A stretch of DNA of 64,000 bases. Origin: Marivita sp. S6314 (GTDB taxonomy: Bacteria; Pseudomonadota; Alphaproteobacteria; Rhodobacterales; Rhodobacteraceae). The stretch is from NCBI RefSeq assembly GCF_023015985.1, contig NZ_JALKAO010000003.1:62001-126000 (forward strand), written 5' to 3'. A program made the position numbers and the translations under genes. Position 1 is the first letter of the stretch, and every line of letters begins with the position of its first letter. Below are positions 1 through 64,000 of this stretch, piece after piece. Below the pieces are notes generated by a model. That model did no database searches. It saw only the letters and a program-made list of their open reading frames with translations, and had not been told where the DNA came from.

Positions 1-699
1 CAACACTTGTCCGGTCAGCGTCAGCGCGGCCTCGCTCAGCAGAAAGGCAACGGTGCCTGCAATATCTTCGGGAGGCTGCGCGCCGGGCACGGCTCGACCG
101 TCCTCGTACTGCGCATGGCGCGCGCGTGGGACGTAGTCTGTGCTTTCGGTCGTCAGGATACCTGGCGCAATCGCGGTGACCCCGACCCCGTCAGGCCCCA
201 ACTCGCGCGCCAGTGACCGGGTCATGGAAATGACCGCACCCTTGGAGGCGGTGTAGGAAATCAGGTTGGGCGCGCCCCAAAGCGCAGTGTCCGACGCGAC
301 GTTGACGATCCGCCCGCTGCCCGATTGCCTGAGCAGCGCGGCGGTGGCTTTGATCATCAACCACGTGCCGCGCACGTTCACTTCCATCACGCGGTCCCAT
401 GTGTCGATGTCGACATCTTCGAACCCGATGCCGCCAATGCCGGTGGCGATTGCACCATTGTTGACAAGACCGTGCAGCGGGCCGCCCACGGCGTCCGCCA
501 GCGCGGTGATGCTCCCGGGGTCGCGCAAATCGACGGGGTGAAACCGCGCGCCCAGCTTTTCAGCCACGGCTCGGCCCTCGTCCTCCAGGATATCTGCAAG
601 GATCAGGTCCGCACCGGCGTCGGCCAGATGGGTCGCCAGAGTCGCGCCCAATCCGCGCGCCGCGCCGGTGACCAGAATGCGCCGTGCCTGCAGGCTCAT
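1..699 (-). CDS. SDR family oxidoreductase (C-terminus beyond the window)
   Basis: Short-chain dehydrogenase/reductase; 233 codons are visible and the gene runs off the left edge. Reading from ATG at 699, the N-terminus carries the nucleotide-binding loop TGAARGLG (about residues 11-18) and an acidic residue after beta-2 (LADI) that suggests NAD(H). The catalytic Ser lies in NVASDT and the YxxxK pair in YTASKGA. The usual NNAG motif reads NNGA here. The start ATG overlaps the stop of the upstream Rieske gene (ATGA), so the two are translationally coupled. That context suggests it oxidises a diol or alcohol formed by the oxygenase; the substrate is unknown. Confidence 0.88.
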   Translation of the reverse strand, partial: MSLQARRILVTGAARGLGATLATHLADAGADLILADILEDEGRAVAEKLGARFHPVDLRDPGSITALADAVGGPLHGLVNNGAIATGIGGIGFEDVDIDTWDRVMEVNVRGTWLMIKATAALLRQSGSGRIVNVASDTALWGAPNLISYTASKGAVISMTRSLARELGPDGVGVTAIAPGILTTESTDYVPRARHAQYEDGRAVPGAQPPEDIAGTVAFLLSEAALTLTGQVL

Positions 700-1739
700 T
701 CAGCCGCAACCTTCGCAGCATCCTCGGCCGCGATCTGTTCCTTGGCAGCGCGGTGCAGCGCCCGGCGCAGATGGGCGACGCCGATGTCGTGCTGATAGAG
801 CATTTCGCGGGTCCGCGCGTCGTCGGGCATGCCTTCCAGCATCACGCGGTCCTGCTCAAGTACGTTCCAGTGCCGCTCTTCCAGACACGCGCGATAGAGA
901 AAGCGCCAACTGTCGCGGTCAAATCCTTCGACCTTGCGCATCCGCCAGAAGAAGACCTTGCATTTCTGCGGTCCGATCGGGGTCACGTAGCCAAGGATCC
1001 GCATGTGCCCACCGGGTCCGGCGGCAGGCGGGTAGGGGATGTCGAGGAAACAGAACATGCCCCCATCGGCTACCGAAAATTCCGTCCAGTCGAAATTCTC
1101 GCCCACCTGGCCCACGCGGCTGACCCGGAACCCGTCTTCGCGGTTGTCGAGTTCCAGCAGGTCCTGCTTGGAGCCGAAGGCCAGTGTAAAGCTTTCCGCG
1201 TGCAGGTAGCAGCCGTGCATCGGGTCGGCGAGGTTGTCCAGCGCATAGCGATAGTTGACGCCCCACTCGGCGGTGCACAGGAAACCGGTCCAGGCCGGGT
1301 CCGACAGTTCGACCGGCAAGGGCAAGTCGTGCGGTTCGTCGTCCTCGTTGTCAGACACGAAGACGAACACGGCGTCGCTGGCCTCTTGCACCTTGTAAGA
1401 GCGCAGCGCCTTGCGGCCTTCCATCGGGCAGTCCGGCATGGCCGGAACACGTTGGACCGTGCCGGTCCCGTCAACGATCACGCCGTGGTAGCGGCAGCCG
1501 ATATTGCCGTCATGTATCTCGCCATAGCTCAGCGGCGCGCCACGATGCGGGCAGAAGTCCTCGATGCAGCGGATATCCCCGGTGCCATCGCGCCAAAGCA
1601 CCAGTTTGCGACCCAGAGCAACCGCGCCGTAAGGCCGGTCACTTTTGATCTCGACAGATTTCGCGACCGGGTACCATTGGTTCCGCAGGCCTTCATTAAC
1701 CCGCTCTTCAACCCGGGTTTTCATATCGGCGGTCATCAT
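696..1739 (-). CDS. Rieske-type aromatic-ring-hydroxylating oxygenase, catalytic subunit
   Basis: 347 aa. An N-terminal Rieske [2Fe-2S] domain has CPHRGAP (C-x-H) and, about 17 residues later, CRYHG (C-x2-H). The C-terminal catalytic domain has the mononuclear iron His pair in DPMHGCYLH (H-x4-H) and a possible carboxylate ligand in the EQDR segment. The architecture matches single-component-type alpha subunits (VanA/phthalate-oxygenase-like). The start is ATG 1739 (or 1736), about 8 nt after a GGGAGG ribosome site. No ferredoxin or reductase gene is visible in the window, so the electron donor is encoded elsewhere. It sits between a small HTH protein and an SDR, all read leftward. The substrate is not evident. 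Confidence 0.9.
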   Translation of the reverse strand: MMTADMKTRVEERVNEGLRNQWYPVAKSVEIKSDRPYGAVALGRKLVLWRDGTGDIRCIEDFCPHRGAPLSYGEIHDGNIGCRYHGVIVDGTGTVQRVPAMPDCPMEGRKALRSYKVQEASDAVFVFVSDNEDDEPHDLPLPVELSDPAWTGFLCTAEWGVNYRYALDNLADPMHGCYLHAESFTLAFGSKQDLLELDNREDGFRVSRVGQVGENFDWTEFSVADGGMFCFLDIPYPPAAGPGGHMRILGYVTPIGPQKCKVFFWRMRKVEGFDRDSWRFLYRACLEERHWNVLEQDRVMLEGMPDDARTREMLYQHDIGVAHLRRALHRAAKEQIAAEDAAKVAAE

Positions 1740-1770
1740 CTTTCAAATCCTCCCTGATCGGCCCGGGGGG

Positions 1771-2097
1771 TTACCCCCCGAAGCCGTTTTCCGCATATGC
1801 CGCATCCAGATCGGCGTTAAGGGCTGCAAGTTCCTGCGCAAGGCTGTCGGCTGTCCAATCGGCCTTACCAGAACTCGGGCACTCGACACCTTTTTGTGCA
1901 AGCGCCGCAGCCAAAGCATCCGGCCCCGATACGCCGGACGCGTAAAGCTCCATCAACGCGTCCGCCAGCGCCTCTTCCTGCGCGGTCAACGCCCGGCCCC
2001 GGCTTTGATAGGGAAGCTCCGGACGGCCCAACTCGAATTTGGCCGCTTCCATCACCGCCTTGAATGCGTCGGGTTTGCCCTGTTTCTGTTGGGTCAT
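1771..2097 (-). CDS. small recombinase-like HTH protein of a Rieske oxygenase cluster
   Basis: 108 aa. After a polar N-terminus, the middle and C-terminus (LMELYASGVSGPDALAAAL, then KADWTADSLAQELAALN) resemble the helix-turn-helix 'Recombinase' domain of large serine recombinases (helix, G-S turn, helix, then a W-[TS]-x2-[ST] segment). The catalytic resolvase domain is absent, so this is not a recombinase. Such small proteins occur next to Rieske oxygenases and may be accessory subunits or regulators; that role is inference. It lies 31 nt upstream of the Rieske start and 9 nt downstream of the bicupin stop, in one operon. Confidence 0.6.
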   Translation of the reverse strand: MTQQKQGKPDAFKAVMEAAKFELGRPELPYQSRGRALTAQEEALADALMELYASGVSGPDALAAALAQKGVECPSSGKADWTADSLAQELAALNADLDAAYAENGFGG

Positions 2098-2106
2098 TGT
2101 GCAGCC

Positions 2107-3063
2107 TCATCCCTTGGCATATTCGGCGCCATCTTCGCCCGACGACCCGATCACTGTCCAGACAGTCGCGGCGCCGGCACCGGGGTTGCGCAGGTAATGC
2201 GCCTGACCGGCAGGTGTCTTGACCAGATCGCGTGGGCCAAGCTCGACGGCAGCTTCCTTGCCGTTGTCATCGACCCAAACCACCTCGACAGAGCCTTCGA
2301 GACACAGGCAGGCATCTTCGACGTTGCGCGTGAACGGCGCGAGTTTTGCGCCGACTGGCAGGCCCCACATTTCCTTACGGCATGTGTCCTGCTTGATCGC
2401 ACCGGGCGCGTCGCCGACATAGACCTTGCGGGTAAAGCCCGCGGCTTCCCAGATCGTCGGAAGCTCCACATGGCGAACCACGTAGTTTGACATCAGCTTC
2501 TGAATCGGGTGATCACCGTTGCGGTCGAACTTGATGGTTTTTCCGGGCTCGGCACCGAAATTGCGGGCCAGCTCGGTTGGGTGTTCCTTGGGGTGATAGT
2601 GATAGACCGGCGGCAGCGGTTTGCCGACATCGACCGAGATCGACATCATCACCGGTTCGACACCATCCACGCGGAAGCCGTGCCCAATCTCGCGCGCGTT
2701 CAGGATCATGTCTTTCGGCCCGAGGTTGACCTCGACCACCTCTCCGTCTTTTTCCCAGCCAACGATCAGTGCGCCGTCGATGATCAGGAAGCTTTCTTCG
2801 ATCTCGTGGCTGTGGCAGGCAGCGTAGCGGCCAGGCTCCTTGTAGATCAGGCTGACCGTGAAATGGTCGGCCTTGAGCGTTGAGGTGTCCCCGACCTTTG
2901 GGGAACCACCGGCCCCGATGTAACGCATCTGGGCGCGGGCCAGTTCGTCATAGCCGCTGTTCGACGGAAACGCGTTCCAGTCGAAGGTCTTGTCGGTGAA
3001 ACGACCGGTGTTGGCGGCAAGGCGATCCGCAAGCGTTTGACCAGTTGTGTTTTCGATGTTCAT
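2107..3063 (-). CDS. double-cupin protein, possible ring-cleavage dioxygenase or isomerase
   Basis: 318 aa starting at ATG 3063, placed by an AAAGGAG ribosome site immediately upstream. Two cupin barrels are visible. The first (about residues 60-130) keeps metal ligands in HSHEIEE and a later GHGF. The second (about residues 225-300) has GLPVGAKLAPFTRN where the HxH should be, so only the first barrel looks metal-competent. The arrangement resembles gentisate-dioxygenase-like bicupins, but catalysis is not proven. It is the first gene of the leftward oxygenase operon and is divergent from the IclR gene. The reaction is unassigned. Confidence 0.7.
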   Translation of the reverse strand: MNIENTTGQTLADRLAANTGRFTDKTFDWNAFPSNSGYDELARAQMRYIGAGGSPKVGDTSTLKADHFTVSLIYKEPGRYAACHSHEIEESFLIIDGALIVGWEKDGEVVEVNLGPKDMILNAREIGHGFRVDGVEPVMMSISVDVGKPLPPVYHYHPKEHPTELARNFGAEPGKTIKFDRNGDHPIQKLMSNYVVRHVELPTIWEAAGFTRKVYVGDAPGAIKQDTCRKEMWGLPVGAKLAPFTRNVEDACLCLEGSVEVVWVDDNGKEAAVELGPRDLVKTPAGQAHYLRNPGAGAATVWTVIGSSGEDGAEYAKG

Positions 3064-3126
3064 GGCGGGCTCCTTTGAACGTGTCCTGCAAAGATATTGC
3101 AATGAGTCATGTTTCAGGGAAAGAAT

Positions 3127-3146
3127 GCGTTTTGTATATGAAACGC
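3127..3146. promoter_or_regulatory. inverted repeat, candidate IclR operator
   Basis: Perfect 6-bp arms GCGTTT and AAACGC separated by 8 bp (TGTATATG). It ends 7 nt before the first possible start of the IclR gene and lies in the 90-bp divergent region in front of the bicupin operon. The position suits autoregulation plus control of the oxygenase genes. A second short palindrome, TTTC-AGG-GAAA, lies just upstream at 3112-3122. Confidence 0.5.
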
Positions 3147-3153
3147 GAGGGCC

Positions 3154-3894
3154 GTGATGAGCGCGAACGATCCCTATATCGTACCAGGTCTGGTGCGCGG
3201 CCTGGCGGCGCTGCGCAGCTTCACGCCAGAGCGCCCCGAGCAGGGCCTGCCGGAGATTGCAAAATCGCTTGGCATCACACGCTCTGCCGCCTTCCGCACG
3301 ATTCATACGCTGGTGTCAGAAGGTTATTTGCTCGAAGTGCCGGGGAAATCCAAATACCGACTCGGGCCGCAGGTTCTGGGCCTGAGTTACGGGTTCCTGG
3401 CCAGCCGCGAACTTCTGGAAGTGGCGAACAAGCCGCTCGAAGCGCTGCGCGATTCCATCGACTGGTCCACGCATCTGGGCGTGCTGGACGCGCGCCATGT
3501 TCTGTACCTGATCCGCTTTCCGGCAACAGACGGGCTGTCGTCGCTTGTTCATGTCGGCTCTCGCCTGCCTGCGGCGCAAACGGCGATGGGGCGTTTGCTT
3601 CTGGCCCACCGCACGGAACGCGAAATCCGCAAAGCGCTGGAGCTCAGGCCAAAGTCCGAACTGGACGCGGCACTCGCCAACCGCGCGCATGATCTGCAGC
3701 GCGAGACCGTGGTGCATCAGGGCCAGTTCGAAAGCGGCCTCTGCAGCGTCGCGGCTCCCGTCCGCGACATGTCCGGATCCGTCGTCGCAGCGGTGAGCGC
3801 AACGAAATACACGCAGGATTTGGACGAGGACGTCACAAGGCAAACCATCGCAGCGGCACAGGCCATCAGCAGAGGGCTGGGTGCGGCGGTTTAG
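3154..3894 (+). CDS. IclR-family transcriptional regulator
   Basis: About 245 aa. The N-terminal winged HTH (LPEIAKSLGITRSAAFRTIHTL, about residues 29-50) is followed by the IclR effector-binding domain with the typical TAMGRLLLA and the QRETVVHQGQFESGLCSVAAPV stretch near the C-terminus. The start is GTG 3154 or ATG 3157. It is divergent from the bicupin-HTH-Rieske-SDR operon, which it probably controls in response to an aromatic acid or related metabolite. Confidence 0.92.
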   Translation: MMSANDPYIVPGLVRGLAALRSFTPERPEQGLPEIAKSLGITRSAAFRTIHTLVSEGYLLEVPGKSKYRLGPQVLGLSYGFLASRELLEVANKPLEALRDSIDWSTHLGVLDARHVLYLIRFPATDGLSSLVHVGSRLPAAQTAMGRLLLAHRTEREIRKALELRPKSELDAALANRAHDLQRETVVHQGQFESGLCSVAAPVRDMSGSVVAAVSATKYTQDLDEDVTRQTIAAAQAISRGLGAAV

Positions 3895-4027
3895 GTCTGG
3901 GCATTGCGGATTGGAGGGCCACCCTCTGATGGACTCGAGTGCCGCGTCGGTGAAACGACGTGATCGAATGCGCAACAAGCCATTGGCCGGATGTCACATT
4001 CGACAGACGTCGTTCGGCAGGACCTGA

Positions 4028-5359
4028 TCACGCCAGAGTGGCGACCCGTGCGGGGCGGGTGACAGTGTCCGCCTTTTGAGCGGTGCCGTTCAAATAGACT
4101 TCGTCAATCGCGCGGTCGTCTCCCATGATTTGCAGAACAAACAGCTCTTCGGCGAGGCTCTCGGCGCGGTCCATTCGCAAGGCCATGGCGGTGGTGGCGG
4201 AGGAATTGAGGACAACCACGTCCGCCTCGCTTCCCGGCGCAAGTGTGCCGATCTTGTCGTCGAGCCCAAGCACACAGGCGTTGCCGCGGGTGGCCCAGTG
4301 GAAGGCTTGCAGCGGATGCAGGGATTGGCCCTGAAGCTGGAGGACCTTGTAGCCCTCGTTCAGCGTTTGCAGCATGGAATAGCTGGTGCCCGCGCCGACA
4401 TCGGTGGCGATGCCATTTGTGATGCCACGCGCGCTTAACCCGCCATGATCGAAGAGCCCGCTGCCGAGAAACAGGTTGGAGGTGGGGCAAAACACCGGAT
4501 GCGCGCCCGACTCGGCCAAAACGTCGATCTCTCTGGGTTCAAGGTGAATGGCGTGGCCCAACAGCGAATTATCGCGCAAGAGCCCATATGATTGGTAGAC
4601 GTCCAGATAGTCACGCGCTTGCGGGTAAAGTTCCTTGGTGTAGGCGATCTCGGCCTTGTTCTCAGACAAATGCGTCTGAATGTGGCATCCCGGATGCTCG
4701 GCTGCCAGGGCCTGCGCCATTTCCATCTGTTCCGGTGTCGAGGTGATGGCAAAGCGGGGCGAGATCACATAGCCGTTGCGGCCCTTGCCGTGCCAATCGG
4801 AGATGAGCGTTTTGGTGTCGTCATATCCCGATCGCGGCGTGTCGCGCAGGGCGTCGGGCGCGTTTCGGTCCATGAGAACCTTGCCCCCCAGCATCCGCAT
4901 GTTGCGGCGGGTGGCTTCTGCGAAAAACGCATCGGCCGATGCTTTGTGGACAGAGCAGAAGGCCACCGCGCTGGTTGTGCCGTGGGCGATCAGCTGGTCA
5001 TAAAACGCCTGAGCCATGAGCTGGCAGTGCTCTTCAGAGGCATAGCGGGTTTCTTCGGGGAAGGTGTAGTTGTTCAGCCAGTCCAGAAGCTGCGAGCCCC
5101 AGGAGGCGATCACCTGCACCTGTGGGAAATGAATGTGGGTGTCGATGAAGCCCGCCATCATCAGATGTGGACGGTGATCCGTCACCGCCACGTTGCGGGC
5201 CTTGGCGCGGATCGTTTCGAAAGGTCCGGTGTCTTCGATCATCCCGTCCCGGATCAGAAGGCCTGCATCTTCAAGATACGTGTAGGCACCGGTGTCATCG
5301 CCGTTCTGCGGTGCGCGGTGAAAGGTCAGAAGGCGGCCGCGAAGCAACTTGTCGGTCAT
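4028..5359 (-). CDS. guaD: guanine deaminase
   Basis: 443 aa, the normal length for bacterial GuaD, an amidohydrolase that turns guanine into xanthine and ammonia. The metal ligands are HIHFPQ (HxH, about residue 75), the QTHLSEN histidine, the HAIHLEP segment and the ATDVGAG aspartate. NLFLGSGLFD is typical of the family. The start is ATG 5359 rather than upstream codons because MTDKLLRGR is the usual N-terminus. It lies downstream of the xanthine dehydrogenase-permease operon but beyond a terminator, so it is probably expressed partly from its own promoter. Its product feeds XdhAB. Confidence 0.93.
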   Translation of the reverse strand: MTDKLLRGRLLTFHRAPQNGDDTGAYTYLEDAGLLIRDGMIEDTGPFETIRAKARNVAVTDHRPHLMMAGFIDTHIHFPQVQVIASWGSQLLDWLNNYTFPEETRYASEEHCQLMAQAFYDQLIAHGTTSAVAFCSVHKASADAFFAEATRRNMRMLGGKVLMDRNAPDALRDTPRSGYDDTKTLISDWHGKGRNGYVISPRFAITSTPEQMEMAQALAAEHPGCHIQTHLSENKAEIAYTKELYPQARDYLDVYQSYGLLRDNSLLGHAIHLEPREIDVLAESGAHPVFCPTSNLFLGSGLFDHGGLSARGITNGIATDVGAGTSYSMLQTLNEGYKVLQLQGQSLHPLQAFHWATRGNACVLGLDDKIGTLAPGSEADVVVLNSSATTAMALRMDRAESLAEELFVLQIMGDDRAIDEVYLNGTAQKADTVTRPARVATLA

Positions 5360-5384
5360 GGGTCTCTCGATCTTAGCAGGATTG

Positions 5385-5415
5385 AAAAAAAGGGGCGGCC
5401 TGATGGCCACCCCTC
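5385..5415 (-). terminator. rho-independent terminator after the NCS2 permease
   Basis: Read leftward: a GC-rich hairpin with 9-bp arms (one G-U pair) and an ATCA loop, followed by seven T residues. It is the strongest terminator in this half of the window and separates the xdh-permease unit from guaD. Confidence 0.88.
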
Positions 5416-5423
5416 GTGTTGGG

Positions 5424-7025
5424 TCAGGCCTGTTGTGCAGGCGTGTCATCGTCGATGAAGTCCGGCTCGTCGGGAACGATGACGCGGTGCTCCAGGTCTT
5501 CCTTCGGGGCGAACATCGGGTAGATGTACAGGAACGCGCCGACGATCAGGTACCCGATGGTGATCCCATCGAATTGCGGCATCTGCAGCGTGTAGGAATG
5601 GATGACCCCGACCGAGGACATCACCGCTGCAGCAACGGCAAACCCACCGGCCATCTTGAACCGCCCGTCAATCACATCTGCCACGATGGCACCCCACACC
5701 AGACCGGTGATGATGGCACCCTGGCTGAGGGCCAGATGGCCTTCGTAATGCGCGCCTTCCATCAGGAGGGCGGCGGTCAGGCTGTCGTCACCCAACGCGG
5801 GCAGGCCTTCGACACCCGAATTGCGCAGGGCATTCATCAGCGACCCCCATTTGGTCATCAGGAAGGCCGAGATGTGCGGCAGGATCGCAAAGGATACAGC
5901 CGCCATATGCATCGGCTTGACCGCCCAGGCTGTGTTGGTGATCAGGCTGACCGAGACGAAGACGAGCACCGGGGCGGCGGCTGCAATCGGGATCAGACCT
6001 GCGAGAAACGATAGGAAGCCAAGGAACGCGGCGGCTGCGATCACGAGAGCCACACCAACGATATACCCGGCATGTGCATCAAGACGCTTGTAGGCCGGGT
6101 GACCGATATACACCGTTGTCGGGAAAGGCGATCCGAACAGCGCGCCGATCATGGTGCCTGCACCGTCAGTGACCTGGCACACGCCAACCGGGTAGGCGTC
6201 GCCTGCGGCTTCGGCGGATTCCACGTTGTTCATCGTTTCAATGAAATTGTAGATCTGCACCGGGATCAGAACGAGGAACAGCTCCGGGTTTGCAAAGAGG
6301 TACTGAACGCCTGCAATCAGATCTCCGATATACGGTACGGGCGGGTAAAACCCGATCCCACTGACGTCGATCCTGGATTCGCCCAGAATAATGGCGATGA
6401 TCGTGCCTGCGGCGATGGCGACCAAACCGGCGGGCAGGTTGCCAGGCAGGCGAAACCGGCCGATCAAGCCCCAGAGAATGAAAAGCAGCGACGTGAATGC
6501 GATAATCGGGTTTTCGAAGATCTGTGCCAAGGGGACGGAGCCGATGAAGACAAGCGCGATACCGCACAATGTCCCCAGCATGCCCGCACGCGGTGTAATA
6601 CGCTTCAGATAGGGGCCGACAATTGCGCCCATCGCGGCGACGATCCCGCCCATGAAGCCCGCGCCAATGCCGACCTGCCAAGCCAGAAGCGGGTCTTGCG
6701 TTGCCCAGTAAATCGGCCCGATGACGCCAAACAAGTAGACGAACATCACGGGGGTCGAGATGCCGTAGGGCAGGGCGGTGACATCCTTGCCCTGTCTGTT
6801 TGCCGCCCATTTGGCGAGATAGGTATACACGGCGACGCCGGCCAGGATCGCAACGGCAGCTCCGGGAACGATGCGCCCATAAACAATCTCCGGCGGCATC
6901 TGAAAGACAAACTGGCAAACCGCCGACAAGATCAGCAAGTTGACAAGGTTGTCCGTGAAAAGCGCCCAAAAGGCGCTGAAATCGCTGCGTGTGAACAGCT
7001 TGTAGTCGTAGGTCCTCCCGTCCAT
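5424..7025 (-). CDS. NCS2-family purine (xanthine/hypoxanthine-type) permease
   Basis: 533 aa polytopic inner-membrane protein with about 12-14 hydrophobic segments. NIETMNNVESAEAAGD-like helix residues (FIETMNNVESAEA, mid-protein) and the ALPYGIST segment resemble NCS2/AzgA-type nucleobase permeases. It starts at ATG 7025 behind AGGAGGAG. Its place between xdhC and guaD argues for uptake of xanthine, hypoxanthine or guanine, probably driven by H+ or Na+. The exact substrate cannot be read from sequence. The acidic C-terminal tail (DEPDFIDDD) is cytosolic. Confidence 0.85.
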   Translation of the reverse strand: MDGRTYDYKLFTRSDFSAFWALFTDNLVNLLILSAVCQFVFQMPPEIVYGRIVPGAAVAILAGVAVYTYLAKWAANRQGKDVTALPYGISTPVMFVYLFGVIGPIYWATQDPLLAWQVGIGAGFMGGIVAAMGAIVGPYLKRITPRAGMLGTLCGIALVFIGSVPLAQIFENPIIAFTSLLFILWGLIGRFRLPGNLPAGLVAIAAGTIIAIILGESRIDVSGIGFYPPVPYIGDLIAGVQYLFANPELFLVLIPVQIYNFIETMNNVESAEAAGDAYPVGVCQVTDGAGTMIGALFGSPFPTTVYIGHPAYKRLDAHAGYIVGVALVIAAAAFLGFLSFLAGLIPIAAAAPVLVFVSVSLITNTAWAVKPMHMAAVSFAILPHISAFLMTKWGSLMNALRNSGVEGLPALGDDSLTAALLMEGAHYEGHLALSQGAIITGLVWGAIVADVIDGRFKMAGGFAVAAAVMSSVGVIHSYTLQMPQFDGITIGYLIVGAFLYIYPMFAPKEDLEHRVIVPDEPDFIDDDTPAQQA

Positions 7026-7064
7026 GACGGTCTCCTCCTCTGATCGGACGGGTCTTTTGGCCGG

Positions 7065-7946
7065 TCAGGCCAATCTCCCTTCCCGTCCTTGTTGACTGCC
7101 CGAGATGGGCGACTCTGGTGCCCATTGCGGGGCGGCTGCGGCAGTTTCAGAGGTCAATTCAGCCATCACTTCTGCGGCCACGAAGGCCGCAATGACGCTG
7201 GGCCGCTTGTCGCGGCTACCGCTTGCCCCGATGGGGCAATTCAGATGTCGGGTGGTCTGGCCGTCACAGTTATTGTGCGCCCAGTTCTTGAATTTCGCGC
7301 GCTTCGTTGCCGATCCGATCATGCCGACATAGGCCGCATCACCGCGTTCAAGCGCGGCCGAGGTCAGCAGGAAATCAAGTGCATGGTCGTGGGTGAGCAC
7401 GATGAACGCGCTGCCTGCAGGGGCGTTCCAGATGTCGGCCTCTGGCAAAGCACTGATACGGGTTTCGACATTGGCGGTATTGAGCGCGATTTCTTCGGGC
7501 CTTGTGTCGATCAGCACGCAGTTGACTGGCATGTGCTGGAACAGATTGGCCAGCGCGCGTCCGACATGACCGGCGCCCAGAACGTAGACATGCGGCAAAG
7601 CGGCGTCTGTCTGGTGCGCCCGATCCTGTGCTGCGCGCTTGTCCGAGGCGCGCATACGGGTAAGCCGCATCTCAACCCGCCCACCGCAACACTGTCCGAT
7701 TTCAGGGCCAAGCGGCATGTCCAAATCGCGCTGCAGCGTCCCGTCCCGCAGCATGTGGCGCGCGGCATCAATGGCGAGATATTCCAGCTGGCCGCCGCCA
7801 ATGGTGCCCCAGAGCGCTTGAGACGTTACAAACATCTCGGTCCCTTCGTTCCGCGGGGACGACCCCCGCACACGTGTCAGCGCGATGCGGATCACCGAAG
7901 GGTGGCTTGCGAGAAACTCGGACAGGGAGGCGGTTGAGAGGGACAT
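7065..7946 (-). CDS. xdhC: xanthine dehydrogenase accessory protein XdhC
   Basis: 293 aa. The N-terminal XdhC/CoxI domain has ALTRVRGSSPR and GTIGGGQLEY. The C-terminal Rossmann-like domain has YVLGAGHVGRAL and IGSATKRAKF. XdhC binds molybdenum cofactor, supports its sulfuration and inserts it into the XdhB subunit. The gene starts 3 nt after the xdhB stop and precedes the permease, so it belongs to the same operon. Confidence 0.93.
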   Translation of the reverse strand: MSLSTASLSEFLASHPSVIRIALTRVRGSSPRNEGTEMFVTSQALWGTIGGGQLEYLAIDAARHMLRDGTLQRDLDMPLGPEIGQCCGGRVEMRLTRMRASDKRAAQDRAHQTDAALPHVYVLGAGHVGRALANLFQHMPVNCVLIDTRPEEIALNTANVETRISALPEADIWNAPAGSAFIVLTHDHALDFLLTSAALERGDAAYVGMIGSATKRAKFKNWAHNNCDGQTTRHLNCPIGASGSRDKRPSVIAAFVAAEVMAELTSETAAAAPQWAPESPISGSQQGREGRLA

Positions 7947-7949
7947 GGA

Positions 7950-10268
7950 TCAGACCGTGCCCTGCAACCGCGCCACTGCCATCAGCACCCGCTCGGGCGT
8001 TGCTGGTGCATCAAGACGCGGGCATTCGCTGTAATCTGCGACGGAGGCCACCGCCATGGACAGTGCTTCAAAGACCGAAATCCCCAGCATGAAGGGTGGT
8101 TCCCCCACAGCTTTGGAGCGTTTGATCGTCAGTTCCCGGTTCTCGGACCAGTCGGCAAGGTTCACGTTGAACACGCGCGGACGATCCGACGCGAGCGGGA
8201 TCTTGTAGGTCGACGGCGCATGGGTGCGCAGGCGTCCGGCATCGTCCCACCACAGCTCTTCGGTGGTGAGCCACCCCATGCCCTGAATGAACGCGCCTTC
8301 AACTTGGCCCTTGTCGAGCACCGGATTTAGCGATCGACCCACATCATGCAGGATGTCGGTCCGCTCGACCCGGTATTCTCCGGTCAGTGTGTCGATTGTC
8401 ACCTCAGAACAGGCCGCGCCATAGGCGTAGTAGTAGAACGGACGGCCCTGGCCCTTGGCGCGATCCCAATGGATCTTGGGCGTCTTGTAGAACCCTGCTG
8501 CCGAAAGCTGAACGCGGGCGAGGTATGCTTGCTTGATGAAGGCATCGAAAGACAGCGTGTCTTTTCCGATATGCACCTGATTGGCGTGAAATCGGACCTC
8601 TTCCGGGGCCACGTTCCATGTTTCGCAAGCAAAGGCGGTCAAACGTTCCTTGATCTGCTCCACAGCATTCAACGCCGCCATTCCGTTCAAGTCGGTTCCG
8701 CTCGACGCGGCCGTTGCGGATGTGTTCGGGACCTTCTCGGTGGTGGTCTTTGTGATCTTGATACGCTCGAAATCAACCTGGAACGCTTCGGCCACAACCT
8801 GCGCGACCTTGGTGTTCAGGCCCTGACCCATCTCGGTGCCACCATGGTTCAGGTGGATCGAGCCGTCATTGTAGACATGCACCAGCGCGCCCGCCTGATT
8901 GTACCAGGTCGCGGTGAAGGAGATGCCGAATTTGACAGGCGTCAGCGCGATACCCTTTTTCAGCACCGGGGAGGTTTTGTTGAAAGCAATGATATCAGCA
9001 CGGCGCTGGCGATAAGCGGAGGTCTCTTCCAATTCACCGATCAGACGGTCGAGGATATTGTCCTCAACTTCCTGATGATACGGCGTGAGATTGCGCCCTT
9101 CACAGCCATAGAAATTGGCTTTGCGCACGTCTAGCGGGTCTTGCCCGGTGGCATAGGCGATCTCTTCAATCATACGTTCGGCGACGATCACACCCTGCGG
9201 GCCACCAAAACCCCGGAAAGCGGTGTTGGAGACGGTGTTGGTTTTCATCGGGTGGCTGTTGAGCCTTACATTCGGGTAGAAATACGCATTGTCCGCGTGA
9301 AAGAGCGCGCGGTCCGTGACCGGGCCAGACAGGTCCGCTGAAAACCCGCAGCGCGCGACAAAGCTGCCGTCGACGGCCTGAATGCGGCCCGCGTCATCGA
9401 AAGCCACGTCATAGTCGATGACAAAGTCATGCCGCTTCCCTGTAGCGGTCATGTCCTGATCGCGGTCGGGGCGGATTTTGACGGCGCGGTTCCACTTCTT
9501 GGCGGCGATGGCGGCAACCGCGCAAAAGAGGTTCATCTGGCTTTCCTTGCCGCCGAACCCACCCCCCATGCGGCGCACGTTCACGACAACGGCGTTTGAC
9601 GGCACGCCAAGCACATGCGCCACCATGTGTTGCGCCTCGGACGGGTGCTGTGTGGAGCAGTTGACGATCACATCGTCATCTTCGCCCGGAATGGCAAAGG
9701 CGATATGCCCTTCGAGGTACATGTGATCCTGCCCGCCCACGGCCATCCGGCCCTTGACGCGGTTGGGCGCTGCGTCCAGCGCGGGGTCCACATCGCCCCG
9801 TTCCAGCTTTAACGGAGCGGTGACATGGGGGTAGCCTGCGTTCAGCGCCGCAATCGGATCAAGCGCATGGGGCAGAACCTCGCAGTCGATCTTCGCCTTT
9901 TCGGCGGCATGACGTGCGATCTCGCGCGTCTCGGCGATCACGGCGAACAGGGGCTGGCCGTGAAACTGGATCAGGTCCGTCGGAAACACGGGTTCGTCGT
10001 TGAGGCCGGTGGGGCTGATGTCATTCACCCCTGGCACGTCATCAGCCGTCAGAACGCCCACAACGCCGGGCGTTGCCAGAACATTGGTGTAATCAATGCC
10101 CCGTAACTTTGCATGGGCCACATCCGACACGCCGAGATAGGCGTGCAACGCGCCCTCGGGCATCGCGATGTCATCGGTGTAGTCGGCCGCGCCGGTGACA
10201 TGCTTGGACGCGCTGTCGTGGATGCGGTCCGTATGGGCTGCCCCGGTGATGGAAACGGTATCCTTCAT
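7950..10268 (-). CDS. xdhB: xanthine dehydrogenase, molybdopterin-binding subunit
   Basis: 772 aa, the usual size of the bacterial large subunit. It has the aldehyde oxidase/xanthine dehydrogenase a/b hammerhead domain and the Mo-cofactor domain, with GGGFGGKE (about residue 230), AFRGFGGPQG (mid-protein), and the C-terminal GEPPFMLGISVFEA with the catalytic Glu. It hydroxylates hypoxanthine and xanthine to urate. The start ATG 10268 follows AAGGAG. With XdhA and XdhC it forms the core of the purine operon. No uricase is seen in the window. Confidence 0.95.
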   Translation of the reverse strand: MKDTVSITGAAHTDRIHDSASKHVTGAADYTDDIAMPEGALHAYLGVSDVAHAKLRGIDYTNVLATPGVVGVLTADDVPGVNDISPTGLNDEPVFPTDLIQFHGQPLFAVIAETREIARHAAEKAKIDCEVLPHALDPIAALNAGYPHVTAPLKLERGDVDPALDAAPNRVKGRMAVGGQDHMYLEGHIAFAIPGEDDDVIVNCSTQHPSEAQHMVAHVLGVPSNAVVVNVRRMGGGFGGKESQMNLFCAVAAIAAKKWNRAVKIRPDRDQDMTATGKRHDFVIDYDVAFDDAGRIQAVDGSFVARCGFSADLSGPVTDRALFHADNAYFYPNVRLNSHPMKTNTVSNTAFRGFGGPQGVIVAERMIEEIAYATGQDPLDVRKANFYGCEGRNLTPYHQEVEDNILDRLIGELEETSAYRQRRADIIAFNKTSPVLKKGIALTPVKFGISFTATWYNQAGALVHVYNDGSIHLNHGGTEMGQGLNTKVAQVVAEAFQVDFERIKITKTTTEKVPNTSATAASSGTDLNGMAALNAVEQIKERLTAFACETWNVAPEEVRFHANQVHIGKDTLSFDAFIKQAYLARVQLSAAGFYKTPKIHWDRAKGQGRPFYYYAYGAACSEVTIDTLTGEYRVERTDILHDVGRSLNPVLDKGQVEGAFIQGMGWLTTEELWWDDAGRLRTHAPSTYKIPLASDRPRVFNVNLADWSENRELTIKRSKAVGEPPFMLGISVFEALSMAVASVADYSECPRLDAPATPERVLMAVARLQGTV

Positions 10269-10284
10269 CTCTCGACTCCTTGTC

Positions 10285-11748
10285 TCAGGCGATGGCGAGT
10301 TGAACGGGCGCGTCTGTCTGCGCGTCCTGTTCGAGGAAAAAGCGGCGCAGAAGGTTCTGGGCCGAGAGCATCCGGTACTCCGAGGACGCGCGCCAATCCG
10401 TCAGCGGTGAAAAATCCTCCGCGAGGGCATCAGCCGCGGCCTCAAAGCTGTCCCGTGTCCAGCGCTGGCCGTTGAGCGCGGCTTCTGCCGCTGTTGCACG
10501 TTTGGGAGTGGCCGCCATGCCGCCAAAGGCGATGCGGGTATTGCTGATCACACCGTCTGTCACACTCATGTGGATGCCAACGGCCACCGACGAAATATCC
10601 TCGTCGCGCCGCTTGGAGATCTTGTACGCCGCGTCCAGATCGTTCGGACCGGGCAGGGGCACCTGAATGCTTTCCACAAATTCACCCGGCGCGCGGTCCT
10701 GCTTGCCGTAGTCGATGAAGTAATCCTGCAAGGGCAGAGTGCGTCGAGTGTCACCACGGCGAAGCGTGATTTCGGCCCCGAGGGCGATCAGCACCGGGGG
10801 TGTGTCCCCGATGGGCGAGCCGTTGGCGATATTGCCGCCCACGGTGCCCATGTTCCGCACCTGCCACCCCGCAATGCGATCCCAATACGGGACCAGGTGT
10901 GGCAGGTGCTTTGACAGGAGGGATTGGCAATCGGTGTAGCTTGCGCCCGCACCGATCTTGAGGAGGGAGTCCTGTCGTTTGACTGTTTTCAATTCGTTCA
11001 GATGACCGGTGAAAATCGCCGGTCCGATGTTGCGCAAGAATTTTGTCACCCAAAGGCCCACATCGGTGGCCCCCGCAACGATGGTCGCGTCCGGATAGGT
11101 CAGAAGACAGTCGGCAAGGTCATCCACGTCAGCGGGGATGATGCTCAGGTTGTCTTCGGGGCCGGACACGATGCGCTGCGTGTCCTGAAGGGACTTGAGG
11201 CGTGCCGTCATCGTGTCGCGTTCGGTGGTCAGGCAATCCGACGCGGGTGTGCCGTAACGCGACACCGCAACCGCCGCCTTGATGATCGGCTCGTAGCCCG
11301 TGCACCGGCAGAGGTTGCCCTGCAATGCGGTTTCAACCTCCCCCACCGTCGGTTCGGGGGTCTGCATCCAGAGCGCGTAGAGCGACATGACAAAGCCGGG
11401 TGTGCAGAAACCGCACTGGCTGCCGTGATGATCGACCATCGCCTCTTGCACAGGATGTAAGCGTCCGTTCGGGCCGGAAAGATGTTCTACCGTGACCACG
11501 TGGCAGCCATTGACCGACGCTAGGAACCGGATGCAGGCGTTGACCGGTTCGTACACGAGGCCCGCGCTACCCAACCGTCCAACCAGAACGGTGCATGCGC
11601 CGCAATCGCCCTCGGCGCAGCCTTCCTTGGTACCGGTCAGTCGGCGTTCAAGCCGCAGGAAATCCAGCAGCGTCTGGCTGGCCGCAACGTCGGCCACCGA
11701 CACGTCAGTGCCGTTGAGGATGAAACGAATGTCACGTCGATAGGTCAA
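10285..11748 (-). CDS. xdhA: xanthine dehydrogenase, FAD/2Fe-2S subunit
   Basis: 487 aa from a TTG start at 11748, chosen because GGGAGG lies 5 nt upstream and translation then begins at TYRRDIRFILNGT as in the family; ATG 11835 would add 29 unrelated residues. The N-terminal plant-type [2Fe-2S] domain (C-x4-C-x2-C in EGCAEGDCGAC) is followed by the second cluster domain (CGFCTPGF and CRCTGYEP). The FAD-binding domain (IVAGATDVG, GGNIANGSPIGDTPP) and the CO-dehydrogenase flavoprotein C-terminal domain follow. It transfers electrons from the Mo site to NAD+. Confidence 0.94.
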   Translation of the reverse strand: MTYRRDIRFILNGTDVSVADVAASQTLLDFLRLERRLTGTKEGCAEGDCGACTVLVGRLGSAGLVYEPVNACIRFLASVNGCHVVTVEHLSGPNGRLHPVQEAMVDHHGSQCGFCTPGFVMSLYALWMQTPEPTVGEVETALQGNLCRCTGYEPIIKAAVAVSRYGTPASDCLTTERDTMTARLKSLQDTQRIVSGPEDNLSIIPADVDDLADCLLTYPDATIVAGATDVGLWVTKFLRNIGPAIFTGHLNELKTVKRQDSLLKIGAGASYTDCQSLLSKHLPHLVPYWDRIAGWQVRNMGTVGGNIANGSPIGDTPPVLIALGAEITLRRGDTRRTLPLQDYFIDYGKQDRAPGEFVESIQVPLPGPNDLDAAYKISKRRDEDISSVAVGIHMSVTDGVISNTRIAFGGMAATPKRATAAEAALNGQRWTRDSFEAAADALAEDFSPLTDWRASSEYRMLSAQNLLRRFFLEQDAQTDAPVQLAIA

Positions 11749-11839
11749 AGTTGCCTCCCAATCGCCAAGTCCGGCTGTGATGGTGAACCGACCATAGACG
11801 CAACAATTCGAGCGAAAAATCGCTGTAAACGGCAAATAC

Positions 11840-11858
11840 TTTCAACAGATCGTTGAAA
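11840..11858. promoter_or_regulatory. LysR-type operator between xdhA and its regulator
   Basis: Perfect inverted repeat TTTCAAC-N5-GTTGAAA. It lies 92 nt upstream of the xdhA start and 45 nt upstream of the divergent lysR start, the classical place for a LysR box (it contains T-N11-A). Confidence 0.65.
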
Positions 11859-11902
11859 ATAGACTTGCTGCTTGGCATCCTTCCGGTGGGGAGGAGCGAC
11901 AC

Positions 11903-12805
11903 ATGTCGTATATTGAAAGCCTGCGTGTCTTTGTCCGTGTGATGGAGCTTGGCAGCATTACGTCGGGTGGCCGTGATCTGAGGCTGACCCCCGCGGTGTC
12001 AAGCAAGCGTCTGAAAGAGCTTGAGAAACATCTTGGCGTGCGTTTGTTCAACAGAACAACACGCTCCATGACGCCGACAGAGGTCGGCACCGTGTTTTAC
12101 GACGAGGCAAGAGCCGTCTTGCAGGCGCTTGACCATGCCGAAGCCCGCGTCGCCAGTTTTTCCGATGCACCGCGCGGCGCGCTCCGCATCACGGCTCCGC
12201 TTGGGGTCGGACGCCGGATTGTTGCACCGTTGGTTCCCGAATTTTCCGAATCCTATCCGGACACAGAGATTCGGATGCGCCTGTCGGACCGCAAGGTCGA
12301 CATCATGGCCGACGGGCTCGACATCGCGTTCTTTGTCGGAGAACCCAGCGATTCCACGATGAAACTGCGCAAATTCGCGGATTGTGACCGGGTCTTGTGC
12401 GCCTCGCCCGAATACCTGTCGCGCTGTGGAACGCCGATGACGCCGGATGACTTGCTGGACGCCACGCACAACTGTCTTCTGCTACGGTATCCCAGATCGC
12501 CTGAATATTTCTGGACGGTCCGGACAGATATGGGGCCCCGGAAGCTGGAGGTTCGGGGCAAGTTTGATGCCGATGACGGTGATGTGCTGACGGATTGGGC
12601 GGTGGCCGGGCGGGGAATCGTCAATAAGCCCCGTTTCGATGTGCGCGAGCATCTGGAGGCCGGGCGGCTTGTCGAAGTGTTGCCGCACACCCCTCCGATG
12701 CCCACGATCTTCGGCTGTCTGTATCCGCACAAAAAGCTTCAGGACCCGAAGGTGCGATTGTTCGTCGACCATGTTGCGCGGAACAGCAAACGCCACTTTG
12801 TCTGA
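11903..12805 (+). CDS. LysR-family regulator, probably of the xdh operon
   Basis: 300 aa. N-terminal winged HTH (SLRVFVRVMELGSITSGGRDL, then PAVSSKRLKELEKHLGVRLFNRTTR) and C-terminal periplasmic-binding-like effector domain. The ribosome site GGGGAGGAG precedes ATG 11903. It is divergent from xdhABC, with a palindromic box in between, so it most likely activates purine oxidation; the inducer is unknown. It ends 29 nt before the convergent Cds1-like gene. Confidence 0.92.
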   Translation: MSYIESLRVFVRVMELGSITSGGRDLRLTPAVSSKRLKELEKHLGVRLFNRTTRSMTPTEVGTVFYDEARAVLQALDHAEARVASFSDAPRGALRITAPLGVGRRIVAPLVPEFSESYPDTEIRMRLSDRKVDIMADGLDIAFFVGEPSDSTMKLRKFADCDRVLCASPEYLSRCGTPMTPDDLLDATHNCLLLRYPRSPEYFWTVRTDMGPRKLEVRGKFDADDGDVLTDWAVAGRGIVNKPRFDVREHLEAGRLVEVLPHTPPMPTIFGCLYPHKKLQDPKVRLFVDHVARNSKRHFV

Positions 12806-12834
12806 CGTAACGACGCCTCGCACCCCGATACGGA

Positions 12835-13884
12835 TCAGTCGAAATCCAGTTCCAACGCCCTGAGATGGGTCTGACACTCCCCGATGCACTCTGCGACCCA
12901 ATCGGGATTGTAATAGGTGTCGAGATACCGCTCGCCGCTGTCGCAGAGCAGCGTCACGATCGAGCCGCGTTGACCCGCATCTTGCATCTGCTTGGCAACC
13001 TGAAGCACGCCCCACAGATTTGTGCCCGTCGACGGGCCGGGTCTGCGCCCGATCCGTGTTTCAAGCCATTGCATGGTCGCGACACTTGCAGCGTCTGGCA
13101 CCCGGATCATGTCGTCGATCACGTCTGGTTGGAACGAATGTTCGACCTTTGGCCGCCCGATCCCTTCGATGCGGCTGGACATCTCGGACGTCAGACTGCG
13201 ATCTCCACATTGATAGCTGTCAAAAAAGACCGAGTTTTCCGGATCCACCACCGTAAGCCGCGTGTCATAACCCTTGTAGCGGATATAGCGCCCGATGGTG
13301 GCCGATGTCCCGCCGGTGCCCGCGCTCATGATGATATGCGCCGGGATCGGATGGGGTTCGTGCTCCATCTGGGTGAACAGGCTCTCGGCGATGTTGTTGT
13401 TGCCGCGCCAGTCCGTGGCCCGTTCGGCGTAGGTGAACTGATCCATGAAATAGCCGCCGATCTTGTCGGCCAGTGCGACGGACGCATCGTGCATCTGCGG
13501 CGCGCTTTCCACGAAGTGGATCTGCCCGCCAAAAAACTCGATAAGCCTGATCTTGCTCCGCGCCGTGCTTTTGGGCAGGACGGCGATAAACGGCACCCCA
13601 ATCATTCGGGCGAAATAGGCCTCTGACACCGCCGTGCTTCCCGAAGAGGCTTCGACAATTGTTGTGCCTTCGGTGATCTTGCCGTTGCACAGCGCGTAAA
13701 GAAACAAGGACCGCGCGAGGCGGTGTTTCAGGCTTCCGGTAGGGTGCGTGCTTTCGTCCTTGAGATAGATATCAACGCCCTGAAGACGCGGCGCAGGCAG
13801 CTTGAACAGATGGGTGTCAGCAGACCTGTGCGCGTCGGCGTTGATCTTTCCGATTGCGTCGTTCACCCAAGTGTTCATGTACAT
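12835..13884 (-). CDS. PLP-dependent enzyme, Cds1-type L-cysteine desulfhydrase (cysteine synthase fold)
   Basis: 349 aa, fold-type II PLP enzyme of the cysteine synthase/beta family. The Schiff-base Lys is in [10 protein letters not shown] (about residue 53), the substrate loop is [15 protein letters not shown], and the phosphate-binding glycine loop is [15 protein letters not shown]. The length, the [13 protein letters not shown] segment and the long C-terminus fit the mycobacterial Cds1 subgroup, which releases H2S and pyruvate from cysteine, better than CysK. Starts are ATG 13884 or ATG 13878. It is flanked by two LysR genes with no obvious operon partner. Desulfhydrase activity is inferred from subgroup likeness only. 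Confidence 0.75.
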
Positions 13885-14068
13885 TCCAATCTGGTCTTAG
13901 GATCAGGACCCGCAGTTGAATGCAGCATGCGCAGGCGCCGACAGGACACCTGTCTTGCTCAGGGCACAACGCGCATGATCTCGATCCAGTTACGCCGTTT
14001 GTAGCGGAGCTTGTCCCGTTTGCCTATTGGCGTGCTTCTGACGCCGCGCATGTTGGGTTCTTATCCAA

Positions 14069-14974
14069 TCACGTCACCCAAGGCAGTTTCCGCGACTCGG
14101 CAACCAGAGGATCCACCAGCAACCGCAGACGCGTGGACTGAAAGCGATTGGGTGGAAAGATCGCGTAGATCTCGCGCTCGGGAAAGGTCGTATAGTCGGC
14201 CAGCACAGGCTGGAGGCGTCCGCTTTCCAGATGTTCTGCAACGTAGAAAATCGGGAGAAGGACGATCCCGATGTCCTGCAATGCCGCGCGGCACAAGATC
14301 TCTCCGGAATCCGCCTTGAATGTTCCCTGCAGCGAAACCTGACCGGTCTTGCCAGCTGCATCTGAGTACCGCCATTCTTGCGGCCCGCGATTTCCCGTGA
14401 AGGCAAGGAAATTGTGATTGGTCAGATCGTCGGGTGTCTCCGGTGTCCCATGCGCCGTCAGATATGCCGGGCTGGCACACAGCACGAGTGGGCAATCCGC
14501 CAAACGCCGTGCGACCAGGGATGTGTCCTTCAAGGACCCGATGCGCACAACAAGATCGAACCCTTCGCCTGCGATATCAACAAGACGGTCTTCGAGGCTC
14601 ACATCCAACTCGACCTCTGGATATTGCGCTGCAAATCCCGCGATCGTGTCGCCAAAGTACTTGATACCCAAGCTTTGCGGCAGGCTCACTTTTAACGGGC
14701 CACGGGGTCGTGATTTCAATTCGTTGATCTGGTCTTCCGCTTCTTTCAAGTCTTCCAAAACCCGCGCCGCGCGGTCGAAAAACAACGCGCCTTCTTCGGT
14801 CGGAGACACATTGCGCGTCGTGCGGTTAAGAAGCTTGACCTGCAAATCCTGCTCAAGATTTTGAATTTGCTTGGACACCGCAGAACTGGTGATCCCAAGC
14901 GTCTGCGCTGCGCCCGCAAAGCTGCCAGCCTTTACAACGGCGACAAACACGCCAACCCGTGAAATGTGGTCCAT
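14069..14974 (-). CDS. LysR-family regulator divergent from doxX
   Basis: 301 aa from ATG 14974 (a TTG five codons upstream is the alternative). HTH: VFVAVVKAGSFAGAAQTLGI with SSAVSKQIQNLEQ, then LLNRTTRNVSPTEEG. The effector domain follows. It belongs to the large DsdC/AaeR-like group common in proteobacteria. The divergent partner is a DoxX-type membrane protein. Two ATTATCAA[CT]CAA repeats flank the promoter region. Confidence 0.92.
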   Translation of the reverse strand: MDHISRVGVFVAVVKAGSFAGAAQTLGITSSAVSKQIQNLEQDLQVKLLNRTTRNVSPTEEGALFFDRAARVLEDLKEAEDQINELKSRPRGPLKVSLPQSLGIKYFGDTIAGFAAQYPEVELDVSLEDRLVDIAGEGFDLVVRIGSLKDTSLVARRLADCPLVLCASPAYLTAHGTPETPDDLTNHNFLAFTGNRGPQEWRYSDAAGKTGQVSLQGTFKADSGEILCRAALQDIGIVLLPIFYVAEHLESGRLQPVLADYTTFPEREIYAIFPPNRFQSTRLRLLVDPLVAESRKLPWVT

Positions 14975-14977
14975 AGA

Positions 14978-15030
14978 ATTATCAACCAAATGGAATGAGT
15001 GATCTTCCGGAGGGGCATATTATCAATCAA
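14978..15030 (+). repeat. two direct repeats in the lysR-doxX promoter region
   Basis: ATTATCAACCAA at 14978-14989 and ATTATCAATCAA at 15019-15030, same orientation, 41 bp apart (about four helical turns). They may be regulator half-sites. The upstream copy touches the alternative start of the lysR gene. Confidence 0.4.
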
Positions 15031-15083
15031 TGCGCGACGTGCAATATCCCTCCCCAGAGCGAAACACACATCTGGAGATAACC

Positions 15084-15515
15084 ATGACTCATCAAAACGA
15101 ACTGAACTACGGCGCCCTTATCATCCGCGTATCCCTTGGCGTTGTCCTGTTGGCGCACGGACTCTTGAAAGTGCTCGTGTTCACCATTCCGGGCACAATC
15201 GGCTATTTCGAAAGCCTTGGCCTGCCTGCACTTGCAGCCTATCTCGTGATCATCGGTGAGATTGCCGGTGGCGCCGCACTTATCCTTGGCCTCTATTCAC
15301 GTTTGGTTGCCGTTCTGTCCTTGCCCATCCTGATCGGATCGGTCTGGGCGCATGCCGCCAATGGCTGGTTGTTCAGCGCGCCAAATGGCGGTTGGGAATT
15401 CCCCGTGCTGCTGGTGGCCCTCGCTGTTGCGGTTGCCGTGCAGGGCGGTGGAGCGTTTGCCCTGCGCAAGCTCCCGGTCGTTGACGGTTTCATCCCACAG
15501 GCGCTGAAAGCCTAA
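15084..15515 (+). CDS. DoxX-family membrane protein
   Basis: 143 aa with four hydrophobic helices (about residues 10-30, 50-70, 77-95 and 108-128). The N-terminal RVSLGVVLLAHGLLKV and the GEIAGGAALILGLYSR loop are typical of DoxX/SURF4-like proteins. The start is ATG 15084 behind CTGGAG. Family members associate with quinone- or redox-stress functions, but the biochemical role is unclear. A divergent LysR gene suggests it is inducible. Confidence 0.88.
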   Translation: MTHQNELNYGALIIRVSLGVVLLAHGLLKVLVFTIPGTIGYFESLGLPALAAYLVIIGEIAGGAALILGLYSRLVAVLSLPILIGSVWAHAANGWLFSAPNGGWEFPVLLVALAVAVAVQGGGAFALRKLPVVDGFIPQALKA

Positions 15516-15542
15516 GGACGACCTGCCCCCTTAAAGTCACTG

Positions 15543-15566
15543 CGCGGGTCCCAGTCGGAACCCGCG
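15543..15566 (+). terminator. hairpin after doxX, weak terminator candidate
   Basis: Arms CGCGGGT and ACCCGCG around a 10-nt loop, 28 nt after the doxX stop. No T-run follows, so it may only be a 3'-end stabilising structure. Confidence 0.3.
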
Positions 15567-15783
15567 ACAGAAGGGAACGGACGGCGAGCTTTCATAAAAA
15601 GGCCACGCCCCAAAATGCGCTTTGCCTGACCCGTCGCCCTTCTTGGACGGCGGGTGATCTCTTGTGAGGACCGGTCTTGCGCTCAGGCTCAAACCTTCGC
15701 TGGTCGATTCCGAGATATTCTGGCTCGTGACGGGTTGGTCTCGGTGATTCCGGTCATTCGCACACAGAAAATGTAGCGGCTCA

Positions 15784-15804
15784 GGTATCTTGTTCTTGAA
15801 TATC
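15784..15804. promoter_or_regulatory. LysR-type box 1 (kynU)
   Basis: GGTAT-N11-ATATC. The sequence TTGAATATCCAG across its right half is identical to the one in box 3 at the lysR-DHDPS promoter. It lies about 200 nt upstream of the kynU ATG. Confidence 0.6.
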
Positions 15805-16001
15805 CAGTTCTGCCCAATGCGGGGGCGTTGGCAGATCGTCCGATGTACATGAGCCAAAGTAAAACGGGACAGTGGACGGCCTGCCGCAAAACCGCGATAC
15901 CCCACAGGCAGATATGCTTGCGCGCGCGCCAGATCACCGTCCGAGGACGTGCCATGCATCGCGCACCGCAGGCAAAGACACACACGTTGAGAGGATAAGA
16001 C

Positions 16002-17198
16002 ATGACTGATTTCGAATGGACACGGCAGCAATTCGATCTGCCAGAGGGCATGATCTATCTGAACGGCAATTCGCTTGGCCCGATGCCGCGCGAGTCTTTG
16101 CCCGCCATGACGCGTTTTCTAAATGACGAATGGCGCACCGAGTTGATCAAGGGGTGGAACACCAAGAACTGGTTCATGCAGACCAACACGCTGGGGGATC
16201 GTGTCGGACGGCTGATCGGCGCGGCCGAGGGGACAACCGTTGTCGGCGACACGCTCTCGATCAAGGTGTTCCAGGCGGTTGCTGCCGGGATGGCGATGGT
16301 GCCGGATCGCAAGGTGATCCTGTCGGATAACGGCAACTTCCCGACCGATCTCTACATGGTCGAAGGGCTGATCAAGCTCAAGGACGCAGGCTATGAGCTG
16401 CGCGCGCCCGATCCCGAGGATGTGCTGGACAGCATCACCGAAGAGGTCGGCGTGGTGATGATCACCGAAGTGGATTACCGTACAGGCCGTCGCCATGACA
16501 TGAAGGCGATTGTTGAAAAGGCCCACGCCAAAGGGGCTGTCGTTGTCTGGGATCTGGCGCATTCTGCAGGCGCGGTGCCTGTCGATGTGGGCGGCACGGA
16601 TGCGGATTTTGCCATTGGCTGCACCTATAAGTACCTCAACGGCGGCCCCGGTGCCCCGGCGTTTATCTATGTTGCCCCCCGGTTGCTCGACACGGTCGAG
16701 CCGTTCTTGTCGGGCTGGTACGGTCACGAAGCCCCCTTTGCCTTCGACACGGACTACCGCCCGATGCCGGGCAAAATCGAACGGATGCGCATTGGCACGC
16801 CGTCGATTGCGTCTTTTGCGTTGCTGTCGGTGGCGCTCGATATCTGGGACAAGGCGGATATGGACGAGGTTCACGCCAAGTCCATCGAATTGTCCGAATT
16901 GTTCATCCGCGAAGTTGAAGCCCGCTGCGCCGGTTTGACGCTTGTCAGCCCGCGCGATCCACATTCGCGTGGCAGCCACGTTTCGTTCGCCTTTGAGCAG
17001 GGCTATGCCTGCATGCAGGCGTTGATTGCTGACAACGTGATCGGTGATTTCCGTGCGCCGAACGTGATGCGCTTCGGGATCACCCCGCTGTTTGTCAGCG
17101 AGGCGGATATTCTGGGTGCGGTGGACAAGCTTGAACGCATTCTCAGTGAAGAGCGCTACAAGGAAGATCAGTTCCAGAAACGCTCTTTGGTGACGTAG
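16002..17198 (+). CDS. kynU: kynureninase
   Basis: 398 aa, the family length. It is a PLP fold-type I enzyme that cleaves kynurenine (or 3-hydroxykynurenine) to anthranilate (or 3-hydroxyanthranilate) and alanine. The N-terminal IYLNGNSLGPMP, the VWDLAHSAGAVPVD aspartate and the PLP Lys in CTYKYLNGGPG are diagnostic. The SGWYGH and RIGTPSI segments also match. The start is ATG 16002 after GAGAGGA. No tryptophan dioxygenase or kynurenine formamidase lies nearby, so kynurenine may be imported or made elsewhere. It is monocistronic, followed by a terminator. Confidence 0.96.
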   Translation: MTDFEWTRQQFDLPEGMIYLNGNSLGPMPRESLPAMTRFLNDEWRTELIKGWNTKNWFMQTNTLGDRVGRLIGAAEGTTVVGDTLSIKVFQAVAAGMAMVPDRKVILSDNGNFPTDLYMVEGLIKLKDAGYELRAPDPEDVLDSITEEVGVVMITEVDYRTGRRHDMKAIVEKAHAKGAVVVWDLAHSAGAVPVDVGGTDADFAIGCTYKYLNGGPGAPAFIYVAPRLLDTVEPFLSGWYGHEAPFAFDTDYRPMPGKIERMRIGTPSIASFALLSVALDIWDKADMDEVHAKSIELSELFIREVEARCAGLTLVSPRDPHSRGSHVSFAFEQGYACMQALIADNVIGDFRAPNVMRFGITPLFVSEADILGAVDKLERILSEERYKEDQFQKRSLVT

Positions 17199-17225
17199 AG
17201 CCAGACACAATCGCTATCATTCGGA

Positions 17226-17258
17226 AACAGCTCAGGGAAAACTCTCTGGGCTGTTTTC
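17226..17258 (+). terminator. terminator of kynU
   Basis: Hairpin AACAGCTCAG ... CTGGGCTGTT (10-bp stem with one G-U pair) running into TTTT, 27 nt after the kynU stop. Confidence 0.75.
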
Positions 17259-17403
17259 GCTATTGCGGCCTTGCGGTGCCGATACTGATGCGCTGATTGC
17301 GACCGGTTTGTTCCCTCTGCCGTGTGGGCAGACCTATCAGATTGCAGCGACCGACGGTCTGTTGTCGGATCAAGTCACCCGTTCCGTTCGCCCTTATTTA
17401 CAG

Positions 17404-17437
17404 CAAAAGGTTCGACGCCCCTTCGGGCATCGAACCT
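17404..17437 (-). terminator. terminator of the aldehyde dehydrogenase gene
   Basis: Read leftward: 12-bp stem GGTTCGATGCCC / GGGCGTCGAACC (one mismatch) with a 4-nt loop, followed by TTTT. It lies about 60 nt past the stop. Confidence 0.75.
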
Positions 17438-17497
17438 CACGCGCAATTGCGCATCACGACAGCGCTTGAAGTCGCGCCTGGCCGATCCCAAAGTCCC

Positions 17498-18934
17498 TCA
17501 GACGATCTGCATGCTGTGAGAGATGTTCTTGACGTTCATGTAGTTCTCCAGCCCTTCTGTCCCGCCCTCGCGGCCATAGCCGCTGGACTTGACGCCGCCA
17601 AACGGGGTTTCCGGCAACGAGGCCTCCAACGTATTGAACGACAGGTTGCCGGCTTCGACCTCGTTCGTCATCTGGTCGACGTAGTCGGCGCGATTGGTGA
17701 ACCCGTAAGCGGCTAGCCCAAAGGGCGTGGAATTTGCCTTCGCAATCGCGTCGTCCAGCGACGTGACAGGATTGATGACCGCAAGCGGACCAAAGGGTTC
17801 TTCCTGCATGACCTTTGCATCGTCCGGCACATTGGCCAGAACCGTGGGTTCAAAGAAATACCCCTGATTGCCGTGCCGACCGCCACCGGCCAGAACCTCT
17901 GCCCCCTTGGCGCGGGCGTCTTCGACCAGCGCTGTCAGCGCGGGCACGCGGCGGTCATTGGCCAGCGGTCCCATGTCCACGCCGGGTTCAACGCCGTTGC
18001 CCACAACTGTCGCTTTTGCACGTTGGACAAAGGTATCGACAAAAGGCTGGTAGATGCTTTCATGCACGAAGAACCGGGTGGGAGAGGTGCAGACCTGCCC
18101 GGCATTGCGGTATTTGCGGATGGCGCTGCTGATCGCGGCCTTTTCGACATCGGTGTCTTCGCAGACAATCACCGGGGCATGACCGCCCAGTTCCATCAAC
18201 ACGCGGGTCATGTTCTCAGACGCAAGCGTGGTCAGGTGTCGGCCTACGGCGGTTGAGCCGGTGAAGGCAACTAGGCGTACTGGGTCTTGCGCAATCAGGT
18301 GGCTGGAGATCTGGGCAGGCTCACCAAAGACGAGGTTCAGCACACCTGCGGGCAGACCCGCATCGTGGAACGCTTCGACAATATGTTGCGCGCCTGCGGG
18401 GGTTTCCTCGGCCGCTTTGAGGATGATCGAACACCCGCTGGCCAGCGCACCGGCAATCTTGCGGCATGGCTGGCTCATCGGGAAGTTCCAGGGCGACAGG
18501 CCCAGAACCACGCCAACCGGTTCATGATGCACCACGTAGCGCACGCCATGGGCAGAGGGGATCACGCGACCATAGGTGCGCACGGCTTCGCCTGCGTCCC
18601 ATTCGATGAATTCGGCACCACGGATGACTTCAAGCCGGGCTTGGGACAGTGGTTTGCCATGTTCGGCAGTGATTGACTGGGCAATTTCTTCCTGCCGGTC
18701 GCGCAACAGCTTCGCAGCCCGGAGCATCACATCCGCCCGGTCACGCGGGGCGGTGCGGCGCCAGATGCGGAAACCCTCTTCTGCGGCTGTCAGCGCATCG
18801 TCCAGGTCGGAAATCCCGGCGCAGGGCAGGCGACCGATTTCGGCCTCTGTTGCGGGGTTGACCACCGCCATGTCGTCAGAAGTCTTGCGCCATGCGCCGC
18901 CGATATACAGTTTCAACTCGGGATATGTGGTCAT
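17498..18934 (-). CDS. NAD(P)-dependent aldehyde dehydrogenase (succinate-semialdehyde dehydrogenase-like)
   Basis: 478 aa, ALDH superfamily. The oxyanion Asn is in SPWNFPMSQP, the general-base Glu in LMELGGHAPV and the catalytic Cys in NAGQVCTSPTRF. The closest overall type is GabD-like. The context (kynU, 3-hydroxyanthranilate dioxygenase) makes a semialdehyde of ring-cleavage origin, such as 2-aminomuconate semialdehyde, a candidate; alpha-ketoglutarate semialdehyde is another, given the nearby DHDPS-family gene. The start ATG 18934 follows AGAGGG. A LysR-type box lies 80 nt upstream. Confidence 0.85.
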   Translation of the reverse strand: MTTYPELKLYIGGAWRKTSDDMAVVNPATEAEIGRLPCAGISDLDDALTAAEEGFRIWRRTAPRDRADVMLRAAKLLRDRQEEIAQSITAEHGKPLSQARLEVIRGAEFIEWDAGEAVRTYGRVIPSAHGVRYVVHHEPVGVVLGLSPWNFPMSQPCRKIAGALASGCSIILKAAEETPAGAQHIVEAFHDAGLPAGVLNLVFGEPAQISSHLIAQDPVRLVAFTGSTAVGRHLTTLASENMTRVLMELGGHAPVIVCEDTDVEKAAISSAIRKYRNAGQVCTSPTRFFVHESIYQPFVDTFVQRAKATVVGNGVEPGVDMGPLANDRRVPALTALVEDARAKGAEVLAGGGRHGNQGYFFEPTVLANVPDDAKVMQEEPFGPLAVINPVTSLDDAIAKANSTPFGLAAYGFTNRADYVDQMTNEVEAGNLSFNTLEASLPETPFGGVKSSGYGREGGTEGLENYMNVKNISHSMQIV

Positions 18935-19013
18935 GATGCCCTCTTGAATTCGGATGTTGGCTCCGAAGGTCACATGGGGGCGGCCATTACCTCAACCGAA
19001 TTGAACGGATACA

Positions 19014-19034
19014 GGTATCGGTTTCTGTGATACC
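19014..19034. promoter_or_regulatory. LysR-type box 2 (aldehyde dehydrogenase)
   Basis: GGTAT-N11-ATACC, also a perfect inverted repeat with 6-bp arms (GGTATC / GATACC). It is 80 nt upstream of the aldehyde dehydrogenase start and abuts the stop codon of the upstream lysR gene. Confidence 0.65.
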
Positions 19035-19985
19035 TTACTGCTGGATCGCGGCGGCCTCCTCGCGCAGCGCTTGCAGGAACGCGGTGCCTGCCGGAGACAG
19101 GCTGTTATCGCCCCGGTACGAGACACCGACAGGACGCCCTCCGAACGGGACATCCCAGTCAATCGCCGTCAAAAGCCCCGCTTCGATGTCCAGCGCGGCA
19201 ACATGGGCGGGCAGCAGGCCGATCAGATCGTGGGATCGCAAAAGCGATCGGTTTGCGAGGTATGACACGGATTCGATCACGGTTTTCGGCAGATATTGCC
19301 CCTGTTTGACAAAGAACTGATCCGTCTGACGCCGGAGCGTTGTTTCAGCGGGCGGCAATATCCACCCGAACGGCTTGAGCTGTTCGAACGAAATACTGGC
19401 GCGTTTGGCCAGCGGGTGCTGATTCCCCGCGACAACCATGACCCGTTCATCAAAGAACTTTTCCTGTTCGATCTTGGCGCGATGCCTGTGGCTGGGCAGG
19501 CGTCCGACGATCATGTCGATCTCACCTGACCGCAGGGCGGGGATCAGTGCTTCGTTTGTGCCTTCGACAATCTTGACCGCGACATTGGGCCGGTCGTTCA
19601 GCAGGCGCTGGATCGCGCGCGGCAGCAGCCGGGGGGACGCGGCAAGCAGGGTTCCCACGACGACGCGCCCGCTGTTGCCTTCGTTCAGGTCATCCAGTTC
19701 CTGCGCGGCGGTGGAGACCTGGGCAAAGATCAGCTTGCCATGTCGGATCAGTGTTTCGCCGAATATGGTCGGAACGACGCCACGGTTGGTGCGCTCGAAC
19801 AATTGGACTTCAAAGTCGATTTCGAGATCCTGGATCATCTTGGTGGCTGCAGGCTGTGAAATGCCAAGATCGCGCGCGGCGTGCTGGATATTGCCGTGCT
19901 CTCCTACTTTCACAAGCAATCGAAGTTGCCGCAGCTTCAGCCGGGTGAGGGCGCGATCAACGATACGGCTGTGGTTCGACACCAT
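19035..19985 (-). CDS. LysR-family regulator, probable controller of the kynurenine/3-hydroxyanthranilate block
   Basis: 316 aa. HTH: LRLLVKVGEHGNIQHAARDL with ISQPAATKMIQDLE, then LFERTNRGVVPTIFG. This resembles the GbpR/GalR-type LysR subgroup that binds small organic acids or sugars. The effector domain carries GVSYRGDNSLSP near the C-terminus. It lies between the aldehyde dehydrogenase gene (same strand) and the DHDPS-family gene (divergent). Four similar boxes around this block make it the best candidate for the common regulator. Confidence 0.9.
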   Translation of the reverse strand: MVSNHSRIVDRALTRLKLRQLRLLVKVGEHGNIQHAARDLGISQPAATKMIQDLEIDFEVQLFERTNRGVVPTIFGETLIRHGKLIFAQVSTAAQELDDLNEGNSGRVVVGTLLAASPRLLPRAIQRLLNDRPNVAVKIVEGTNEALIPALRSGEIDMIVGRLPSHRHRAKIEQEKFFDERVMVVAGNQHPLAKRASISFEQLKPFGWILPPAETTLRRQTDQFFVKQGQYLPKTVIESVSYLANRSLLRSHDLIGLLPAHVAALDIEAGLLTAIDWDVPFGGRPVGVSYRGDNSLSPAGTAFLQALREEAAAIQQ

Positions 19986-20018
19986 GGGTGTTCCTTACGT
20001 CGTGGTCACAGCGAAGAT

Positions 20019-20038
20019 AAGAGAATTTCCAATCTCTT
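20019..20038. promoter_or_regulatory. additional inverted repeat in the lysR-DHDPS region
   Basis: AAGAGA-N8-TCTCTT, perfect 6-bp arms, directly left of LysR-type box 3 and 34 nt upstream of the lysR start. It may be a second site involved in autoregulation. Confidence 0.4.
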
Positions 20039-20039
20039 T

Positions 20040-20060
20040 GCTATAGATTTTTTGAATATC
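20040..20060. promoter_or_regulatory. LysR-type box 3 (lysR / DHDPS-family gene)
   Basis: GCTAT-N11-ATATC in the divergent promoter region, 55 nt from the lysR start and 88 nt from the DHDPS-family start. Confidence 0.65.
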
Positions 20061-20147
20061 CAGATAATCCTGTGCCTGCTGGCTTTTGTTCAGTCGGCGC
20101 GGTTTAGTGCCGCCAAACTGAACGCCTTGATCCGCCGGAGCTCCAAC

Positions 20148-21101
20148 ATGAAATATGCAAAGCAAGACGCCAAAGCCTATGCGCGTGAAACGATGCGCGG
20201 CATCTGGGCCGCAGCGCTCAATCCGTTTGATGACGACCTGGCATTGAACGAAGCCGGTCTACGCAAGAACATCCGCCACTGGATCGACGATCTGCACATC
20301 CAGGGCCTGTTCATCGCTGGAAAGCAGGGCGAGTTCTGGTCGATGTCGCTGGAAGAGCGCAAGCGCAACATGACCATTGCCGCAGATGAGTGCGGCGACA
20401 ATGCGGGCACGATCATGTCGATCTCGGATCAGAACGTGAATACGGTGCTGGAACTGGGGCGTCATGCACAGGATTGCGGTGCGGATTACGTGGTGGTGCA
20501 CGCACCAATGCTGAGCTTCTGCAGCGACCGTGACGAGGTTTTGTACAATTACTACAAGTACCTGTGCGACCGGCTCGATATCGGTATCGCGATGTGGAGT
20601 CACCCGGACAGCGGCTACCTGATGGAGCCGGAAACCTGCGCCCGTATCGCGGAGCTGCCCAACATCATGGCGATCAAATACTCCGTCCCGCGAGATATGT
20701 ACGCGCGGCTGACCAAGCTGGTGGGCGACAAGATCCTCGTATCCACATCGGCTGAACCGGAATGGCTCGACAATATCGAAGAATTGGGTTGGCAGCTTTA
20801 TCTGTGCTCCTCGCCGCCCTACCAGCTTCAGACCGCCAATGATCTGCGGATGCACGAGTACACCGAACTGGCCTTTGCCGGAAAATTCGAAGAGGCGCGG
20901 CGCGTGCGTGACAGTCTTGATCCGGTGCGCCGCGCGATCCACGACACCAAGCCGGGCGGCAAGCCCACGGCGCATGGCAAGTACTGGCAGGAGCTGTTGG
21001 GGCAAGTCGGCGGGCGCGTGCGCCATCCGATGCTGGAATTGACCGAGGCCGAAAAGGCCGCCACGCGGAAGGCCTTTGAGGAGTGCGGCCTGACACTGTG
21101 A
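20148..21101 (+). CDS. DHDPS/NAL-family class I aldolase or hydratase-aldolase of unknown substrate
   Basis: 317 aa (beta/alpha)8 pyruvate-aldolase-superfamily protein. The Schiff-base Lys is retained in IMAIKYSVP (about residue 179). The canonical G-T/x-T-GE motif reads GKQGEFWSMSLEER, and the region where DHDPS has the catalytic Tyr (PYYN) reads HAPMLSFCSD. It is therefore unlikely to be DapA itself. The start ATG 20148 follows CCGGAG. It is followed after 10 nt by an EamA transporter and shares a promoter region with the LysR gene. Its role could be aldol cleavage or dehydration of a ring-cleavage product; that is inference. Confidence 0.8.
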   Translation: MKYAKQDAKAYARETMRGIWAAALNPFDDDLALNEAGLRKNIRHWIDDLHIQGLFIAGKQGEFWSMSLEERKRNMTIAADECGDNAGTIMSISDQNVNTVLELGRHAQDCGADYVVVHAPMLSFCSDRDEVLYNYYKYLCDRLDIGIAMWSHPDSGYLMEPETCARIAELPNIMAIKYSVPRDMYARLTKLVGDKILVSTSAEPEWLDNIEELGWQLYLCSSPPYQLQTANDLRMHEYTELAFAGKFEEARRVRDSLDPVRRAIHDTKPGGKPTAHGKYWQELLGQVGGRVRHPMLELTEAEKAATRKAFEECGLTL

Positions 21102-21111
21102 CACCCGGCCG

Positions 21112-21996
21112 ATGATCGGCGAGATCTACGCCCTGTTGGCGGCGGCGGCTTATGGAGTGGCCGGCGTCGCCATTGCCAAAGGCAAAGCCGGGGCGCGGGG
21201 CGACAACGGGGTGTTTCTGTCGGTCCTGGCCACCGCAGTGTTGTCGGGCGTGATCTGGGTGCTTTGGGGCAGCGTGCCTGTCAGGACCCTTGTTGAGACC
21301 GAAAACCTCGGTCCCATCGGTGTTTTTGTGCTGGCAGGGCTGATGTCCACGGTCTTTGGCCGCATGTTCATGTTCCGCGCAACTGAACAGACGGGGCCTG
21401 TCATGGCCAGTCTGCTCAGGCGCCTGACGCCTGTTTTCGGTCTGCCGCTGGGCTATGTCGTTTTGTCGGAACTGCCAGATGTCGCCACCCTGGCAGGCGC
21501 GTCAATGGTGATGGCGGCGGTCATTTTCTACCTGACCCCAAGCAAGGTTGATACGCGCAGGATCAGCCGGATCGGGATTGCCCTTGGTGTGGGTTCGGCC
21601 CTGGCCTATGCGCTGGCGTACACCCTTCGCAGCGCTGCTTTGGTGACATTGCCCGACGCGGCGCTGGGGACGTGTATCGGTGCGCTCGCCGGAGTGGTCT
21701 GGATCGCGTGCGGGACGGCGCTGCGCAGGGGTGGGCGCAGATCGTTTCAAGCCCTGCTTATCGACCGGAACCGCTGGCATATGCTCGCGGCCTTTGCGCT
21801 GAGCGCCGGTCAGTTCCTGCAGTTCCTTGCCTTGAAAAGCACCTCCGTGGTCAGCGTGGCGACACTCGGAACGCTTGAGGTGTTCTTCACGGCGCTGATC
21901 CTGCGATGGGCCACCGGCCAACGCCCCGTCAGGCTTTGGCGTTTGGTCGGGGCAGGGGGCGTGGCTCTTGCCGGGACCGCGATCATGCTGGCATGA
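21112..21996 (+). CDS. EamA/DMT-family transporter
   Basis: 294 aa with ten hydrophobic helices in two EamA repeats; the first repeat has FGRMFMFRATEQTGPVMASLL and the second has FALSAGQFLQFLALKSTSVV. Drug/metabolite transporters of this kind usually export amino acids or metabolites, although some import. It starts 10 nt after the DHDPS-family stop with a weak ribosome site, so it is in that operon. A role in moving an aromatic or amino-acid intermediate is inferred from context. Confidence 0.85.
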   Translation: MIGEIYALLAAAAYGVAGVAIAKGKAGARGDNGVFLSVLATAVLSGVIWVLWGSVPVRTLVETENLGPIGVFVLAGLMSTVFGRMFMFRATEQTGPVMASLLRRLTPVFGLPLGYVVLSELPDVATLAGASMVMAAVIFYLTPSKVDTRRISRIGIALGVGSALAYALAYTLRSAALVTLPDAALGTCIGALAGVVWIACGTALRRGGRRSFQALLIDRNRWHMLAAFALSAGQFLQFLALKSTSVVSVATLGTLEVFFTALILRWATGQRPVRLWRLVGAGGVALAGTAIMLA

Positions 21997-22050
21997 CGCA
22001 CCGCGCCTTTGCTGACGGCATGGCGCTTTGTCCAAAAAATGATTGCTTTT

Positions 22051-22071
22051 GCTATCAGGAAATCGGATATC
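22051..22071. promoter_or_regulatory. LysR-type box 4 (3-hydroxyanthranilate dioxygenase)
   Basis: GCTAT-N11-ATATC, 87 nt upstream of the dioxygenase ATG, at nearly the same distance as box 3 is from its gene (88 nt). The gap between the EamA stop and this gene is 161 bp, which fits a separate promoter. Confidence 0.65.
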
Positions 22072-22157
22072 GAAATTCCCGGAAATCCATATTTCTTTGT
22101 GCGTGACCTGCCTAGGGTATGATCAAATAACATGTGCCACAGCCATTGGGGATCACG

Positions 22158-23736
<1,579 letters not shown>

Positions 23737-23751
23737 ATCTCTGGTTAGCGG

Positions 23752-23790
23752 ACCGAGGCACCCTTTGCGGTGCCTCGGTTTCATTTTGAG
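23752..23790 (+). terminator. intra-operon hairpin between dctP and dctQ
   Basis: Perfect 11-bp stem ACCGAGGCACC / GGTGCCTCGGT with a 6-nt loop, then TTCATTTTG. It probably acts as a partial terminator or mRNA stabiliser that keeps binding protein in excess over membrane subunits. Confidence 0.75.
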
Positions 23791-23799
23791 GGCAGGCGC

Positions 23800-24339
23800 A
23801 TGATCGGCCGAATTTCAGCTACATGGGCGCGGTTCGAACTTGCGCTGGCCTCAATTCTTGCGGCTGCGATCACCGCCTTGATCCTCCTCAATGTTCTGAC
23901 ACGCAGCCTTGGGGCGGCGCTGTACTGGGTCGATGAACTGGCGATCTATGCAATGGCGTGGATGACGTTTCTTGGCGCGTCGGCAGGCATTCACTACGGG
24001 CATGCCGTGGCGGTGACGATCCTGACGGACAGCCTGCCACCCCCCCTGAAAACGCTTGTCGCCAAGCTGGTCGATGTGATCGTGCTTGTCTTTGCGCTGC
24101 TGATGGTCTGGTTCTGCTGGCGCTGGTTCGCACCGCTGGCGCTCGCACAGCACGGGTTCGACACAAAGGCGTTTCAGGGCGCGACCTTCAACTTCATCTA
24201 TGCGGAACCAACAAGCACACTTGGGTTCCGGAAATACTGGGTGTGGCTGGTGATGTGGGCTTTCGCCTTTGGGGCCGCGCTGCACGGCTTTGCGAACCTG
24301 TTCGGACCGGCACACAGACCCGAGGTGTCCTCCACATGA
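23800..24339 (+). CDS. dctQ: TRAP transporter small permease
   Basis: 179 aa, four hydrophobic helices, DctQ family (RSLGAALYWVDELAIYAMAWMTFLG with the conserved ELA/W segment and HYGHAVAV). The start is ATG 23800 behind GAGGGCAGG; upstream codons overlap the hairpin. Its stop overlaps the dctM start (ATGA). It pairs with DctM in the inner membrane. Confidence 0.92.
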   Translation: MIGRISATWARFELALASILAAAITALILLNVLTRSLGAALYWVDELAIYAMAWMTFLGASAGIHYGHAVAVTILTDSLPPPLKTLVAKLVDVIVLVFALLMVWFCWRWFAPLALAQHGFDTKAFQGATFNFIYAEPTSTLGFRKYWVWLVMWAFAFGAALHGFANLFGPAHRPEVSST

Positions 24340-25595
24340 CCCCGATCATTTTTGCGTTCAAACTGATGATCGCTGTGCCCGTGGCGCTTGTTTTGGCGCT
24401 GACGGCGATCTGGTACATCTGGGAAAGCGACAACGTTGTTCTGTATGACAGCTTTGCGCAAAAGATGTTTTCGGGGCTGGAAAACTACGGATTGCTGGCG
24501 ATCCCGCTTTTCATGCTTACCGGTGAAATGATGAACGAGGGCGGCATGACACGCCGCCTGATCAACGCCGCACGTGTGTTCGTGGGCGGGTTTCGCGGCG
24601 GGCTTGCCTATATCAACTTGCTGGCCAACATGTTCATGGCGGCGATCATCGGATCGGCCACTGCTCAGATTGCCGTGATGGCCCGTGCCATGACACCGGA
24701 AATGGAAAACGAAGGCTATTCGCGTGGATTTGCGGCGGCAACGACAGCGGCAGGGGGGTTGCTGGCCCCAGTGATCCCGCCGTCGATGATGTTTGTGATC
24801 TTCGGCGTTCTGGCGCAGATCCCCATCGGCGACATGTTCCTTGCCGGGATTTTGCCAGGGCTATTGTTGTTTGTCGCATTCGCGGGCGTGATCTTTGTCA
24901 TCGGCCTGATCCAGGGATTCCCAAAAGGCACCTGGTTCACCGGACCGGAAGCCCGATCAGCGCTGCTGTCCTGTCTGCCCGCTATGCTGATCCCTGTTGC
25001 CATCATCGGCGGCATCCTGTTTGGCATCGCGACACCAACGGAATCGGCGGCAATTGCATCCCTGATTGCCTTTCTTGTTGGCTGGCTGATCTACGGTGAG
25101 CTGGAGCCGCAAAAACTGTTCGTTCTGTTCAAACGCACGGCGATCAACGCGTCGATGGTGATTTTCATGATCGCTGCGGCAAACGTCTTTGGTTGGGTCA
25201 TCATTTACGAAGCCCTGCCGCAGAAACTGGCCACGCTGATCACGTCGATCACAAGCGACCCGTTCATGTTTCTGCTGATCGTCAACCTGATCCTTCTGCT
25301 GGTCGGCATGTTGATCGACGGGATCGCAGCCGTGATCCTCATCACGCCGATCCTGCTCCCGATTGCCATGAACGACTACAGCATTGACCCGTTTCACTTC
25401 GGTGTCGTGATGTGTCTCAACCTCGTGCTGGGTCTTCTCACACCGCCGGTCGGCGTTGGGCTCTACATCGCGTCCTCGATGAGCGGCGCAAGCCCGGGTC
25501 AGATCCTGCGCTCGCTCTGGCCCTTCCTTCTGGTCGTCGCGGCAGTCCTCGTCCTGCTCAGCCGGTTTGAATGGCTGTCGACGGCACTGATTTAG
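24336..25595 (+). CDS. dctM: TRAP transporter large permease
   Basis: 419 aa, about 12 hydrophobic helices, DctM family. Signatures include LLAIPLFMLTGEMMNEGGM, IIGSATAQIAVMARAM and GLLAPVIPPSMMFVIFGVLAQ. It forms the Na+-driven translocation channel with DctQ. The start overlaps the dctQ stop by 4 nt. It is the last gene of the rightward kynurenine-related block and converges on the M20 hydrolase gene. Confidence 0.95.
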   Translation: MTPIIFAFKLMIAVPVALVLALTAIWYIWESDNVVLYDSFAQKMFSGLENYGLLAIPLFMLTGEMMNEGGMTRRLINAARVFVGGFRGGLAYINLLANMFMAAIIGSATAQIAVMARAMTPEMENEGYSRGFAAATTAAGGLLAPVIPPSMMFVIFGVLAQIPIGDMFLAGILPGLLLFVAFAGVIFVIGLIQGFPKGTWFTGPEARSALLSCLPAMLIPVAIIGGILFGIATPTESAAIASLIAFLVGWLIYGELEPQKLFVLFKRTAINASMVIFMIAAANVFGWVIIYEALPQKLATLITSITSDPFMFLLIVNLILLLVGMLIDGIAAVILITPILLPIAMNDYSIDPFHFGVVMCLNLVLGLLTPPVGVGLYIASSMSGASPGQILRSLWPFLLVVAAVLVLLSRFEWLSTALI

Positions 25596-25694
25596 CGCCG
25601 CCGAAAGTAAAGTAGTCGGATGCCACCTGGTTCGCGGTCAGAAGTGAACACTGCGTGAATGCAAGACTGACCACAGCGGCAGCGCCGGGTGGCG

Positions 25695-26942
25695 TTACAC
25701 TCTGTCCGCCCGTTCAACGACGCTGTGCAGCAGGACGTTCAACCCGGCGCGAAAGCTTTCCGGCGTGCAGAACTCTTCGTTGTTGTGGGTGATGCCGTCT
25801 TTGCACGGTGTAAAGATCATTGCGGTGGGGCAGTGTCGCGCAAGGAAATACGCGTCGTGGCCGGCTTGGGATTGCAGATCGCGGTGGTTGAACCCCAGAC
25901 GCGCGGCGTGCGCACGGATCGAAGCCACCAGCCCCGCGTCAAAGATATCTCCGCCCCAGTGCCATTCGTCTTCAATCTTGTAGGAACAGCCACAGCGCGC
26001 TGCGGATTCTGACGCGGCGCGGCGTAAACGCTCTGCCATGAGGCCCGCCGTTTTTTCATCGGGGTGACGCACGTCGCAGACCGCTTCGGCATGGTCTGAC
26101 AGGATGCCCGCCTTGTTGGGCCAGGCCACCAATCGCGCCGCCGTTGCTTTGCCGTCATAGGCCGCATAGGCCCAGCCGATGTCATCGGCCATGGTCAGCC
26201 ACCGGGCGCCTGCCGCAAGCGCATTCTGGCGTTGGTCCATCGGTGTCGGGCCGGTATGTGCGGTCCTGCCTGCAAAGCTGACGCGCATTCCGTGGCTGGG
26301 ATACCCTGCCGTGACAATGCCGATATCGCGCCCTTCGGCGTCGAGGATGGGACCTTGTTCGATATGAAGCTCGAAATACGCATCAATCGGGCGAGGCGCG
26401 CAGGGCGCATCGCCCAGGTACCCGATGCGCGCAAGCTCTGCGCCAAAACTCAGCCCGTCGTCATCCACAAGCCCGTGAACCCAGTCAGTGGTGTAGGCCC
26501 CGACGAAAGCGCCGGACGCCGACATCGGAGGAGAGAACCGCGCGCCTTCCTCGTTTGTCCAATTCACGATTTCGAGGGGGCGTCGCGTCGCGTGGCCAAG
26601 GTCGTTCAGTGTCCGCACGACCTCAAGCGCCGCCAGCACGCCGGCAATCCCGTCAAACCGACCGCCATTGATCTGGGTATCAAGGTGGCTGCCAACAAGA
26701 ACCGGCGGCACGTCGGGCTCAGTCCCCTCTCGACGGGCAAAGATGTTGCCGCAGGCGTCCACTGTCACGGCTAGCCCGGCCTCTTCGCACCATGTCACGA
26801 ACAGGTCGCGCATCTCGCGGTCGGCGTCTGACAAGGCAAGCCGGGACAGCCCGCCGGGGCGGCCCACCCCGATCTGTGCAGACGCATCAAGGGTCTGGTT
26901 AAACCGCGCAAGGTTGGCGGTGCTGTCCGGCGCGTAACTCAT
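25695..26942 (-). CDS. M20-family Zn-dependent amidohydrolase (allantoate amidohydrolase / N-carbamoyl-L-amino acid hydrolase type)
   Basis: 415 aa, the size of AllC/HyuC/beta-ureidopropionase enzymes. The first metal ligand is in VGSHLDTQINGGRFDG, the catalytic and metal Glu pair in NWTNEEGARF, and further ligands in HIEQGPILD and near the C-terminus (ITHNNEEFC). The lid domain carries AHTGPTPMDQRQ. It hydrolyses N-carbamoyl or ureido groups; which substrate is used cannot be told. It starts 3 nt after the deacylase stop and is the last gene of the leftward transporter operon. AllC in purine breakdown is possible, but the xdh genes are 15 kb away. Confidence 0.85.
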   Translation of the reverse strand: MSYAPDSTANLARFNQTLDASAQIGVGRPGGLSRLALSDADREMRDLFVTWCEEAGLAVTVDACGNIFARREGTEPDVPPVLVGSHLDTQINGGRFDGIAGVLAALEVVRTLNDLGHATRRPLEIVNWTNEEGARFSPPMSASGAFVGAYTTDWVHGLVDDDGLSFGAELARIGYLGDAPCAPRPIDAYFELHIEQGPILDAEGRDIGIVTAGYPSHGMRVSFAGRTAHTGPTPMDQRQNALAAGARWLTMADDIGWAYAAYDGKATAARLVAWPNKAGILSDHAEAVCDVRHPDEKTAGLMAERLRRAASESAARCGCSYKIEDEWHWGGDIFDAGLVASIRAHAARLGFNHRDLQSQAGHDAYFLARHCPTAMIFTPCKDGITHNNEEFCTPESFRAGLNVLLHSVVERADRV

Positions 26943-26945
26943 GGA

Positions 26946-27974
26946 TCAGCTGATCTCTTCTCGGAAGGCTGTCAAAAACGCCTCGGCATTGGCTTTTAAA
27001 GACGGGCCCAGATAGCCACCTTCCTGGATCAGGACGGTCGGGACGTTCATCGCCGCAATCCGTCGCGCCATATCGGCAAAGTCCTGTGCGTGCAGGTTGA
27101 CGGCGGCCAGCGGATCATCTGCGGCCATGTCAAAGCCCAGCGAGACGACAAGCGCTTCGGCCCCGAAATCCGTGATTGCACCGATCCCCCGGTCAAGGGC
27201 CGCCATCACTTCGGCAGGTCCGTCGCCCATGTTCAGCACTTCGTTGAGGGTTGCACCGGTGCCATCGCCTTCGCCGGTTTCGTCCGCATAACCCAGGTAG
27301 AATGTCGCATAGACCGCCGGGTCAGGGTGCAGGGAACAGAAAAACACATCGCCGCGGTCATACAGGATATCGAGCGATCCGTTCCCGGTATGCACGTCCA
27401 CATCCAGCAACGCGACCTTGTCCCATTTGCCCCGCATGTGGTGCGCCGCGATGCAGGCGTTGTTGTAAAAGCAGAACCCGTTGGAGCAATCCTTCATCGC
27501 GTGGTGCCCGGGTGGGCGGCTCAGGCCATAGGACGCGCGGCTGCCGTTCATGACGTCCTGCGCGGCTGTGATCGCCGTCTGCGCCGACCAATAGGCCGCT
27601 TCATAGGTGTTTTCGGTCAGCGGTGTGGATGTGTCGGTCATCCACCATCCCATCGCTCCGTTGATGTCCTTGGGACAGCGCCCGCGTCGCGTCCCGGGGT
27701 GGCGTGTTGGAATGGCCAGCGCGCCGTCCGGGGCATCGGCGATGAAGCGTGCATAGGCGTCGGTGAAGAAATCGACATAGTCCGGATCATGCACCGCCTT
27801 GATGGGCGCGATTCCGAAATCATCCGGTGTTTCCACGGGGAAGCCGTTTTCCAACAACATGTCGCGAATCAGGATGGCGCGTTCGGGCTGTTCGGGGTGC
27901 GGCATTGGAGATCCGCCGCGAAAGTAGGTTTCGGGTTTGTGGCCAAGCTGGCGTTCGTCAAAAATAGCTTTCAT
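26946..27974 (-). CDS. histone-deacetylase-family deacylase (acetylpolyamine amidohydrolase-like)
   Basis: 342 aa, the length of bacterial acetylpolyamine amidohydrolases. The catalytic His pair is in RPPGHHAMKD, the Zn ligands in DVDVHTGNG and in the later SLGFDMAADDP, and the transition-state Tyr in EGGYLG. It should remove acyl groups from an N-acylated amine such as acetylputrescine. It lies between a hydroxyacid dehydrogenase and an amidohydrolase in a transporter operon, and a class III aminotransferase that could use a freed diamine lies 9 kb away. The substrate is inferred from family only. Confidence 0.87.
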   Translation of the reverse strand: MKAIFDERQLGHKPETYFRGGSPMPHPEQPERAILIRDMLLENGFPVETPDDFGIAPIKAVHDPDYVDFFTDAYARFIADAPDGALAIPTRHPGTRRGRCPKDINGAMGWWMTDTSTPLTENTYEAAYWSAQTAITAAQDVMNGSRASYGLSRPPGHHAMKDCSNGFCFYNNACIAAHHMRGKWDKVALLDVDVHTGNGSLDILYDRGDVFFCSLHPDPAVYATFYLGYADETGEGDGTGATLNEVLNMGDGPAEVMAALDRGIGAITDFGAEALVVSLGFDMAADDPLAAVNLHAQDFADMARRIAAMNVPTVLIQEGGYLGPSLKANAEAFLTAFREEIS

Positions 27975-27992
27975 GGTTGGGTCCTGTTGCGG

Positions 27993-28964
27993 TCAATAGC
28001 CGCTCTTTTTGTCGATTGCGGTTGTGGGGTGGCGTCCTTCGGTCATTTCGCGCACCGATTGCGCGAGCGCATGCGCCACCGCGCTGGGCGATGTGACACT
28101 GGCTTCATGCGGGGTGATGACAATTTTCGGATGCGCCCAGAAAGGATGCTCTGGCGGGAGCGGCTCTTGCCGAAAAACGTCCAGCGATGCGCCACTGAGA
28201 TGGCCATTGTCCAAAGCGGCTAGTAGATCGTCTTCGATCAGATGTTCACCGCGCCCCAACTGGATCAGCGCGGCGTGTTTCGGCATTTGCGCAAACAGCG
28301 GTGCCGCCAGAATGTCACGCGTGTCGTCTGTCAGCGGCAGAACATTGATCAGGATATCGGATTTCGCCGCAACCTGAGTGACCGCATCCGGTCCTGCGAT
28401 CCGCGTAATGCCGCGCTCTGCGGGTCCGTCGCTGCGGGTGGCCGCGACAATGGGAAACCCCATCGTCCGGACGGTCTCGGCAATGGCGCGGCCCATATAT
28501 CCGAAGCCAAGGAGTCCGACTGTCACCTGGGACGGTGGGCGCAGGGTTTTGATCAGAACACGGGTCCAGTCAGCGCGCGATGCCGCGTCCAGATAGGCCC
28601 CCATATTGCGATGATGCCAGACAACCTGCCACGCGGCGAACCCTGCCATGATCGCGGCCTGTTCCGGGTCATGGACCCGGGTGACCACAGCATCGTGCGG
28701 TAAACTCGGGGTCTTGAGTACCGGATCAACGCCCGCCGCGATGACTTGTACAAGTTCGATATTCGGATAGGCGTCAAACGCGTCCGGGGACGGGCGCCAT
28801 GCCAGCGCAAAACGGACATTGGCGGGATCGGTCACCTCGGACGGCTTGAGCACACGCAGACCGGGCAGATGTGACATGGCGGTGCCGAAGATTTCCGGAA
28901 GGTCCAGTTGATCGCAGAGATACACGCCCTCGATCGGTTGGTGCGTTTGCAAGGACATGTTCAT
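27993..28964 (-). CDS. D-2-hydroxyacid dehydrogenase, GhrA-like (glyoxylate/hydroxypyruvate reductase type)
   Basis: 323 aa. NAD(P)-binding loop GLLGFGYMGRAI (about residues 150-161), catalytic Arg in LIQLGRGEHL, Glu in FRQEPLPPEHPF and His in ITPHEAS. These match the 2-hydroxyacid dehydrogenase family, with the short N-terminal domain of GhrA. It reduces a 2-keto acid such as glyoxylate. The start ATG 28964 overlaps the stop of the ABC ATPase gene, so it is co-translated with the transporter. Confidence 0.85.
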   Translation of the reverse strand: MNMSLQTHQPIEGVYLCDQLDLPEIFGTAMSHLPGLRVLKPSEVTDPANVRFALAWRPSPDAFDAYPNIELVQVIAAGVDPVLKTPSLPHDAVVTRVHDPEQAAIMAGFAAWQVVWHHRNMGAYLDAASRADWTRVLIKTLRPPSQVTVGLLGFGYMGRAIAETVRTMGFPIVAATRSDGPAERGITRIAGPDAVTQVAAKSDILINVLPLTDDTRDILAAPLFAQMPKHAALIQLGRGEHLIEDDLLAALDNGHLSGASLDVFRQEPLPPEHPFWAHPKIVITPHEASVTSPSAVAHALAQSVREMTEGRHPTTAIDKKSGY

Positions 28965-30589
28965 GCCGGCGCCCCTTGCGCCGCCAGCGCGGCTTCGTGA
29001 TCCTTGCCCGGAATGGCATCAAGCAGGGACTGGGTGTACGCGGTTTGCGGTTTACCCAGCACTTGCGCTGACGGCCCGAATTCCACCATCTCGCCTCGTT
29101 GCATAACGATGATGCGGTCACACACCTGTGCCGCGACCCGCAGGTCGTGGGTGATAAAGATCATCGACAGGTTCAGGCGGGTTTTCAGGTCGGCCAGAAG
29201 GTCAAGCACCTGCGCCTGAATGGATACGTCGAGCGCCGAAACAGCCTCGTCTGCGATGATCACCTCCGGGTCGAGCGCAAGCGCGCGGGCGATGCCGACA
29301 CGTTGCCGTTGCCCGCCGGAAAATTCGTGCGGAAAGCGGCTCATGGCGGACGGATCAAGCCCCACAAGTGTCAGCAATTCCGCGGCCTTCGCGCGGGCGG
29401 TCGCTTTGTCCGTGCCATATGCGATCAGCCCTTCGGTGAGGATCGTTCCGATCCGCGACCGGGGATTGAGCGAGGAATAGGGGTCCTGAAAGATCATCTG
29501 AATACGGCGACGATGGTGCCGCAATTCCTGACCCCTGATCTTGGAAATGTCCTGCCCGTTGATTTCAACGACACCGCTTTGCGGGTTCAGCAATCGCACG
29601 ATGCAGCGCCCCAACGTAGACTTGCCCGACCCGCTTTCGCCCACGATCCCGATGGTTTCACCTTGGTACAGATCGAATGTCGCGTTTTGAACGGCCTTCA
29701 CGACCCGCTGTTTTTTGAAAAAACCACCGGTGCGCGAGGTGAAGGTCATGTTCAGGTCGCGCACGCTCAGGATTGGTTGGGCGGCCTGTTCGGCGCTGTC
29801 GCGGAAGGTCAGGCGCGGAATCGCGTCCAGCAACGCGCGTGTATACGGATGCGTCGGGTTGAGCAGAACGGTGTCAGCGTCACCTGTTTCGACCACTTCA
29901 CCGTGTTGCATGACAATGACCCGGTCGGCGATATCCGCCACAACGCCAAAGTCGTGCGTGATGAACAGAACCGCCATGCCGTGATTGCGGCGCAGGTCTT
30001 CGATCAGGTCAAGGATCTGCGCCTGCGTTGTCACATCAAGCGCGGTGGTGGGTTCATCGGCAATCAGGATCTTCGGCTCCAGAGCCAAGGCCATGGCGAT
30101 CACAACACGTTGCCGCTGGCCGCCGGACAGTTGGAACGGATAAGCGCGGATGGTGGTTTCCGGATCGGGCAGGCCGACCTCGTGCAGCAATTCCAACGCG
30201 CGTTTGCGCCGCTCGGACGGAGTCAGCAAATTATGGGCTTCGTACACCTCTGCAATCTGGTCGCCAATCCGCATCAGCGGGTTCAGGGCGCTGAGGGGTT
30301 CCTGAAAGATCATCGAGATGTCCTTGCCGCGCAGAGCCATCATCTCGTCATCACTCAGGGTCAGCAGGTCGCGCCCTTCAAACTGGATGTGTCCGGCCGA
30401 AGGCGTCACGCCTTCGGGCAACAGCCCCATCAGCGCGTTGGCCGACATGGATTTGCCCGATCCGCTTTCACCGACGATGCACAGGATTTCGCCCCGATCG
30501 AGCGTAAAGGACACATCCTTGACCGCCAGATCGCGGTCCGCCCCCTTGGGCAAGGCGATGGACAGATTGTCGATCGTCAGAAGGCTCAT
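28961..30589 (-). CDS. dipeptide/oligopeptide-type ABC transporter, fused double ATPase
   Basis: 542 aa with two complete ABC modules in one chain, as in fused DppD-DppF proteins. Walker A GESGSGKS occurs at about residues 37 and 316. The signatures are LSGGQRQR and FSGGQRQR, and the Walker B regions [12 protein letters not shown] and [12 protein letters not shown]. The [12 protein letters not shown] segment after the first module is typical of the oligopeptide family. It powers uptake through the adjacent permeases; start and stop both overlap neighbours by 4 nt. Confidence 0.94.
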
Positions 30590-31425
30590 GACGTGCGCTT
30601 TCGCAGGCGGGGGTTCAGCGCATCATTCAGCCCTTCGCCGATCAGGTTCAGCGACAACACCGTCAGAAGGATCGCAAGCCCGGGAATAAAGCTGAGCCAC
30701 CATGCGGTGCGCAAAACGGTGCGCGCCGCGCCAATCATGTAACCCCATGACATCACATTCGGATCGCCAAGACCAAGGAACGACAATGAGCTTTCCAGCA
30801 GGATCGCGGTAGCGACCATCAGGGATGCCAGAACGATAATCGGGGGCAGGGCGTTCGGCAGTACTTGTTGCAGTATGATGCGCAGGTTGCTTTGGCCCGA
30901 CAGCGTCGCCGCTTCGACAAATTCGCGGTTGCGCAGGCTTAGAACTTCGCCCCGAACCAGACGTGCGACAGGTGGCCAACTGACGATGGCGATGGCAAGG
31001 ATCACGTAAGACAGTGTCGGCTGAAAGATCGCAAGCAGCACGATGGCCAACGCAAAGCTGGGAATGGTCTGGAAAAACTCGGTAAAGCGCATCAGCGCAT
31101 CGTCGACCATGCCACCGTAATAGCCCGCCAACGCACCGATAGGGATCCCGATGGCCAAGGCAACGACCGTGGACACCAGCCCCACAAGCAGCGAAACGCG
31201 CGCGCCATGAAAAAGCCCCGACAACACATCGCGGCCAAGTGCATCGGTGCCCAAGGGCAGCCCATCCATTTCGAACGGCGGCAGGAACGGACGCTGCACC
31301 ATCGACCAGGGGCTGCGCGGAAACAGGAACGGGGCCGCGACGGCGCAGATGATCACGATGGTCAGGATAATCAGGCCAATCACGGCGCCACGATTTTGGC
31401 AGAAACGGGACCAGAACGCGCTCAT
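30586..31425 (-). CDS. ABC transporter permease, DppC type
   Basis: 279 aa with six hydrophobic helices and the N-terminal OppC-like segment (GTDALGRDVLSGLFHGARVSL). The EAA loop is REFVEAATLSGQSNLRIILQQVLPN. The start ATG 31425 overlaps the stop of the DppB-type gene (ATGA); upstream in-frame codons lie inside that gene. It forms the channel with the DppB-type subunit. Confidence 0.93.
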   Translation of the reverse strand: MSAFWSRFCQNRGAVIGLIILTIVIICAVAAPFLFPRSPWSMVQRPFLPPFEMDGLPLGTDALGRDVLSGLFHGARVSLLVGLVSTVVALAIGIPIGALAGYYGGMVDDALMRFTEFFQTIPSFALAIVLLAIFQPTLSYVILAIAIVSWPPVARLVRGEVLSLRNREFVEAATLSGQSNLRIILQQVLPNALPPIIVLASLMVATAILLESSLSFLGLGDPNVMSWGYMIGAARTVLRTAWWLSFIPGLAILLTVLSLNLIGEGLNDALNPRLRKRTS

Positions 31426-32393
31426 TTTGTCAGCCTGATGCGAGGATCCACGATACCATACAGGATATCGGTGATGAGGTTGAACAAGAGGACCATTGCG
31501 GCCGAGATAAAGAAGACACCCAGGATCACGTTGTAATCCCGCTGGCTGATCGCTTCGAACATCAACCGCCCGATGCCGGGCCACGCAAAGACGGTTTCGG
31601 TCAGGACCGCACCACCGACGATTTGCCCGGCTTGCAGGCCCGCCAGCGTGATCACCGGCAGCAAGGCGTTCCGCAGAACGTGGCGGCGCTGGATCACCGA
31701 ATTGCGCAGGCCTTTGGCGCGCGCGGTTTTGACGAAATCAAGCCGCGAGACCTCAAGCATCGAGGCGCGCGTCATGCGCATGTAAATCGCGGTGAAGAAC
31801 AGGCCCAGCGTTGTGGCGGGAAGGATCAGATGCTTGCCGATATCCAGCATCCGGTCAATGCCGGTATAATTCGCGCCAATGGTCTGGTAGCCGAAGCCCG
31901 GCAACCAGCCCAGCCAGACCGAGAACAGCAGCGACGCCATGAGCGCCACCCAGAACAGCGGCGTTGCGTAAAAGATCAGGGCCAGGGTCGAGATTAGCGT
32001 ATCCCACCATGTTCCTTGTGTCTGCGCGGCCAGAACTCCTGCGGCGACACCGAAAACGATGGAAATCACAAAGGCCGTCGCGGTCAAAAGCAGAGTCGCT
32101 GGCAGGCGGTCCCAGATGAGTTCGGCGACGGGCATTTGCTGTCGGTAGGAAAAGCCCAGATCAAGCTGGATTGCGCCCTTCATGTAATTCCAAAGCTGGA
32201 CATGGAACGGTTGGTCCAGCCCGAACCGTTCGCGCAGGTCTTGCAGGAACTTTTCGTCCGCCGCACCCGCTTCGCCCGCCATCACAGCCGCCGGATCGCC
32301 GGGGGCCGCGTGGATGAGAACGAAGTTCAGCACGAGAATCGCAAGCAGGATAAAGACGGCTTTGACAAGCCGCGCCGCGATAAAGCCTAGCAC
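31422..32393 (-). CDS. ABC transporter permease, DppB type
   Basis: 323 aa with six hydrophobic helices. DppB family features: N-terminal FVLIHAAPGDPAAVMAGEAG, RFGLDQPFHVQLWNYM, and the EAA loop FVKTARAKGLRNSVIQRRHVLRNALLP. It lies 74 nt downstream of the binding-protein gene, with a hairpin in between. Confidence 0.93.
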   Translation of the reverse strand: MLGFIAARLVKAVFILLAILVLNFVLIHAAPGDPAAVMAGEAGAADEKFLQDLRERFGLDQPFHVQLWNYMKGAIQLDLGFSYRQQMPVAELIWDRLPATLLLTATAFVISIVFGVAAGVLAAQTQGTWWDTLISTLALIFYATPLFWVALMASLLFSVWLGWLPGFGYQTIGANYTGIDRMLDIGKHLILPATTLGLFFTAIYMRMTRASMLEVSRLDFVKTARAKGLRNSVIQRRHVLRNALLPVITLAGLQAGQIVGGAVLTETVFAWPGIGRLMFEAISQRDYNVILGVFFISAAMVLLFNLITDILYGIVDPRIRLTK

Positions 32394-32420
32394 GGGACGC
32401 CTCCGGGATTGACTGGGAAC

Positions 32421-32453
32421 ACCCCGCCGCGTCGGATGAACGCGCGGCGGGGT
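32421..32453 (-). terminator. intra-operon hairpin after the ABC binding-protein gene
   Basis: 11-bp perfect GC-rich stem ACCCCGCCGCG / CGCGGCGGGGT with an 11-nt loop between the binding-protein and DppB-type genes. No T-run follows, so it looks like an mRNA-stabilising or partial-termination structure rather than a full terminator. Confidence 0.6.
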
Positions 32454-32467
32454 AGGGTCAGGTCAGA

Positions 32468-34024
32468 TCAGTTCTGCACCAGCCACGCATCGCGCAGCCC
32501 GTCATTGACGCCGATCGCGGTGCTGACCGGGTTTTTCAGGTCGCAACGGTAGATCGTGGGGAACTGCAGTTCCAGTAGCCATGCCAGTGGTACATCATCG
32601 ACAATGATGTCCTGAACCTTGCTGTACAGCTCCTGACGCTTGTCATCCGATGCCTGCACCGCGGCTTCAGCAAAAAGCGCGTCCACCTCCTCGTTCACAT
32701 AGCCCGACACGTTGTTCCACGGGCTGCCTTTGGCGATGTTCGACGAGATATAGGTTCGCGCCACGCCCAGTGCCGGATCGCCGTACTGGTAGAGGTATGT
32801 GAACGCGAGGTCGAAATCCCAGTCGCCGGTGCGCTGGTTCCAGCCCGCGACGTCTGTTGCGACGATCTCGGAATTGATGCCGACTTCGGACAGGTTCTGA
32901 CGTGTTGCTTCTGCCCAGCGCTGCCATGTTTCGCCATAAGGCAAAGGCAGGATCTGGAGCGTTTCGCCGTCATACCCGGACTGCGCAAGATACTCCCTGG
33001 CCTTGTCCGGGTTGAACGAAATGTCTGGCGTGTCCGGGTCATGGAACCGGGTGACCGAACTGACCGGGCCATTGGCCAGGTTGCCGTTGCCGTTCCACAA
33101 GGCGTCCCGTGCAAATTCACGGTCCAGCGCGTGCATCACGGCCTTGCGCAGATTCTTGTCCGTCATCGGGCCTTCGTGCAGGTTCATCCACATCCAGGAA
33201 TGCGGTCCGAAGAATTCCCAGCCATCATTCGTGTAGCACACATTGTCCATCGCCGTCAGACGCGGGATGTCAAAGTTCTCGACCGATCCACCGGGAAGAA
33301 GATCAACCTGACCGGTTTCAAACGCCACCGCGCGCGAGGCCGCATCGGGGATGACCTGGTAGTAGATTTCGTCCAGGTAGGGCAGGCCGTCGATGTAATA
33401 GTCTTCGTTCTTCACCAGATGGATATACGAGCCGCGTTCCCATTCCTGGAACTTGAACGGGCCGGTGCCAATCGGTGTGTTGTTTGCCGGGTTATTGGCG
33501 AAATCCGTGCCTTCGTAGATGTGTTTCGGGATCATCGGCATCGTGCCGGTTTCAAAGATACCCAGGAACGGACCAAAGGGTTGCTTCAGGGTAAAGACAA
33601 CCGTCTGCGGATCGGGCGCTTCGATGCTGTCGACATGCACAAGGCTGGCGCGCAGGCGAGCATGGGTTTCGCGCAGGAATGTATCGACCGAGAACACAAC
33701 ATCAGCCGAGGTGAACGGTTCACCGTCATGCCAGAGCACGTTGTCCTGCAGTGTAAATGTGTAGATCAGACCATCATCTGACACGGTCCACTCCTTTGCC
33801 AGCGACGGCATTGGGTTCAGGTCGGTGTCATAGCGCAGCAGGCTTTCATAGATCTGACCCGCAACCATCTGCGTCGGGCCGTTCTGGATCAGACCCAACA
33901 TCAGGCCGGGCGGTTCTGGCTGAATCACAGCGTTCAGCGTCCCACCCGAAACGGGTTCTTCCGCCGATAGCGCCGAGGCCAGCGCAATGGCAGCGGCAGA
34001 GGTCAAAAGTCGAAAGGTCTTCAT
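32468..34024 (-). CDS. ABC transporter periplasmic solute-binding protein, family 5
   Basis: 518 aa secreted receptor of the DppA/OppA family. The signal peptide is about residues 1-21 (LLTSAAAIALASALSA). Family 5 hallmarks: LAKEWTVSDDGLIYTFTLQDNVLWHDG, TGPFKFQEWERG and NLRKAVMHALDRE. Family members bind peptides, but also glutathione, opines or nickel, so the ligand is open. It lies 42 nt downstream of the aldolase gene. Confidence 0.92.
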   Translation of the reverse strand: MKTFRLLTSAAAIALASALSAEEPVSGGTLNAVIQPEPPGLMLGLIQNGPTQMVAGQIYESLLRYDTDLNPMPSLAKEWTVSDDGLIYTFTLQDNVLWHDGEPFTSADVVFSVDTFLRETHARLRASLVHVDSIEAPDPQTVVFTLKQPFGPFLGIFETGTMPMIPKHIYEGTDFANNPANNTPIGTGPFKFQEWERGSYIHLVKNEDYYIDGLPYLDEIYYQVIPDAASRAVAFETGQVDLLPGGSVENFDIPRLTAMDNVCYTNDGWEFFGPHSWMWMNLHEGPMTDKNLRKAVMHALDREFARDALWNGNGNLANGPVSSVTRFHDPDTPDISFNPDKAREYLAQSGYDGETLQILPLPYGETWQRWAEATRQNLSEVGINSEIVATDVAGWNQRTGDWDFDLAFTYLYQYGDPALGVARTYISSNIAKGSPWNNVSGYVNEEVDALFAEAAVQASDDKRQELYSKVQDIIVDDVPLAWLLELQFPTIYRCDLKNPVSTAIGVNDGLRDAWLVQN

Positions 34025-34066
34025 GGAAAGTCTCCCTGTTGATGGAGGTGAAACACCCTGCCTGCC

Positions 34067-34831
34067 TTATTGTGACAGGTCCGGGTAATGCTTGAGCGCG
34101 AGGCGCAGATAGGCCTCCCACTCGGGGTCGGGCACGGCAGGATTGCCGCGATCTTTGGTGGCTGCGTCATACTGACGGGCCGTGAATTCAGCGAGATCAT
34201 CGGACACGCGGTTCACCTCTGCGCCCGACGACAAGAGCGCCACCTGCGCCTTGCAGGTGCGTTCAAGGTTGTACATCAGAGTAAACGCCTCGCCCACGGT
34301 TCCGCCGCAGGTGAGCAGGCCGTGATTGCGCAAGATCATTGCCTTGGCATCGCCAAGATCAGCCACCAGCCGTTCACGTTCCGACAGATCAAGGGCAATG
34401 CCTTCGTAGTCGTGAAATGCGACGCGGTTGTGGAACTGCATCGCCCATTGATTGAGCGGCAGGATGCCGTCTTTCATCGACGACACGGTCACGCCTGCAA
34501 CCGTGTGGGTATGCAGCACGCAGCCCACTTCGGGGCGTGCGGCATGTACAGCGCTGTGAATGGTGAACCCGGCGGCGTTAATGCCTTTGCCGTAATCATC
34601 CCGCAGGATGTTGCCGTCCAGATCAACGGTAACAAGGTTGGAGGCCGTCACCTCGTCAAACCGAAGCCCAAACGGATTGATCAGGAATCCGTGCTCTGAC
34701 TCGTCCTTGGGGGCGCGGGCCGAAATATGGGTGAAAATGCTGTCATCCAGCCCGAAATGCGCGACCATACGATAGGCGGCGGCCAGATGCAGCCGCTCTG
34801 AGGGAATGTTGTCGATGGACTCGTGTTTCAT
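34067..34831 (-). CDS. class II aldolase/adducin-family protein
   Basis: 254 aa. The Zn ligands are the His pair in VLHTHTVAG and a further His in ILRNHGLLTCG, as in fuculose-phosphate-aldolase-like enzymes. The family contains aldolases, epimerases and decarboxylases, and this one resembles the subgroup without a clear sugar-phosphate site. It is the first gene of the eight-gene leftward operon (aldolase, ABC transporter, GhrA-like, deacylase, amidohydrolase). The function within that operon is unknown. Confidence 0.85.
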   Translation of the reverse strand: MKHESIDNIPSERLHLAAAYRMVAHFGLDDSIFTHISARAPKDESEHGFLINPFGLRFDEVTASNLVTVDLDGNILRDDYGKGINAAGFTIHSAVHAARPEVGCVLHTHTVAGVTVSSMKDGILPLNQWAMQFHNRVAFHDYEGIALDLSERERLVADLGDAKAMILRNHGLLTCGGTVGEAFTLMYNLERTCKAQVALLSSGAEVNRVSDDLAEFTARQYDAATKDRGNPAVPDPEWEAYLRLALKHYPDLSQ

Positions 34832-34966
34832 GCGTTGGTGTCCCCCAAGGCTGAACTGCGTGCCGATATAGGTGTCAGGGTGCAGGTAACCCCAACTGAC
34901 GAACAGCGTAGCAACGAGTCTCCGCTCTGAAAAATAGAGTGGTTCAATTTTAGATATTGTAATTAG

Positions 34967-35923
34967 CTATGCAAGCTGCGGACCACTGCTGCCCAGCACC
35001 TCTTTCGCAACATCCAGAAACGTCTGCTCTGCGGCGCTCAGATGACGGGCGGGATCGTGCACGAAATACATGTCTGCCCGCAAATCGATCCCCGGCAGAT
35101 CAATATGCCAAAGCGTTTCGTCCTGCACCTCACGCGTGACCGCGTGCACCGGCAAAACGCCGATTCCCAACCCCGCTATGATCATGCGGCACACCTCGGC
35201 GAAATCGCCGCTGGTGCCGCTGACGGTGCGCCCGATGCCGGTATCGTCGCGCAATGCAATCATCGGCTCTGGGGCGCGGCCTTCGGCGTCACAGGAAAAC
35301 GAGATAACAGGCGTTTCGCGCAATTCGTTCAAGGACACATCGCTGCGCCCAAACAGCGGGTGCTCTGCCCCGCAGAACACGCCGTATTTCGCGCTCAGAA
35401 GCAAATCACACCCCAATCGCGCGACGGGGCGCATCATCAGACACACGCCAAACGGCACAATGCCAGTTGCGACATTGTGTTGAATCGTGTGGCTTGAAGC
35501 GATCTGGATCTCCAGCAGAACGGATGGATGGCGTTGGTGCATGAGGCGCAGGATTTCATCGAACAAGCCACTTCGCGCGCCGGTGACGACCTGAAGCTGG
35601 ACGCTGCCAACAAGGTCGGAGTGCAGCGCCTTGAGCTTTTCTTCGGCACGCAAGGATGCGTCAAACATCTTCTCAACTTCGGCAAACAGCACCTGACCTG
35701 CTGCCGTCAGTTCAAACGTGCGCTGCCCCCGTTGGACAAGCGTTTGGCCCAGTTGCTTTTCCAGCCGCTGCAACGCAGCGCTTACAGACGGTTGCGCCAA
35801 GCCAAGGGCCTTTGCAGCGCGTGTCACGCCACGTTCCGAGGCGATGAAATAGAAACTGCGCAACAGACCCCAGTTCTGACAGGTGCCCGACAGCTCAGGA
35901 GGGACGTGAAGCGCCTTGTTCAT
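34967..35923 (-). CDS. LysR-family regulator
   Basis: 318 aa from ATG 35923, which overlaps the stop of the GntR gene (TGATG), so the two regulators are co-translated. HTH: SFYFIASERGVTRAAKALGL with QPSVSAALQRLEKQLG, then VQRGQRTFELTAAG. The effector domain has a FGVCLMMRPV segment. It resembles CysB/Cbl-like or CbbR-like regulators only generally. It is upstream of the aldolase-ABC operon on the same strand with an AT-rich 135-bp promoter region between, so it probably controls that operon. Confidence 0.9.
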   Translation of the reverse strand: MNKALHVPPELSGTCQNWGLLRSFYFIASERGVTRAAKALGLAQPSVSAALQRLEKQLGQTLVQRGQRTFELTAAGQVLFAEVEKMFDASLRAEEKLKALHSDLVGSVQLQVVTGARSGLFDEILRLMHQRHPSVLLEIQIASSHTIQHNVATGIVPFGVCLMMRPVARLGCDLLLSAKYGVFCGAEHPLFGRSDVSLNELRETPVISFSCDAEGRAPEPMIALRDDTGIGRTVSGTSGDFAEVCRMIIAGLGIGVLPVHAVTREVQDETLWHIDLPGIDLRADMYFVHDPARHLSAAEQTFLDVAKEVLGSSGPQLA

Positions 35924-36600
35924 CAGGCCGCAACCCCGGAAAAGTGCTGCGCGCGCAGGGCGTCGATCTGGACCAGCAAGGCGTCTTTGGCGGATGCGAT
36001 ATCGCACTGCATCGCGCGCCGCGCCGCCGCGCTGTCCCGCGCGATCAGGGCGGCCACCAGTTCGGCGTGATGCACATTCAGGTCAGGGGGCGCGGTGTCA
36101 TAGTAGCAGGCGACCAAGGGGCCCATCTGCAGCCACAATCCGCGCAGGATTTTTTGCAAATGCGGCATGCCCGCGATCTCGCTCAGTGCCAGATGAAAAT
36201 CCTGATTTCCCTCGGTGGCGTCCCCCCAGTTGCGCTTGGCCAATGCCTTGTCGTTGCGGTTCAGCAGCCGTTGCAGGTCCTTAATATGTGCCGGTGTCGC
36301 TTCTTGCGCGGCCCGTTCTGCTGCGAGTCCCTCCAACAACAACCGGATGTCGAGGATCTCCAGATAACTGCGCCGGGTCAGAACCGGCACGCGCACGTCT
36401 TTGGGCGACCGCATTTCCAGCACCTGCTCGTGTGTCAACTGCTTGACCGCGTCGCGGACCGGCGTGCTGCTCACGCCAAGTTGGTCGGCCAACCCGCGAA
36501 TGGTCAGCTTGTCATTTGGCCGCATCTGCCCGGTCAAAAGCGCCTTGGCGATGCGGTCGTATACCTGCTGTCCCAATTGGGTTTGCCCAATGGATTGCAT
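35923..36600 (-). CDS. GntR-family regulator, FCD (FadR/VanR) subfamily
   Basis: 225 aa. N-terminal winged HTH (GQQVYDRIAKALLTGQMRPNDKLTIRGLADQLGVSSTPVRDAVKQL) and all-helical FCD domain with the metal/ligand residues in NQDFHLALSEIAG and HHAELVAAL. FCD regulators answer to small carboxylates. It is divergent from the class III aminotransferase and coupled to the LysR gene, so it probably represses the aminotransferase or the whole block. Confidence 0.92.
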   Translation of the reverse strand: MQSIGQTQLGQQVYDRIAKALLTGQMRPNDKLTIRGLADQLGVSSTPVRDAVKQLTHEQVLEMRSPKDVRVPVLTRRSYLEILDIRLLLEGLAAERAAQEATPAHIKDLQRLLNRNDKALAKRNWGDATEGNQDFHLALSEIAGMPHLQKILRGLWLQMGPLVACYYDTAPPDLNVHHAELVAALIARDSAAARRAMQCDIASAKDALLVQIDALRAQHFSGVAA

Positions 36601-36630
36601 CTGAACTGTGCCCCACTACGTCCGGAATTC

Positions 36631-36647
36631 TGATGTATGATGCATCA
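36631..36647. promoter_or_regulatory. candidate GntR operator
   Basis: TGATG-N7-CATCA, containing the perfect 10-bp palindrome TGATGCATCA at 36638-36647. It lies 31 nt upstream of the gntR start and 77 nt from the aminotransferase start, as expected for an FCD regulator site. Confidence 0.55.
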
Positions 36648-36723
36648 AAATGGCTTGCCATACCAGCCCATCTGCGATTAGCACAGAACCGTTCGCTCCA
36701 CCCTTTAGTGAAAGATGTGCCCC

Positions 36724-38091
36724 ATGGACCTGCGCCCCAATTCCGACGAAGCCCGCGACATCGCGTATCATTTCCACGGCTACACCAATGCCCGGATGCA
36801 TGAAGAACAAGGTCCGATGATTATCGACCGGGGCGAAGGGGTGTATGTGTTCGATTCCGCGGGCAACCGCTACATCGAAGGCATGGCAGGCCTGTGGTCG
36901 GTGGCTGTCGGCTTTAACGAGAAGCGCCTGGTCAACGCGGCGACGCAGCAGATGCAAAAGCTGCCCTATTACCACAACTTCGCGCACCGCTCGCACGGGC
37001 CGGCCATTGATCTGGCAGAAAAGCTGATCGAACTGGCCCCCGTCCCGATGAGCAAGGTGTTCTTCACCAATTCCGGGTCAGAGGCAAACGACACGATCCT
37101 CAAGATGGTCTGGTATCGGTCGAACGCGCTGGGCAAGCCAGAGAAGAAAAAGGTTATTTCGCGCCTTCGCGGCTATCACGGCGTCACCATCGCATCGGCG
37201 TCGATGACCGGGCTACCGTACAACCACAAGTCCTTTGACCTGCCGATTGAGGGCGTGCTGCACACCACCTGCCCGCATTACTGGCGCGAAGGGCAGGATG
37301 GCGAAAGCGAAGAAGCCTTTGCCACCCGCTGCGCCGAGGATCTGGACGCGATGATCCAGGCCGAGGGCCCCGATACGATTGCCGCGTTTATCGCCGAGCC
37401 CGTGATGGGGGCTGGTGGCGTTGTTGTGCCGCCCAAGACCTATTGGGAAAAGATCCAAGCCGTGCTGTCCAAGTATGACATCCTGCTGATTGCCGACGAA
37501 GTGATCTGCGGTTTCGGCCGCACGGGTACGATGTTCGGCTCCAAGACGTTTGATATCAAACCCGACATCATGACGATGTCGAAACAGATCACGTCGTCCT
37601 ATTTCCCGTTCTCGGCCTTCATGATGAACGAAAGAGTCTACGAGCCGATCGCCGACGAATCCGGTCGCATCGGCGTTCTGGGCCATGGTTATACCGGTGG
37701 CGCGCACCCGGTTGGGGCGGCAGTTGCTTTGGAAAACCTGGCGATCATCGAAGAACGTGACCTGGTGTCGAACGCCGCCGAACGCGGTGCGGAGTTGCAA
37801 GCCGGCCTCGCGAAATTCGTCGATCATCCGTTGGTTGGTGAGGCGCGCGGTGTTGGCCTGATTGCCGCGCTTGAGATCGTTGCGCCCGAGGGGCGTGAGG
37901 ACGAATTCAATCCCGGCCAACTCGGTGCTGCGATGAACAAACACTTCCTCAAGAACGGGCTGGTCTCGCGCAATATGATGGACGCCATGGCGTTCTGTCC
38001 GCCGCTGATCGTGACCGACGCGCAGGTGAAAGATATCCTGTCTGCGGTCGAGAAGAGCCTCGACGGTTTCTCGGCTGAAATGGCTGCCTGA
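36724..38091 (+). CDS. class III PLP-dependent aminotransferase (omega-amino acid/amine:pyruvate type)
   Basis: 455 aa from ATG 36724; ATG 36715, three codons upstream, is equally possible, and no clear ribosome site decides. PLP fold type I: phosphate-binding FTNSGSEANDT, Asp in LIADEVICGFGRTG and Schiff-base Lys in MTMSKQITSSYFP. AHRSHGPAIDLAEKL and the N-terminal HFHGYTNARMHEEQGP fit the omega-aminotransferases that act on taurine, putrescine, beta-alanine or similar amines with pyruvate. With the HDAC-type deacylase nearby, a diamine or polyamine is a plausible donor. It is followed by a strong terminator. Confidence 0.9.
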   Translation: MDLRPNSDEARDIAYHFHGYTNARMHEEQGPMIIDRGEGVYVFDSAGNRYIEGMAGLWSVAVGFNEKRLVNAATQQMQKLPYYHNFAHRSHGPAIDLAEKLIELAPVPMSKVFFTNSGSEANDTILKMVWYRSNALGKPEKKKVISRLRGYHGVTIASASMTGLPYNHKSFDLPIEGVLHTTCPHYWREGQDGESEEAFATRCAEDLDAMIQAEGPDTIAAFIAEPVMGAGGVVVPPKTYWEKIQAVLSKYDILLIADEVICGFGRTGTMFGSKTFDIKPDIMTMSKQITSSYFPFSAFMMNERVYEPIADESGRIGVLGHGYTGGAHPVGAAVALENLAIIEERDLVSNAAERGAELQAGLAKFVDHPLVGEARGVGLIAALEIVAPEGREDEFNPGQLGAAMNKHFLKNGLVSRNMMDAMAFCPPLIVTDAQVKDILSAVEKSLDGFSAEMAA

Positions 38092-38099
38092 AACCAAAC

Positions 38100-38127
38100 G
38101 CCGCGCCCCTGCCGGGCGCGGCTTTTT
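38100..38127 (+). terminator. rho-independent terminator of the aminotransferase gene
   Basis: 9-bp stem GCCGCGCCC / GGGCGCGGC with a 5-nt loop and TTTTT, 8 nt after the stop codon. Confidence 0.9.
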
Positions 38128-38175
38128 CCGGTCACGTTCTGACCCCTGCGTTAGAGGGTCATTCCAACCACTGAC

Positions 38176-39783
38176 CTATGGCAACATCATCCCACGGATC
38201 ATGTAGAAAAACATCGCCGACAGCACCGCTGCGATGGGAACTGTGATAATCCACGCTGCCGCAATGCGCAGAAGCAGGTTGCGTTTGACCAGTTCAACCC
38301 GGTGGACGCGCCCAAGTCCGCGCCGTTCCTGTTTACCAAGCAACCGGTCCGCCTCTTCCTGCGCTTTCATCGTGCGCAGCAAGACGCCTTTGGTGGCAAC
38401 ATCTGCGGCTTCGAACTCGGCCAGAAACGCCTCAACCGCTTCCGGGTCGCTGTCGGCATGATGGTTGCGAATATCGTCCAGCATGCGCGCATAGCTTGAT
38501 TTGATGTATTCGCGCAGGAACCCAACACCGAACACACCGCCCACGGCGATGTGGGTCGAACTCACCGGCAGACCAAGTTGCGACGCGATGATGACCGTGA
38601 TGGCGGCCGCCATGGCGATGCAAAAGGCGCGTGTCTTGTCGAGCTCGGTAATCTCGCTGCCGACCGTCTTGATCAGTTTCGGCCCATAAAGAGCCAGTCC
38701 CAGCGCAATCCCCATCGCACCAACCGCCATGACCCAAAGTGGAATGCCCGCCTTGGTCGAGATGCCGCCTTCGGTGATGGCATCATTGATCCCGGCCAAC
38801 GGACCAACCGCATTTGCAACGTCATTCGCGCCATGCGCAAAACTGAGAAGGGCAGCGGCAAAGATCAGCGGGACGGTAAAGAGATCGTTCACGCTCGACT
38901 TGTGGTTTTCCATCTTGGCCGTCATCCGCGCAATATGGGGCCGCATGATCACATAGACCAATAGCGCTGCCACAACCCCGATCAGAAGCGCCATCGGGAA
39001 GGACACCGCAACGAGTTTCTTGACGCCCTTCAGCATCAAATAGGTCGAAAAGGCCCAGGCCATCACGGCAACCAGCACCGGCACCATGCGGTTGGCAGCT
39101 GTCAACACATCCCGCTTATAGGTGATCGAGCGTTTGATAAGAAAAAGAAACCCCGCCGCGATCAGTCCACCCAACACGGGTGAGATCACCCAGCTTGCCG
39201 CGATCTGACCCACAACTGACCAATCAGCAATGTACCAACCGGCTGCGGCGATTCCTGCACCCAGAACGCCGCCGACTATCGAATGCGTCGTAGACACAGG
39301 TGCCCCGATGGCTGTTGCGAAGTTCAGCCAGACCGCGGCCGCGAGCAGGGCGGCCAGCATGATCCAGATGAAAGTATCGCGATCTGCAACAAGGTCCGGA
39401 TCGATGATCCCGCTCTTGATGGTGCCCACAACATCACCACCAGCAACCAGCGCGCCACCGGCCTCAAAAAAGGCTGCGATCACGATGGCCCCGGTCAGTG
39501 TGATGGCATGGGATCCCACCGCCGGGCCGACATTGTTCGCCACGTCATTGGCCCCAATGTTCATCGCCATGTAGCCGCCAATCATCGCCGCAGCGACCAG
39601 CAGAATCCCGTCAGTGCCACCATCGGTCCGCACAATCGTGAACAGCATGATTCCGACAATGAACAGCAGCGCCGTGCCAAACCGGAACAATTCATCCCGG
39701 TTTCGCTGCGCAGCGTTTTCGATTTTTTCGGTTCTCAACACGACAGGGTCCCCCGGGCTTTTGCGTGATCGAAGTGTGATCAT
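38176..39783 (-). CDS. pit: PiT-family inorganic phosphate transporter
   Basis: 535 aa from ATG 39783 (an ATG 17 codons upstream is an alternative). It has about 10-12 hydrophobic helices and both PiT signatures: MNIGANDVANNVGPAVGS in the N-half and HGANDVANAVGPLAG in the C-half, each followed by a GxPVSTTH or GLPVSSTH motif. A cytoplasmic loop of about 60 residues (EFEAADVATKG) precedes the last helices. It is a proton- or Na+-coupled low-affinity phosphate carrier, divergent from an NptA-type transporter. Confidence 0.94.
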   Translation of the reverse strand: MITLRSRKSPGDPVVLRTEKIENAAQRNRDELFRFGTALLFIVGIMLFTIVRTDGGTDGILLVAAAMIGGYMAMNIGANDVANNVGPAVGSHAITLTGAIVIAAFFEAGGALVAGGDVVGTIKSGIIDPDLVADRDTFIWIMLAALLAAAVWLNFATAIGAPVSTTHSIVGGVLGAGIAAAGWYIADWSVVGQIAASWVISPVLGGLIAAGFLFLIKRSITYKRDVLTAANRMVPVLVAVMAWAFSTYLMLKGVKKLVAVSFPMALLIGVVAALLVYVIMRPHIARMTAKMENHKSSVNDLFTVPLIFAAALLSFAHGANDVANAVGPLAGINDAITEGGISTKAGIPLWVMAVGAMGIALGLALYGPKLIKTVGSEITELDKTRAFCIAMAAAITVIIASQLGLPVSSTHIAVGGVFGVGFLREYIKSSYARMLDDIRNHHADSDPEAVEAFLAEFEAADVATKGVLLRTMKAQEEADRLLGKQERRGLGRVHRVELVKRNLLLRIAAAWIITVPIAAVLSAMFFYMIRGMMLP

Positions 39784-39975
39784 CACAAACCGGCCAAGGA
39801 CGCGAATGAGCCATGTCAAAGACAACACATTCAAGCATCGGTATGTCTTAGAATTGCAACACTCAGAAAGGGTGAAACCGGGTGGACGGAACGACGATCA
39901 TTTTCAACGCACCGGTGTTGGTTGGCCCGCTTTTGCGCCCGCCGCTGGCCCGCCCGTATCAGCGGTTATAAGGCG

Positions 39976-41790
39976 ATGACACGCTATTACCTTCCGGTTG
40001 TGATCGCCGGGCTGCTGCTGACCTTCTGGGTCAGTCCCGATGCGCAGGAAATCGCGGCAGGCGTCGCGATCTTTCTCTTTGGCATGCTCATGCTGGAAGA
40101 CGGGTTCAAGCTTTTTGGCGGCGGCGCGCTAGAGCGGATCCTCGAACGCGCGACCGGTTCCACATTTCGGGCCATTTCGTTTGGCATTGCATCGACAACG
40201 CTCTTGCAGTCGAGCTCGCTGGTCTCTGTCATCACCATCTCGTTTCTCAGCGCGGGTCTGATCTCTCTTATCGGGGGGGTGGGGATCATCTTTGGCGCGA
40301 ATATCGGCACCACAACCGGGGCGTGGCTGGTTGCGGGGCTGGGCCTCAAGATCAACATCGCGGCGTATGCGATGCCGATGATCGCGCTCAGCATCGTACT
40401 GGTGTTCCAGAAATCCAAGCCATTGCGCGGCATCGGTTACGCGCTTGCAGGGTTGGGGTTCCTGTTTCTGGGTATCCACCACATGAAAGAAGGCTTCGAA
40501 GCCTTCAAGGACCAGATTGATCTGACGCGGTTCGCGCTCACCGGGTTGCTGGGGCTGTTCGTGTATTCGCTCATCGGCACAGCCGCGACGGTCATCATGC
40601 AGTCAAGCCATGCCACGATGGTTCTGCTCCTGACAGCACTTTCCGCAGGCCAGATCAGCTATGAAAACGCGCTGGCGCTGGCCATCGGGGCGAATATCGG
40701 CACAACGATCACCGCGATCCTTGGATCACTGGGCGCGAACTTTCAGGGCAAGCGGCTGGCGCTGGCGCATCTGATCTTCAATTCAATGACTGCGTTGGTC
40801 GCGCTTGTGCTCATCGCCCCGCTACGCGATGCGGTGGACTGGATCAGCGATCTGGTTGGCCTTGCTCCAGACGACTACGCAATGAAGCTTGCGGTGTTTC
40901 ACACCATCTTCAACGTGCTGGGCGTCGCGTTGATGTTGCCGTTTCTCACCCGGCTGATCGCGTTCCTCAAACGCAGGATCGTGGAACCAAAGCCTGACGT
41001 GAGCCAACCGCGCTTTTTGAACGAGGCCGTGGATGAATTTCCGCAGACGCTTGAAATCGCCCTGCGAAAAGAGGTGATGCACCTTTACGAGAATGCGGTT
41101 GAACTGATCCTGCACGGGTTGAACCTGCACCGTGACGAGGTGTTCGCCACCGACAATGTGGCCGCTCTGGTTCGGGACAGCCGCACCCCTTTGAACATCG
41201 ACCTTGATGAAGGCTACGAACGCCGCGTCAAAACGCTCTATGCCGGGATCGTAGAATTCACGACAAGGGTGGGCGACAAACGGGTAGAGGCGGATATCGC
41301 CGAACGGGTTTATGCGCTGCGGGATGTGGCCAGCGATATCGTCCAAGCGGTGAAATCGGTAAAGCATCTGCGCAAGAACATCCTGCGCTACACGGTGCGC
41401 CGGCAAGGTGCCACGACTGAACTCTACGATGAACTGCGGACCGAGCTTGCGCGGATCACGGTTGAAATCCGCAAGCTTGGCCTGACCGAACCGGAACACC
41501 GGAGCGCACTGTGGCTGGATCAGGAACGCGCCCAGATCGAGGAAGACGCCCGCATGACGTCGCAACGTGTCGATACCCTGATCCGCAAAGGCGCGATCAA
41601 TGCCACCGCAGCCACGTCGTTTATGAACGATTCCGGGTACGCTTACGGCGCGATGCGCGATCTGATCGAGGCCGCACGCAGATACTATATCGAACGCGAA
41701 AGCGCGATGGCCGAGGTCGAACGCCTCTTGTCGCTTGATGACGAGGAATTGGGCGAAGCGATCACCGATCAACCGCGGGAATCAAGCTGA
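39976..41790 (+). CDS. Na+/phosphate cotransporter with PhoU-like C-terminal domain (NptA family)
   Basis: 604 aa. Two Na/Pi-cotransporter repeats with the QSSS and QSSH motifs (TTLLQSSSLVSVITI and TVIMQSSHATMVLL), each followed by GANIGTT (about residues 110 and 240). After about residue 330, a soluble helical PhoU-like region follows (LRKEVMHLYENAVELI, VYALRDVASDIVQAV). These proteins import or export phosphate with Na+. The short spacing to the ATG (AAGG) gives a weak ribosome site. It is divergent from PiT across 192 bp; no clear Pho box is seen. Confidence 0.92.
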   Translation: MTRYYLPVVIAGLLLTFWVSPDAQEIAAGVAIFLFGMLMLEDGFKLFGGGALERILERATGSTFRAISFGIASTTLLQSSSLVSVITISFLSAGLISLIGGVGIIFGANIGTTTGAWLVAGLGLKINIAAYAMPMIALSIVLVFQKSKPLRGIGYALAGLGFLFLGIHHMKEGFEAFKDQIDLTRFALTGLLGLFVYSLIGTAATVIMQSSHATMVLLLTALSAGQISYENALALAIGANIGTTITAILGSLGANFQGKRLALAHLIFNSMTALVALVLIAPLRDAVDWISDLVGLAPDDYAMKLAVFHTIFNVLGVALMLPFLTRLIAFLKRRIVEPKPDVSQPRFLNEAVDEFPQTLEIALRKEVMHLYENAVELILHGLNLHRDEVFATDNVAALVRDSRTPLNIDLDEGYERRVKTLYAGIVEFTTRVGDKRVEADIAERVYALRDVASDIVQAVKSVKHLRKNILRYTVRRQGATTELYDELRTELARITVEIRKLGLTEPEHRSALWLDQERAQIEEDARMTSQRVDTLIRKGAINATAATSFMNDSGYAYGAMRDLIEAARRYYIERESAMAEVERLLSLDDEELGEAITDQPRESS

Positions 41791-41860
41791 TGGTTGTCTC
41801 AGGTTTGCAGTCTAGCGGCTGCCGGGACACGCACCAGGGATCAGGATTGGAGAAACAGGG

Positions 41861-42109
41861 ATGGGGCTGAAAAAGCTGGCCGCGAAAGTGGAAGACTACA
41901 ATGCGCGCCTCGAAAGCGGGAAGGCGCACAAGATCAAGCCAAGCCATGTGGAGAAGGTTCTGCAGAAGCTTCGCAAGAAGGCCTCTGAACTGGATGCCGA
42001 AATCGCGGAAACCTCATCCGCCGACAAGAAAGCGCGTCTGGAAGGCAAACGGGCCATCGCACACACCCATATCGCGCGCGCCGAATGGTTGTTGAACGAA
42101 GTCACGTAG
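41861..42109 (+). CDS. small basic helical protein of unknown function
   Basis: 82 aa, rich in Lys, Ala and Glu, with heptad-like spacing (VLQKLRKKASELDAEIAE) that suggests a coiled coil. The start ATG 41861 is preceded by GGAG about 12 nt upstream and the codon bias matches neighbours. It lies 70 nt after the NptA gene, in the same direction. I do not recognise the family and suggest no function. Confidence 0.7.
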   Translation: MGLKKLAAKVEDYNARLESGKAHKIKPSHVEKVLQKLRKKASELDAEIAETSSADKKARLEGKRAIAHTHIARAEWLLNEVT

Positions 42110-42172
42110 CATCGACGGGGGCAGTCGCCGATTGCGCTAGATCGCGGTTCTATCCACAGGCCAGCGGCGGGA

Positions 42173-43681
42173 TTACGTGCGCTTCCCATAGGTGTCGCGC
42201 AGGACGTTCTTCTGGACCTTCCCCATCGTGTTGCGGGGCAGGGCGTCCATGATGTCGTAAACACGCGGATGTTTGAACCGGGCCAGCTTCGGCGCCACGT
42301 CTGCGGCAATCATGTCGGGCGTCAGCAATGCCCCCGGTTCCAGAACCACGGCCGCAATCACGCTCTCTCCGAAATCGGTATGTGCAACACCGTAGACCGC
42401 ACTTTCCAGAACGCCGGAGATGTCATTGATCACGTCCTCGATTTCCTTGGGGTAGATGTTGTAGCCGCCTGAAATAATGAGATCTTTTTGACGCCCAACA
42501 ATGCTGATGCGCCCGTCTTCGGCCATGATCCCAAGATCACCGGTCATAAAGAATCCGGAGGTTCGTAGTTCCTCTGCGGTCTTCTCGGGCATCTTCCAAT
42601 AGCCCTGAAACACGTTCTCGCCGCGCACTTCGATCATACCAATCTCGCCCTTTGGCAGCGGTGTGCCATCATCGGGATTGGTGATTTCGACCTCGCACCC
42701 CGGCAAAGCATAGCCAACAGTTCCGGCGATCCGGTCTCCGTCTAACGGGTTTGACGTGATCATGTTGGTTTCCGTCATGCCATAGCGTTCAAGAATGCGG
42801 TGTCCCGTCCGGTCGGCAAATGCGGTATGCGTTTCGGCCAGCAGGGGCGCGCTGCCCGACACAAAGAGACGCATGTTCGCGCAGCGGTCCGGGGTCAACC
42901 GGTCGTCCCCAAGAAGCCGGGTGTAAAAGGTTGGCACACCCATCAAAAGCGTGGAACGCGGCAATTCTTCAAGGATCATCTCCAGGTCGAACTGCGCCAT
43001 GAACCGAACCTCGGCACCAGCCAGAAGGCTGGTGTTCATGGCAACAAACAGGCCGTGGGTGTGGAAAATCGGCAGAGCATGGATCAGACGATCGGCTGAC
43101 GTGATCTGCCACAGATCAGTCAGCGCGCGGGCATTCGACAGCAGGTTCCGGTGAGACATCATCGCGCCCTTGGAACGCCCCGTTGTTCCCGACGTATACA
43201 AGAGCCCGACCAAGTCATCGGGCCCGCGCGGGACAGTTGCAAACTCTGAAGGTTGATCATTGGCCCGCTGGCTCAGGCTGCCGGACCCATCCGCGGCCAG
43301 CGTCAGGACTTTGGCACCAGTGCCGTGACAAAGCTGCGAAATGGCCTGTTCGTCCTTGGCATCACACACCACGACGGCGGGTTCCGCGTCTTGGATAAAA
43401 TAGGTCAGTTCGGCGTCCGTATATGCCGTGTTCAGCGGCAGATAGACCGCCCCTGTTTGCAACGACGCACCGTAAAGGGCAATAGTGTCGGCCAGTTTCG
43501 GGCTTTGCACCACAACCCGATCGCCGGGGTTCACACCACACGCCACCAATGCATGCGCCATCTGGGCGACCCGCGCGACGAAGTCTGCATAGCTCAGGGT
43601 GTTGCCCGAGTCCTGAACCAGAAAGGGGGTATCGTTCGTCGCATGTGGCGCGATCAGCGCGTCGTAAAGGATATTTGTCAC
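42173..43681 (-). CDS. matB: malonyl-CoA synthetase (AMP-forming acyl-CoA ligase)
   Basis: 502 aa, ANL superfamily. P-loop YTSGTTGRSKGAM, the HALPIFHTHGLFVAMN segment typical of MatB, GMTETNM, and the C-terminal GGYNIYPKEIED and PRNTMGKVQKN with the catalytic Lys. It activates malonate (or methylmalonate) to the CoA ester. The start is GTG 43681 behind AAGGA. matA (malonyl-CoA decarboxylase), the usual partner, is not present here. A 32-bp perfect inverted repeat lies about 50 nt upstream. Confidence 0.88.
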   Translation of the reverse strand: MTNILYDALIAPHATNDTPFLVQDSGNTLSYADFVARVAQMAHALVACGVNPGDRVVVQSPKLADTIALYGASLQTGAVYLPLNTAYTDAELTYFIQDAEPAVVVCDAKDEQAISQLCHGTGAKVLTLAADGSGSLSQRANDQPSEFATVPRGPDDLVGLLYTSGTTGRSKGAMMSHRNLLSNARALTDLWQITSADRLIHALPIFHTHGLFVAMNTSLLAGAEVRFMAQFDLEMILEELPRSTLLMGVPTFYTRLLGDDRLTPDRCANMRLFVSGSAPLLAETHTAFADRTGHRILERYGMTETNMITSNPLDGDRIAGTVGYALPGCEVEITNPDDGTPLPKGEIGMIEVRGENVFQGYWKMPEKTAEELRTSGFFMTGDLGIMAEDGRISIVGRQKDLIISGGYNIYPKEIEDVINDISGVLESAVYGVAHTDFGESVIAAVVLEPGALLTPDMIAADVAPKLARFKHPRVYDIMDALPRNTMGKVQKNVLRDTYGKRT

Positions 43682-43730
43682 GGGGGCGGGTCCTTGGGCT
43701 TTGTTCGCGTCGCGTCGTCAACATGTCAAT

Positions 43731-43762
43731 TTGCACAGGTCGGGTGCGTGTGACCTGTGCAA
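43731..43762. promoter_or_regulatory. 32-bp perfect inverted repeat at the matB promoter
   Basis: TTGCACAGGTC-N10-GACCTGTGCAA, 11-bp arms without mismatch. It is directly upstream of a TTGACA-like hexamer read leftward, and the near arm is 50 nt from the matB start. It looks like an operator; the regulator is not encoded next to it. Confidence 0.6.
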
Positions 43763-43883
43763 GCTGTGTTTGCTTCATCGTGTAGATTGTGGATTTCACC
43801 GCTTTTGCCAAGGCGAAACCGTGCAACGCGGTCAGTAGATGCAGCCATCCCGGTCATATGGCATGTCGTGAGACCTTACGCTG

Positions 43884-43945
43884 TTTTACGCAATCCATCC
43901 CGCTCTAGTGAATTGAAAAATCGACTGTTATCACTATGCGTAAAA
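43884..43945. promoter_or_regulatory. separated inverted repeat upstream of the FAH-family gene
   Basis: TTTTACGCA at 43884-43892 and TGCGTAAAA at 43937-43945, perfect 9-bp arms with 44 bp between. The right arm ends 37 nt before the start codon. They may be two binding sites for one regulator. Confidence 0.35.
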
Positions 43946-43982
43946 GGTGTGGGCACCTGCGAAGCTGACAAGGATAGCAAAC

Positions 43983-44852
43983 ATGAAATACCTGGTGGGC
44001 GAGACATCCAAGGAACGTGCGGTCTTTGCCGTCACTGGTGAAAAGGCCGTGAACCTGACGACCTTGAATGCAGAGATTGGCACGGACCTGATGGCCTTGG
44101 CGCGTGATCCCGGCCTGATCGACACAGTAAAAAACCAAATCGCCGATGCGCCCACGGTTTCGATTGATGCCATCACACCGGCGCTGCCCATCGCGCACCC
44201 CGGCAAGATCTTATGCCTTGGTCTGAACTACACGGACCACGTCAAAGAAGGCGGTTATGACATCCCGGATTATCCTGCGTTTTTCATGCGGGGCAGGAAT
44301 TCGGTCATGGCGTCAGGTGCACCGCTCGTGCGGCCGTCCAGTTCGGACCAACTCGATTACGAGGCCGAACTGATGTTCATCATCGGAACCGGCGGGCGGC
44401 ATATTCGGGAGGATACCGCGCTAAATCATGTCTTTGGCTACACCACCTTCAACGATGGTTCGATACGGGACTTCCAGAACAAGACCCATCAATGGACGCC
44501 GGGAAAGAACTTTGACAGCACGGGTGCCATTGGACCAATTGTCGTGACCCCTGATGAACTGCCGACCGGGGCCAGCGGGTTGAACATTGAAAGCCGTGTT
44601 GGTGACGAAATCCTGCAATCCTCCACTACGAGCAATATGTTCTGGTCCGTGGCGCAAAGCATCGCGACCATCTCTGAATTTGCCACACTGGAGCCCGGCG
44701 ACATGATCGCGATGGGCACACCGCCGGGTGTCGGTATGGCAAAGACACCGACGCCCCGGTGGCTCAAACCCGGAGAAACCATCGAGGTTGAAATCGAAGG
44801 CATAGGTGTGTGTGCGAATCCGGTCGTCGATGAGAGCGATCTGCAATCCTGA
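43983..44852 (+). CDS. fumarylacetoacetate hydrolase (FAH) family protein
   Basis: 289 aa. The C-terminal FAH domain has LGLNYTDHVKEGGYD, the metal-binding Glu pair in LDYEAELMFIIG, and KNFDSTGAIGPIVV, as in acylpyruvase/2-keto-4-pentenoate hydratase-like enzymes. The final part carries MAMGTPPGVG-like residues (IAMGTPPGVGMAK). The start is ATG 43983 with AAGGA upstream. It could cleave acylpyruvates or decarboxylate oxaloacetate; the family alone does not decide. It is divergent from matB. Confidence 0.88.
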   Translation: MKYLVGETSKERAVFAVTGEKAVNLTTLNAEIGTDLMALARDPGLIDTVKNQIADAPTVSIDAITPALPIAHPGKILCLGLNYTDHVKEGGYDIPDYPAFFMRGRNSVMASGAPLVRPSSSDQLDYEAELMFIIGTGGRHIREDTALNHVFGYTTFNDGSIRDFQNKTHQWTPGKNFDSTGAIGPIVVTPDELPTGASGLNIESRVGDEILQSSTTSNMFWSVAQSIATISEFATLEPGDMIAMGTPPGVGMAKTPTPRWLKPGETIEVEIEGIGVCANPVVDESDLQS

Positions 44853-44878
44853 GCAGTGACCGACTGATCGCGCGCGCT

Positions 44879-45262
44879 TTAGATGTCCCGCGTATCCGGG
44901 CTGCCTGCGGGGGGATCATCATAAACTGACCAGCCAAACGCACCGTGACTGGACGGCAGATCCTGCGCGCGCATGTTGCGGGCGATATAGGCCTTGGCAA
45001 TAAAGTTCGCGGTGATGGGGGCTGTCAGAAACAGGAACATCGAGATCAGCAATTCGTGCACGGAAACATGCCCGGTCTTGGCATAGAAATAGATCATCGA
45101 CGCAATCAGAACCCCGCCCACGCCCAGCGTTGTGGCCTTGGTCGGGGCGTGCAGGCGTTGCAGGCTGTCTTTGAGTTTGATCAGCCCGTATGAGCCGACA
45201 AAGCCAAAGATCCCGCTGATCACGAGAAAGATGGAAATAAGAAGTTCAGCCAGGAAATTCAT
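44879..45262 (-). CDS. mnhG: Mrp Na+/H+ antiporter subunit G
   Basis: 127 aa, three hydrophobic helices, MnhG/PhaG family (FGFVGSYGLIKLKDSLQRLHAPTKATTLGVG). It is the last gene of the six-gene Mrp operon, starting 9 nt after mnhF. The complex exchanges Na+ (or K+) for H+ at the inner membrane and is important for salt and alkali tolerance. Confidence 0.93.
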   Translation of the reverse strand: MNFLAELLISIFLVISGIFGFVGSYGLIKLKDSLQRLHAPTKATTLGVGGVLIASMIYFYAKTGHVSVHELLISMFLFLTAPITANFIAKAYIARNMRAQDLPSSHGAFGWSVYDDPPAGSPDTRDI

Positions 45263-45271
45263 AGTCCATCC

Positions 45272-45541
45272 TCACTCGATAATGTCGCCGCGCAACAAAA
45301 AGCGGCAATAGGCGACGGTTGAAACGAACCCGACCATCGCAACCAGCATCGCCGCCTCAAAGTAGATCGCGGTGCCACGCCAAACGCCATACAACACGAG
45401 CAGCGCAATCACATTGATCACCATGGTGTCCAGCGCAAGGATGCGATCCGCTGCGTTGGGGCCAACCGCGATCCGCCAGAGATCAAGCAGCAAAGCAACA
45501 CCGTAGCACCCGGCAGCAAACAACAAGGCATATTCGATCAT
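45272..45541 (-). CDS. mnhF: Mrp Na+/H+ antiporter subunit F
   Basis: 89 aa, three hydrophobic helices, MnhF family (LWRIAVGPNAADRILALDTM). The start overlaps the mnhE stop by 4 nt, so translation is coupled. Confidence 0.92.
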   Translation of the reverse strand: MIEYALLFAAGCYGVALLLDLWRIAVGPNAADRILALDTMVINVIALLVLYGVWRGTAIYFEAAMLVAMVGFVSTVAYCRFLLRGDIIE

Positions 45542-46029
45542 GGGAAGATCTCCAGCAAACGCCGCTCGTAGCGGGACTTGATCTCATCGCGCACAGCGTC
45601 GGGGTCATCGGTGTGTAGGCAATGAACCAGGATGGAATTACAATCGGCAGACAACATGGCCGATACGGTACCGGGCGTCATGGTGATTGTCCCTGCAAGA
45701 ACCGTGATCGCCTCGGCAGATTTAAGTTCGATGGGCACCGGGATCCATTGCGACCTGATGTTCGGTTCGCGCTTGAACAGGATGATCATGGCGACCTGAA
45801 CGTTCGCCACGATGATATCCCAAAGAACAACCAGCACGTATTCCGCGATCTTGAACGGCCGTTGGATCTTGGGGCGGTTGGGCCAGTAGGCGGCGGTGAT
45901 CATCGGAATGCTCAGGCCGATCACCGTTCCAAGGATCAGGTTGCCAAGCGTGAACTTGTTGACCAGGCCAATCCAGACAAACACAAGGACAAGGCTCAGG
46001 ATCGGGTGTGGGACGAGGCGTCGGAACAT
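45538..46029 (-). CDS. mnhE: Mrp Na+/H+ antiporter subunit E
   Basis: 163 aa, MnhE family. Two or three N-terminal hydrophobic helices, then a soluble part with VLAGTITMTPGTVSA and a conserved HCL segment (ILVHCLHTDD). It lies 5 nt after mnhD in the operon. Confidence 0.92.
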   Translation of the reverse strand: MFRRLVPHPILSLVLVFVWIGLVNKFTLGNLILGTVIGLSIPMITAAYWPNRPKIQRPFKIAEYVLVVLWDIIVANVQVAMIILFKREPNIRSQWIPVPIELKSAEAITVLAGTITMTPGTVSAMLSADCNSILVHCLHTDDPDAVRDEIKSRYERRLLEIFP

Positions 46030-46034
46030 GGGCG

Positions 46035-47567
46035 TTAACTCTCCTCGTTCGGCTCAAGCACAGCGGCGATATAACCCGCACGATCAAAAAGCTGTGCCGA
46101 GGTGTTTTGAAGATAGGTTGTCGCCGGTCCGGCAAAGACCGCCAGTGCCGCCAGCATCGCCAGTGCGATCATCGTCGGGGCGACTTCCAACGCGGTGGCC
46201 GCGTTTGGTGGAGGCACCGCCTCGTCTTCGGCGTCGTCCACTGGCATGGCCGTGGACTTCCAGAACAAGGTACTGCCCGCGCGCGCAAATCCCAGAATGG
46301 TCACAAGCGACCCGATCAGGATCGCGCCCCACGCCCAGCCCATCGCGCCGGGTTCGCGCAGGGCATCCATGACAAGCAGTTTACCCAAGAATCCGCTGAG
46401 CGGTGGCATACCGGCCATCGCGATGGCCGACCCAAAGAACAGCGCTGCAAACAACCCGTTTTGGACCGTTGGCGCAATCGGTCTCAGCACGTCAGTGCCG
46501 CGCCGCGTGACAACCAGATCAGCGATCAGGAACAGGCAAGCGGCGGCGAAGGTGGAATGCACCATGTAGTACAGCGCTGCGGTTGTTGCCGTCGGCGTGA
46601 AGGCCGATATTGCAACGAGCAGCGTTCCCATGGATCCGACAGCAGAAAAGCCGATCTGGGTCATCAGCCGTTTTGCGCCAAGAACCCCGATGGCACCAAT
46701 CGCAATGGTCACGATGGAGGCGATGAACAGCCATGAATTGGCCAGCCCTTCGGTGCCGGGAACGTCTGGTCCAAACACAACGGTGTGCACGCGCAGGATC
46801 GCATAGGCACCCACCTTTGTCATGATCGCGAACAAGGCCGCCACTGGTGCCGGTGCATTTGCATAGGTCGCGGGCAACCAGAACTGCACCGGGAACAGTG
46901 CGGCCTTAACGGCGAACACGATCATCAGCAGAATCGCGGCGACACGGACGAGCGAGGCTTCTTCAGCCGGGATCTGGGGAATACGGACCGCGAGGTCCGC
47001 GATATTCAGCGTGCCCGTCGACGCGTAAAGCGTGCCAAGTGCAAACAGAAACAACGTCGATCCCGCGAGGTTCATCACCACGTATTGCAACCCGGCGCGC
47101 ATGCGGTCCTTGCCGCCGGAATGGATCATCAGCCCGTACGACGCAATCAACAGGATCTCGAAAAACACAAACAGGTTAAAGATGTCCCCGGTCAGGAAGG
47201 CACCGCAGATCCCCATCAACTGGAACTGGAACAGCGCATGGAAATGCCGTCCCCTGTTGTCCCAACCAGTGGCAATCGCATGAACCAGCACGACCAACGC
47301 CAGAGCCGCTGTCAGAAGCACCATCAACGCAGAGAGGCGATCAAGCACCAGCACGATGCCAAAGGGTGCAGGCCAGTTGCCCAGTCGATAGATATGCGTG
47401 TCACCGTCAACGGCCATCACTGCCAGACCGATGGAGACGGCCAGCAACAGAACCGTTGCAGTGACCGAAGCCGCGCGCGCCAGGGTGATGTCCCACCGCA
47501 TGACAAAGCCGATTAGCGGCGCAAACATCGCCGGAAGAACGACGGGTAGAATGATCCAATGCATCAT
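46035..47567 (-). CDS. mnhD: Mrp Na+/H+ antiporter subunit D
   Basis: 510 aa, about 14 hydrophobic helices, NADH-quinone-oxidoreductase M/N-like proton channel subunit. The lysine-bearing helix after VKAALFPVQFWLPATYANAP and the conserved Glu in FVFFEILLIASYGL are visible. Its start overlaps the mnhC stop by 4 nt. Confidence 0.94.
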   Translation of the reverse strand: MMHWIILPVVLPAMFAPLIGFVMRWDITLARAASVTATVLLLAVSIGLAVMAVDGDTHIYRLGNWPAPFGIVLVLDRLSALMVLLTAALALVVLVHAIATGWDNRGRHFHALFQFQLMGICGAFLTGDIFNLFVFFEILLIASYGLMIHSGGKDRMRAGLQYVVMNLAGSTLFLFALGTLYASTGTLNIADLAVRIPQIPAEEASLVRVAAILLMIVFAVKAALFPVQFWLPATYANAPAPVAALFAIMTKVGAYAILRVHTVVFGPDVPGTEGLANSWLFIASIVTIAIGAIGVLGAKRLMTQIGFSAVGSMGTLLVAISAFTPTATTAALYYMVHSTFAAACLFLIADLVVTRRGTDVLRPIAPTVQNGLFAALFFGSAIAMAGMPPLSGFLGKLLVMDALREPGAMGWAWGAILIGSLVTILGFARAGSTLFWKSTAMPVDDAEDEAVPPPNAATALEVAPTMIALAMLAALAVFAGPATTYLQNTSAQLFDRAGYIAAVLEPNEES

Positions 47568-47923
47568 GCTTGGGGCTCCGTCGCGTCGTCTTCGGCGTTT
47601 GGATCAATGTTGATCTCGTCGCTGCCTGCTTCGAGATAGGCACCAAGACCAATCATCACCAACACCGCAGTCATCCCGAAGGAAATCACAATCGCGGTCA
47701 GAACAAGCGCCTGTGGCAAGGGATCGGTGTAAACCCCGTCGCCGTACTTGTTGAGGATGGGCGACATGTCGATGGCAAGGCGCCCACTGGCAAACAGGAA
47801 CACGTTCACGGCATAAGACAGAAGCGCAAGGCCGAGGATCACGGCAAAGGTCCGCAACCGCAGAAGCAGGTAAACGCCCCCTGCGGTCAGAACGCCAACC
47901 GTGCTTGCAACGATAATCTCCAT
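47564..47923 (-). CDS. mnhC: Mrp Na+/H+ antiporter subunit C
   Basis: 119 aa, NuoK-like, three hydrophobic helices with GVYLLLRLRTFAVILGLALLSYAVN and DPLPQALVLTAIVISFG. An acidic C-terminal tail follows. It starts 2 nt after the mnhAB stop. Confidence 0.93.
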   Translation of the reverse strand: MEIIVASTVGVLTAGGVYLLLRLRTFAVILGLALLSYAVNVFLFASGRLAIDMSPILNKYGDGVYTDPLPQALVLTAIVISFGMTAVLVMIGLGAYLEAGSDEINIDPNAEDDATEPQA

Positions 47924-47925
47924 TC

Positions 47926-50793
47926 TCAGACCTCCGCCTTGTTCGCAGAAACGGGTTCTGCTGGGTCATAATCCATTGGCGTCTCGTTCACCTCTGCAGC
48001 CGTGCCTGCCGATCTCGCGATCCGCGACAGGCTGTAAAGCATCAGCATCACCGCGCCGAGGACGGTCAGGAACACGCCCAGATCGAACAGCATCGCGGTT
48101 GCCAGTTCGAATTCCTCGATCGGCGGCAGGTGCACATAGGTGTATGCGCTGGTCAGGAAGGGCCGCCCGGCCAGCCATGCGCCAGCGCCGGTCAAACCCG
48201 CGATAACAACGCCGATCCCGATCATGGTGTGGTATTCGATTTTCTTGCGTTCTTGTGTCCAGGCAAAGCCTGACGCCATGTACTGCATCAACAGCGCAAT
48301 CGCGATCACCAATCCTGCAACGAACCCGCCGCCGGGTTGGTTGTGACCGCGCAGGAAGATGTAGATCCCGACAACCACCGCAATCGGCATCAGCACGCGC
48401 GTCACCACAACCATCATCAACGGGTGACGGTCGCGCGACCGGTCTTGCGAATAATCGGTGTTCTTGAGCCTGCGCGCGGCCGGGCCTTCCAGAAGCGCAT
48501 GCATCAGCGCGTAAATCACGAAACCCGCGATGCCCAAAACGATGATCTCTCCGTAGGTGTCATACCCTCGGAAATCGACGAGGATCACGTTGACCACGTT
48601 GGTCCCGCCACCGCCTTCATAGCTGTTGGCGATGTGGTATCCGGAAATCGTATCGATATCGCGCATCATAAAGGCATAGGCCAAAGCGCCAACGCCACCA
48701 CCGGCCACCACCGCAATCGCGCCGTCGCGCAGCTTGAGCCCCAAAGGGCTTTCCTTGGGCGTCATCTTGGGCAGGAAATGCAAAGCCAGCAAAAGCAGCA
48801 TGATCGTGACCGTCTCGACCGAGATCTGCGTCAGGGCCAGATCAGGCGCGGACAGGTAAACGAACCCGGCTGAAATCGACAGGCCGATAATGCCAATCAG
48901 AACCAGCGCGCGGAAGCGGTGGTGGTGCATGACGACAACGGAAACCGTTGCCACGATCAGCATCACCCACCCCACCGCGATCACGGCGGGAACAGGTAGC
49001 AAGTCGCGTGTTGGCGCAGACAAGCCGCTTCCGGAATAGGCAACCCATCCCAACGCCACAGACGTCACGGTAAAGATCGCCAGATACCGGCTGATTGCGC
49101 CGTTGTGTGACCATTCCGTGATGCCCCGTGTCAGCGTGACGAGGCCGGAAATCAAACGGTCAAAGATGGCTTTGGCTTCGGGACGCGGGGCCTTGATCCA
49201 GGCCATATCAAGCGGCCGGTGGATCAGCAGCAACAGCAAACCACCCGCCACCGCGATCACTGACATCCAAAGCGCAGGCGTCACGCCATGCCAGATCTTG
49301 AGATGCGGATCGAGCGTCTCGCCGGTCACAGCGCTTGCCGCGGCTGCGACGATCCCATCCGCAAGGAACGGCATCGTGCCAATCACCAGCACCAACACGC
49401 AAAGCAGGGCAGGGGCGGCCCACATGCCAAAGGGCGGATCATGCGGCTTGGCCGGATAGTCGTCGCGCACCGGGCCAAGAAACACATGACTGATGAACCG
49501 GAACGAGTACGCGACGGACAAAAGCGCGCCAATCGTGGCCAGCACCGGGACGACGTAATAGCTGTCCAGCCATTTGGTGTGCGACGCTTCCTCAAGCATC
49601 ATCTCTTTCGACAGGAACCCATTGAACAGCGGTATCCCCGCCATCGACAGCGCCGCAATCGTGCCGATGGCAAAGGTGATCGGCATCAGGTGCCTGAGGC
49701 CTCCAAGCCGTTTGATATCGCGCGTATGCGTCTCGTGATCGACGATACCGGCAGTCATGAAGAGCGCTGCTTTGAAGGTCAGGTGGTTGATGATGTGGAA
49801 CACCGCCGCAACCGCTGCAGCTTTGGTTCCAAAACCCAGAAGCATCGTCAGAAGGCCAAGATGGCTGACCGTTGAGAACGCCAGCAGTGCTTTGAGATCA
49901 TCCTTGAACAGCGCAATCAGCGCTCCGAGCACCATGGTAATCAAACCCGTGGTCGCCACGATGTAGAACCACGCCTCCGTCCCCGCCAGCGCAGGCCACA
50001 TGCGCGCCATCAGGAACACGCCCGCTTTGACCATCGTGGCCGAGTGCAGATAGGCCGACACAGGCGTCGGCGCCGCCATCGCATGCGGCAGCCAGAAGTG
50101 GAACGGGAACTGCGCCGATTTGGTGAATGCGCCCAGCAGGATCAGGATGAGCGCGGGCAAGTACCACTCGGACGCCTTGATCTGGTCGCCGGCTTGCAGA
50201 ATGTCGGTCAGGTTGTAGCTGCCCACGATATTGCCAAGGATCAGCATCCCGCCAATCATGGCCAGACCGCCTGCCCCCGTCACGGTCAACGCCATTTTAG
50301 CGCCCTGACGCCCCTCTGGCAGATGCTTCCAATAGCCGATCAGCAGGAAGGACGACAACGATGTCAGTTCCCAGAAGATCAACAAAAGCAGGATGTTATC
50401 TGACAGAACGATCCCAAGCATCGCGCCCTGAAAAAGCAGCAAATAGGTGTAGAATTGCCCCATCGGATCATCGCCCGACAGGTAGAACCGCGCGTAAAGC
50501 GTGATGAGCAGACCAACACCGGTGATCATGCAGGCAAACAGCAGCCCCAGCCCATCAAGGAAAAAAGACGCCGACAACCCCAGTTGAGGCAGCCACGTGA
50601 TCTCGGCCTGAATGATCTCGCCGCGCAGAACCGCAGGCGCAAGGATTAAGAGCATAACCAGTGCTAAGGCCGTTGGCATCGCCGTGAACCATGCACAGGC
50701 CGTTCGCCCAGCCCGGATCATAACACCTGGCACCAACGCCCCAACGAACGGCAAGAGCGCGATGATAATCAACAGATGGCCCGCGTGGCTCAT
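47926..50793 (-). CDS. mnhA: Mrp Na+/H+ antiporter fused subunits A and B
   Basis: 955 aa. The N-terminal two thirds are NuoL-like MnhA (SFFLDGLGLLFACMITG, KSAQFPFHFWLPHAMAAPTPVSAYLHSATMVKAG region). The domain of about residues 610-780 is the MnhA C-terminal/MnhB-N segment. The final 130 residues are MnhB (GHNQPGGGFVAGLVIAIALLMQYMA). The A-B fusion is normal in many alphaproteobacteria (PhaAB). It is the first gene of the operon; the promoter must lie in the 182-bp region up to 50975. Confidence 0.95.
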   Translation of the reverse strand: MSHAGHLLIIIALLPFVGALVPGVMIRAGRTACAWFTAMPTALALVMLLILAPAVLRGEIIQAEITWLPQLGLSASFFLDGLGLLFACMITGVGLLITLYARFYLSGDDPMGQFYTYLLLFQGAMLGIVLSDNILLLLIFWELTSLSSFLLIGYWKHLPEGRQGAKMALTVTGAGGLAMIGGMLILGNIVGSYNLTDILQAGDQIKASEWYLPALILILLGAFTKSAQFPFHFWLPHAMAAPTPVSAYLHSATMVKAGVFLMARMWPALAGTEAWFYIVATTGLITMVLGALIALFKDDLKALLAFSTVSHLGLLTMLLGFGTKAAAVAAVFHIINHLTFKAALFMTAGIVDHETHTRDIKRLGGLRHLMPITFAIGTIAALSMAGIPLFNGFLSKEMMLEEASHTKWLDSYYVVPVLATIGALLSVAYSFRFISHVFLGPVRDDYPAKPHDPPFGMWAAPALLCVLVLVIGTMPFLADGIVAAAASAVTGETLDPHLKIWHGVTPALWMSVIAVAGGLLLLLIHRPLDMAWIKAPRPEAKAIFDRLISGLVTLTRGITEWSHNGAISRYLAIFTVTSVALGWVAYSGSGLSAPTRDLLPVPAVIAVGWVMLIVATVSVVVMHHHRFRALVLIGIIGLSISAGFVYLSAPDLALTQISVETVTIMLLLLALHFLPKMTPKESPLGLKLRDGAIAVVAGGGVGALAYAFMMRDIDTISGYHIANSYEGGGGTNVVNVILVDFRGYDTYGEIIVLGIAGFVIYALMHALLEGPAARRLKNTDYSQDRSRDRHPLMMVVVTRVLMPIAVVVGIYIFLRGHNQPGGGFVAGLVIAIALLMQYMASGFAWTQERKKIEYHTMIGIGVVIAGLTGAGAWLAGRPFLTSAYTYVHLPPIEEFELATAMLFDLGVFLTVLGAVMLMLYSLSRIARSAGTAAEVNETPMDYDPAEPVSANKAEV

Positions 50794-50975
50794 AGTCCAA
50801 CCTTGTGCGAAGTTTCGTCCGAAGCTGGATAACGAGTGTCGCGGGTGCTGTAAAACAGTCTCTGGTCTTTGAACGTATCCCTGCGACGCGAATGCACCGC
50901 CGTCGCACGTGTCTGCGCTGCGACTTGTTCATGCGGTACGGGGGCAAAACCCGCGCTGGAGACGTCGCCTTTCGG

Positions 50976-52415
50976 CTACGCGGCCCGCGCCGCATCGAAA
51001 TCCGCGAAACCGAACATCATGTAGTCCCGCGGGTATGCGTCTCTGGCCAACTTTTCGAGACCGGGTCCATAGATCGCCTCAAGTTTCGACTGATCGGGAT
51101 GGGCCGCGGCCGGAACCGCAGGTGGGGACGCTATTCCAACGCGCCGGGCCATATCGGGCAGCGCAGAGCAAAGGTCTTCTTCGCGGATCAATTGATCTGG
51201 CAGACAGAAATCCGCCATGCCCTGAAGGCACGCCGCTTGACTGGCCCAATGTGCATCCACCCGGACGCTGGTTTGTCCGTTCAGATTGGCACGGAGAAAC
51301 GCCAGAAAACCCTCAAACGCAGCGCGGTGGGCCTCCAGGTCGTAGGCTGGATCACTGGGGTCGTCCGGAAGATCAAGACCATGAAACCGGATCAACTGAT
51401 TGCGGATCATGTTGAAACTGCCGGGACCGGTGCTTAGGATCTGGTCACAAAAAGCCGCGTGCGCCCGAGCCAGCGGATGTCGTAACACGGTGAACCTCTG
51501 ATGACCGGGATGGTCCTGCAGCCATCCGCGCAGCGTCTTTTGGTTGAACTTGCTGACAAGTGTGCTGCCGTCCCCATCAAGCGCGGACATCCAAGCCTCG
51601 ACCTGTTTTTCGGGCCCTGAGCGAATGGGGAGATACAACAAGGGGTGATGCGCGCAGGCTTTGTAGGACGGTACAACCGGCCCGCGTCTTGGTTCAAAAT
51701 TCGGTGTGCGGGTCAGATCGAAACGGTCCAGACCCCGCAGCGCAACTGTCATCTGGTCAAAATTCGCAACCTTTTCTGACAAGGGCTGCGGGTTTTGCGG
51801 CTTCAGATTGCTTTCAAACGCCTCGGGCCTCATCGATATGCCCAACCACTGCGCCAAGCCGCTTAACACGTCGATGTCATGCAGATCGTCATACCCGATA
51901 TAATAGGCCGATTGCCCGGTCACCTGCAGCGCGTGCATGATCTCAAGCTGGAATGCCTGAATGCGGCCAATATGACGTTCAAATTCATGCAGATCGAAAT
52001 GCGCCTGCGCGGATTTGCGGTTCTTGACGTTGGTCAGTTTCCACTGATCCGTCGCGCGCGCGATCTTGAGGCTGATATAGCTGTCGATCGGGTTGCGGGT
52101 CAGGATGATCTTGGCGCAGCGCGGATCGGTCAGGATAGCAGGCAAAACCCGCGGATCGTGATCGTGAAAAAAGCGAAACCCGCCAAGGCCGTCGGATTGC
52201 TGGCGAATGGTCGCCAGCAAGCGTTCGGGCGTGTCCTCGCGTTGCTGTTGCGTGATGCCCAGAATGTCTGACCGGTTGGGATAGCCGATGAAATTTGGAT
52301 TGAACGCCTCGCCATGGCAGGTGACGCCCTCAATCTGATTCAGGTAATCCTCCAGAAGATTGGACCCGGTCCGCATGTCGGCGAAGACAACAAAACTGTC
52401 AAAAGTGCCTGACAC
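50976..52415 (-). CDS. sulfotransferase-family protein with a second sulfotransferase-like half
   Basis: 479 aa from a GTG start at 52415, 3 nt after the GT14 stop. The N-terminal half has the PAPS 5'-phosphosulfate loop FADMRTGSNLLEDYL (about residues 12-26) and the 3'-phosphate motif ILTRNPIDSYISL (about residues 105-117), as in Stf0-like enzymes. The second half repeats a FTVLRHPLARAHAAF segment but shows no PSB loop, so it may be a degenerate duplicate or acceptor-binding domain. It is the last gene of the glycan operon and probably sulfates the glycan. CysQ, first in the operon, would remove the PAP by-product. Confidence 0.78.
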   Translation of the reverse strand: MSGTFDSFVVFADMRTGSNLLEDYLNQIEGVTCHGEAFNPNFIGYPNRSDILGITQQQREDTPERLLATIRQQSDGLGGFRFFHDHDPRVLPAILTDPRCAKIILTRNPIDSYISLKIARATDQWKLTNVKNRKSAQAHFDLHEFERHIGRIQAFQLEIMHALQVTGQSAYYIGYDDLHDIDVLSGLAQWLGISMRPEAFESNLKPQNPQPLSEKVANFDQMTVALRGLDRFDLTRTPNFEPRRGPVVPSYKACAHHPLLYLPIRSGPEKQVEAWMSALDGDGSTLVSKFNQKTLRGWLQDHPGHQRFTVLRHPLARAHAAFCDQILSTGPGSFNMIRNQLIRFHGLDLPDDPSDPAYDLEAHRAAFEGFLAFLRANLNGQTSVRVDAHWASQAACLQGMADFCLPDQLIREEDLCSALPDMARRVGIASPPAVPAAAHPDQSKLEAIYGPGLEKLARDAYPRDYMMFGFADFDAARAA

Positions 52416-52418
52416 GAT

Positions 52419-54125
52419 CTATCGCTTCACCAAGTATGGACGGGGGCGTTGCGTTTGCTGCGCCGGGGGGTGAGCAATCGGATCCGCCGGGAAATCCCCC
52501 ATCAGATAAGGATGCATGCCCTGATTTTTCAGGTTCTGAAGGAATTGCCCGAACCCGGTCAGGTCCACCATGCGCGGCGCTTCGGTCAGGCGGCGGTTGG
52601 GTTGAAAGCCGATTTCATCGACAATGACCTGAATCGCCTCCATCGGGCTTTCGATGAATTCCGCCATGGTCCAGATGCGCTTGCGGCATTTCGAATACGG
52701 CGACCGCAACGCATCCAGCATTTCCGTTTCGATCTTCTGCAGCTGCGCGGCTTCGCTGCGCAGATCACTGAATGTCCGGTTCGATTGGAACAACGGAATG
52801 GCCCAGGCCCCGCTGATCACGGAGACTTGCGCATTGGGGTCTTTGGCGATGTCCCACATCACATGCGGTGTGCTGCGCGGACCGGTCTGGAAACACTGAC
52901 GTTCGCCACGCGTGTTCCACAAGAGGTTGGTCAGGAACATCTTAGGATCATAGTCGCGCAGGGTTGCGCTGTCCGACAGCGCCCCATTCAGTACCGTCTG
53001 ACCATCGGCAAAATGCGCGCGATCCGGAGCAAACAGGTGCCCATGCACCTTGGCCCCCGTGACCTGCGCGAGCCACGGTTCGAAATCCGTAAACAGTTCG
53101 GTAAAGCCCTGAAACACGGAATACTTGGCCGCTGTTACCCCGTTTTCCCAATCCTCGTTGGGGTGGCGGCTTTGCATGTAAAGACCGGGTCGCCCGCGCG
53201 TTCTGCGATCCACCGCCTTGGCAAAGATGCGGTCAATCTTGCCGGGGTTGGGTTCCTGCAGGCTCAACTCTCCGGGTTTCGGGTTCAGGAACGTCTCGTA
53301 GAGCCGATCCGCGCTGGGCCAGATCTTGCGCGCCACAAAGCAGTCGGAGCGACGCAACAACTGCAGGTGATCATCATAGAAGATATGCGGTTTGCCCTGA
53401 AAATCGAATTTCGACAGCGTCAGGGATCGGCTGACAATATTGGTCGAATACAATCGCGACAGGGTTTGAAAGTAGCTTTCGTCCGGGATCCACACATGCC
53501 GGAAATACCGATCATAGGTTTTGCGCTTGGGGTCCTGCAGGATCGAGGACAGGGTTTGCCGCGTCAGGCACCACCATTGGCTGCCCATATGCGGGACCAG
53601 CCCATCGGGGATTTTGCGGGTATAGCCGAACTTGCGCTGCAATTCGACAAAGCGGTCAAACAGGTACCGGTTGCGCCGCCAAGAAAACGGAAACCGCATC
53701 GTAAAGCGTTCTTCATCCAGGCCCCCGACAGTCCAGGGCACGTCGGCAGTTGTGGCGCTTTCGATATGGTCGGTTCTGGGCCGCGCTTTCAGGTAGTCGA
53801 TCAGCTCTTGCACCGGTCGCAAGGGCAAACACGCTCCCGAGGTCAGGTAGACGTGGCTGACATCCTCAAACTCGGCCAGCATCAACTCGCTGGCATCCTG
53901 ACTGGCGGCAACCAGCCCCCACGATCCCCAATCGCAGCGATGGCGGCGCGAGAACCGGATCAGGGGATCGTCGCTGAGCCGTTGAGTGAATATCTTGTAG
54001 CGCTTGGTCGACACCATCTGGTCGACATGGATCACAACCGGGCAGCCCGCTTTGGTCCAATGACGCGCAATTTGTTCGGCGCGGTGCAGCGCCGTGTGGG
54101 CCAGCATGATGATGCCGATGCTCAT
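52419..54125 (-). CDS. glycosyltransferase family 14-like protein with long C-terminal domain (DUF5928-like)
   Basis: 568 aa. The N-terminal about 270 residues resemble core-2/I-branching beta-1,6-N-acetylglucosaminyltransferases (IIMLAHTALHRAEQIARHW, VIHVDQMVS, YLTSGACLPLRP, IPDESYFQTL). The C-terminal about 280 residues match no catalytic motif I know and resemble the Rhodobacteraceae-specific domain found fused to GT14 enzymes. The start ATG 54125 overlaps the stop of the preceding GT gene. It probably extends or branches a surface glycan. Confidence 0.8.
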   Translation of the reverse strand: MSIGIIMLAHTALHRAEQIARHWTKAGCPVVIHVDQMVSTKRYKIFTQRLSDDPLIRFSRRHRCDWGSWGLVAASQDASELMLAEFEDVSHVYLTSGACLPLRPVQELIDYLKARPRTDHIESATTADVPWTVGGLDEERFTMRFPFSWRRNRYLFDRFVELQRKFGYTRKIPDGLVPHMGSQWWCLTRQTLSSILQDPKRKTYDRYFRHVWIPDESYFQTLSRLYSTNIVSRSLTLSKFDFQGKPHIFYDDHLQLLRRSDCFVARKIWPSADRLYETFLNPKPGELSLQEPNPGKIDRIFAKAVDRRTRGRPGLYMQSRHPNEDWENGVTAAKYSVFQGFTELFTDFEPWLAQVTGAKVHGHLFAPDRAHFADGQTVLNGALSDSATLRDYDPKMFLTNLLWNTRGERQCFQTGPRSTPHVMWDIAKDPNAQVSVISGAWAIPLFQSNRTFSDLRSEAAQLQKIETEMLDALRSPYSKCRKRIWTMAEFIESPMEAIQVIVDEIGFQPNRRLTEAPRMVDLTGFGQFLQNLKNQGMHPYLMGDFPADPIAHPPAQQTQRPRPYLVKR

Positions 54126-55132
54126 GCCCAGTTCCCCATCGACATCAGACCCAGGATTTCAAGCTGACGCCAGTTGATGTATTTCTCGGACCACTTGCAC
54201 CAAAGTTCCGGATTGTCCTGCAACGCGCTGGCATAGGCCACGTATTCAAGGCTTCCCGCGTAGTGTTCGCGGCGCTTCAGCTCTTCCATCGCCTTTTCGT
54301 TAAAGGTGCTGAGGAACTTGGTGTGCAGCAACGCGCCGGACGCTTTTTCCCCGCCCCATTCGTCATAGACATAGTTCAGACCGCGCGGCAGCAGCATATG
54401 GGTGGAGCTGGTATAGACATACCGGTTGTGCCACTTCACCAGTGGGATCTTGTTCAACGCCGGTGCCGCTTCGGGCCGGTCTGCAAAGAACACCCGCGCG
54501 CGGGGGCCGCCCTGAATCCAAAGGTTGCCCAGCAAATGATTGCGTTTGAGCGTGTAGTTCCCGGAATCAAACCACGCGGCGATTTCCAAGGGGTTTTGAC
54601 CCGCCTGATACGGCACCGCATCAATCCTGCTCTTGGGATACATATCCAGCAACATCGCGCTGAAGGACCGGATAGACGACGCCTCAAGCCAGTCTGTCAG
54701 CGCGGGTAAGGGACGCGAGTCGCAAAACGGGTAGACGAAGAATTCGTCGGGATCGACCGTCAGACACCAATGATCATGGCCGTATTTGCGCAGCAGCCAG
54801 TTGATCCAGTCCATCCCGAACCGCGCCCGTTTGTAACTTTTGCGCGTGTGCCAGACGGACACATCCGGTTGCTGTGCCAGCAATTCGGACGTGCCATCGG
54901 TGCTGTCATTGTCGACAAACAGGAAATGGGACACGCCCATGTCGCGGTAGTATTTGAGGAAATACGGAAGCCGCACACCTTCGTTGCGCAGCGTACAAAA
55001 CAGCAGGATATCGGTCTTGCGGATTTGGCCGGTGCGATTAGCAACAGGTTTCATCTCGCGGCGTTTACGAAACGCGCGAATTCTCCAGCGTTTTCGCTGA
55101 AGCCGAAGCCCATATCTTTGAACCACGCTCAA
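54122..55132 (-). CDS. glycosyltransferase family 2/92-like protein
   Basis: 336 aa from TTG 55132; an internal ATG at 55054 (MKPVANRTG) is an alternative start and keeps the whole catalytic domain. GT-A features: LFCTLRNEGVRLPYFLKYY, FLFVDNDSTDGT and a DPDEFF metal motif. The RHL-free basic N-terminus (RLQRKRWRIRAFRKRR) may contact membrane or be untranslated. It lies 42 nt after the upstream GT4 stop in the glycan operon. Confidence 0.8.
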   Translation of the reverse strand: MSVVQRYGLRLQRKRWRIRAFRKRREMKPVANRTGQIRKTDILLFCTLRNEGVRLPYFLKYYRDMGVSHFLFVDNDSTDGTSELLAQQPDVSVWHTRKSYKRARFGMDWINWLLRKYGHDHWCLTVDPDEFFVYPFCDSRPLPALTDWLEASSIRSFSAMLLDMYPKSRIDAVPYQAGQNPLEIAAWFDSGNYTLKRNHLLGNLWIQGGPRARVFFADRPEAAPALNKIPLVKWHNRYVYTSSTHMLLPRGLNYVYDEWGGEKASGALLHTKFLSTFNEKAMEELKRREHYAGSLEYVAYASALQDNPELWCKWSEKYINWRQLEILGLMSMGNWA

Positions 55133-55174
55133 TGGTCAGCTCTCTATGCCTGCGAACGCACCGCTCGCGGGGTA

Positions 55175-56413
55175 TCAAAGAAGTGTAAACAGCTGGTTGA
55201 AATGTGCCTGCCAACCGGGGACATGCACTGCCCCTTGCCTGTTCTGCTCACCGCCTTGGCCCCGACGTCTTTGCGCCAGTTGCTCGATATTATTGCGCCA
55301 AGAGTAACGATCCGATTCGCCTGCGTAAATAGGGTAATCTTTCAGCAGTTCTTTGAAGACCGGCAGCGGACTGCACAGAACCGGGATATCGAGCTTTGCC
55401 GCCTCAAACGCGGGGTATCCAAATCCCTCTGCGAGGCTCGGAAACAGCAACCCGTTGCTTTGGCTTAGCAGCGCCCACATGTCGGGATCTGACAGATCGT
55501 TCAACTCGTGCACATTGCGCGGATGTTGATCGAGACGCTCAAAAATCGCGTCGCTCATCCATCCTCTTTGCCCGCATATCAGTAAATGGGGATCCTGATC
55601 GCCATCGAAGTCTGACCAGAGATCCAGAAGAAACCCGATCTGCTTGCGCGGTTCAATCGTTCCGATCGTGATGAAATAGGGGCGGTCCGTCCATGGGCCA
55701 ACCGGGGCATTCCCCAATGGCATGTCGTGCAATCCGGGGAGAAGCACATGAATATCTGTGTCCCATTTTTGGTGAACGTGCTGCAGTATATCGGTCTTGG
55801 TCACGGACGAGTTGCACAGCACGATGTCGGAAAACCGATCCACGCAGTTTAGAAATCGCTTGAACCGAAGGCGCGATTTTTGCGTTTGGGTGTCCGGCCA
55901 GTCCAGTGGAATTGTGTCGTGCACATAGGTGACGATGCGCGCGCCTTCGATGCCTTTGGTGGCGTGAATGACGCGATCATTAAAATTGGTTTGACCCACA
56001 TTCAGATAGACCGCACCGGGGGGAAGATGTCGTTTCAACATCCGTTTCAGTCGCAGCGGCGTTGACCGATCCAACGCCATCCTCCGCAATCCGGTTTCTG
56101 TAATCGCACGCGGCTGATCCGTGCGGCGGCCCCAGCGCGAGATCAGATCGACCTGCGTCCAGAACGGGTCCACGACATGGCGCAGAAGGGCGGCACAGCC
56201 GTCTTTGTCGAGCAGAAGAAACCCCAGCTTGGTGCGCACCAGCCCGAACAAGGGCGTATCACAGGCGATGAGGTGTTCAAGATAGGCCCGCTCAATGCGG
56301 TCAATTCCCGTGGCACGTTTCTGAGCGCGACTGACCGTGCGCGTGACATCCAAAAGATGCGCCGGTGCGGGGCTATTTCCTGTAGTCAGCAACTTGATGC
56401 CAGCGCCACGCAT
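55175..56413 (-). CDS. glycosyltransferase family 1/4
   Basis: 412 aa GT-B enzyme. The donor-binding C-domain has TIGTIEPRKQIGFLL and the E-x7-E motif in FPSLAEGFGYPAFEAAKLDIPVL. The N-terminal LLDVTRTVSRAQKRATGIDRIERAYL and VYLNVGQTNFND are typical of a roseobacter exopolysaccharide subgroup. ATG 56413 makes it overlap galE by 41 nt; a later start (TTG near 56395) cannot be ruled out. Confidence 0.85.
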   Translation of the reverse strand: MRGAGIKLLTTGNSPAPAHLLDVTRTVSRAQKRATGIDRIERAYLEHLIACDTPLFGLVRTKLGFLLLDKDGCAALLRHVVDPFWTQVDLISRWGRRTDQPRAITETGLRRMALDRSTPLRLKRMLKRHLPPGAVYLNVGQTNFNDRVIHATKGIEGARIVTYVHDTIPLDWPDTQTQKSRLRFKRFLNCVDRFSDIVLCNSSVTKTDILQHVHQKWDTDIHVLLPGLHDMPLGNAPVGPWTDRPYFITIGTIEPRKQIGFLLDLWSDFDGDQDPHLLICGQRGWMSDAIFERLDQHPRNVHELNDLSDPDMWALLSQSNGLLFPSLAEGFGYPAFEAAKLDIPVLCSPLPVFKELLKDYPIYAGESDRYSWRNNIEQLAQRRRGQGGEQNRQGAVHVPGWQAHFNQLFTLL

Positions 56414-57353
56414 CCTCGATCATCTGGGGCATGGTCGATTTCTGCGGAGTCCACTTTAGTTCGTCTTCTGCGCGTTTCGAACCGGACACCAGCTTGATCG
56501 CGTCGCCGGGGCGGCGGTCTCCAATCGCGGTTGGCACTTCACGGTTTGTCACCCGGTTCGCGGAGTGGATTACCTCGCGCACGGAAAAACCGGACCCGGT
56601 GCCAAGATTGAACGCCCGGCTGCCTTTGCCGTCTTTCAACCACTGCAATCCCAGAAGATGCGCATCCACCAGATCAGAGACGTGAACGTAGTCACGCACA
56701 CATGTCCCGTCGGGTGTGGGGTAATCGGTGCCGTAGATCGTCACCTGGTCCCGTTCCCCGGCCACGGTATCAAGGACAATCGGGATCAGATGGGTTTCGG
56801 GCCGGTGAAATTCGCCCACCTCGGCATCCGGATCAGCACCTGCGACGTTGAAATAGCGGAAGATCACGTTTCTCAGGCCGTGGGTTGCTTCAAAGTCCTG
56901 AAGCATGCGTTCGACGGCTTGTTTTGACGCGCCATAGGCGTTGATCGGGTGTTGCGGTGTGTTTTCGTCCAGTATCACGTTGTCCTGATCGCCAAAGGTT
57001 GCGCAAGTCGAGGAAAACACCAGATCAAGGCAGTCGTGCTGCACGGCTGCTTCAAAAAGGTTCAGCGATCCCAGTACATTGTTGCGCCAGTAGAGCTCTG
57101 GCTTCGCCATGGCTTCATCAACCCTGCTGAGCGCTGCGAAATGCAGCACGGCGTCGGGTCTGTGTTCCGCAAACGCGCGTTCGATGCTGGATTTATCGGT
57201 CAGATCACCTTCGAAAAAGGGCCCGAACTGGACCGCATCGCGCCAGCCGGTTGACAGGTTGTCAAAGGTAATCGGCGTATGGCCTGTCTTCGACAATGCC
57301 TTACATGCATGCGACCCGATATAGCCCGCGCCGCCGGTCACAAGCACTTTCAT
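56373..57353 (-). CDS. galE: UDP-glucose 4-epimerase
   Basis: 326 aa extended SDR. NAD-binding GGAGYIGSHAC at residues 7-17, catalytic Ser/Thr in VFSSTCATFG, YxxxK in YGASKQAVERML, and FNLGTGSGFSVREVI near the C-terminus. It interconverts UDP-glucose and UDP-galactose. It starts 3 nt after galU, which makes its substrate. Confidence 0.95.
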   Translation of the reverse strand: MKVLVTGGAGYIGSHACKALSKTGHTPITFDNLSTGWRDAVQFGPFFEGDLTDKSSIERAFAEHRPDAVLHFAALSRVDEAMAKPELYWRNNVLGSLNLFEAAVQHDCLDLVFSSTCATFGDQDNVILDENTPQHPINAYGASKQAVERMLQDFEATHGLRNVIFRYFNVAGADPDAEVGEFHRPETHLIPIVLDTVAGERDQVTIYGTDYPTPDGTCVRDYVHVSDLVDAHLLGLQWLKDGKGSRAFNLGTGSGFSVREVIHSANRVTNREVPTAIGDRRPGDAIKLVSGSKRAEDELKWTPQKSTMPQMIEDAWRWHQVADYRK

Positions 57354-57356
57354 GTT

Positions 57357-58247
57357 TTATTCTGCCGCGTTTTCGATTTGCATCACCGAGTCAAGAAAAC
57401 CGCGCAAATCGTCTTTCAGATCGTCGCGCGCCAGCCCGAAGGCGACTGTTGCCTGCAGGAACCCTGCTTTGGAACCGCAATCAAACCGCTGTCCCCGGAA
57501 CCGATATCCATAGACACCCGTCGCGTCGATTTCCTGTGCAATCGCGTCGGTCAGCTGGATTTCACCACCCGCACCGGTTTGCTTTTTGTTGAGGTTCCTC
57601 AGAACCGCAGGATCAAGGATATACCGCCCGATCACAGCCAGGTTCGAGGGCGCATCTTCGACATTTGGCTTTTCCACCATGCCCTTGACGGACACCATTG
57701 CGCCCATGTCATCTTTGACATCCAGGATACCATAGCTGGACGCCTTGTCGTAGGGCACTTCCATTGCGGCCACCATGTTGCCGCCGGTTTCCTCATAAGC
57801 CTCGACCATCTGCTGCAGGCATGGCTTTTCCGCAGAAATCACGTCATCCGGCAACATCACGGCAAAGGGTTCGTCCCCGATCAACCGGCGCGCACACCAG
57901 ACCGCGTGCCCCAATCCCAGCGCCTTGTGCTGGCGCATATAGGCGATTGCGCCGCTTTCCATATTGGTCGACTTGAGGTCTTCCAGAATGTCGAGCTTGC
58001 CTTTTTTGCGCAGTTCCTGTTCCAGGATGGGCGACTGGTCAAAATAGTCCTCAAGCGCGCTTTTCCCGCGCGAGGTGATAAAGATAAATTCCTTGATCCC
58101 TGCGGCACGGGCTTCGTCAATCGCGTATTGCACCAAGGGTCTGTCGACCAGTGTCATGATTTCCTTGGGGACAGATTTGGTTGCGGGAAGAAACCGCGTG
58201 CCCAATCCTGCAACGGGAAAAACGGCTTTTGTTACTTTATTTCGCAT
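57357..58247 (-). CDS. galU: UTP-glucose-1-phosphate uridylyltransferase
   Basis: 296 aa from ATG 58247, chosen for AGGAG 5 nt upstream. The nucleotidyltransferase signature is FPVAGLGTRFLPATKSVPKE, with the uridine/metal-binding LPDDVI and EKP (GMVEKPNVEDAPS). It makes UDP-glucose for the glycan genes that follow. The 97-bp region to the upstream GT gene is AT-rich and may carry a promoter. Confidence 0.95.
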   Translation of the reverse strand: MRNKVTKAVFPVAGLGTRFLPATKSVPKEIMTLVDRPLVQYAIDEARAAGIKEFIFITSRGKSALEDYFDQSPILEQELRKKGKLDILEDLKSTNMESGAIAYMRQHKALGLGHAVWCARRLIGDEPFAVMLPDDVISAEKPCLQQMVEAYEETGGNMVAAMEVPYDKASSYGILDVKDDMGAMVSVKGMVEKPNVEDAPSNLAVIGRYILDPAVLRNLNKKQTGAGGEIQLTDAIAQEIDATGVYGYRFRGQRFDCGSKAGFLQATVAFGLARDDLKDDLRGFLDSVMQIENAAE

Positions 58248-58344
58248 GACTGCTCCTGACACGCCGCAACTGATTATTTCGGCAATCTATGCCACAGGTA
58301 AGCGTTCTTGAGTATGACATAAGTGAGGAATATCTGCGATCTTG

Positions 58345-59607
58345 TTAAAGAAGTTTCAATTTTCCCGCAATTTCTAGCCGATTTCTGGCGCGTATTCCGG
58401 CAAGCCGCTCAAGTGTGCGTCTGGCGCGGGACTGTCGCGTGGCCATCTGCACCAAAGGTTCGTGCCGCTGCTCTTTTCCGAAGATCCCACCTACGTGCCG
58501 CCAGTACCCGTCCATCGTAAATTCGACGTGGTGGAACAGTGAACTGGGCGAGTATTCAAGCACCGTGACCCGATCCCCACGTGAAACCCGCTGCGTCGCC
58601 ACATTGCGCGCGGCGGTCCGAGACGCAAAGCCGGGCAACAGGCAAATATCCTTGGCAGAGGGCGCAAAAGCGGGCACGTCCATCGGGGGCGGGGCATCCT
58701 TGCGCAAACCCGCCTCTGCGTCCCGTTGCAGGCCTTCGGCGTAACCGTCCTCCAATTCGCGCAGCAGACGCAGCACGTCGTCCGGGGTAAGCGTTCCGAT
58801 CTGCATATGCCACATGAGCCAGGATCGTCGTTCCGAAAAGAAACAGGCTTTTGCGTCGTGCCACTCTTCCGATTTGGCATGTTTGCGATGAAAAACAGCC
58901 GCCGATGCACCGATTTCAAACAGGCGGACAGGTGTGCGGGTCGTAGTCCTGTGTCGGCTCTTGGCGGTTGCATGATGCACAACAGCATTCGGGACATAGG
59001 CGGTGCCACCACCTTGCTGCGCGATACGACGGGTCAGGTCGGTTTCCTCAAGATAGAACGTAAACCGTTCATCAAACCCCTTGTGATCCCACAATGTGGT
59101 CCTGCGAAACGCCATATTGGTACCGTGTAATCGTGGGAGCCCGACCTGTGTGGGCGCGATCTGGGCAGGGGTGTCAGACGTCACCGATACCGGATGTGAT
59201 CGCCCAAAGGCATCCGCAAGACTGGCGGCGTGCTGCACCGAAATCCCGTTCCGTCCAAGCGTCGTTCCCCCGGCCTGCACAATGTCGGGGCGGTCAAACG
59301 CAGACGCCAGATGCTGCAACCATGTCGGCTCTGGCACGGCGTCGTCGTCGATAAAGGCGAGGATGTCTCCGTTTGCGTGTGCGATACCCAGATTTCGGGC
59401 TTTCGAAATATTTGCCTCGTCGAAAGCAATAACCGACACCGGACGCCGCAGATCAAAGCTGCGCGCGGCTGATACTCCATCTCGACAGGCAACCACGCGT
59501 ATCTCGAAACGTGGGTAGTCAAGCTGGTCAATCGCCATCAAGGTCCGTCTTAACCACCTTGGCCTATCCCGGCTGACGACGATGACGCTGAAGGAAAGCG
59601 GCGTCAC
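58345..59607 (-). CDS. glycosyltransferase family 2
   Basis: 420 aa. The GT-A domain covers about residues 1-260: VIVVSRDRPRWLRRTL, ANISKARNLGIAHANGDILAFIDDDAVP with the metal-binding DDD, and FYLEETDLTRRI. The C-terminal about 150 residues have no recognisable domain. It starts 7 nt after cysQ. Donor and acceptor are unknown. Confidence 0.88.
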   Translation of the reverse strand: MTPLSFSVIVVSRDRPRWLRRTLMAIDQLDYPRFEIRVVACRDGVSAARSFDLRRPVSVIAFDEANISKARNLGIAHANGDILAFIDDDAVPEPTWLQHLASAFDRPDIVQAGGTTLGRNGISVQHAASLADAFGRSHPVSVTSDTPAQIAPTQVGLPRLHGTNMAFRRTTLWDHKGFDERFTFYLEETDLTRRIAQQGGGTAYVPNAVVHHATAKSRHRTTTRTPVRLFEIGASAAVFHRKHAKSEEWHDAKACFFSERRSWLMWHMQIGTLTPDDVLRLLRELEDGYAEGLQRDAEAGLRKDAPPPMDVPAFAPSAKDICLLPGFASRTAARNVATQRVSRGDRVTVLEYSPSSLFHHVEFTMDGYWRHVGGIFGKEQRHEPLVQMATRQSRARRTLERLAGIRARNRLEIAGKLKLL

Positions 59608-59614
59608 GGCCGCG

Positions 59615-60418
59615 TCACACTTTGGTCAGGTCAATCCCGGGTGCGGTCGCCACGAAGAACGGATTGGCAAAGGTCGGCTTGCCATAGGCCAACGGCTTCA
59701 GATCATCTAGGCGCATGACCTGTCCGCCCGCCCCGTTCAGAACCGCGTGACCCGCTGCCGTGTCCCACTCCATCGTGCGCCCAAGACGCGGGTAGAAATC
59801 CGCTTCACCTGTCGCCACAAGGCAGAATTTGAGCGACGATCCGGCGCTTTTGCTGTCTTTGACGGAATACCGGTTGATATAGTCGTCGGTCGCCTGATCG
59901 CGGTGCGACTTGGACGCGACCACCATCAGCGCCGAAGCATCCGGTGTCGAGACATGGATCGACGACTGCGTGCCGGGAGTGTCCTTGTCGAACGGGCCAG
60001 CCTCTTCAACCGCCTGACCGTCACCCAGCGTGTAGAACAGACGATCCTTGGCTGGCGCATAGACCACGCCGCGCGTGGGGACACCTTTTTCGACAAGCGC
60101 GATATTCACCGTGAAATCGCCGCGCCGATGGATGAACTCCTTGGTCCCGTCCAACGGGTCCACGATCAGGAAATCGCGCACATCAAGGTTATGCGTCTCG
60201 GATTGTTCTTCCGTCACCAGAGCAATGTCCGGAAACGCAGATCGCAATCCTGCCGAAATCAACGCATCGGCGGCTTCATCCGCTTCGGTCACGGGGCTGC
60301 TGTCTGACTTCGACCGCACGTCAAAATCGTCGGATTGGTAAATTTCCATGATCCGATCGCCGGCCTCAAGCGCCAACCTGCGCAGTGTTTGCATCAGTGC
60401 ATCATAATCCACGGCCAT
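59615..60418 (-). CDS. cysQ: 3'(2'),5'-bisphosphate nucleotidase
   Basis: 267 aa, inositol-monophosphatase superfamily. The metal-binding motifs are EAD (VTEADEAADALI), LVTEEQS and DPLDGTKEFIHRRGDFTVNIAL, plus the C-terminal EWDTAAGHAVLNGAGG. It hydrolyses PAP (from PAPS-dependent sulfation) to AMP. It heads the leftward operon that ends with a sulfotransferase. It is divergent from the ABC-2 permease gene. Confidence 0.93.
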   Translation of the reverse strand: MAVDYDALMQTLRRLALEAGDRIMEIYQSDDFDVRSKSDSSPVTEADEAADALISAGLRSAFPDIALVTEEQSETHNLDVRDFLIVDPLDGTKEFIHRRGDFTVNIALVEKGVPTRGVVYAPAKDRLFYTLGDGQAVEEAGPFDKDTPGTQSSIHVSTPDASALMVVASKSHRDQATDDYINRYSVKDSKSAGSSLKFCLVATGEADFYPRLGRTMEWDTAAGHAVLNGAGGQVMRLDDLKPLAYGKPTFANPFFVATAPGIDLTKV

Positions 60419-60536
60419 CGGTTTCTGCCTCGATTGATTTGAAAGGTCACGTCACTTATCATGACCTTAACGAAAGTCCGCAAGAACAGTCAGGTCAACT
60501 GACGTCAGAAATGCGGGCAGAGGCAAAGGCAAGACT

Positions 60537-61367
60537 ATGTTCCAGAGTTCCGCGCCGAGAAATCGTGCGTCCTCGGCAGCCAATATCGCCGAGCTGATCT
60601 ACCACAATACGGTGCGATCCGTCCGCAAGGCGCATGGAAACGCGTTTCTGTCGATTGTTGTCAGCGTCTTCCAGTCCCTGATGTTCGTGCTCTTTTTCTA
60701 TGTGATGTTCTCGATCATGGGGATGAAGTCGCTGGCCTTGCGGGGGGACTTCGTGATCTTTCTGCTCACCGGCATTTTCCTGTTCATGACCCACAACAAG
60801 GCAGTTGGTGCCGTGCTGGGCAGCGAAGGCCCGACCTCGGCCATGATGCAGCACGCGCCGATGAACACGTTCATCTCGATTGTGTCCAGTATGTTGGGTG
60901 TTCTTTATATTCAGGTGATCGCCGTGGCCTCGATCTTGTTTATCTATGACGTAGCGATGAATCCCTATGTCCTGACCGAAGTCGTCGATCCGATGCCAGT
61001 GATCGGAATGCTGCTGCTGGCGTGGTTTTCCGGTGGGTGCATCGGTCTGGTGTTTTTGGCGCTCAAACCGTGGTTTCCCGGCTTTGTCACCTTCCTGTCT
61101 ACCTTATACAAACGCGCCAACATGATCGCGTCGGGCAAAATGTTCGTCGCAAACGCCTTGCCCAGCTTCATGGTGGCGATGTTTGATTGGAACCCGCTGT
61201 TCCACACAATCGATCAAGCGCGGGGCTTTGCCTTTATCAATTACGTGCCACGCAATTCGAACTGGGAATATGTTGCCTACCTCTCGCTGGTCTGCCTGAT
61301 GATCGGCCTCATGGGGGAATTCTACACCCGCAGGCGCGCCTCGGCATCGTGGTCGGCCCGGAACTGA
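60537..61367 (+). CDS. ABC-2-type polysaccharide export permease
   Basis: 276 aa with six hydrophobic helices, ABC-2 family as in capsule or O-antigen export (KpsM/Wzm-like). RSVRKAHGNAFLSIVVSVFQSL precedes the first helix; GKMFVANALPSFMVAMFDWNPLFHTIDQARG resembles the conserved region before the last two helices. No ATPase gene is next to it, and it ends exactly where the convergent alkB stop begins. It may work with an ATPase encoded elsewhere to export the glycan made by the cysQ-sulfotransferase operon. Confidence 0.83.
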   Translation: MFQSSAPRNRASSAANIAELIYHNTVRSVRKAHGNAFLSIVVSVFQSLMFVLFFYVMFSIMGMKSLALRGDFVIFLLTGIFLFMTHNKAVGAVLGSEGPTSAMMQHAPMNTFISIVSSMLGVLYIQVIAVASILFIYDVAMNPYVLTEVVDPMPVIGMLLLAWFSGGCIGLVFLALKPWFPGFVTFLSTLYKRANMIASGKMFVANALPSFMVAMFDWNPLFHTIDQARGFAFINYVPRNSNWEYVAYLSLVCLMIGLMGEFYTRRRASASWSARN

Positions 61368-61970
61368 TCAGGTCACCACCCGCAACGTCAGATTGATGCG
61401 CCCACCATCGCGCAGCAAGGTTGAGCTGTTGGCTTTGATACGGTCGATTCCGTGATACGCGCGGCGGGCCGAATTGCGCATCACCACCACATCGCCTGAA
61501 CGCAGCCAGACCGACTCTGTTGTCCCGCCACGTGTCGCGTTGCCCATGCGGAACAACGCGTCGTCCCCCAAAGAAACAGACAAAACGGGCTGAGAAAAAT
61601 CCGCCTCGTCCTTGTCCTGATGCATACCCATTTTCGCGCCATCCGCGTACCAGTTGATCAGGCAGCATTCCGGGTCACGCGCATCCGGGGCCAAACGATG
61701 CCACAGATCCAGCAACATGTCCGGTATCGGGGGCCAGTCAACGCCGGACGGATGGCGCGGCTCATAACGATACCCCGACCGGTCACTGACCCAGCCAAAG
61801 GCACCTGCTGCACTCATGCGAACCGACATCGCCTTGCCGCGCGGCGTTGTTGGCTGAAACAAGGGGGCCGTTTGCAGGCAGGACCGCACCGCGTCCACCA
61901 GGTTCGATTGGGCGTCATGCGACAGGCAATCGGGATAAATGTCGAATTCGCGGATGGTGACAACGTTCAT
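61368..61970 (-). CDS. alkB: alkylated DNA repair dioxygenase AlkB
   Basis: 200 aa Fe(II)/2-oxoglutarate dioxygenase. The iron ligands are HQDKDE (HxD) and the His in RRAYHGIDRI; the 2-oxoglutarate Arg is in RINLTLRVV. It has the AlkB length and LINWYADGAKMGMHQDKDE sequence. The start ATG 61970 is chosen because homology begins there. It repairs 1-methyladenine and 3-methylcytosine. It is divergent from dnaK. Confidence 0.93.
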   Translation of the reverse strand: MNVVTIREFDIYPDCLSHDAQSNLVDAVRSCLQTAPLFQPTTPRGKAMSVRMSAAGAFGWVSDRSGYRYEPRHPSGVDWPPIPDMLLDLWHRLAPDARDPECCLINWYADGAKMGMHQDKDEADFSQPVLSVSLGDDALFRMGNATRGGTTESVWLRSGDVVVMRNSARRAYHGIDRIKANSSTLLRDGGRINLTLRVVT

Positions 61971-62039
61971 AGCGGACAGATAAATGCACAAACCCGGAAA
62001 GGCATACCGAATTTTCAGGAATTCTGGGTACCAGCGACG

Positions 62040-62068
62040 CTTGCAGGCGTCATGTCGCCTCCTTATAT
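62040..62068 (+). promoter_or_regulatory. sigma-32 (heat-shock) promoter of dnaK
   Basis: CTTG at 62040-62043, 18-bp spacer, CTTATAT at 62062-62068. This matches the alphaproteobacterial heat-shock form CTTG-N17/18-CyTATnT. It predicts a leader of about 105 nt before the dnaK ATG at 62181. Confidence 0.75.
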
Positions 62069-62180
62069 ACCCACCGGACCTGCTGAACACGAAACTGTCA
62101 GCGGAACGTAATGCGGGGCGGGATGCCGAAATGGGTCTTCGTCTCGTGACATCGCCTTAAAATACGAAGGGATCGAAAAC

Positions 62181-64000
62181 ATGGCCAAAGTAATTGGTAT
62201 TGACCTCGGAACAACAAACAGCTGCGTCGCTATCATGGACGGCTCGCAGCCTCGCGTGATCGAAAACGCCGAAGGCGCGCGCACAACCCCATCCATTGTC
62301 GCGTTCACAGATGATGAACGCCTTGTTGGCCAGCCAGCCAAGCGTCAGGCGGTCACCAACCCGGAAAACACCGTCTTTGGTGTGAAGCGCCTGATCGGCC
62401 GTCGCAACGATGACCCGGCACTTGCCAAAGACCGCAAGAACATGCCGTTCAACGTCATCGACGGTGGCAATGGCGACGCGTGGGTGGAAGCCAAGGGTGA
62501 GAAATACTCCCCAAGCCAACTCTCTGCGTTCATCCTGCAAAAGATGAAAGAGACCGCCGAATCCTATCTCGGCGAAGACGTCACGCAAGCGGTCATCACC
62601 GTGCCGGCGTATTTCAACGACGCCCAGCGTCAGGCGACCAAAGACGCCGGCAAGATTGCCGGTCTCGAAGTCCTGCGTATCATCAACGAACCGACAGCCG
62701 CCGCGTTGGCTTACGGTCTCGACAAGAAAGAATCCCGCACCATCGCGGTCTATGACCTTGGCGGCGGTACGTTTGACGTGACCATCCTCGAAATCGACGA
62801 TGGTCTGTTCGAAGTCAAATCCACCAACGGTGACACGTTCCTGGGTGGTGAAGACTTTGACATGCGCATCGTCAACTACCTGGCCGACGAATTCAAAAAA
62901 GAGAACGGCGTCGACCTGACCAAGGACAAGATGGCGCTGCAGCGTCTCAAGGAAGCGGCGGAGAAAGCAAAGATCGAGCTGTCCTCCTCCAGCCAGACAG
63001 AGATCAACCAGCCGTTCATCTCCATGGACGGAAAAACCGGCCAGCCGCTGCACCTCGTGCTCAAGCTGACCCGTGCCAAGCTCGAAAGCCTTGTCGGTGA
63101 CCTGATCAAGGCGTCGCTCAAGCCGTGCCAGGCCGCGTTGAAAGACGCCGGTCTCAGCACCTCTGACATTGATGAGGTTGTCCTTGTCGGTGGTATGACC
63201 CGCATGCCGAAAGTCACAGAAGAAGTGACCAAGTTCTTCGGCAAAGAGCCGCACAAAGGTGTAAACCCGGACGAAGTGGTTGCCATGGGTGCCGCCATTC
63301 AGGCGGGTGTTCTGCAGGGTGACGTGAAAGACGTTGTTCTTCTGGACGTGACACCGCTGTCCTTGGGGATCGAAACCCTTGGTGGTGTCTTCACACGCCT
63401 GATCGACCGCAACACCACGATCCCGACGAAGAAAAGCCAGATCTTCTCGACAGCCGAAGACAACCAGAACGCCGTGACGATCCGCGTGTTCCAGGGTGAA
63501 CGCGAGATGGCGGCCGACAACAAGATGCTTGGTCAGTTCAACCTCGAAGACATCCCGCCAGCACCGCGCGGCATGCCACAGATCGAAGTGACGTTCGACA
63601 TCGACGCCAACGGCATCGTGTCCGTGTCCGCCAAGGACAAAGGCACCGGCAAAGAGCAGAACATCACGATCCAGGCCTCTGGGGGTCTGTCGGATGAGGA
63701 CATCGAGAAGATGGTCCAGGATGCCGAGGCCAACGCCGAGTCCGATAAGGAACGCCGCGAAATGGTCGAAGCGCGCAACCAGGCGGAAAGCCTGATCCAT
63801 TCGACAGAAAAGTCGGTGGAAGAGCATTCGGACAAGGTCGATCCGACCACCGTGGAAGCCATCGAATTGGCCATTGCAGCACTCAAGGACGATCTGGAAG
63901 ACGAAAAGTCGACCGCCGACAAGATCAAGTCGGGCATCCAGAACGTGACCGAAGCCGCAATGAAGCTGGGTGAGGCGATCTACAAGGCCCAGGCCGAAGA
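62181..64000 (+). CDS. dnaK: chaperone protein DnaK (Hsp70), C-terminus beyond the window
   Basis: The 606 visible codons run past the right edge; full DnaK is about 635-640 aa. The ATPase domain has [13 protein letters not shown] at the N-terminus, [29 protein letters not shown] and [13 protein letters not shown]. The substrate-binding domain begins after the linker [15 protein letters not shown] and has [14 protein letters not shown]. The lid helices start at about residue 510. It folds and protects proteins with DnaJ and GrpE. The start ATG 62181 is 112 nt after a sigma-32-type promoter. dnaJ is expected just beyond the window. Confidence 0.98.

Follow-up and report, generated by a model that had tools for sequence, protein, structure and literature searches.

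The pattern GNTAT-N11-ATANC marks what is very probably a genuine regulon for 3-hydroxyanthranilate catabolism. Its four occurrences in the window (the whole 64-kb stretch of DNA that was analysed) are in all likelihood sites for the LysR-type protein encoded among them, which would activate a catabolic gene set whose lower steps differ from the ACMSD route. The gene set is judged more important than the box motif: in some marine bacteria it probably serves to degrade a by-product of tryptophan, seemingly without the usual decarboxylating enzyme. The boxes and genes are as follows.

15784..15804, + strand: box 1, LysR-type, 197 nt from the kynU ATG (16002); the weakest of the four
16002..17198, + strand: kynU, kynureninase (TIGR01814 above cut-off)
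17498..18934, − strand: ALDH, succinate-/2-oxoglutarate-semialdehyde dehydrogenase-like (PF00171; nearest PDB entry 5x5t)
19014..19034, − strand: box 2, 79 nt from the ALDH ATG (18934), abutting the lysR stop codon
19035..19985, − strand: LysR-type regulator, PcaQ-like (PF00126 and PF03466), presumed binder of the boxes
20040..20060, + strand: box 3, with the DHDPS-like ATG (20148) 87 nt away on one side and the lysR ATG (19985) 54 nt away on the other
20148..21101, + strand: DHDPS/NAL-fold lyase, class I aldolase type (PF00701; alignment; model and fold search)
21112..21996, + strand: EamA-type transporter (PF00892), presumably cotranscribed with the DHDPS-like gene
22051..22071, + strand: box 4, 86 nt from the HAAO ATG (22158)
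22158..22721, + strand: HAAO, 3-hydroxyanthranilate 3,4-dioxygenase (NF009763 and TIGR03037 above cut-off)
22750..23736, 23800..24339, and 24336..25595, + strand: TRAP transporter DctP, DctQ, and DctM, presumed in the HAAO operon

A scan of the window returns exactly the four places listed by the first-pass annotation, all intergenic (0.15 matches expected; none of 100 shuffles reached four). The spacing given there for boxes 2 to 4, 80-88 nt, was off by one; a recount yields 79, 87, and 86 nt. The whole genome (3.77 Mb) holds 23 exact sites, compared with eight matches to the reversed motif. This 6.3-kb cluster accounts for four of the 23, and all but two of the other 19 (L121 and L132) lie inside a mechanically called open reading frame of at least 180 aa. 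Equal frequency at unrelated promoters would have told against the motif, but in this genome sites outside the cluster are almost always within reading frames. Window count, genome count, and the placement of the other sites together rule out a chance origin.

The boxes also follow the T-N11-A rule of LysR sites, as first proposed, and are partly palindromic, both in the window scan and in a pattern-free search. The element TTGAATATCCAG, said to be common to boxes 1 and 3, was seen again. It is given no weight, because the relative L039, with its own kynU box, has none there; the idea that boxes 1 and 3 are duplication copies is thus unsupported. Moreover, the spacers of boxes within one genome share only 35% of their letters on average, and the boxes are therefore not copies of one another.

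Further evidence comes from 59 loci that share this LysR gene, set against 14 loci without it (a box was counted if within 260 nt upstream of a gene, and the LysR gene was sought within the fetched loci). ALDH has an upstream box in 39 of 41 cases in LysR loci, but in none of seven in LysR-less loci. The corresponding counts are 40/49 and 0/13 for HAAO; 16/16 and 1/6 for MoXDH, a molybdenum hydroxylase; and 42/59 and 1/14 for DHDPS, with MoXDH intervening between box and DHDPS in 17 LysR loci. For AspDH, an aspartate-dehydrogenase-family gene that sits between lysR and box 3 in most relatives and is absent from the window, they are 53/54 and 1/10. In the LysR loci the reversed pattern occurs twice at HAAO and never at ALDH, AspDH, MoXDH, or DHDPS, and ten of the 12 boxless ALDH, AspDH, and HAAO promoters still have a 7-of-8 match. 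In some genomes HAAO is found elsewhere than in the fetched DHDPS locus. An exact box precedes it in all eight such LysR genomes; of three such genes belonging to two other loci, one LysR-less and the other truncated, none has a box. HAAO was found in 12 of 147 relatives, three of these loci (L025, L026, and L027) being boxless. Thus, the box is kept at these genes in LysR loci, where its loss from relatives would have refuted the first-pass proposal. Fisher values for this comparison ignore relatedness. Since the LysR gene and the boxes are alike passed on by descent, a kinship-aware test over supported branches gives only three independent contrasts, none contrary (sign test p 0.25).

Could another regulator, or a promoter element, account for the boxes, the neighbouring LysR being incidental? 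This is highly improbable, even though LysR binding to the boxes is a prediction and two LysR-less loci, L070 and L104, carry a box. All 60 LysR rows (window included) have one, whereas the other 12 of the 14 LysR-less loci keep the same genes and lack it. The same is true of the eight LysR-less loci with Rhodobacteraceae-type titles (ALDH 0/2, HAAO 0/7, AspDH 0/6, DHDPS 0/8), MoXDH excepted (1/6). The predicted spacing between box and promoter is also that expected for a LysR activator. Conservation of the box at these genes and its linkage to the LysR gene in relatives hence favor the protein at 19035-19985, the regulator originally suggested. This LysR protein would bind the four boxes and act as an activator of the ALDH, DHDPS-like(-EamA), HAAO-TRAP, and kynU units, with 3-hydroxyanthranilate or one of its derivatives as the presumed inducer and kynurenine as a further candidate. 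Box 3 perhaps also lets LysR tune its own gene. The genes presumed to be second or later in these operons rarely have boxes of their own: EamA, 0/22; and, in LysR loci, DctP, 1/24; DctQ, 0/31; and DctM, 0/29.

The pattern-free search recovered TAT-N11-ATA as the top dyad in all three LysR-locus promoter sets (41/41, 45/49, and 53/54). The T at position 26 of the box hardly varies. TTG occupies box positions 40-42 in every one of the 39 ALDH promoters with a box; among the 40 boxed HAAO promoters, A64 is present in 90% and T68 in 95%. Two candidate promoter elements in the window correspond to these positions.

18990..18995, − strand: candidate −35 for ALDH, TTGAGG, at box positions 40-45
22113..22118, + strand: candidate −10 for HAAO, TAGGGT, at box positions 63-68

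The conserved elements in the two promoter sets define a 17-nt spacer and a predicted box centre near −64. In promoters activated by LysR proteins, the centre of the recognition site is near −65. We infer that the box centre lies about 64 bp upstream of the transcription start and that the box adjoins the −35 element; the −35/−10 match is weak at window boxes 1 and 3, and the −10 is clear in HAAO promoters only.

The gene set comprises HAAO, AspDH (absent here), the DHDPS-fold lyase, and either ALDH or MoXDH: of 80 loci, 54 have ALDH, 23 have MoXDH, none has both, and the three with neither are cut short. On the best DHDPS tree, the exchange of ALDH and MoXDH takes at least five changes. Because of this, and because the molybdenum enzyme replaces ALDH, quinolinate hydroxylation is disfavoured as the purpose of MoXDH. 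HAAO is well identified (253 bits versus a cut-off of 220 for NF009763; 223.6 versus 145.95 for TIGR03037), and ALDH reached no NCBIfam cut-off among the 25 of 44 matches listed. The lyase has the fold, the GxxGE motif, and the catalytic lysine (placed by alignment to 4woq) of a Schiff-base aldolase; K177 in IKYS, and GKQGE, are invariant across 19 aligned sequences. Sequence and fold searches fit the neuraminate-lyase and DHDPS types alike.

These assignments suggest a possible, if tentative, route: redox-neutral breakdown of 3-hydroxyanthranilate, free of ACMSD and with no CO2 loss in these steps, to malonate semialdehyde and iminosuccinate (then aspartate). HAAO would convert 3-hydroxyanthranilate to ACMS, whose aldehyde ALDH (MoXDH in other lineages) would oxidise to 2-amino-3-carboxymuconate. 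The DHDPS-fold enzyme, here proposed as a candidate hydratase-aldolase, would then hydrate this product and cleave it by a retro-aldol reaction to iminosuccinate and malonate semialdehyde. This would resemble quinolinate-synthase chemistry (iminosuccinate plus a C3 unit) in reverse. Finally, AspDH would form L-aspartate from iminosuccinate with the NADH from the ALDH step; where the locus has no AspDH, as in the window, iminosuccinate may hydrolyse to oxaloacetate, or a paralogue may act. A possible AspDH paralogue is encoded in this genome (G000:C32:52617-53423).

An ordinary decarboxylating route, in which ALDH is an aminomuconate semialdehyde dehydrogenase and some unrecognised protein, perhaps the DHDPS-like one, substitutes for ACMSD, is rather unlikely. 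Some DHDPS-fold enzymes, KdgD for example, do decarboxylate, and 77/80 loci encode either ALDH or MoXDH, both of which oxidise aldehydes, the other three loci being truncated. However, ALDH scores 442.8 bits against a succinate-semialdehyde model and 292.2 against a hydroxymuconate-semialdehyde model (neither above cut-off), and AspDH would be left without a role. ACMSD itself was sought with a sequence probe, because PF04909 is too broad to name it (matches in nine of ten genomes, the L028 genome having none). Across 36 genomes the probe found no convincing match: four had any match at E <= 1e-5, the best at 83 bits and 31% identity, compared with 245 for the more distant PDB ACMSDs (4igm, 4ofc, and 2wm1) and up to 70 for other decarboxylases. 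That HAAO instead serves NAD synthesis, from tryptophan to quinolinate, is scarcely credible. The genome does encode tryptophan dioxygenase, its nadA search gave no match, and AspDH belongs to the NadX family; but this genome has no clear match for kynurenine monooxygenase and none for nadC (the same model matches in 12/14 control genomes), the box of HAAO recurs at ALDH and the lyase, and a TRAP transporter comes after HAAO. The nadA and nadC searches lead us to reject NAD synthesis as the purpose in this genome.

If the ACMSD-free chemistry is true, it is a second way of handling ACMS, the compound at which the kynurenine pathway branches. From the gene set one would predict a new fate for the product of ring fission, and a new role is likely for genes now annotated as DHDPS and aspartate dehydrogenase. 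That a dedicated regulon exists suggests that 3-hydroxyanthranilate or its precursors serve as food in the bacteria that have it, scattered Rhodobacteraceae and some other proteobacteria. The regulator and box might be used to construct a sensor for 3-hydroxyanthranilate.

Bacteria, too, have HAAO-ACMSD-AMSDH clusters. The fungal 3-hydroxyanthranilate catabolic cluster, in the available text of PMC7842363, contains HAAO, ACMSD, and AMSDH; it shares HAAO and an aldehyde dehydrogenase with the present set, which instead has a DHDPS-fold lyase and AspDH, and no convincing ACMSD in the 36 genomes. KynR also controls kynurenine catabolism genes, but it is of the Lrp/AsnC type, a different protein family, and its route stops at anthranilate and alanine (PMC7057948, accessible portion). 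Among the matches listed in a search of titles and abstracts, with subscription papers and regulon databases outside its scope, none concerned this regulon or 3-hydroxyanthranilate and aspartate dehydrogenase as a pathway; two papers that contain both terms were, going by their titles, on other matters. PcaQ of Sinorhizobium meliloti is a further close counterpart. The LysR protein is PcaQ-like, although it scores 224.5 bits against the PcaQ model TIGR02424, under the cut-off of 303.8. The class of motif is already known, since TAT-N11-ATA is the core of the LysR-family consensus CTATA-n9-TATAG, of T-N11-A type, in the sections seen of PMC5002191. The first-pass annotation knew of no description of the motif; its core is published, and the outer G and C, the near-invariant T26, and the assignment to 3-hydroxyanthranilate genes rather than the protocatechuate genes of PcaQ are what is added.

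The kynU-side box, also proposed initially as a member of the regulon, is present, but comparative support is scant: of nine kynU genes in LysR loci, two (L039 and L063) are preceded by a box of their own. The remaining seven come after another gene of the same orientation that has a box. Besides kynU itself, the genome gives three matches, at 24-26% identity.

The palindromic box GNTAT-N11-ATANC, proposed in the first-pass annotation to define a kynurenine/3-hydroxyanthranilate regulon, occurs exactly four times in the window, at its reported positions, against 0.15 matches expected; none of 100 dinucleotide shuffles contained four or more.

15784-15804, palindromic: box 1, kynureninase (kynU) side
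19014-19034, palindromic: box 2, aldehyde dehydrogenase (ALDH)
20040-20060, palindromic: box 3, between lysR and the DHDPS-like lyase gene
22051-22071, palindromic: box 4, 3-hydroxyanthranilate 3,4-dioxygenase (HAAO)

Across the whole genome there are 23 sites (each counted once, although the self-complementary pattern is listed on both strands); the reversed pattern has 8. The predicted rarity of the box at unrelated promoters held in this genome: of the 19 sites beyond these four, 17 lie within a mechanical open reading frame of at least 180 aa, and two, L121 and L132, do not. The literature searched contained no account of this regulon or its gene set.

Family searches assigned the genes of the cluster. 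Kynureninase exceeded the cut-off of its family model, and HAAO those of two models. ALDH reached no NCBIfam cut-off among the matches listed (25 of 44), the PcaQ-like LysR regulator scored below the PcaQ cut-off, and for the DHDPS-family protein seven NCBIfam cut-offs were listed, none of which it reached. The remaining genes encode an EamA transporter and a TRAP transporter in three parts. Following the latter, at 25695-27974 on the opposite strand, are an allantoate amidohydrolase-type gene, over the NF006769 cut-off, and a gene of the histone-deacetylase family (PF00850).

Relatives were represented by the best 80 of 116 candidate loci holding a DHDPS-like orthologue: 59 with the LysR gene, 14 without, and seven cut short upstream. 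The window pattern was applied unchanged, and a box was scored within 260 nt upstream of a gene. The suggested conservation with the cluster genes was borne out in the LysR loci.

Exact boxes upstream of cluster genes (LysR loci, n=59; LysR-less loci, n=14; loci cut short upstream, n=7). AspDH, aspartate-dehydrogenase family; MoXDH, molybdenum hydroxylase; DctP, DctQ and DctM, TRAP transporter.
ALDH: 39/41; 0/7; 0/5
AspDH: 53/54; 1/10; 0/2
HAAO: 40/49; 0/13; 1/2
DHDPS-like: 42/59; 1/14; 1/7
MoXDH: 16/16; 1/6
kynU: 2/9; 0/3
lysR: 8/59
DctP: 1/24
EamA: 0/22
DctQ: 0/31
DctM: 0/29

In these LysR loci the reversed pattern preceded two of 49 HAAO genes and none of the other genes counted, and ten of the 12 ALDH, AspDH and HAAO promoters without an exact box carry a 7-of-8 match. 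Of the nine kynU genes, those of L039 and L063 have their own box; the remainder lie downstream of a boxed gene with the same orientation. A second set comprised 12 short HAAO loci (HAAO being present in 12 of 147 genomes, this one counted): nine, this one included, have an upstream box, and L025, L026 and L027 have none. Boxes also occur in two loci without the LysR gene (L070:6808 and L104:8922), whose regulator may be encoded elsewhere in those genomes. One contig filed as a Flavobacteriaceae metagenome-assembled genome (L030) has the same boxes as Roseovarius nubinhibens (L029) and encodes a near-identical DHDPS-like protein; its assignment is probably a binning error.

A search with no preset pattern, counting 3-N(0..20)-3 dyads in the 200 nt upstream, returned TAT-N11-ATA as the most enriched dyad in each LysR-locus set: ALDH, 41/41; HAAO, 45/49; and AspDH, 53/54. 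In LysR-less loci the counts were 0/7, 0/13 and 1/10, respectively. Within a genome, two boxes have on average 35% of their spacer letters in common (217 pairs), so they are not simple copies of each other.

HAAO genes outside the fetched loci were sought by whole-genome search for 12 loci, mostly without HAAO nearby, and found for 11. All eight LysR genomes with HAAO elsewhere (L053, L054, L059, L079, L082, L085, L096 and L106) have an exact box, 58-83 nt from the HAAO start as extrapolated from the search match. The box of the L059 genome is not a blind case, since its locus, L139, has the same coordinates as L021, already scored with the pattern; L058 was left out because its HAAO lies inside its locus. 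For L069, which has the LysR gene, the search found no HAAO. Three HAAO genes from LysR-less L086 and cut-short L098 lack a box (0/3).

Every LysR row has a box (60/60, window included), and 12 of 14 LysR-less rows have none, LysR presence being scored within the fetched loci. A phylogeny of 74 DHDPS-like proteins requires at least eight changes in LysR presence, three of them forced by supported branches (bootstrap not settled). Supported branches give only three independent LysR/box contrasts, none contrary (sign test, p 0.25); Fisher values (HAAO, 6e-8) assume that the loci are independent and serve only as a guide.

Numbered from the box start, the boxed promoters share T26 (ALDH, 100%, n=39; HAAO, 100%, n=40; DHDPS, 98%, n=42). 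TTG occupies 40-42 in 39/39 ALDH promoters; DHDPS promoters have T40 (88%), T41 (76%), G42 (90%) and G43 (76%), and HAAO promoters T40 (95%), A64 (90%) and T68 (95%). By sequence, the conserved positions read as putative −35 and −10 elements 17 nt apart, the latter clear in HAAO only, with the box centre near −64. LysR activators generally follow a −65 rule, with the recognition site centred near that position. Window promoter elements are good at box 2 (TTGAGG) and box 4 (TAGGGT), and weak at boxes 1 and 3.

Of the 80 loci, 68 have the AspDH-family gene, usually placed between lysR and the box that precedes DHDPS or MoXDH; the L028 copy exceeds the cut-offs of NF009828 and NF009827. The gene is missing from the window and from 12 loci: five with LysR (L042, L047, L076, L092 and the cut-short L097), two without it and five truncated upstream. 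ALDH (54 loci) is replaced by the molybdenum hydroxylase large subunit in 23 others and never accompanies it; the loci with neither (L074, L094 and L097) are all cut short. In gammaproteobacterial loci without this LysR (for example, L084 and L104), ALDH, AspDH and the DHDPS-like gene lie beside HAAO, a distant kynureninase, tryptophan dioxygenase and a flavin monooxygenase, called KMO-like (kynurenine monooxygenase) from gene position; no family model gave it that name, its best NCBIfam match, VioC, falling under cut-off. ALDH, AspDH and the DHDPS-like enzyme therefore look like a continuation of the 3-hydroxyanthranilate route. Near HAAO in L060, L068, L071, L074 and L090, a branched-chain/urea-type ABC transporter stands in place of the TRAP transporter; some also have, by reading, an alpha/beta hydrolase.

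In ACMS, the HAAO product, the grouping C(COOH)=C(NH2)-COOH corresponds to a substituted iminosuccinate in its enamine form, the kind of substrate that AspDH takes. From such general chemistry we infer a possible scheme: the ACMS aldehyde would be oxidised, then hydration and retro-aldol cleavage by the Schiff-base lyase would yield iminosuccinate and malonate semialdehyde (ALDH and lyase acting in either order), and AspDH would turn iminosuccinate into aspartate. This would employ all the conserved enzymes, with NADH balanced when ALDH is the oxidant. Absence of AspDH would be accounted for only by spontaneous hydrolysis or a paralogue; elsewhere, this genome carries two genes of AspDH type, with 45% and 33% identity to the L028 copy. 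The DHDPS-like protein is modelled as a DHDPS/NAL barrel (mean pLDDT 84.3; TM 0.80-0.90 among the 50 matches listed), with K177 and GKQGE invariant in 19/19 aligned sequences.

The usual decarboxylase acting on ACMS is ACMSD; the bacterial ACMSD route was reportedly described by Colabroy and Begley, while Kurnasov reportedly described the one from tryptophan to quinolinate. An ACMSD probe found no convincing ACMSD in 36 HAAO-bearing genomes, some of them metagenome bins and maybe incomplete. It matched five places in four genomes (83, 78, 67, 46 and 27 bits); in calibration, more distant ACMSD structures scored 245 bits and other decarboxylases up to 70. The sole PF04909 protein of this genome (99.99% complete) resembles 2-pyrone-4,6-dicarboxylate hydrolase. 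Neither nadA nor nadC had a match there, so the organism probably depends on niacin salvage. Although kynU and tryptophan dioxygenase are present, no clear KMO was found in this genome (best match, 24.6 bits to the L078 protein), which leads to the guess that the TRAP transporter imports 3-hydroxyanthranilate or 3-hydroxykynurenine as the source.

Just beyond the window, a second AspDH-family gene lies in L134 (G000:C32:48000-62000, 312-13448). Its neighbours, named from ORF reading, are a hydrolase, an extradiol-type protein, an SDR, a ThDP-type enzyme, an aldehyde dehydrogenase, an FAD monooxygenase, an IclR-type regulator, a TRAP transporter and a sulfatase; this is perhaps another nitrogen-aromatic cleavage cluster.
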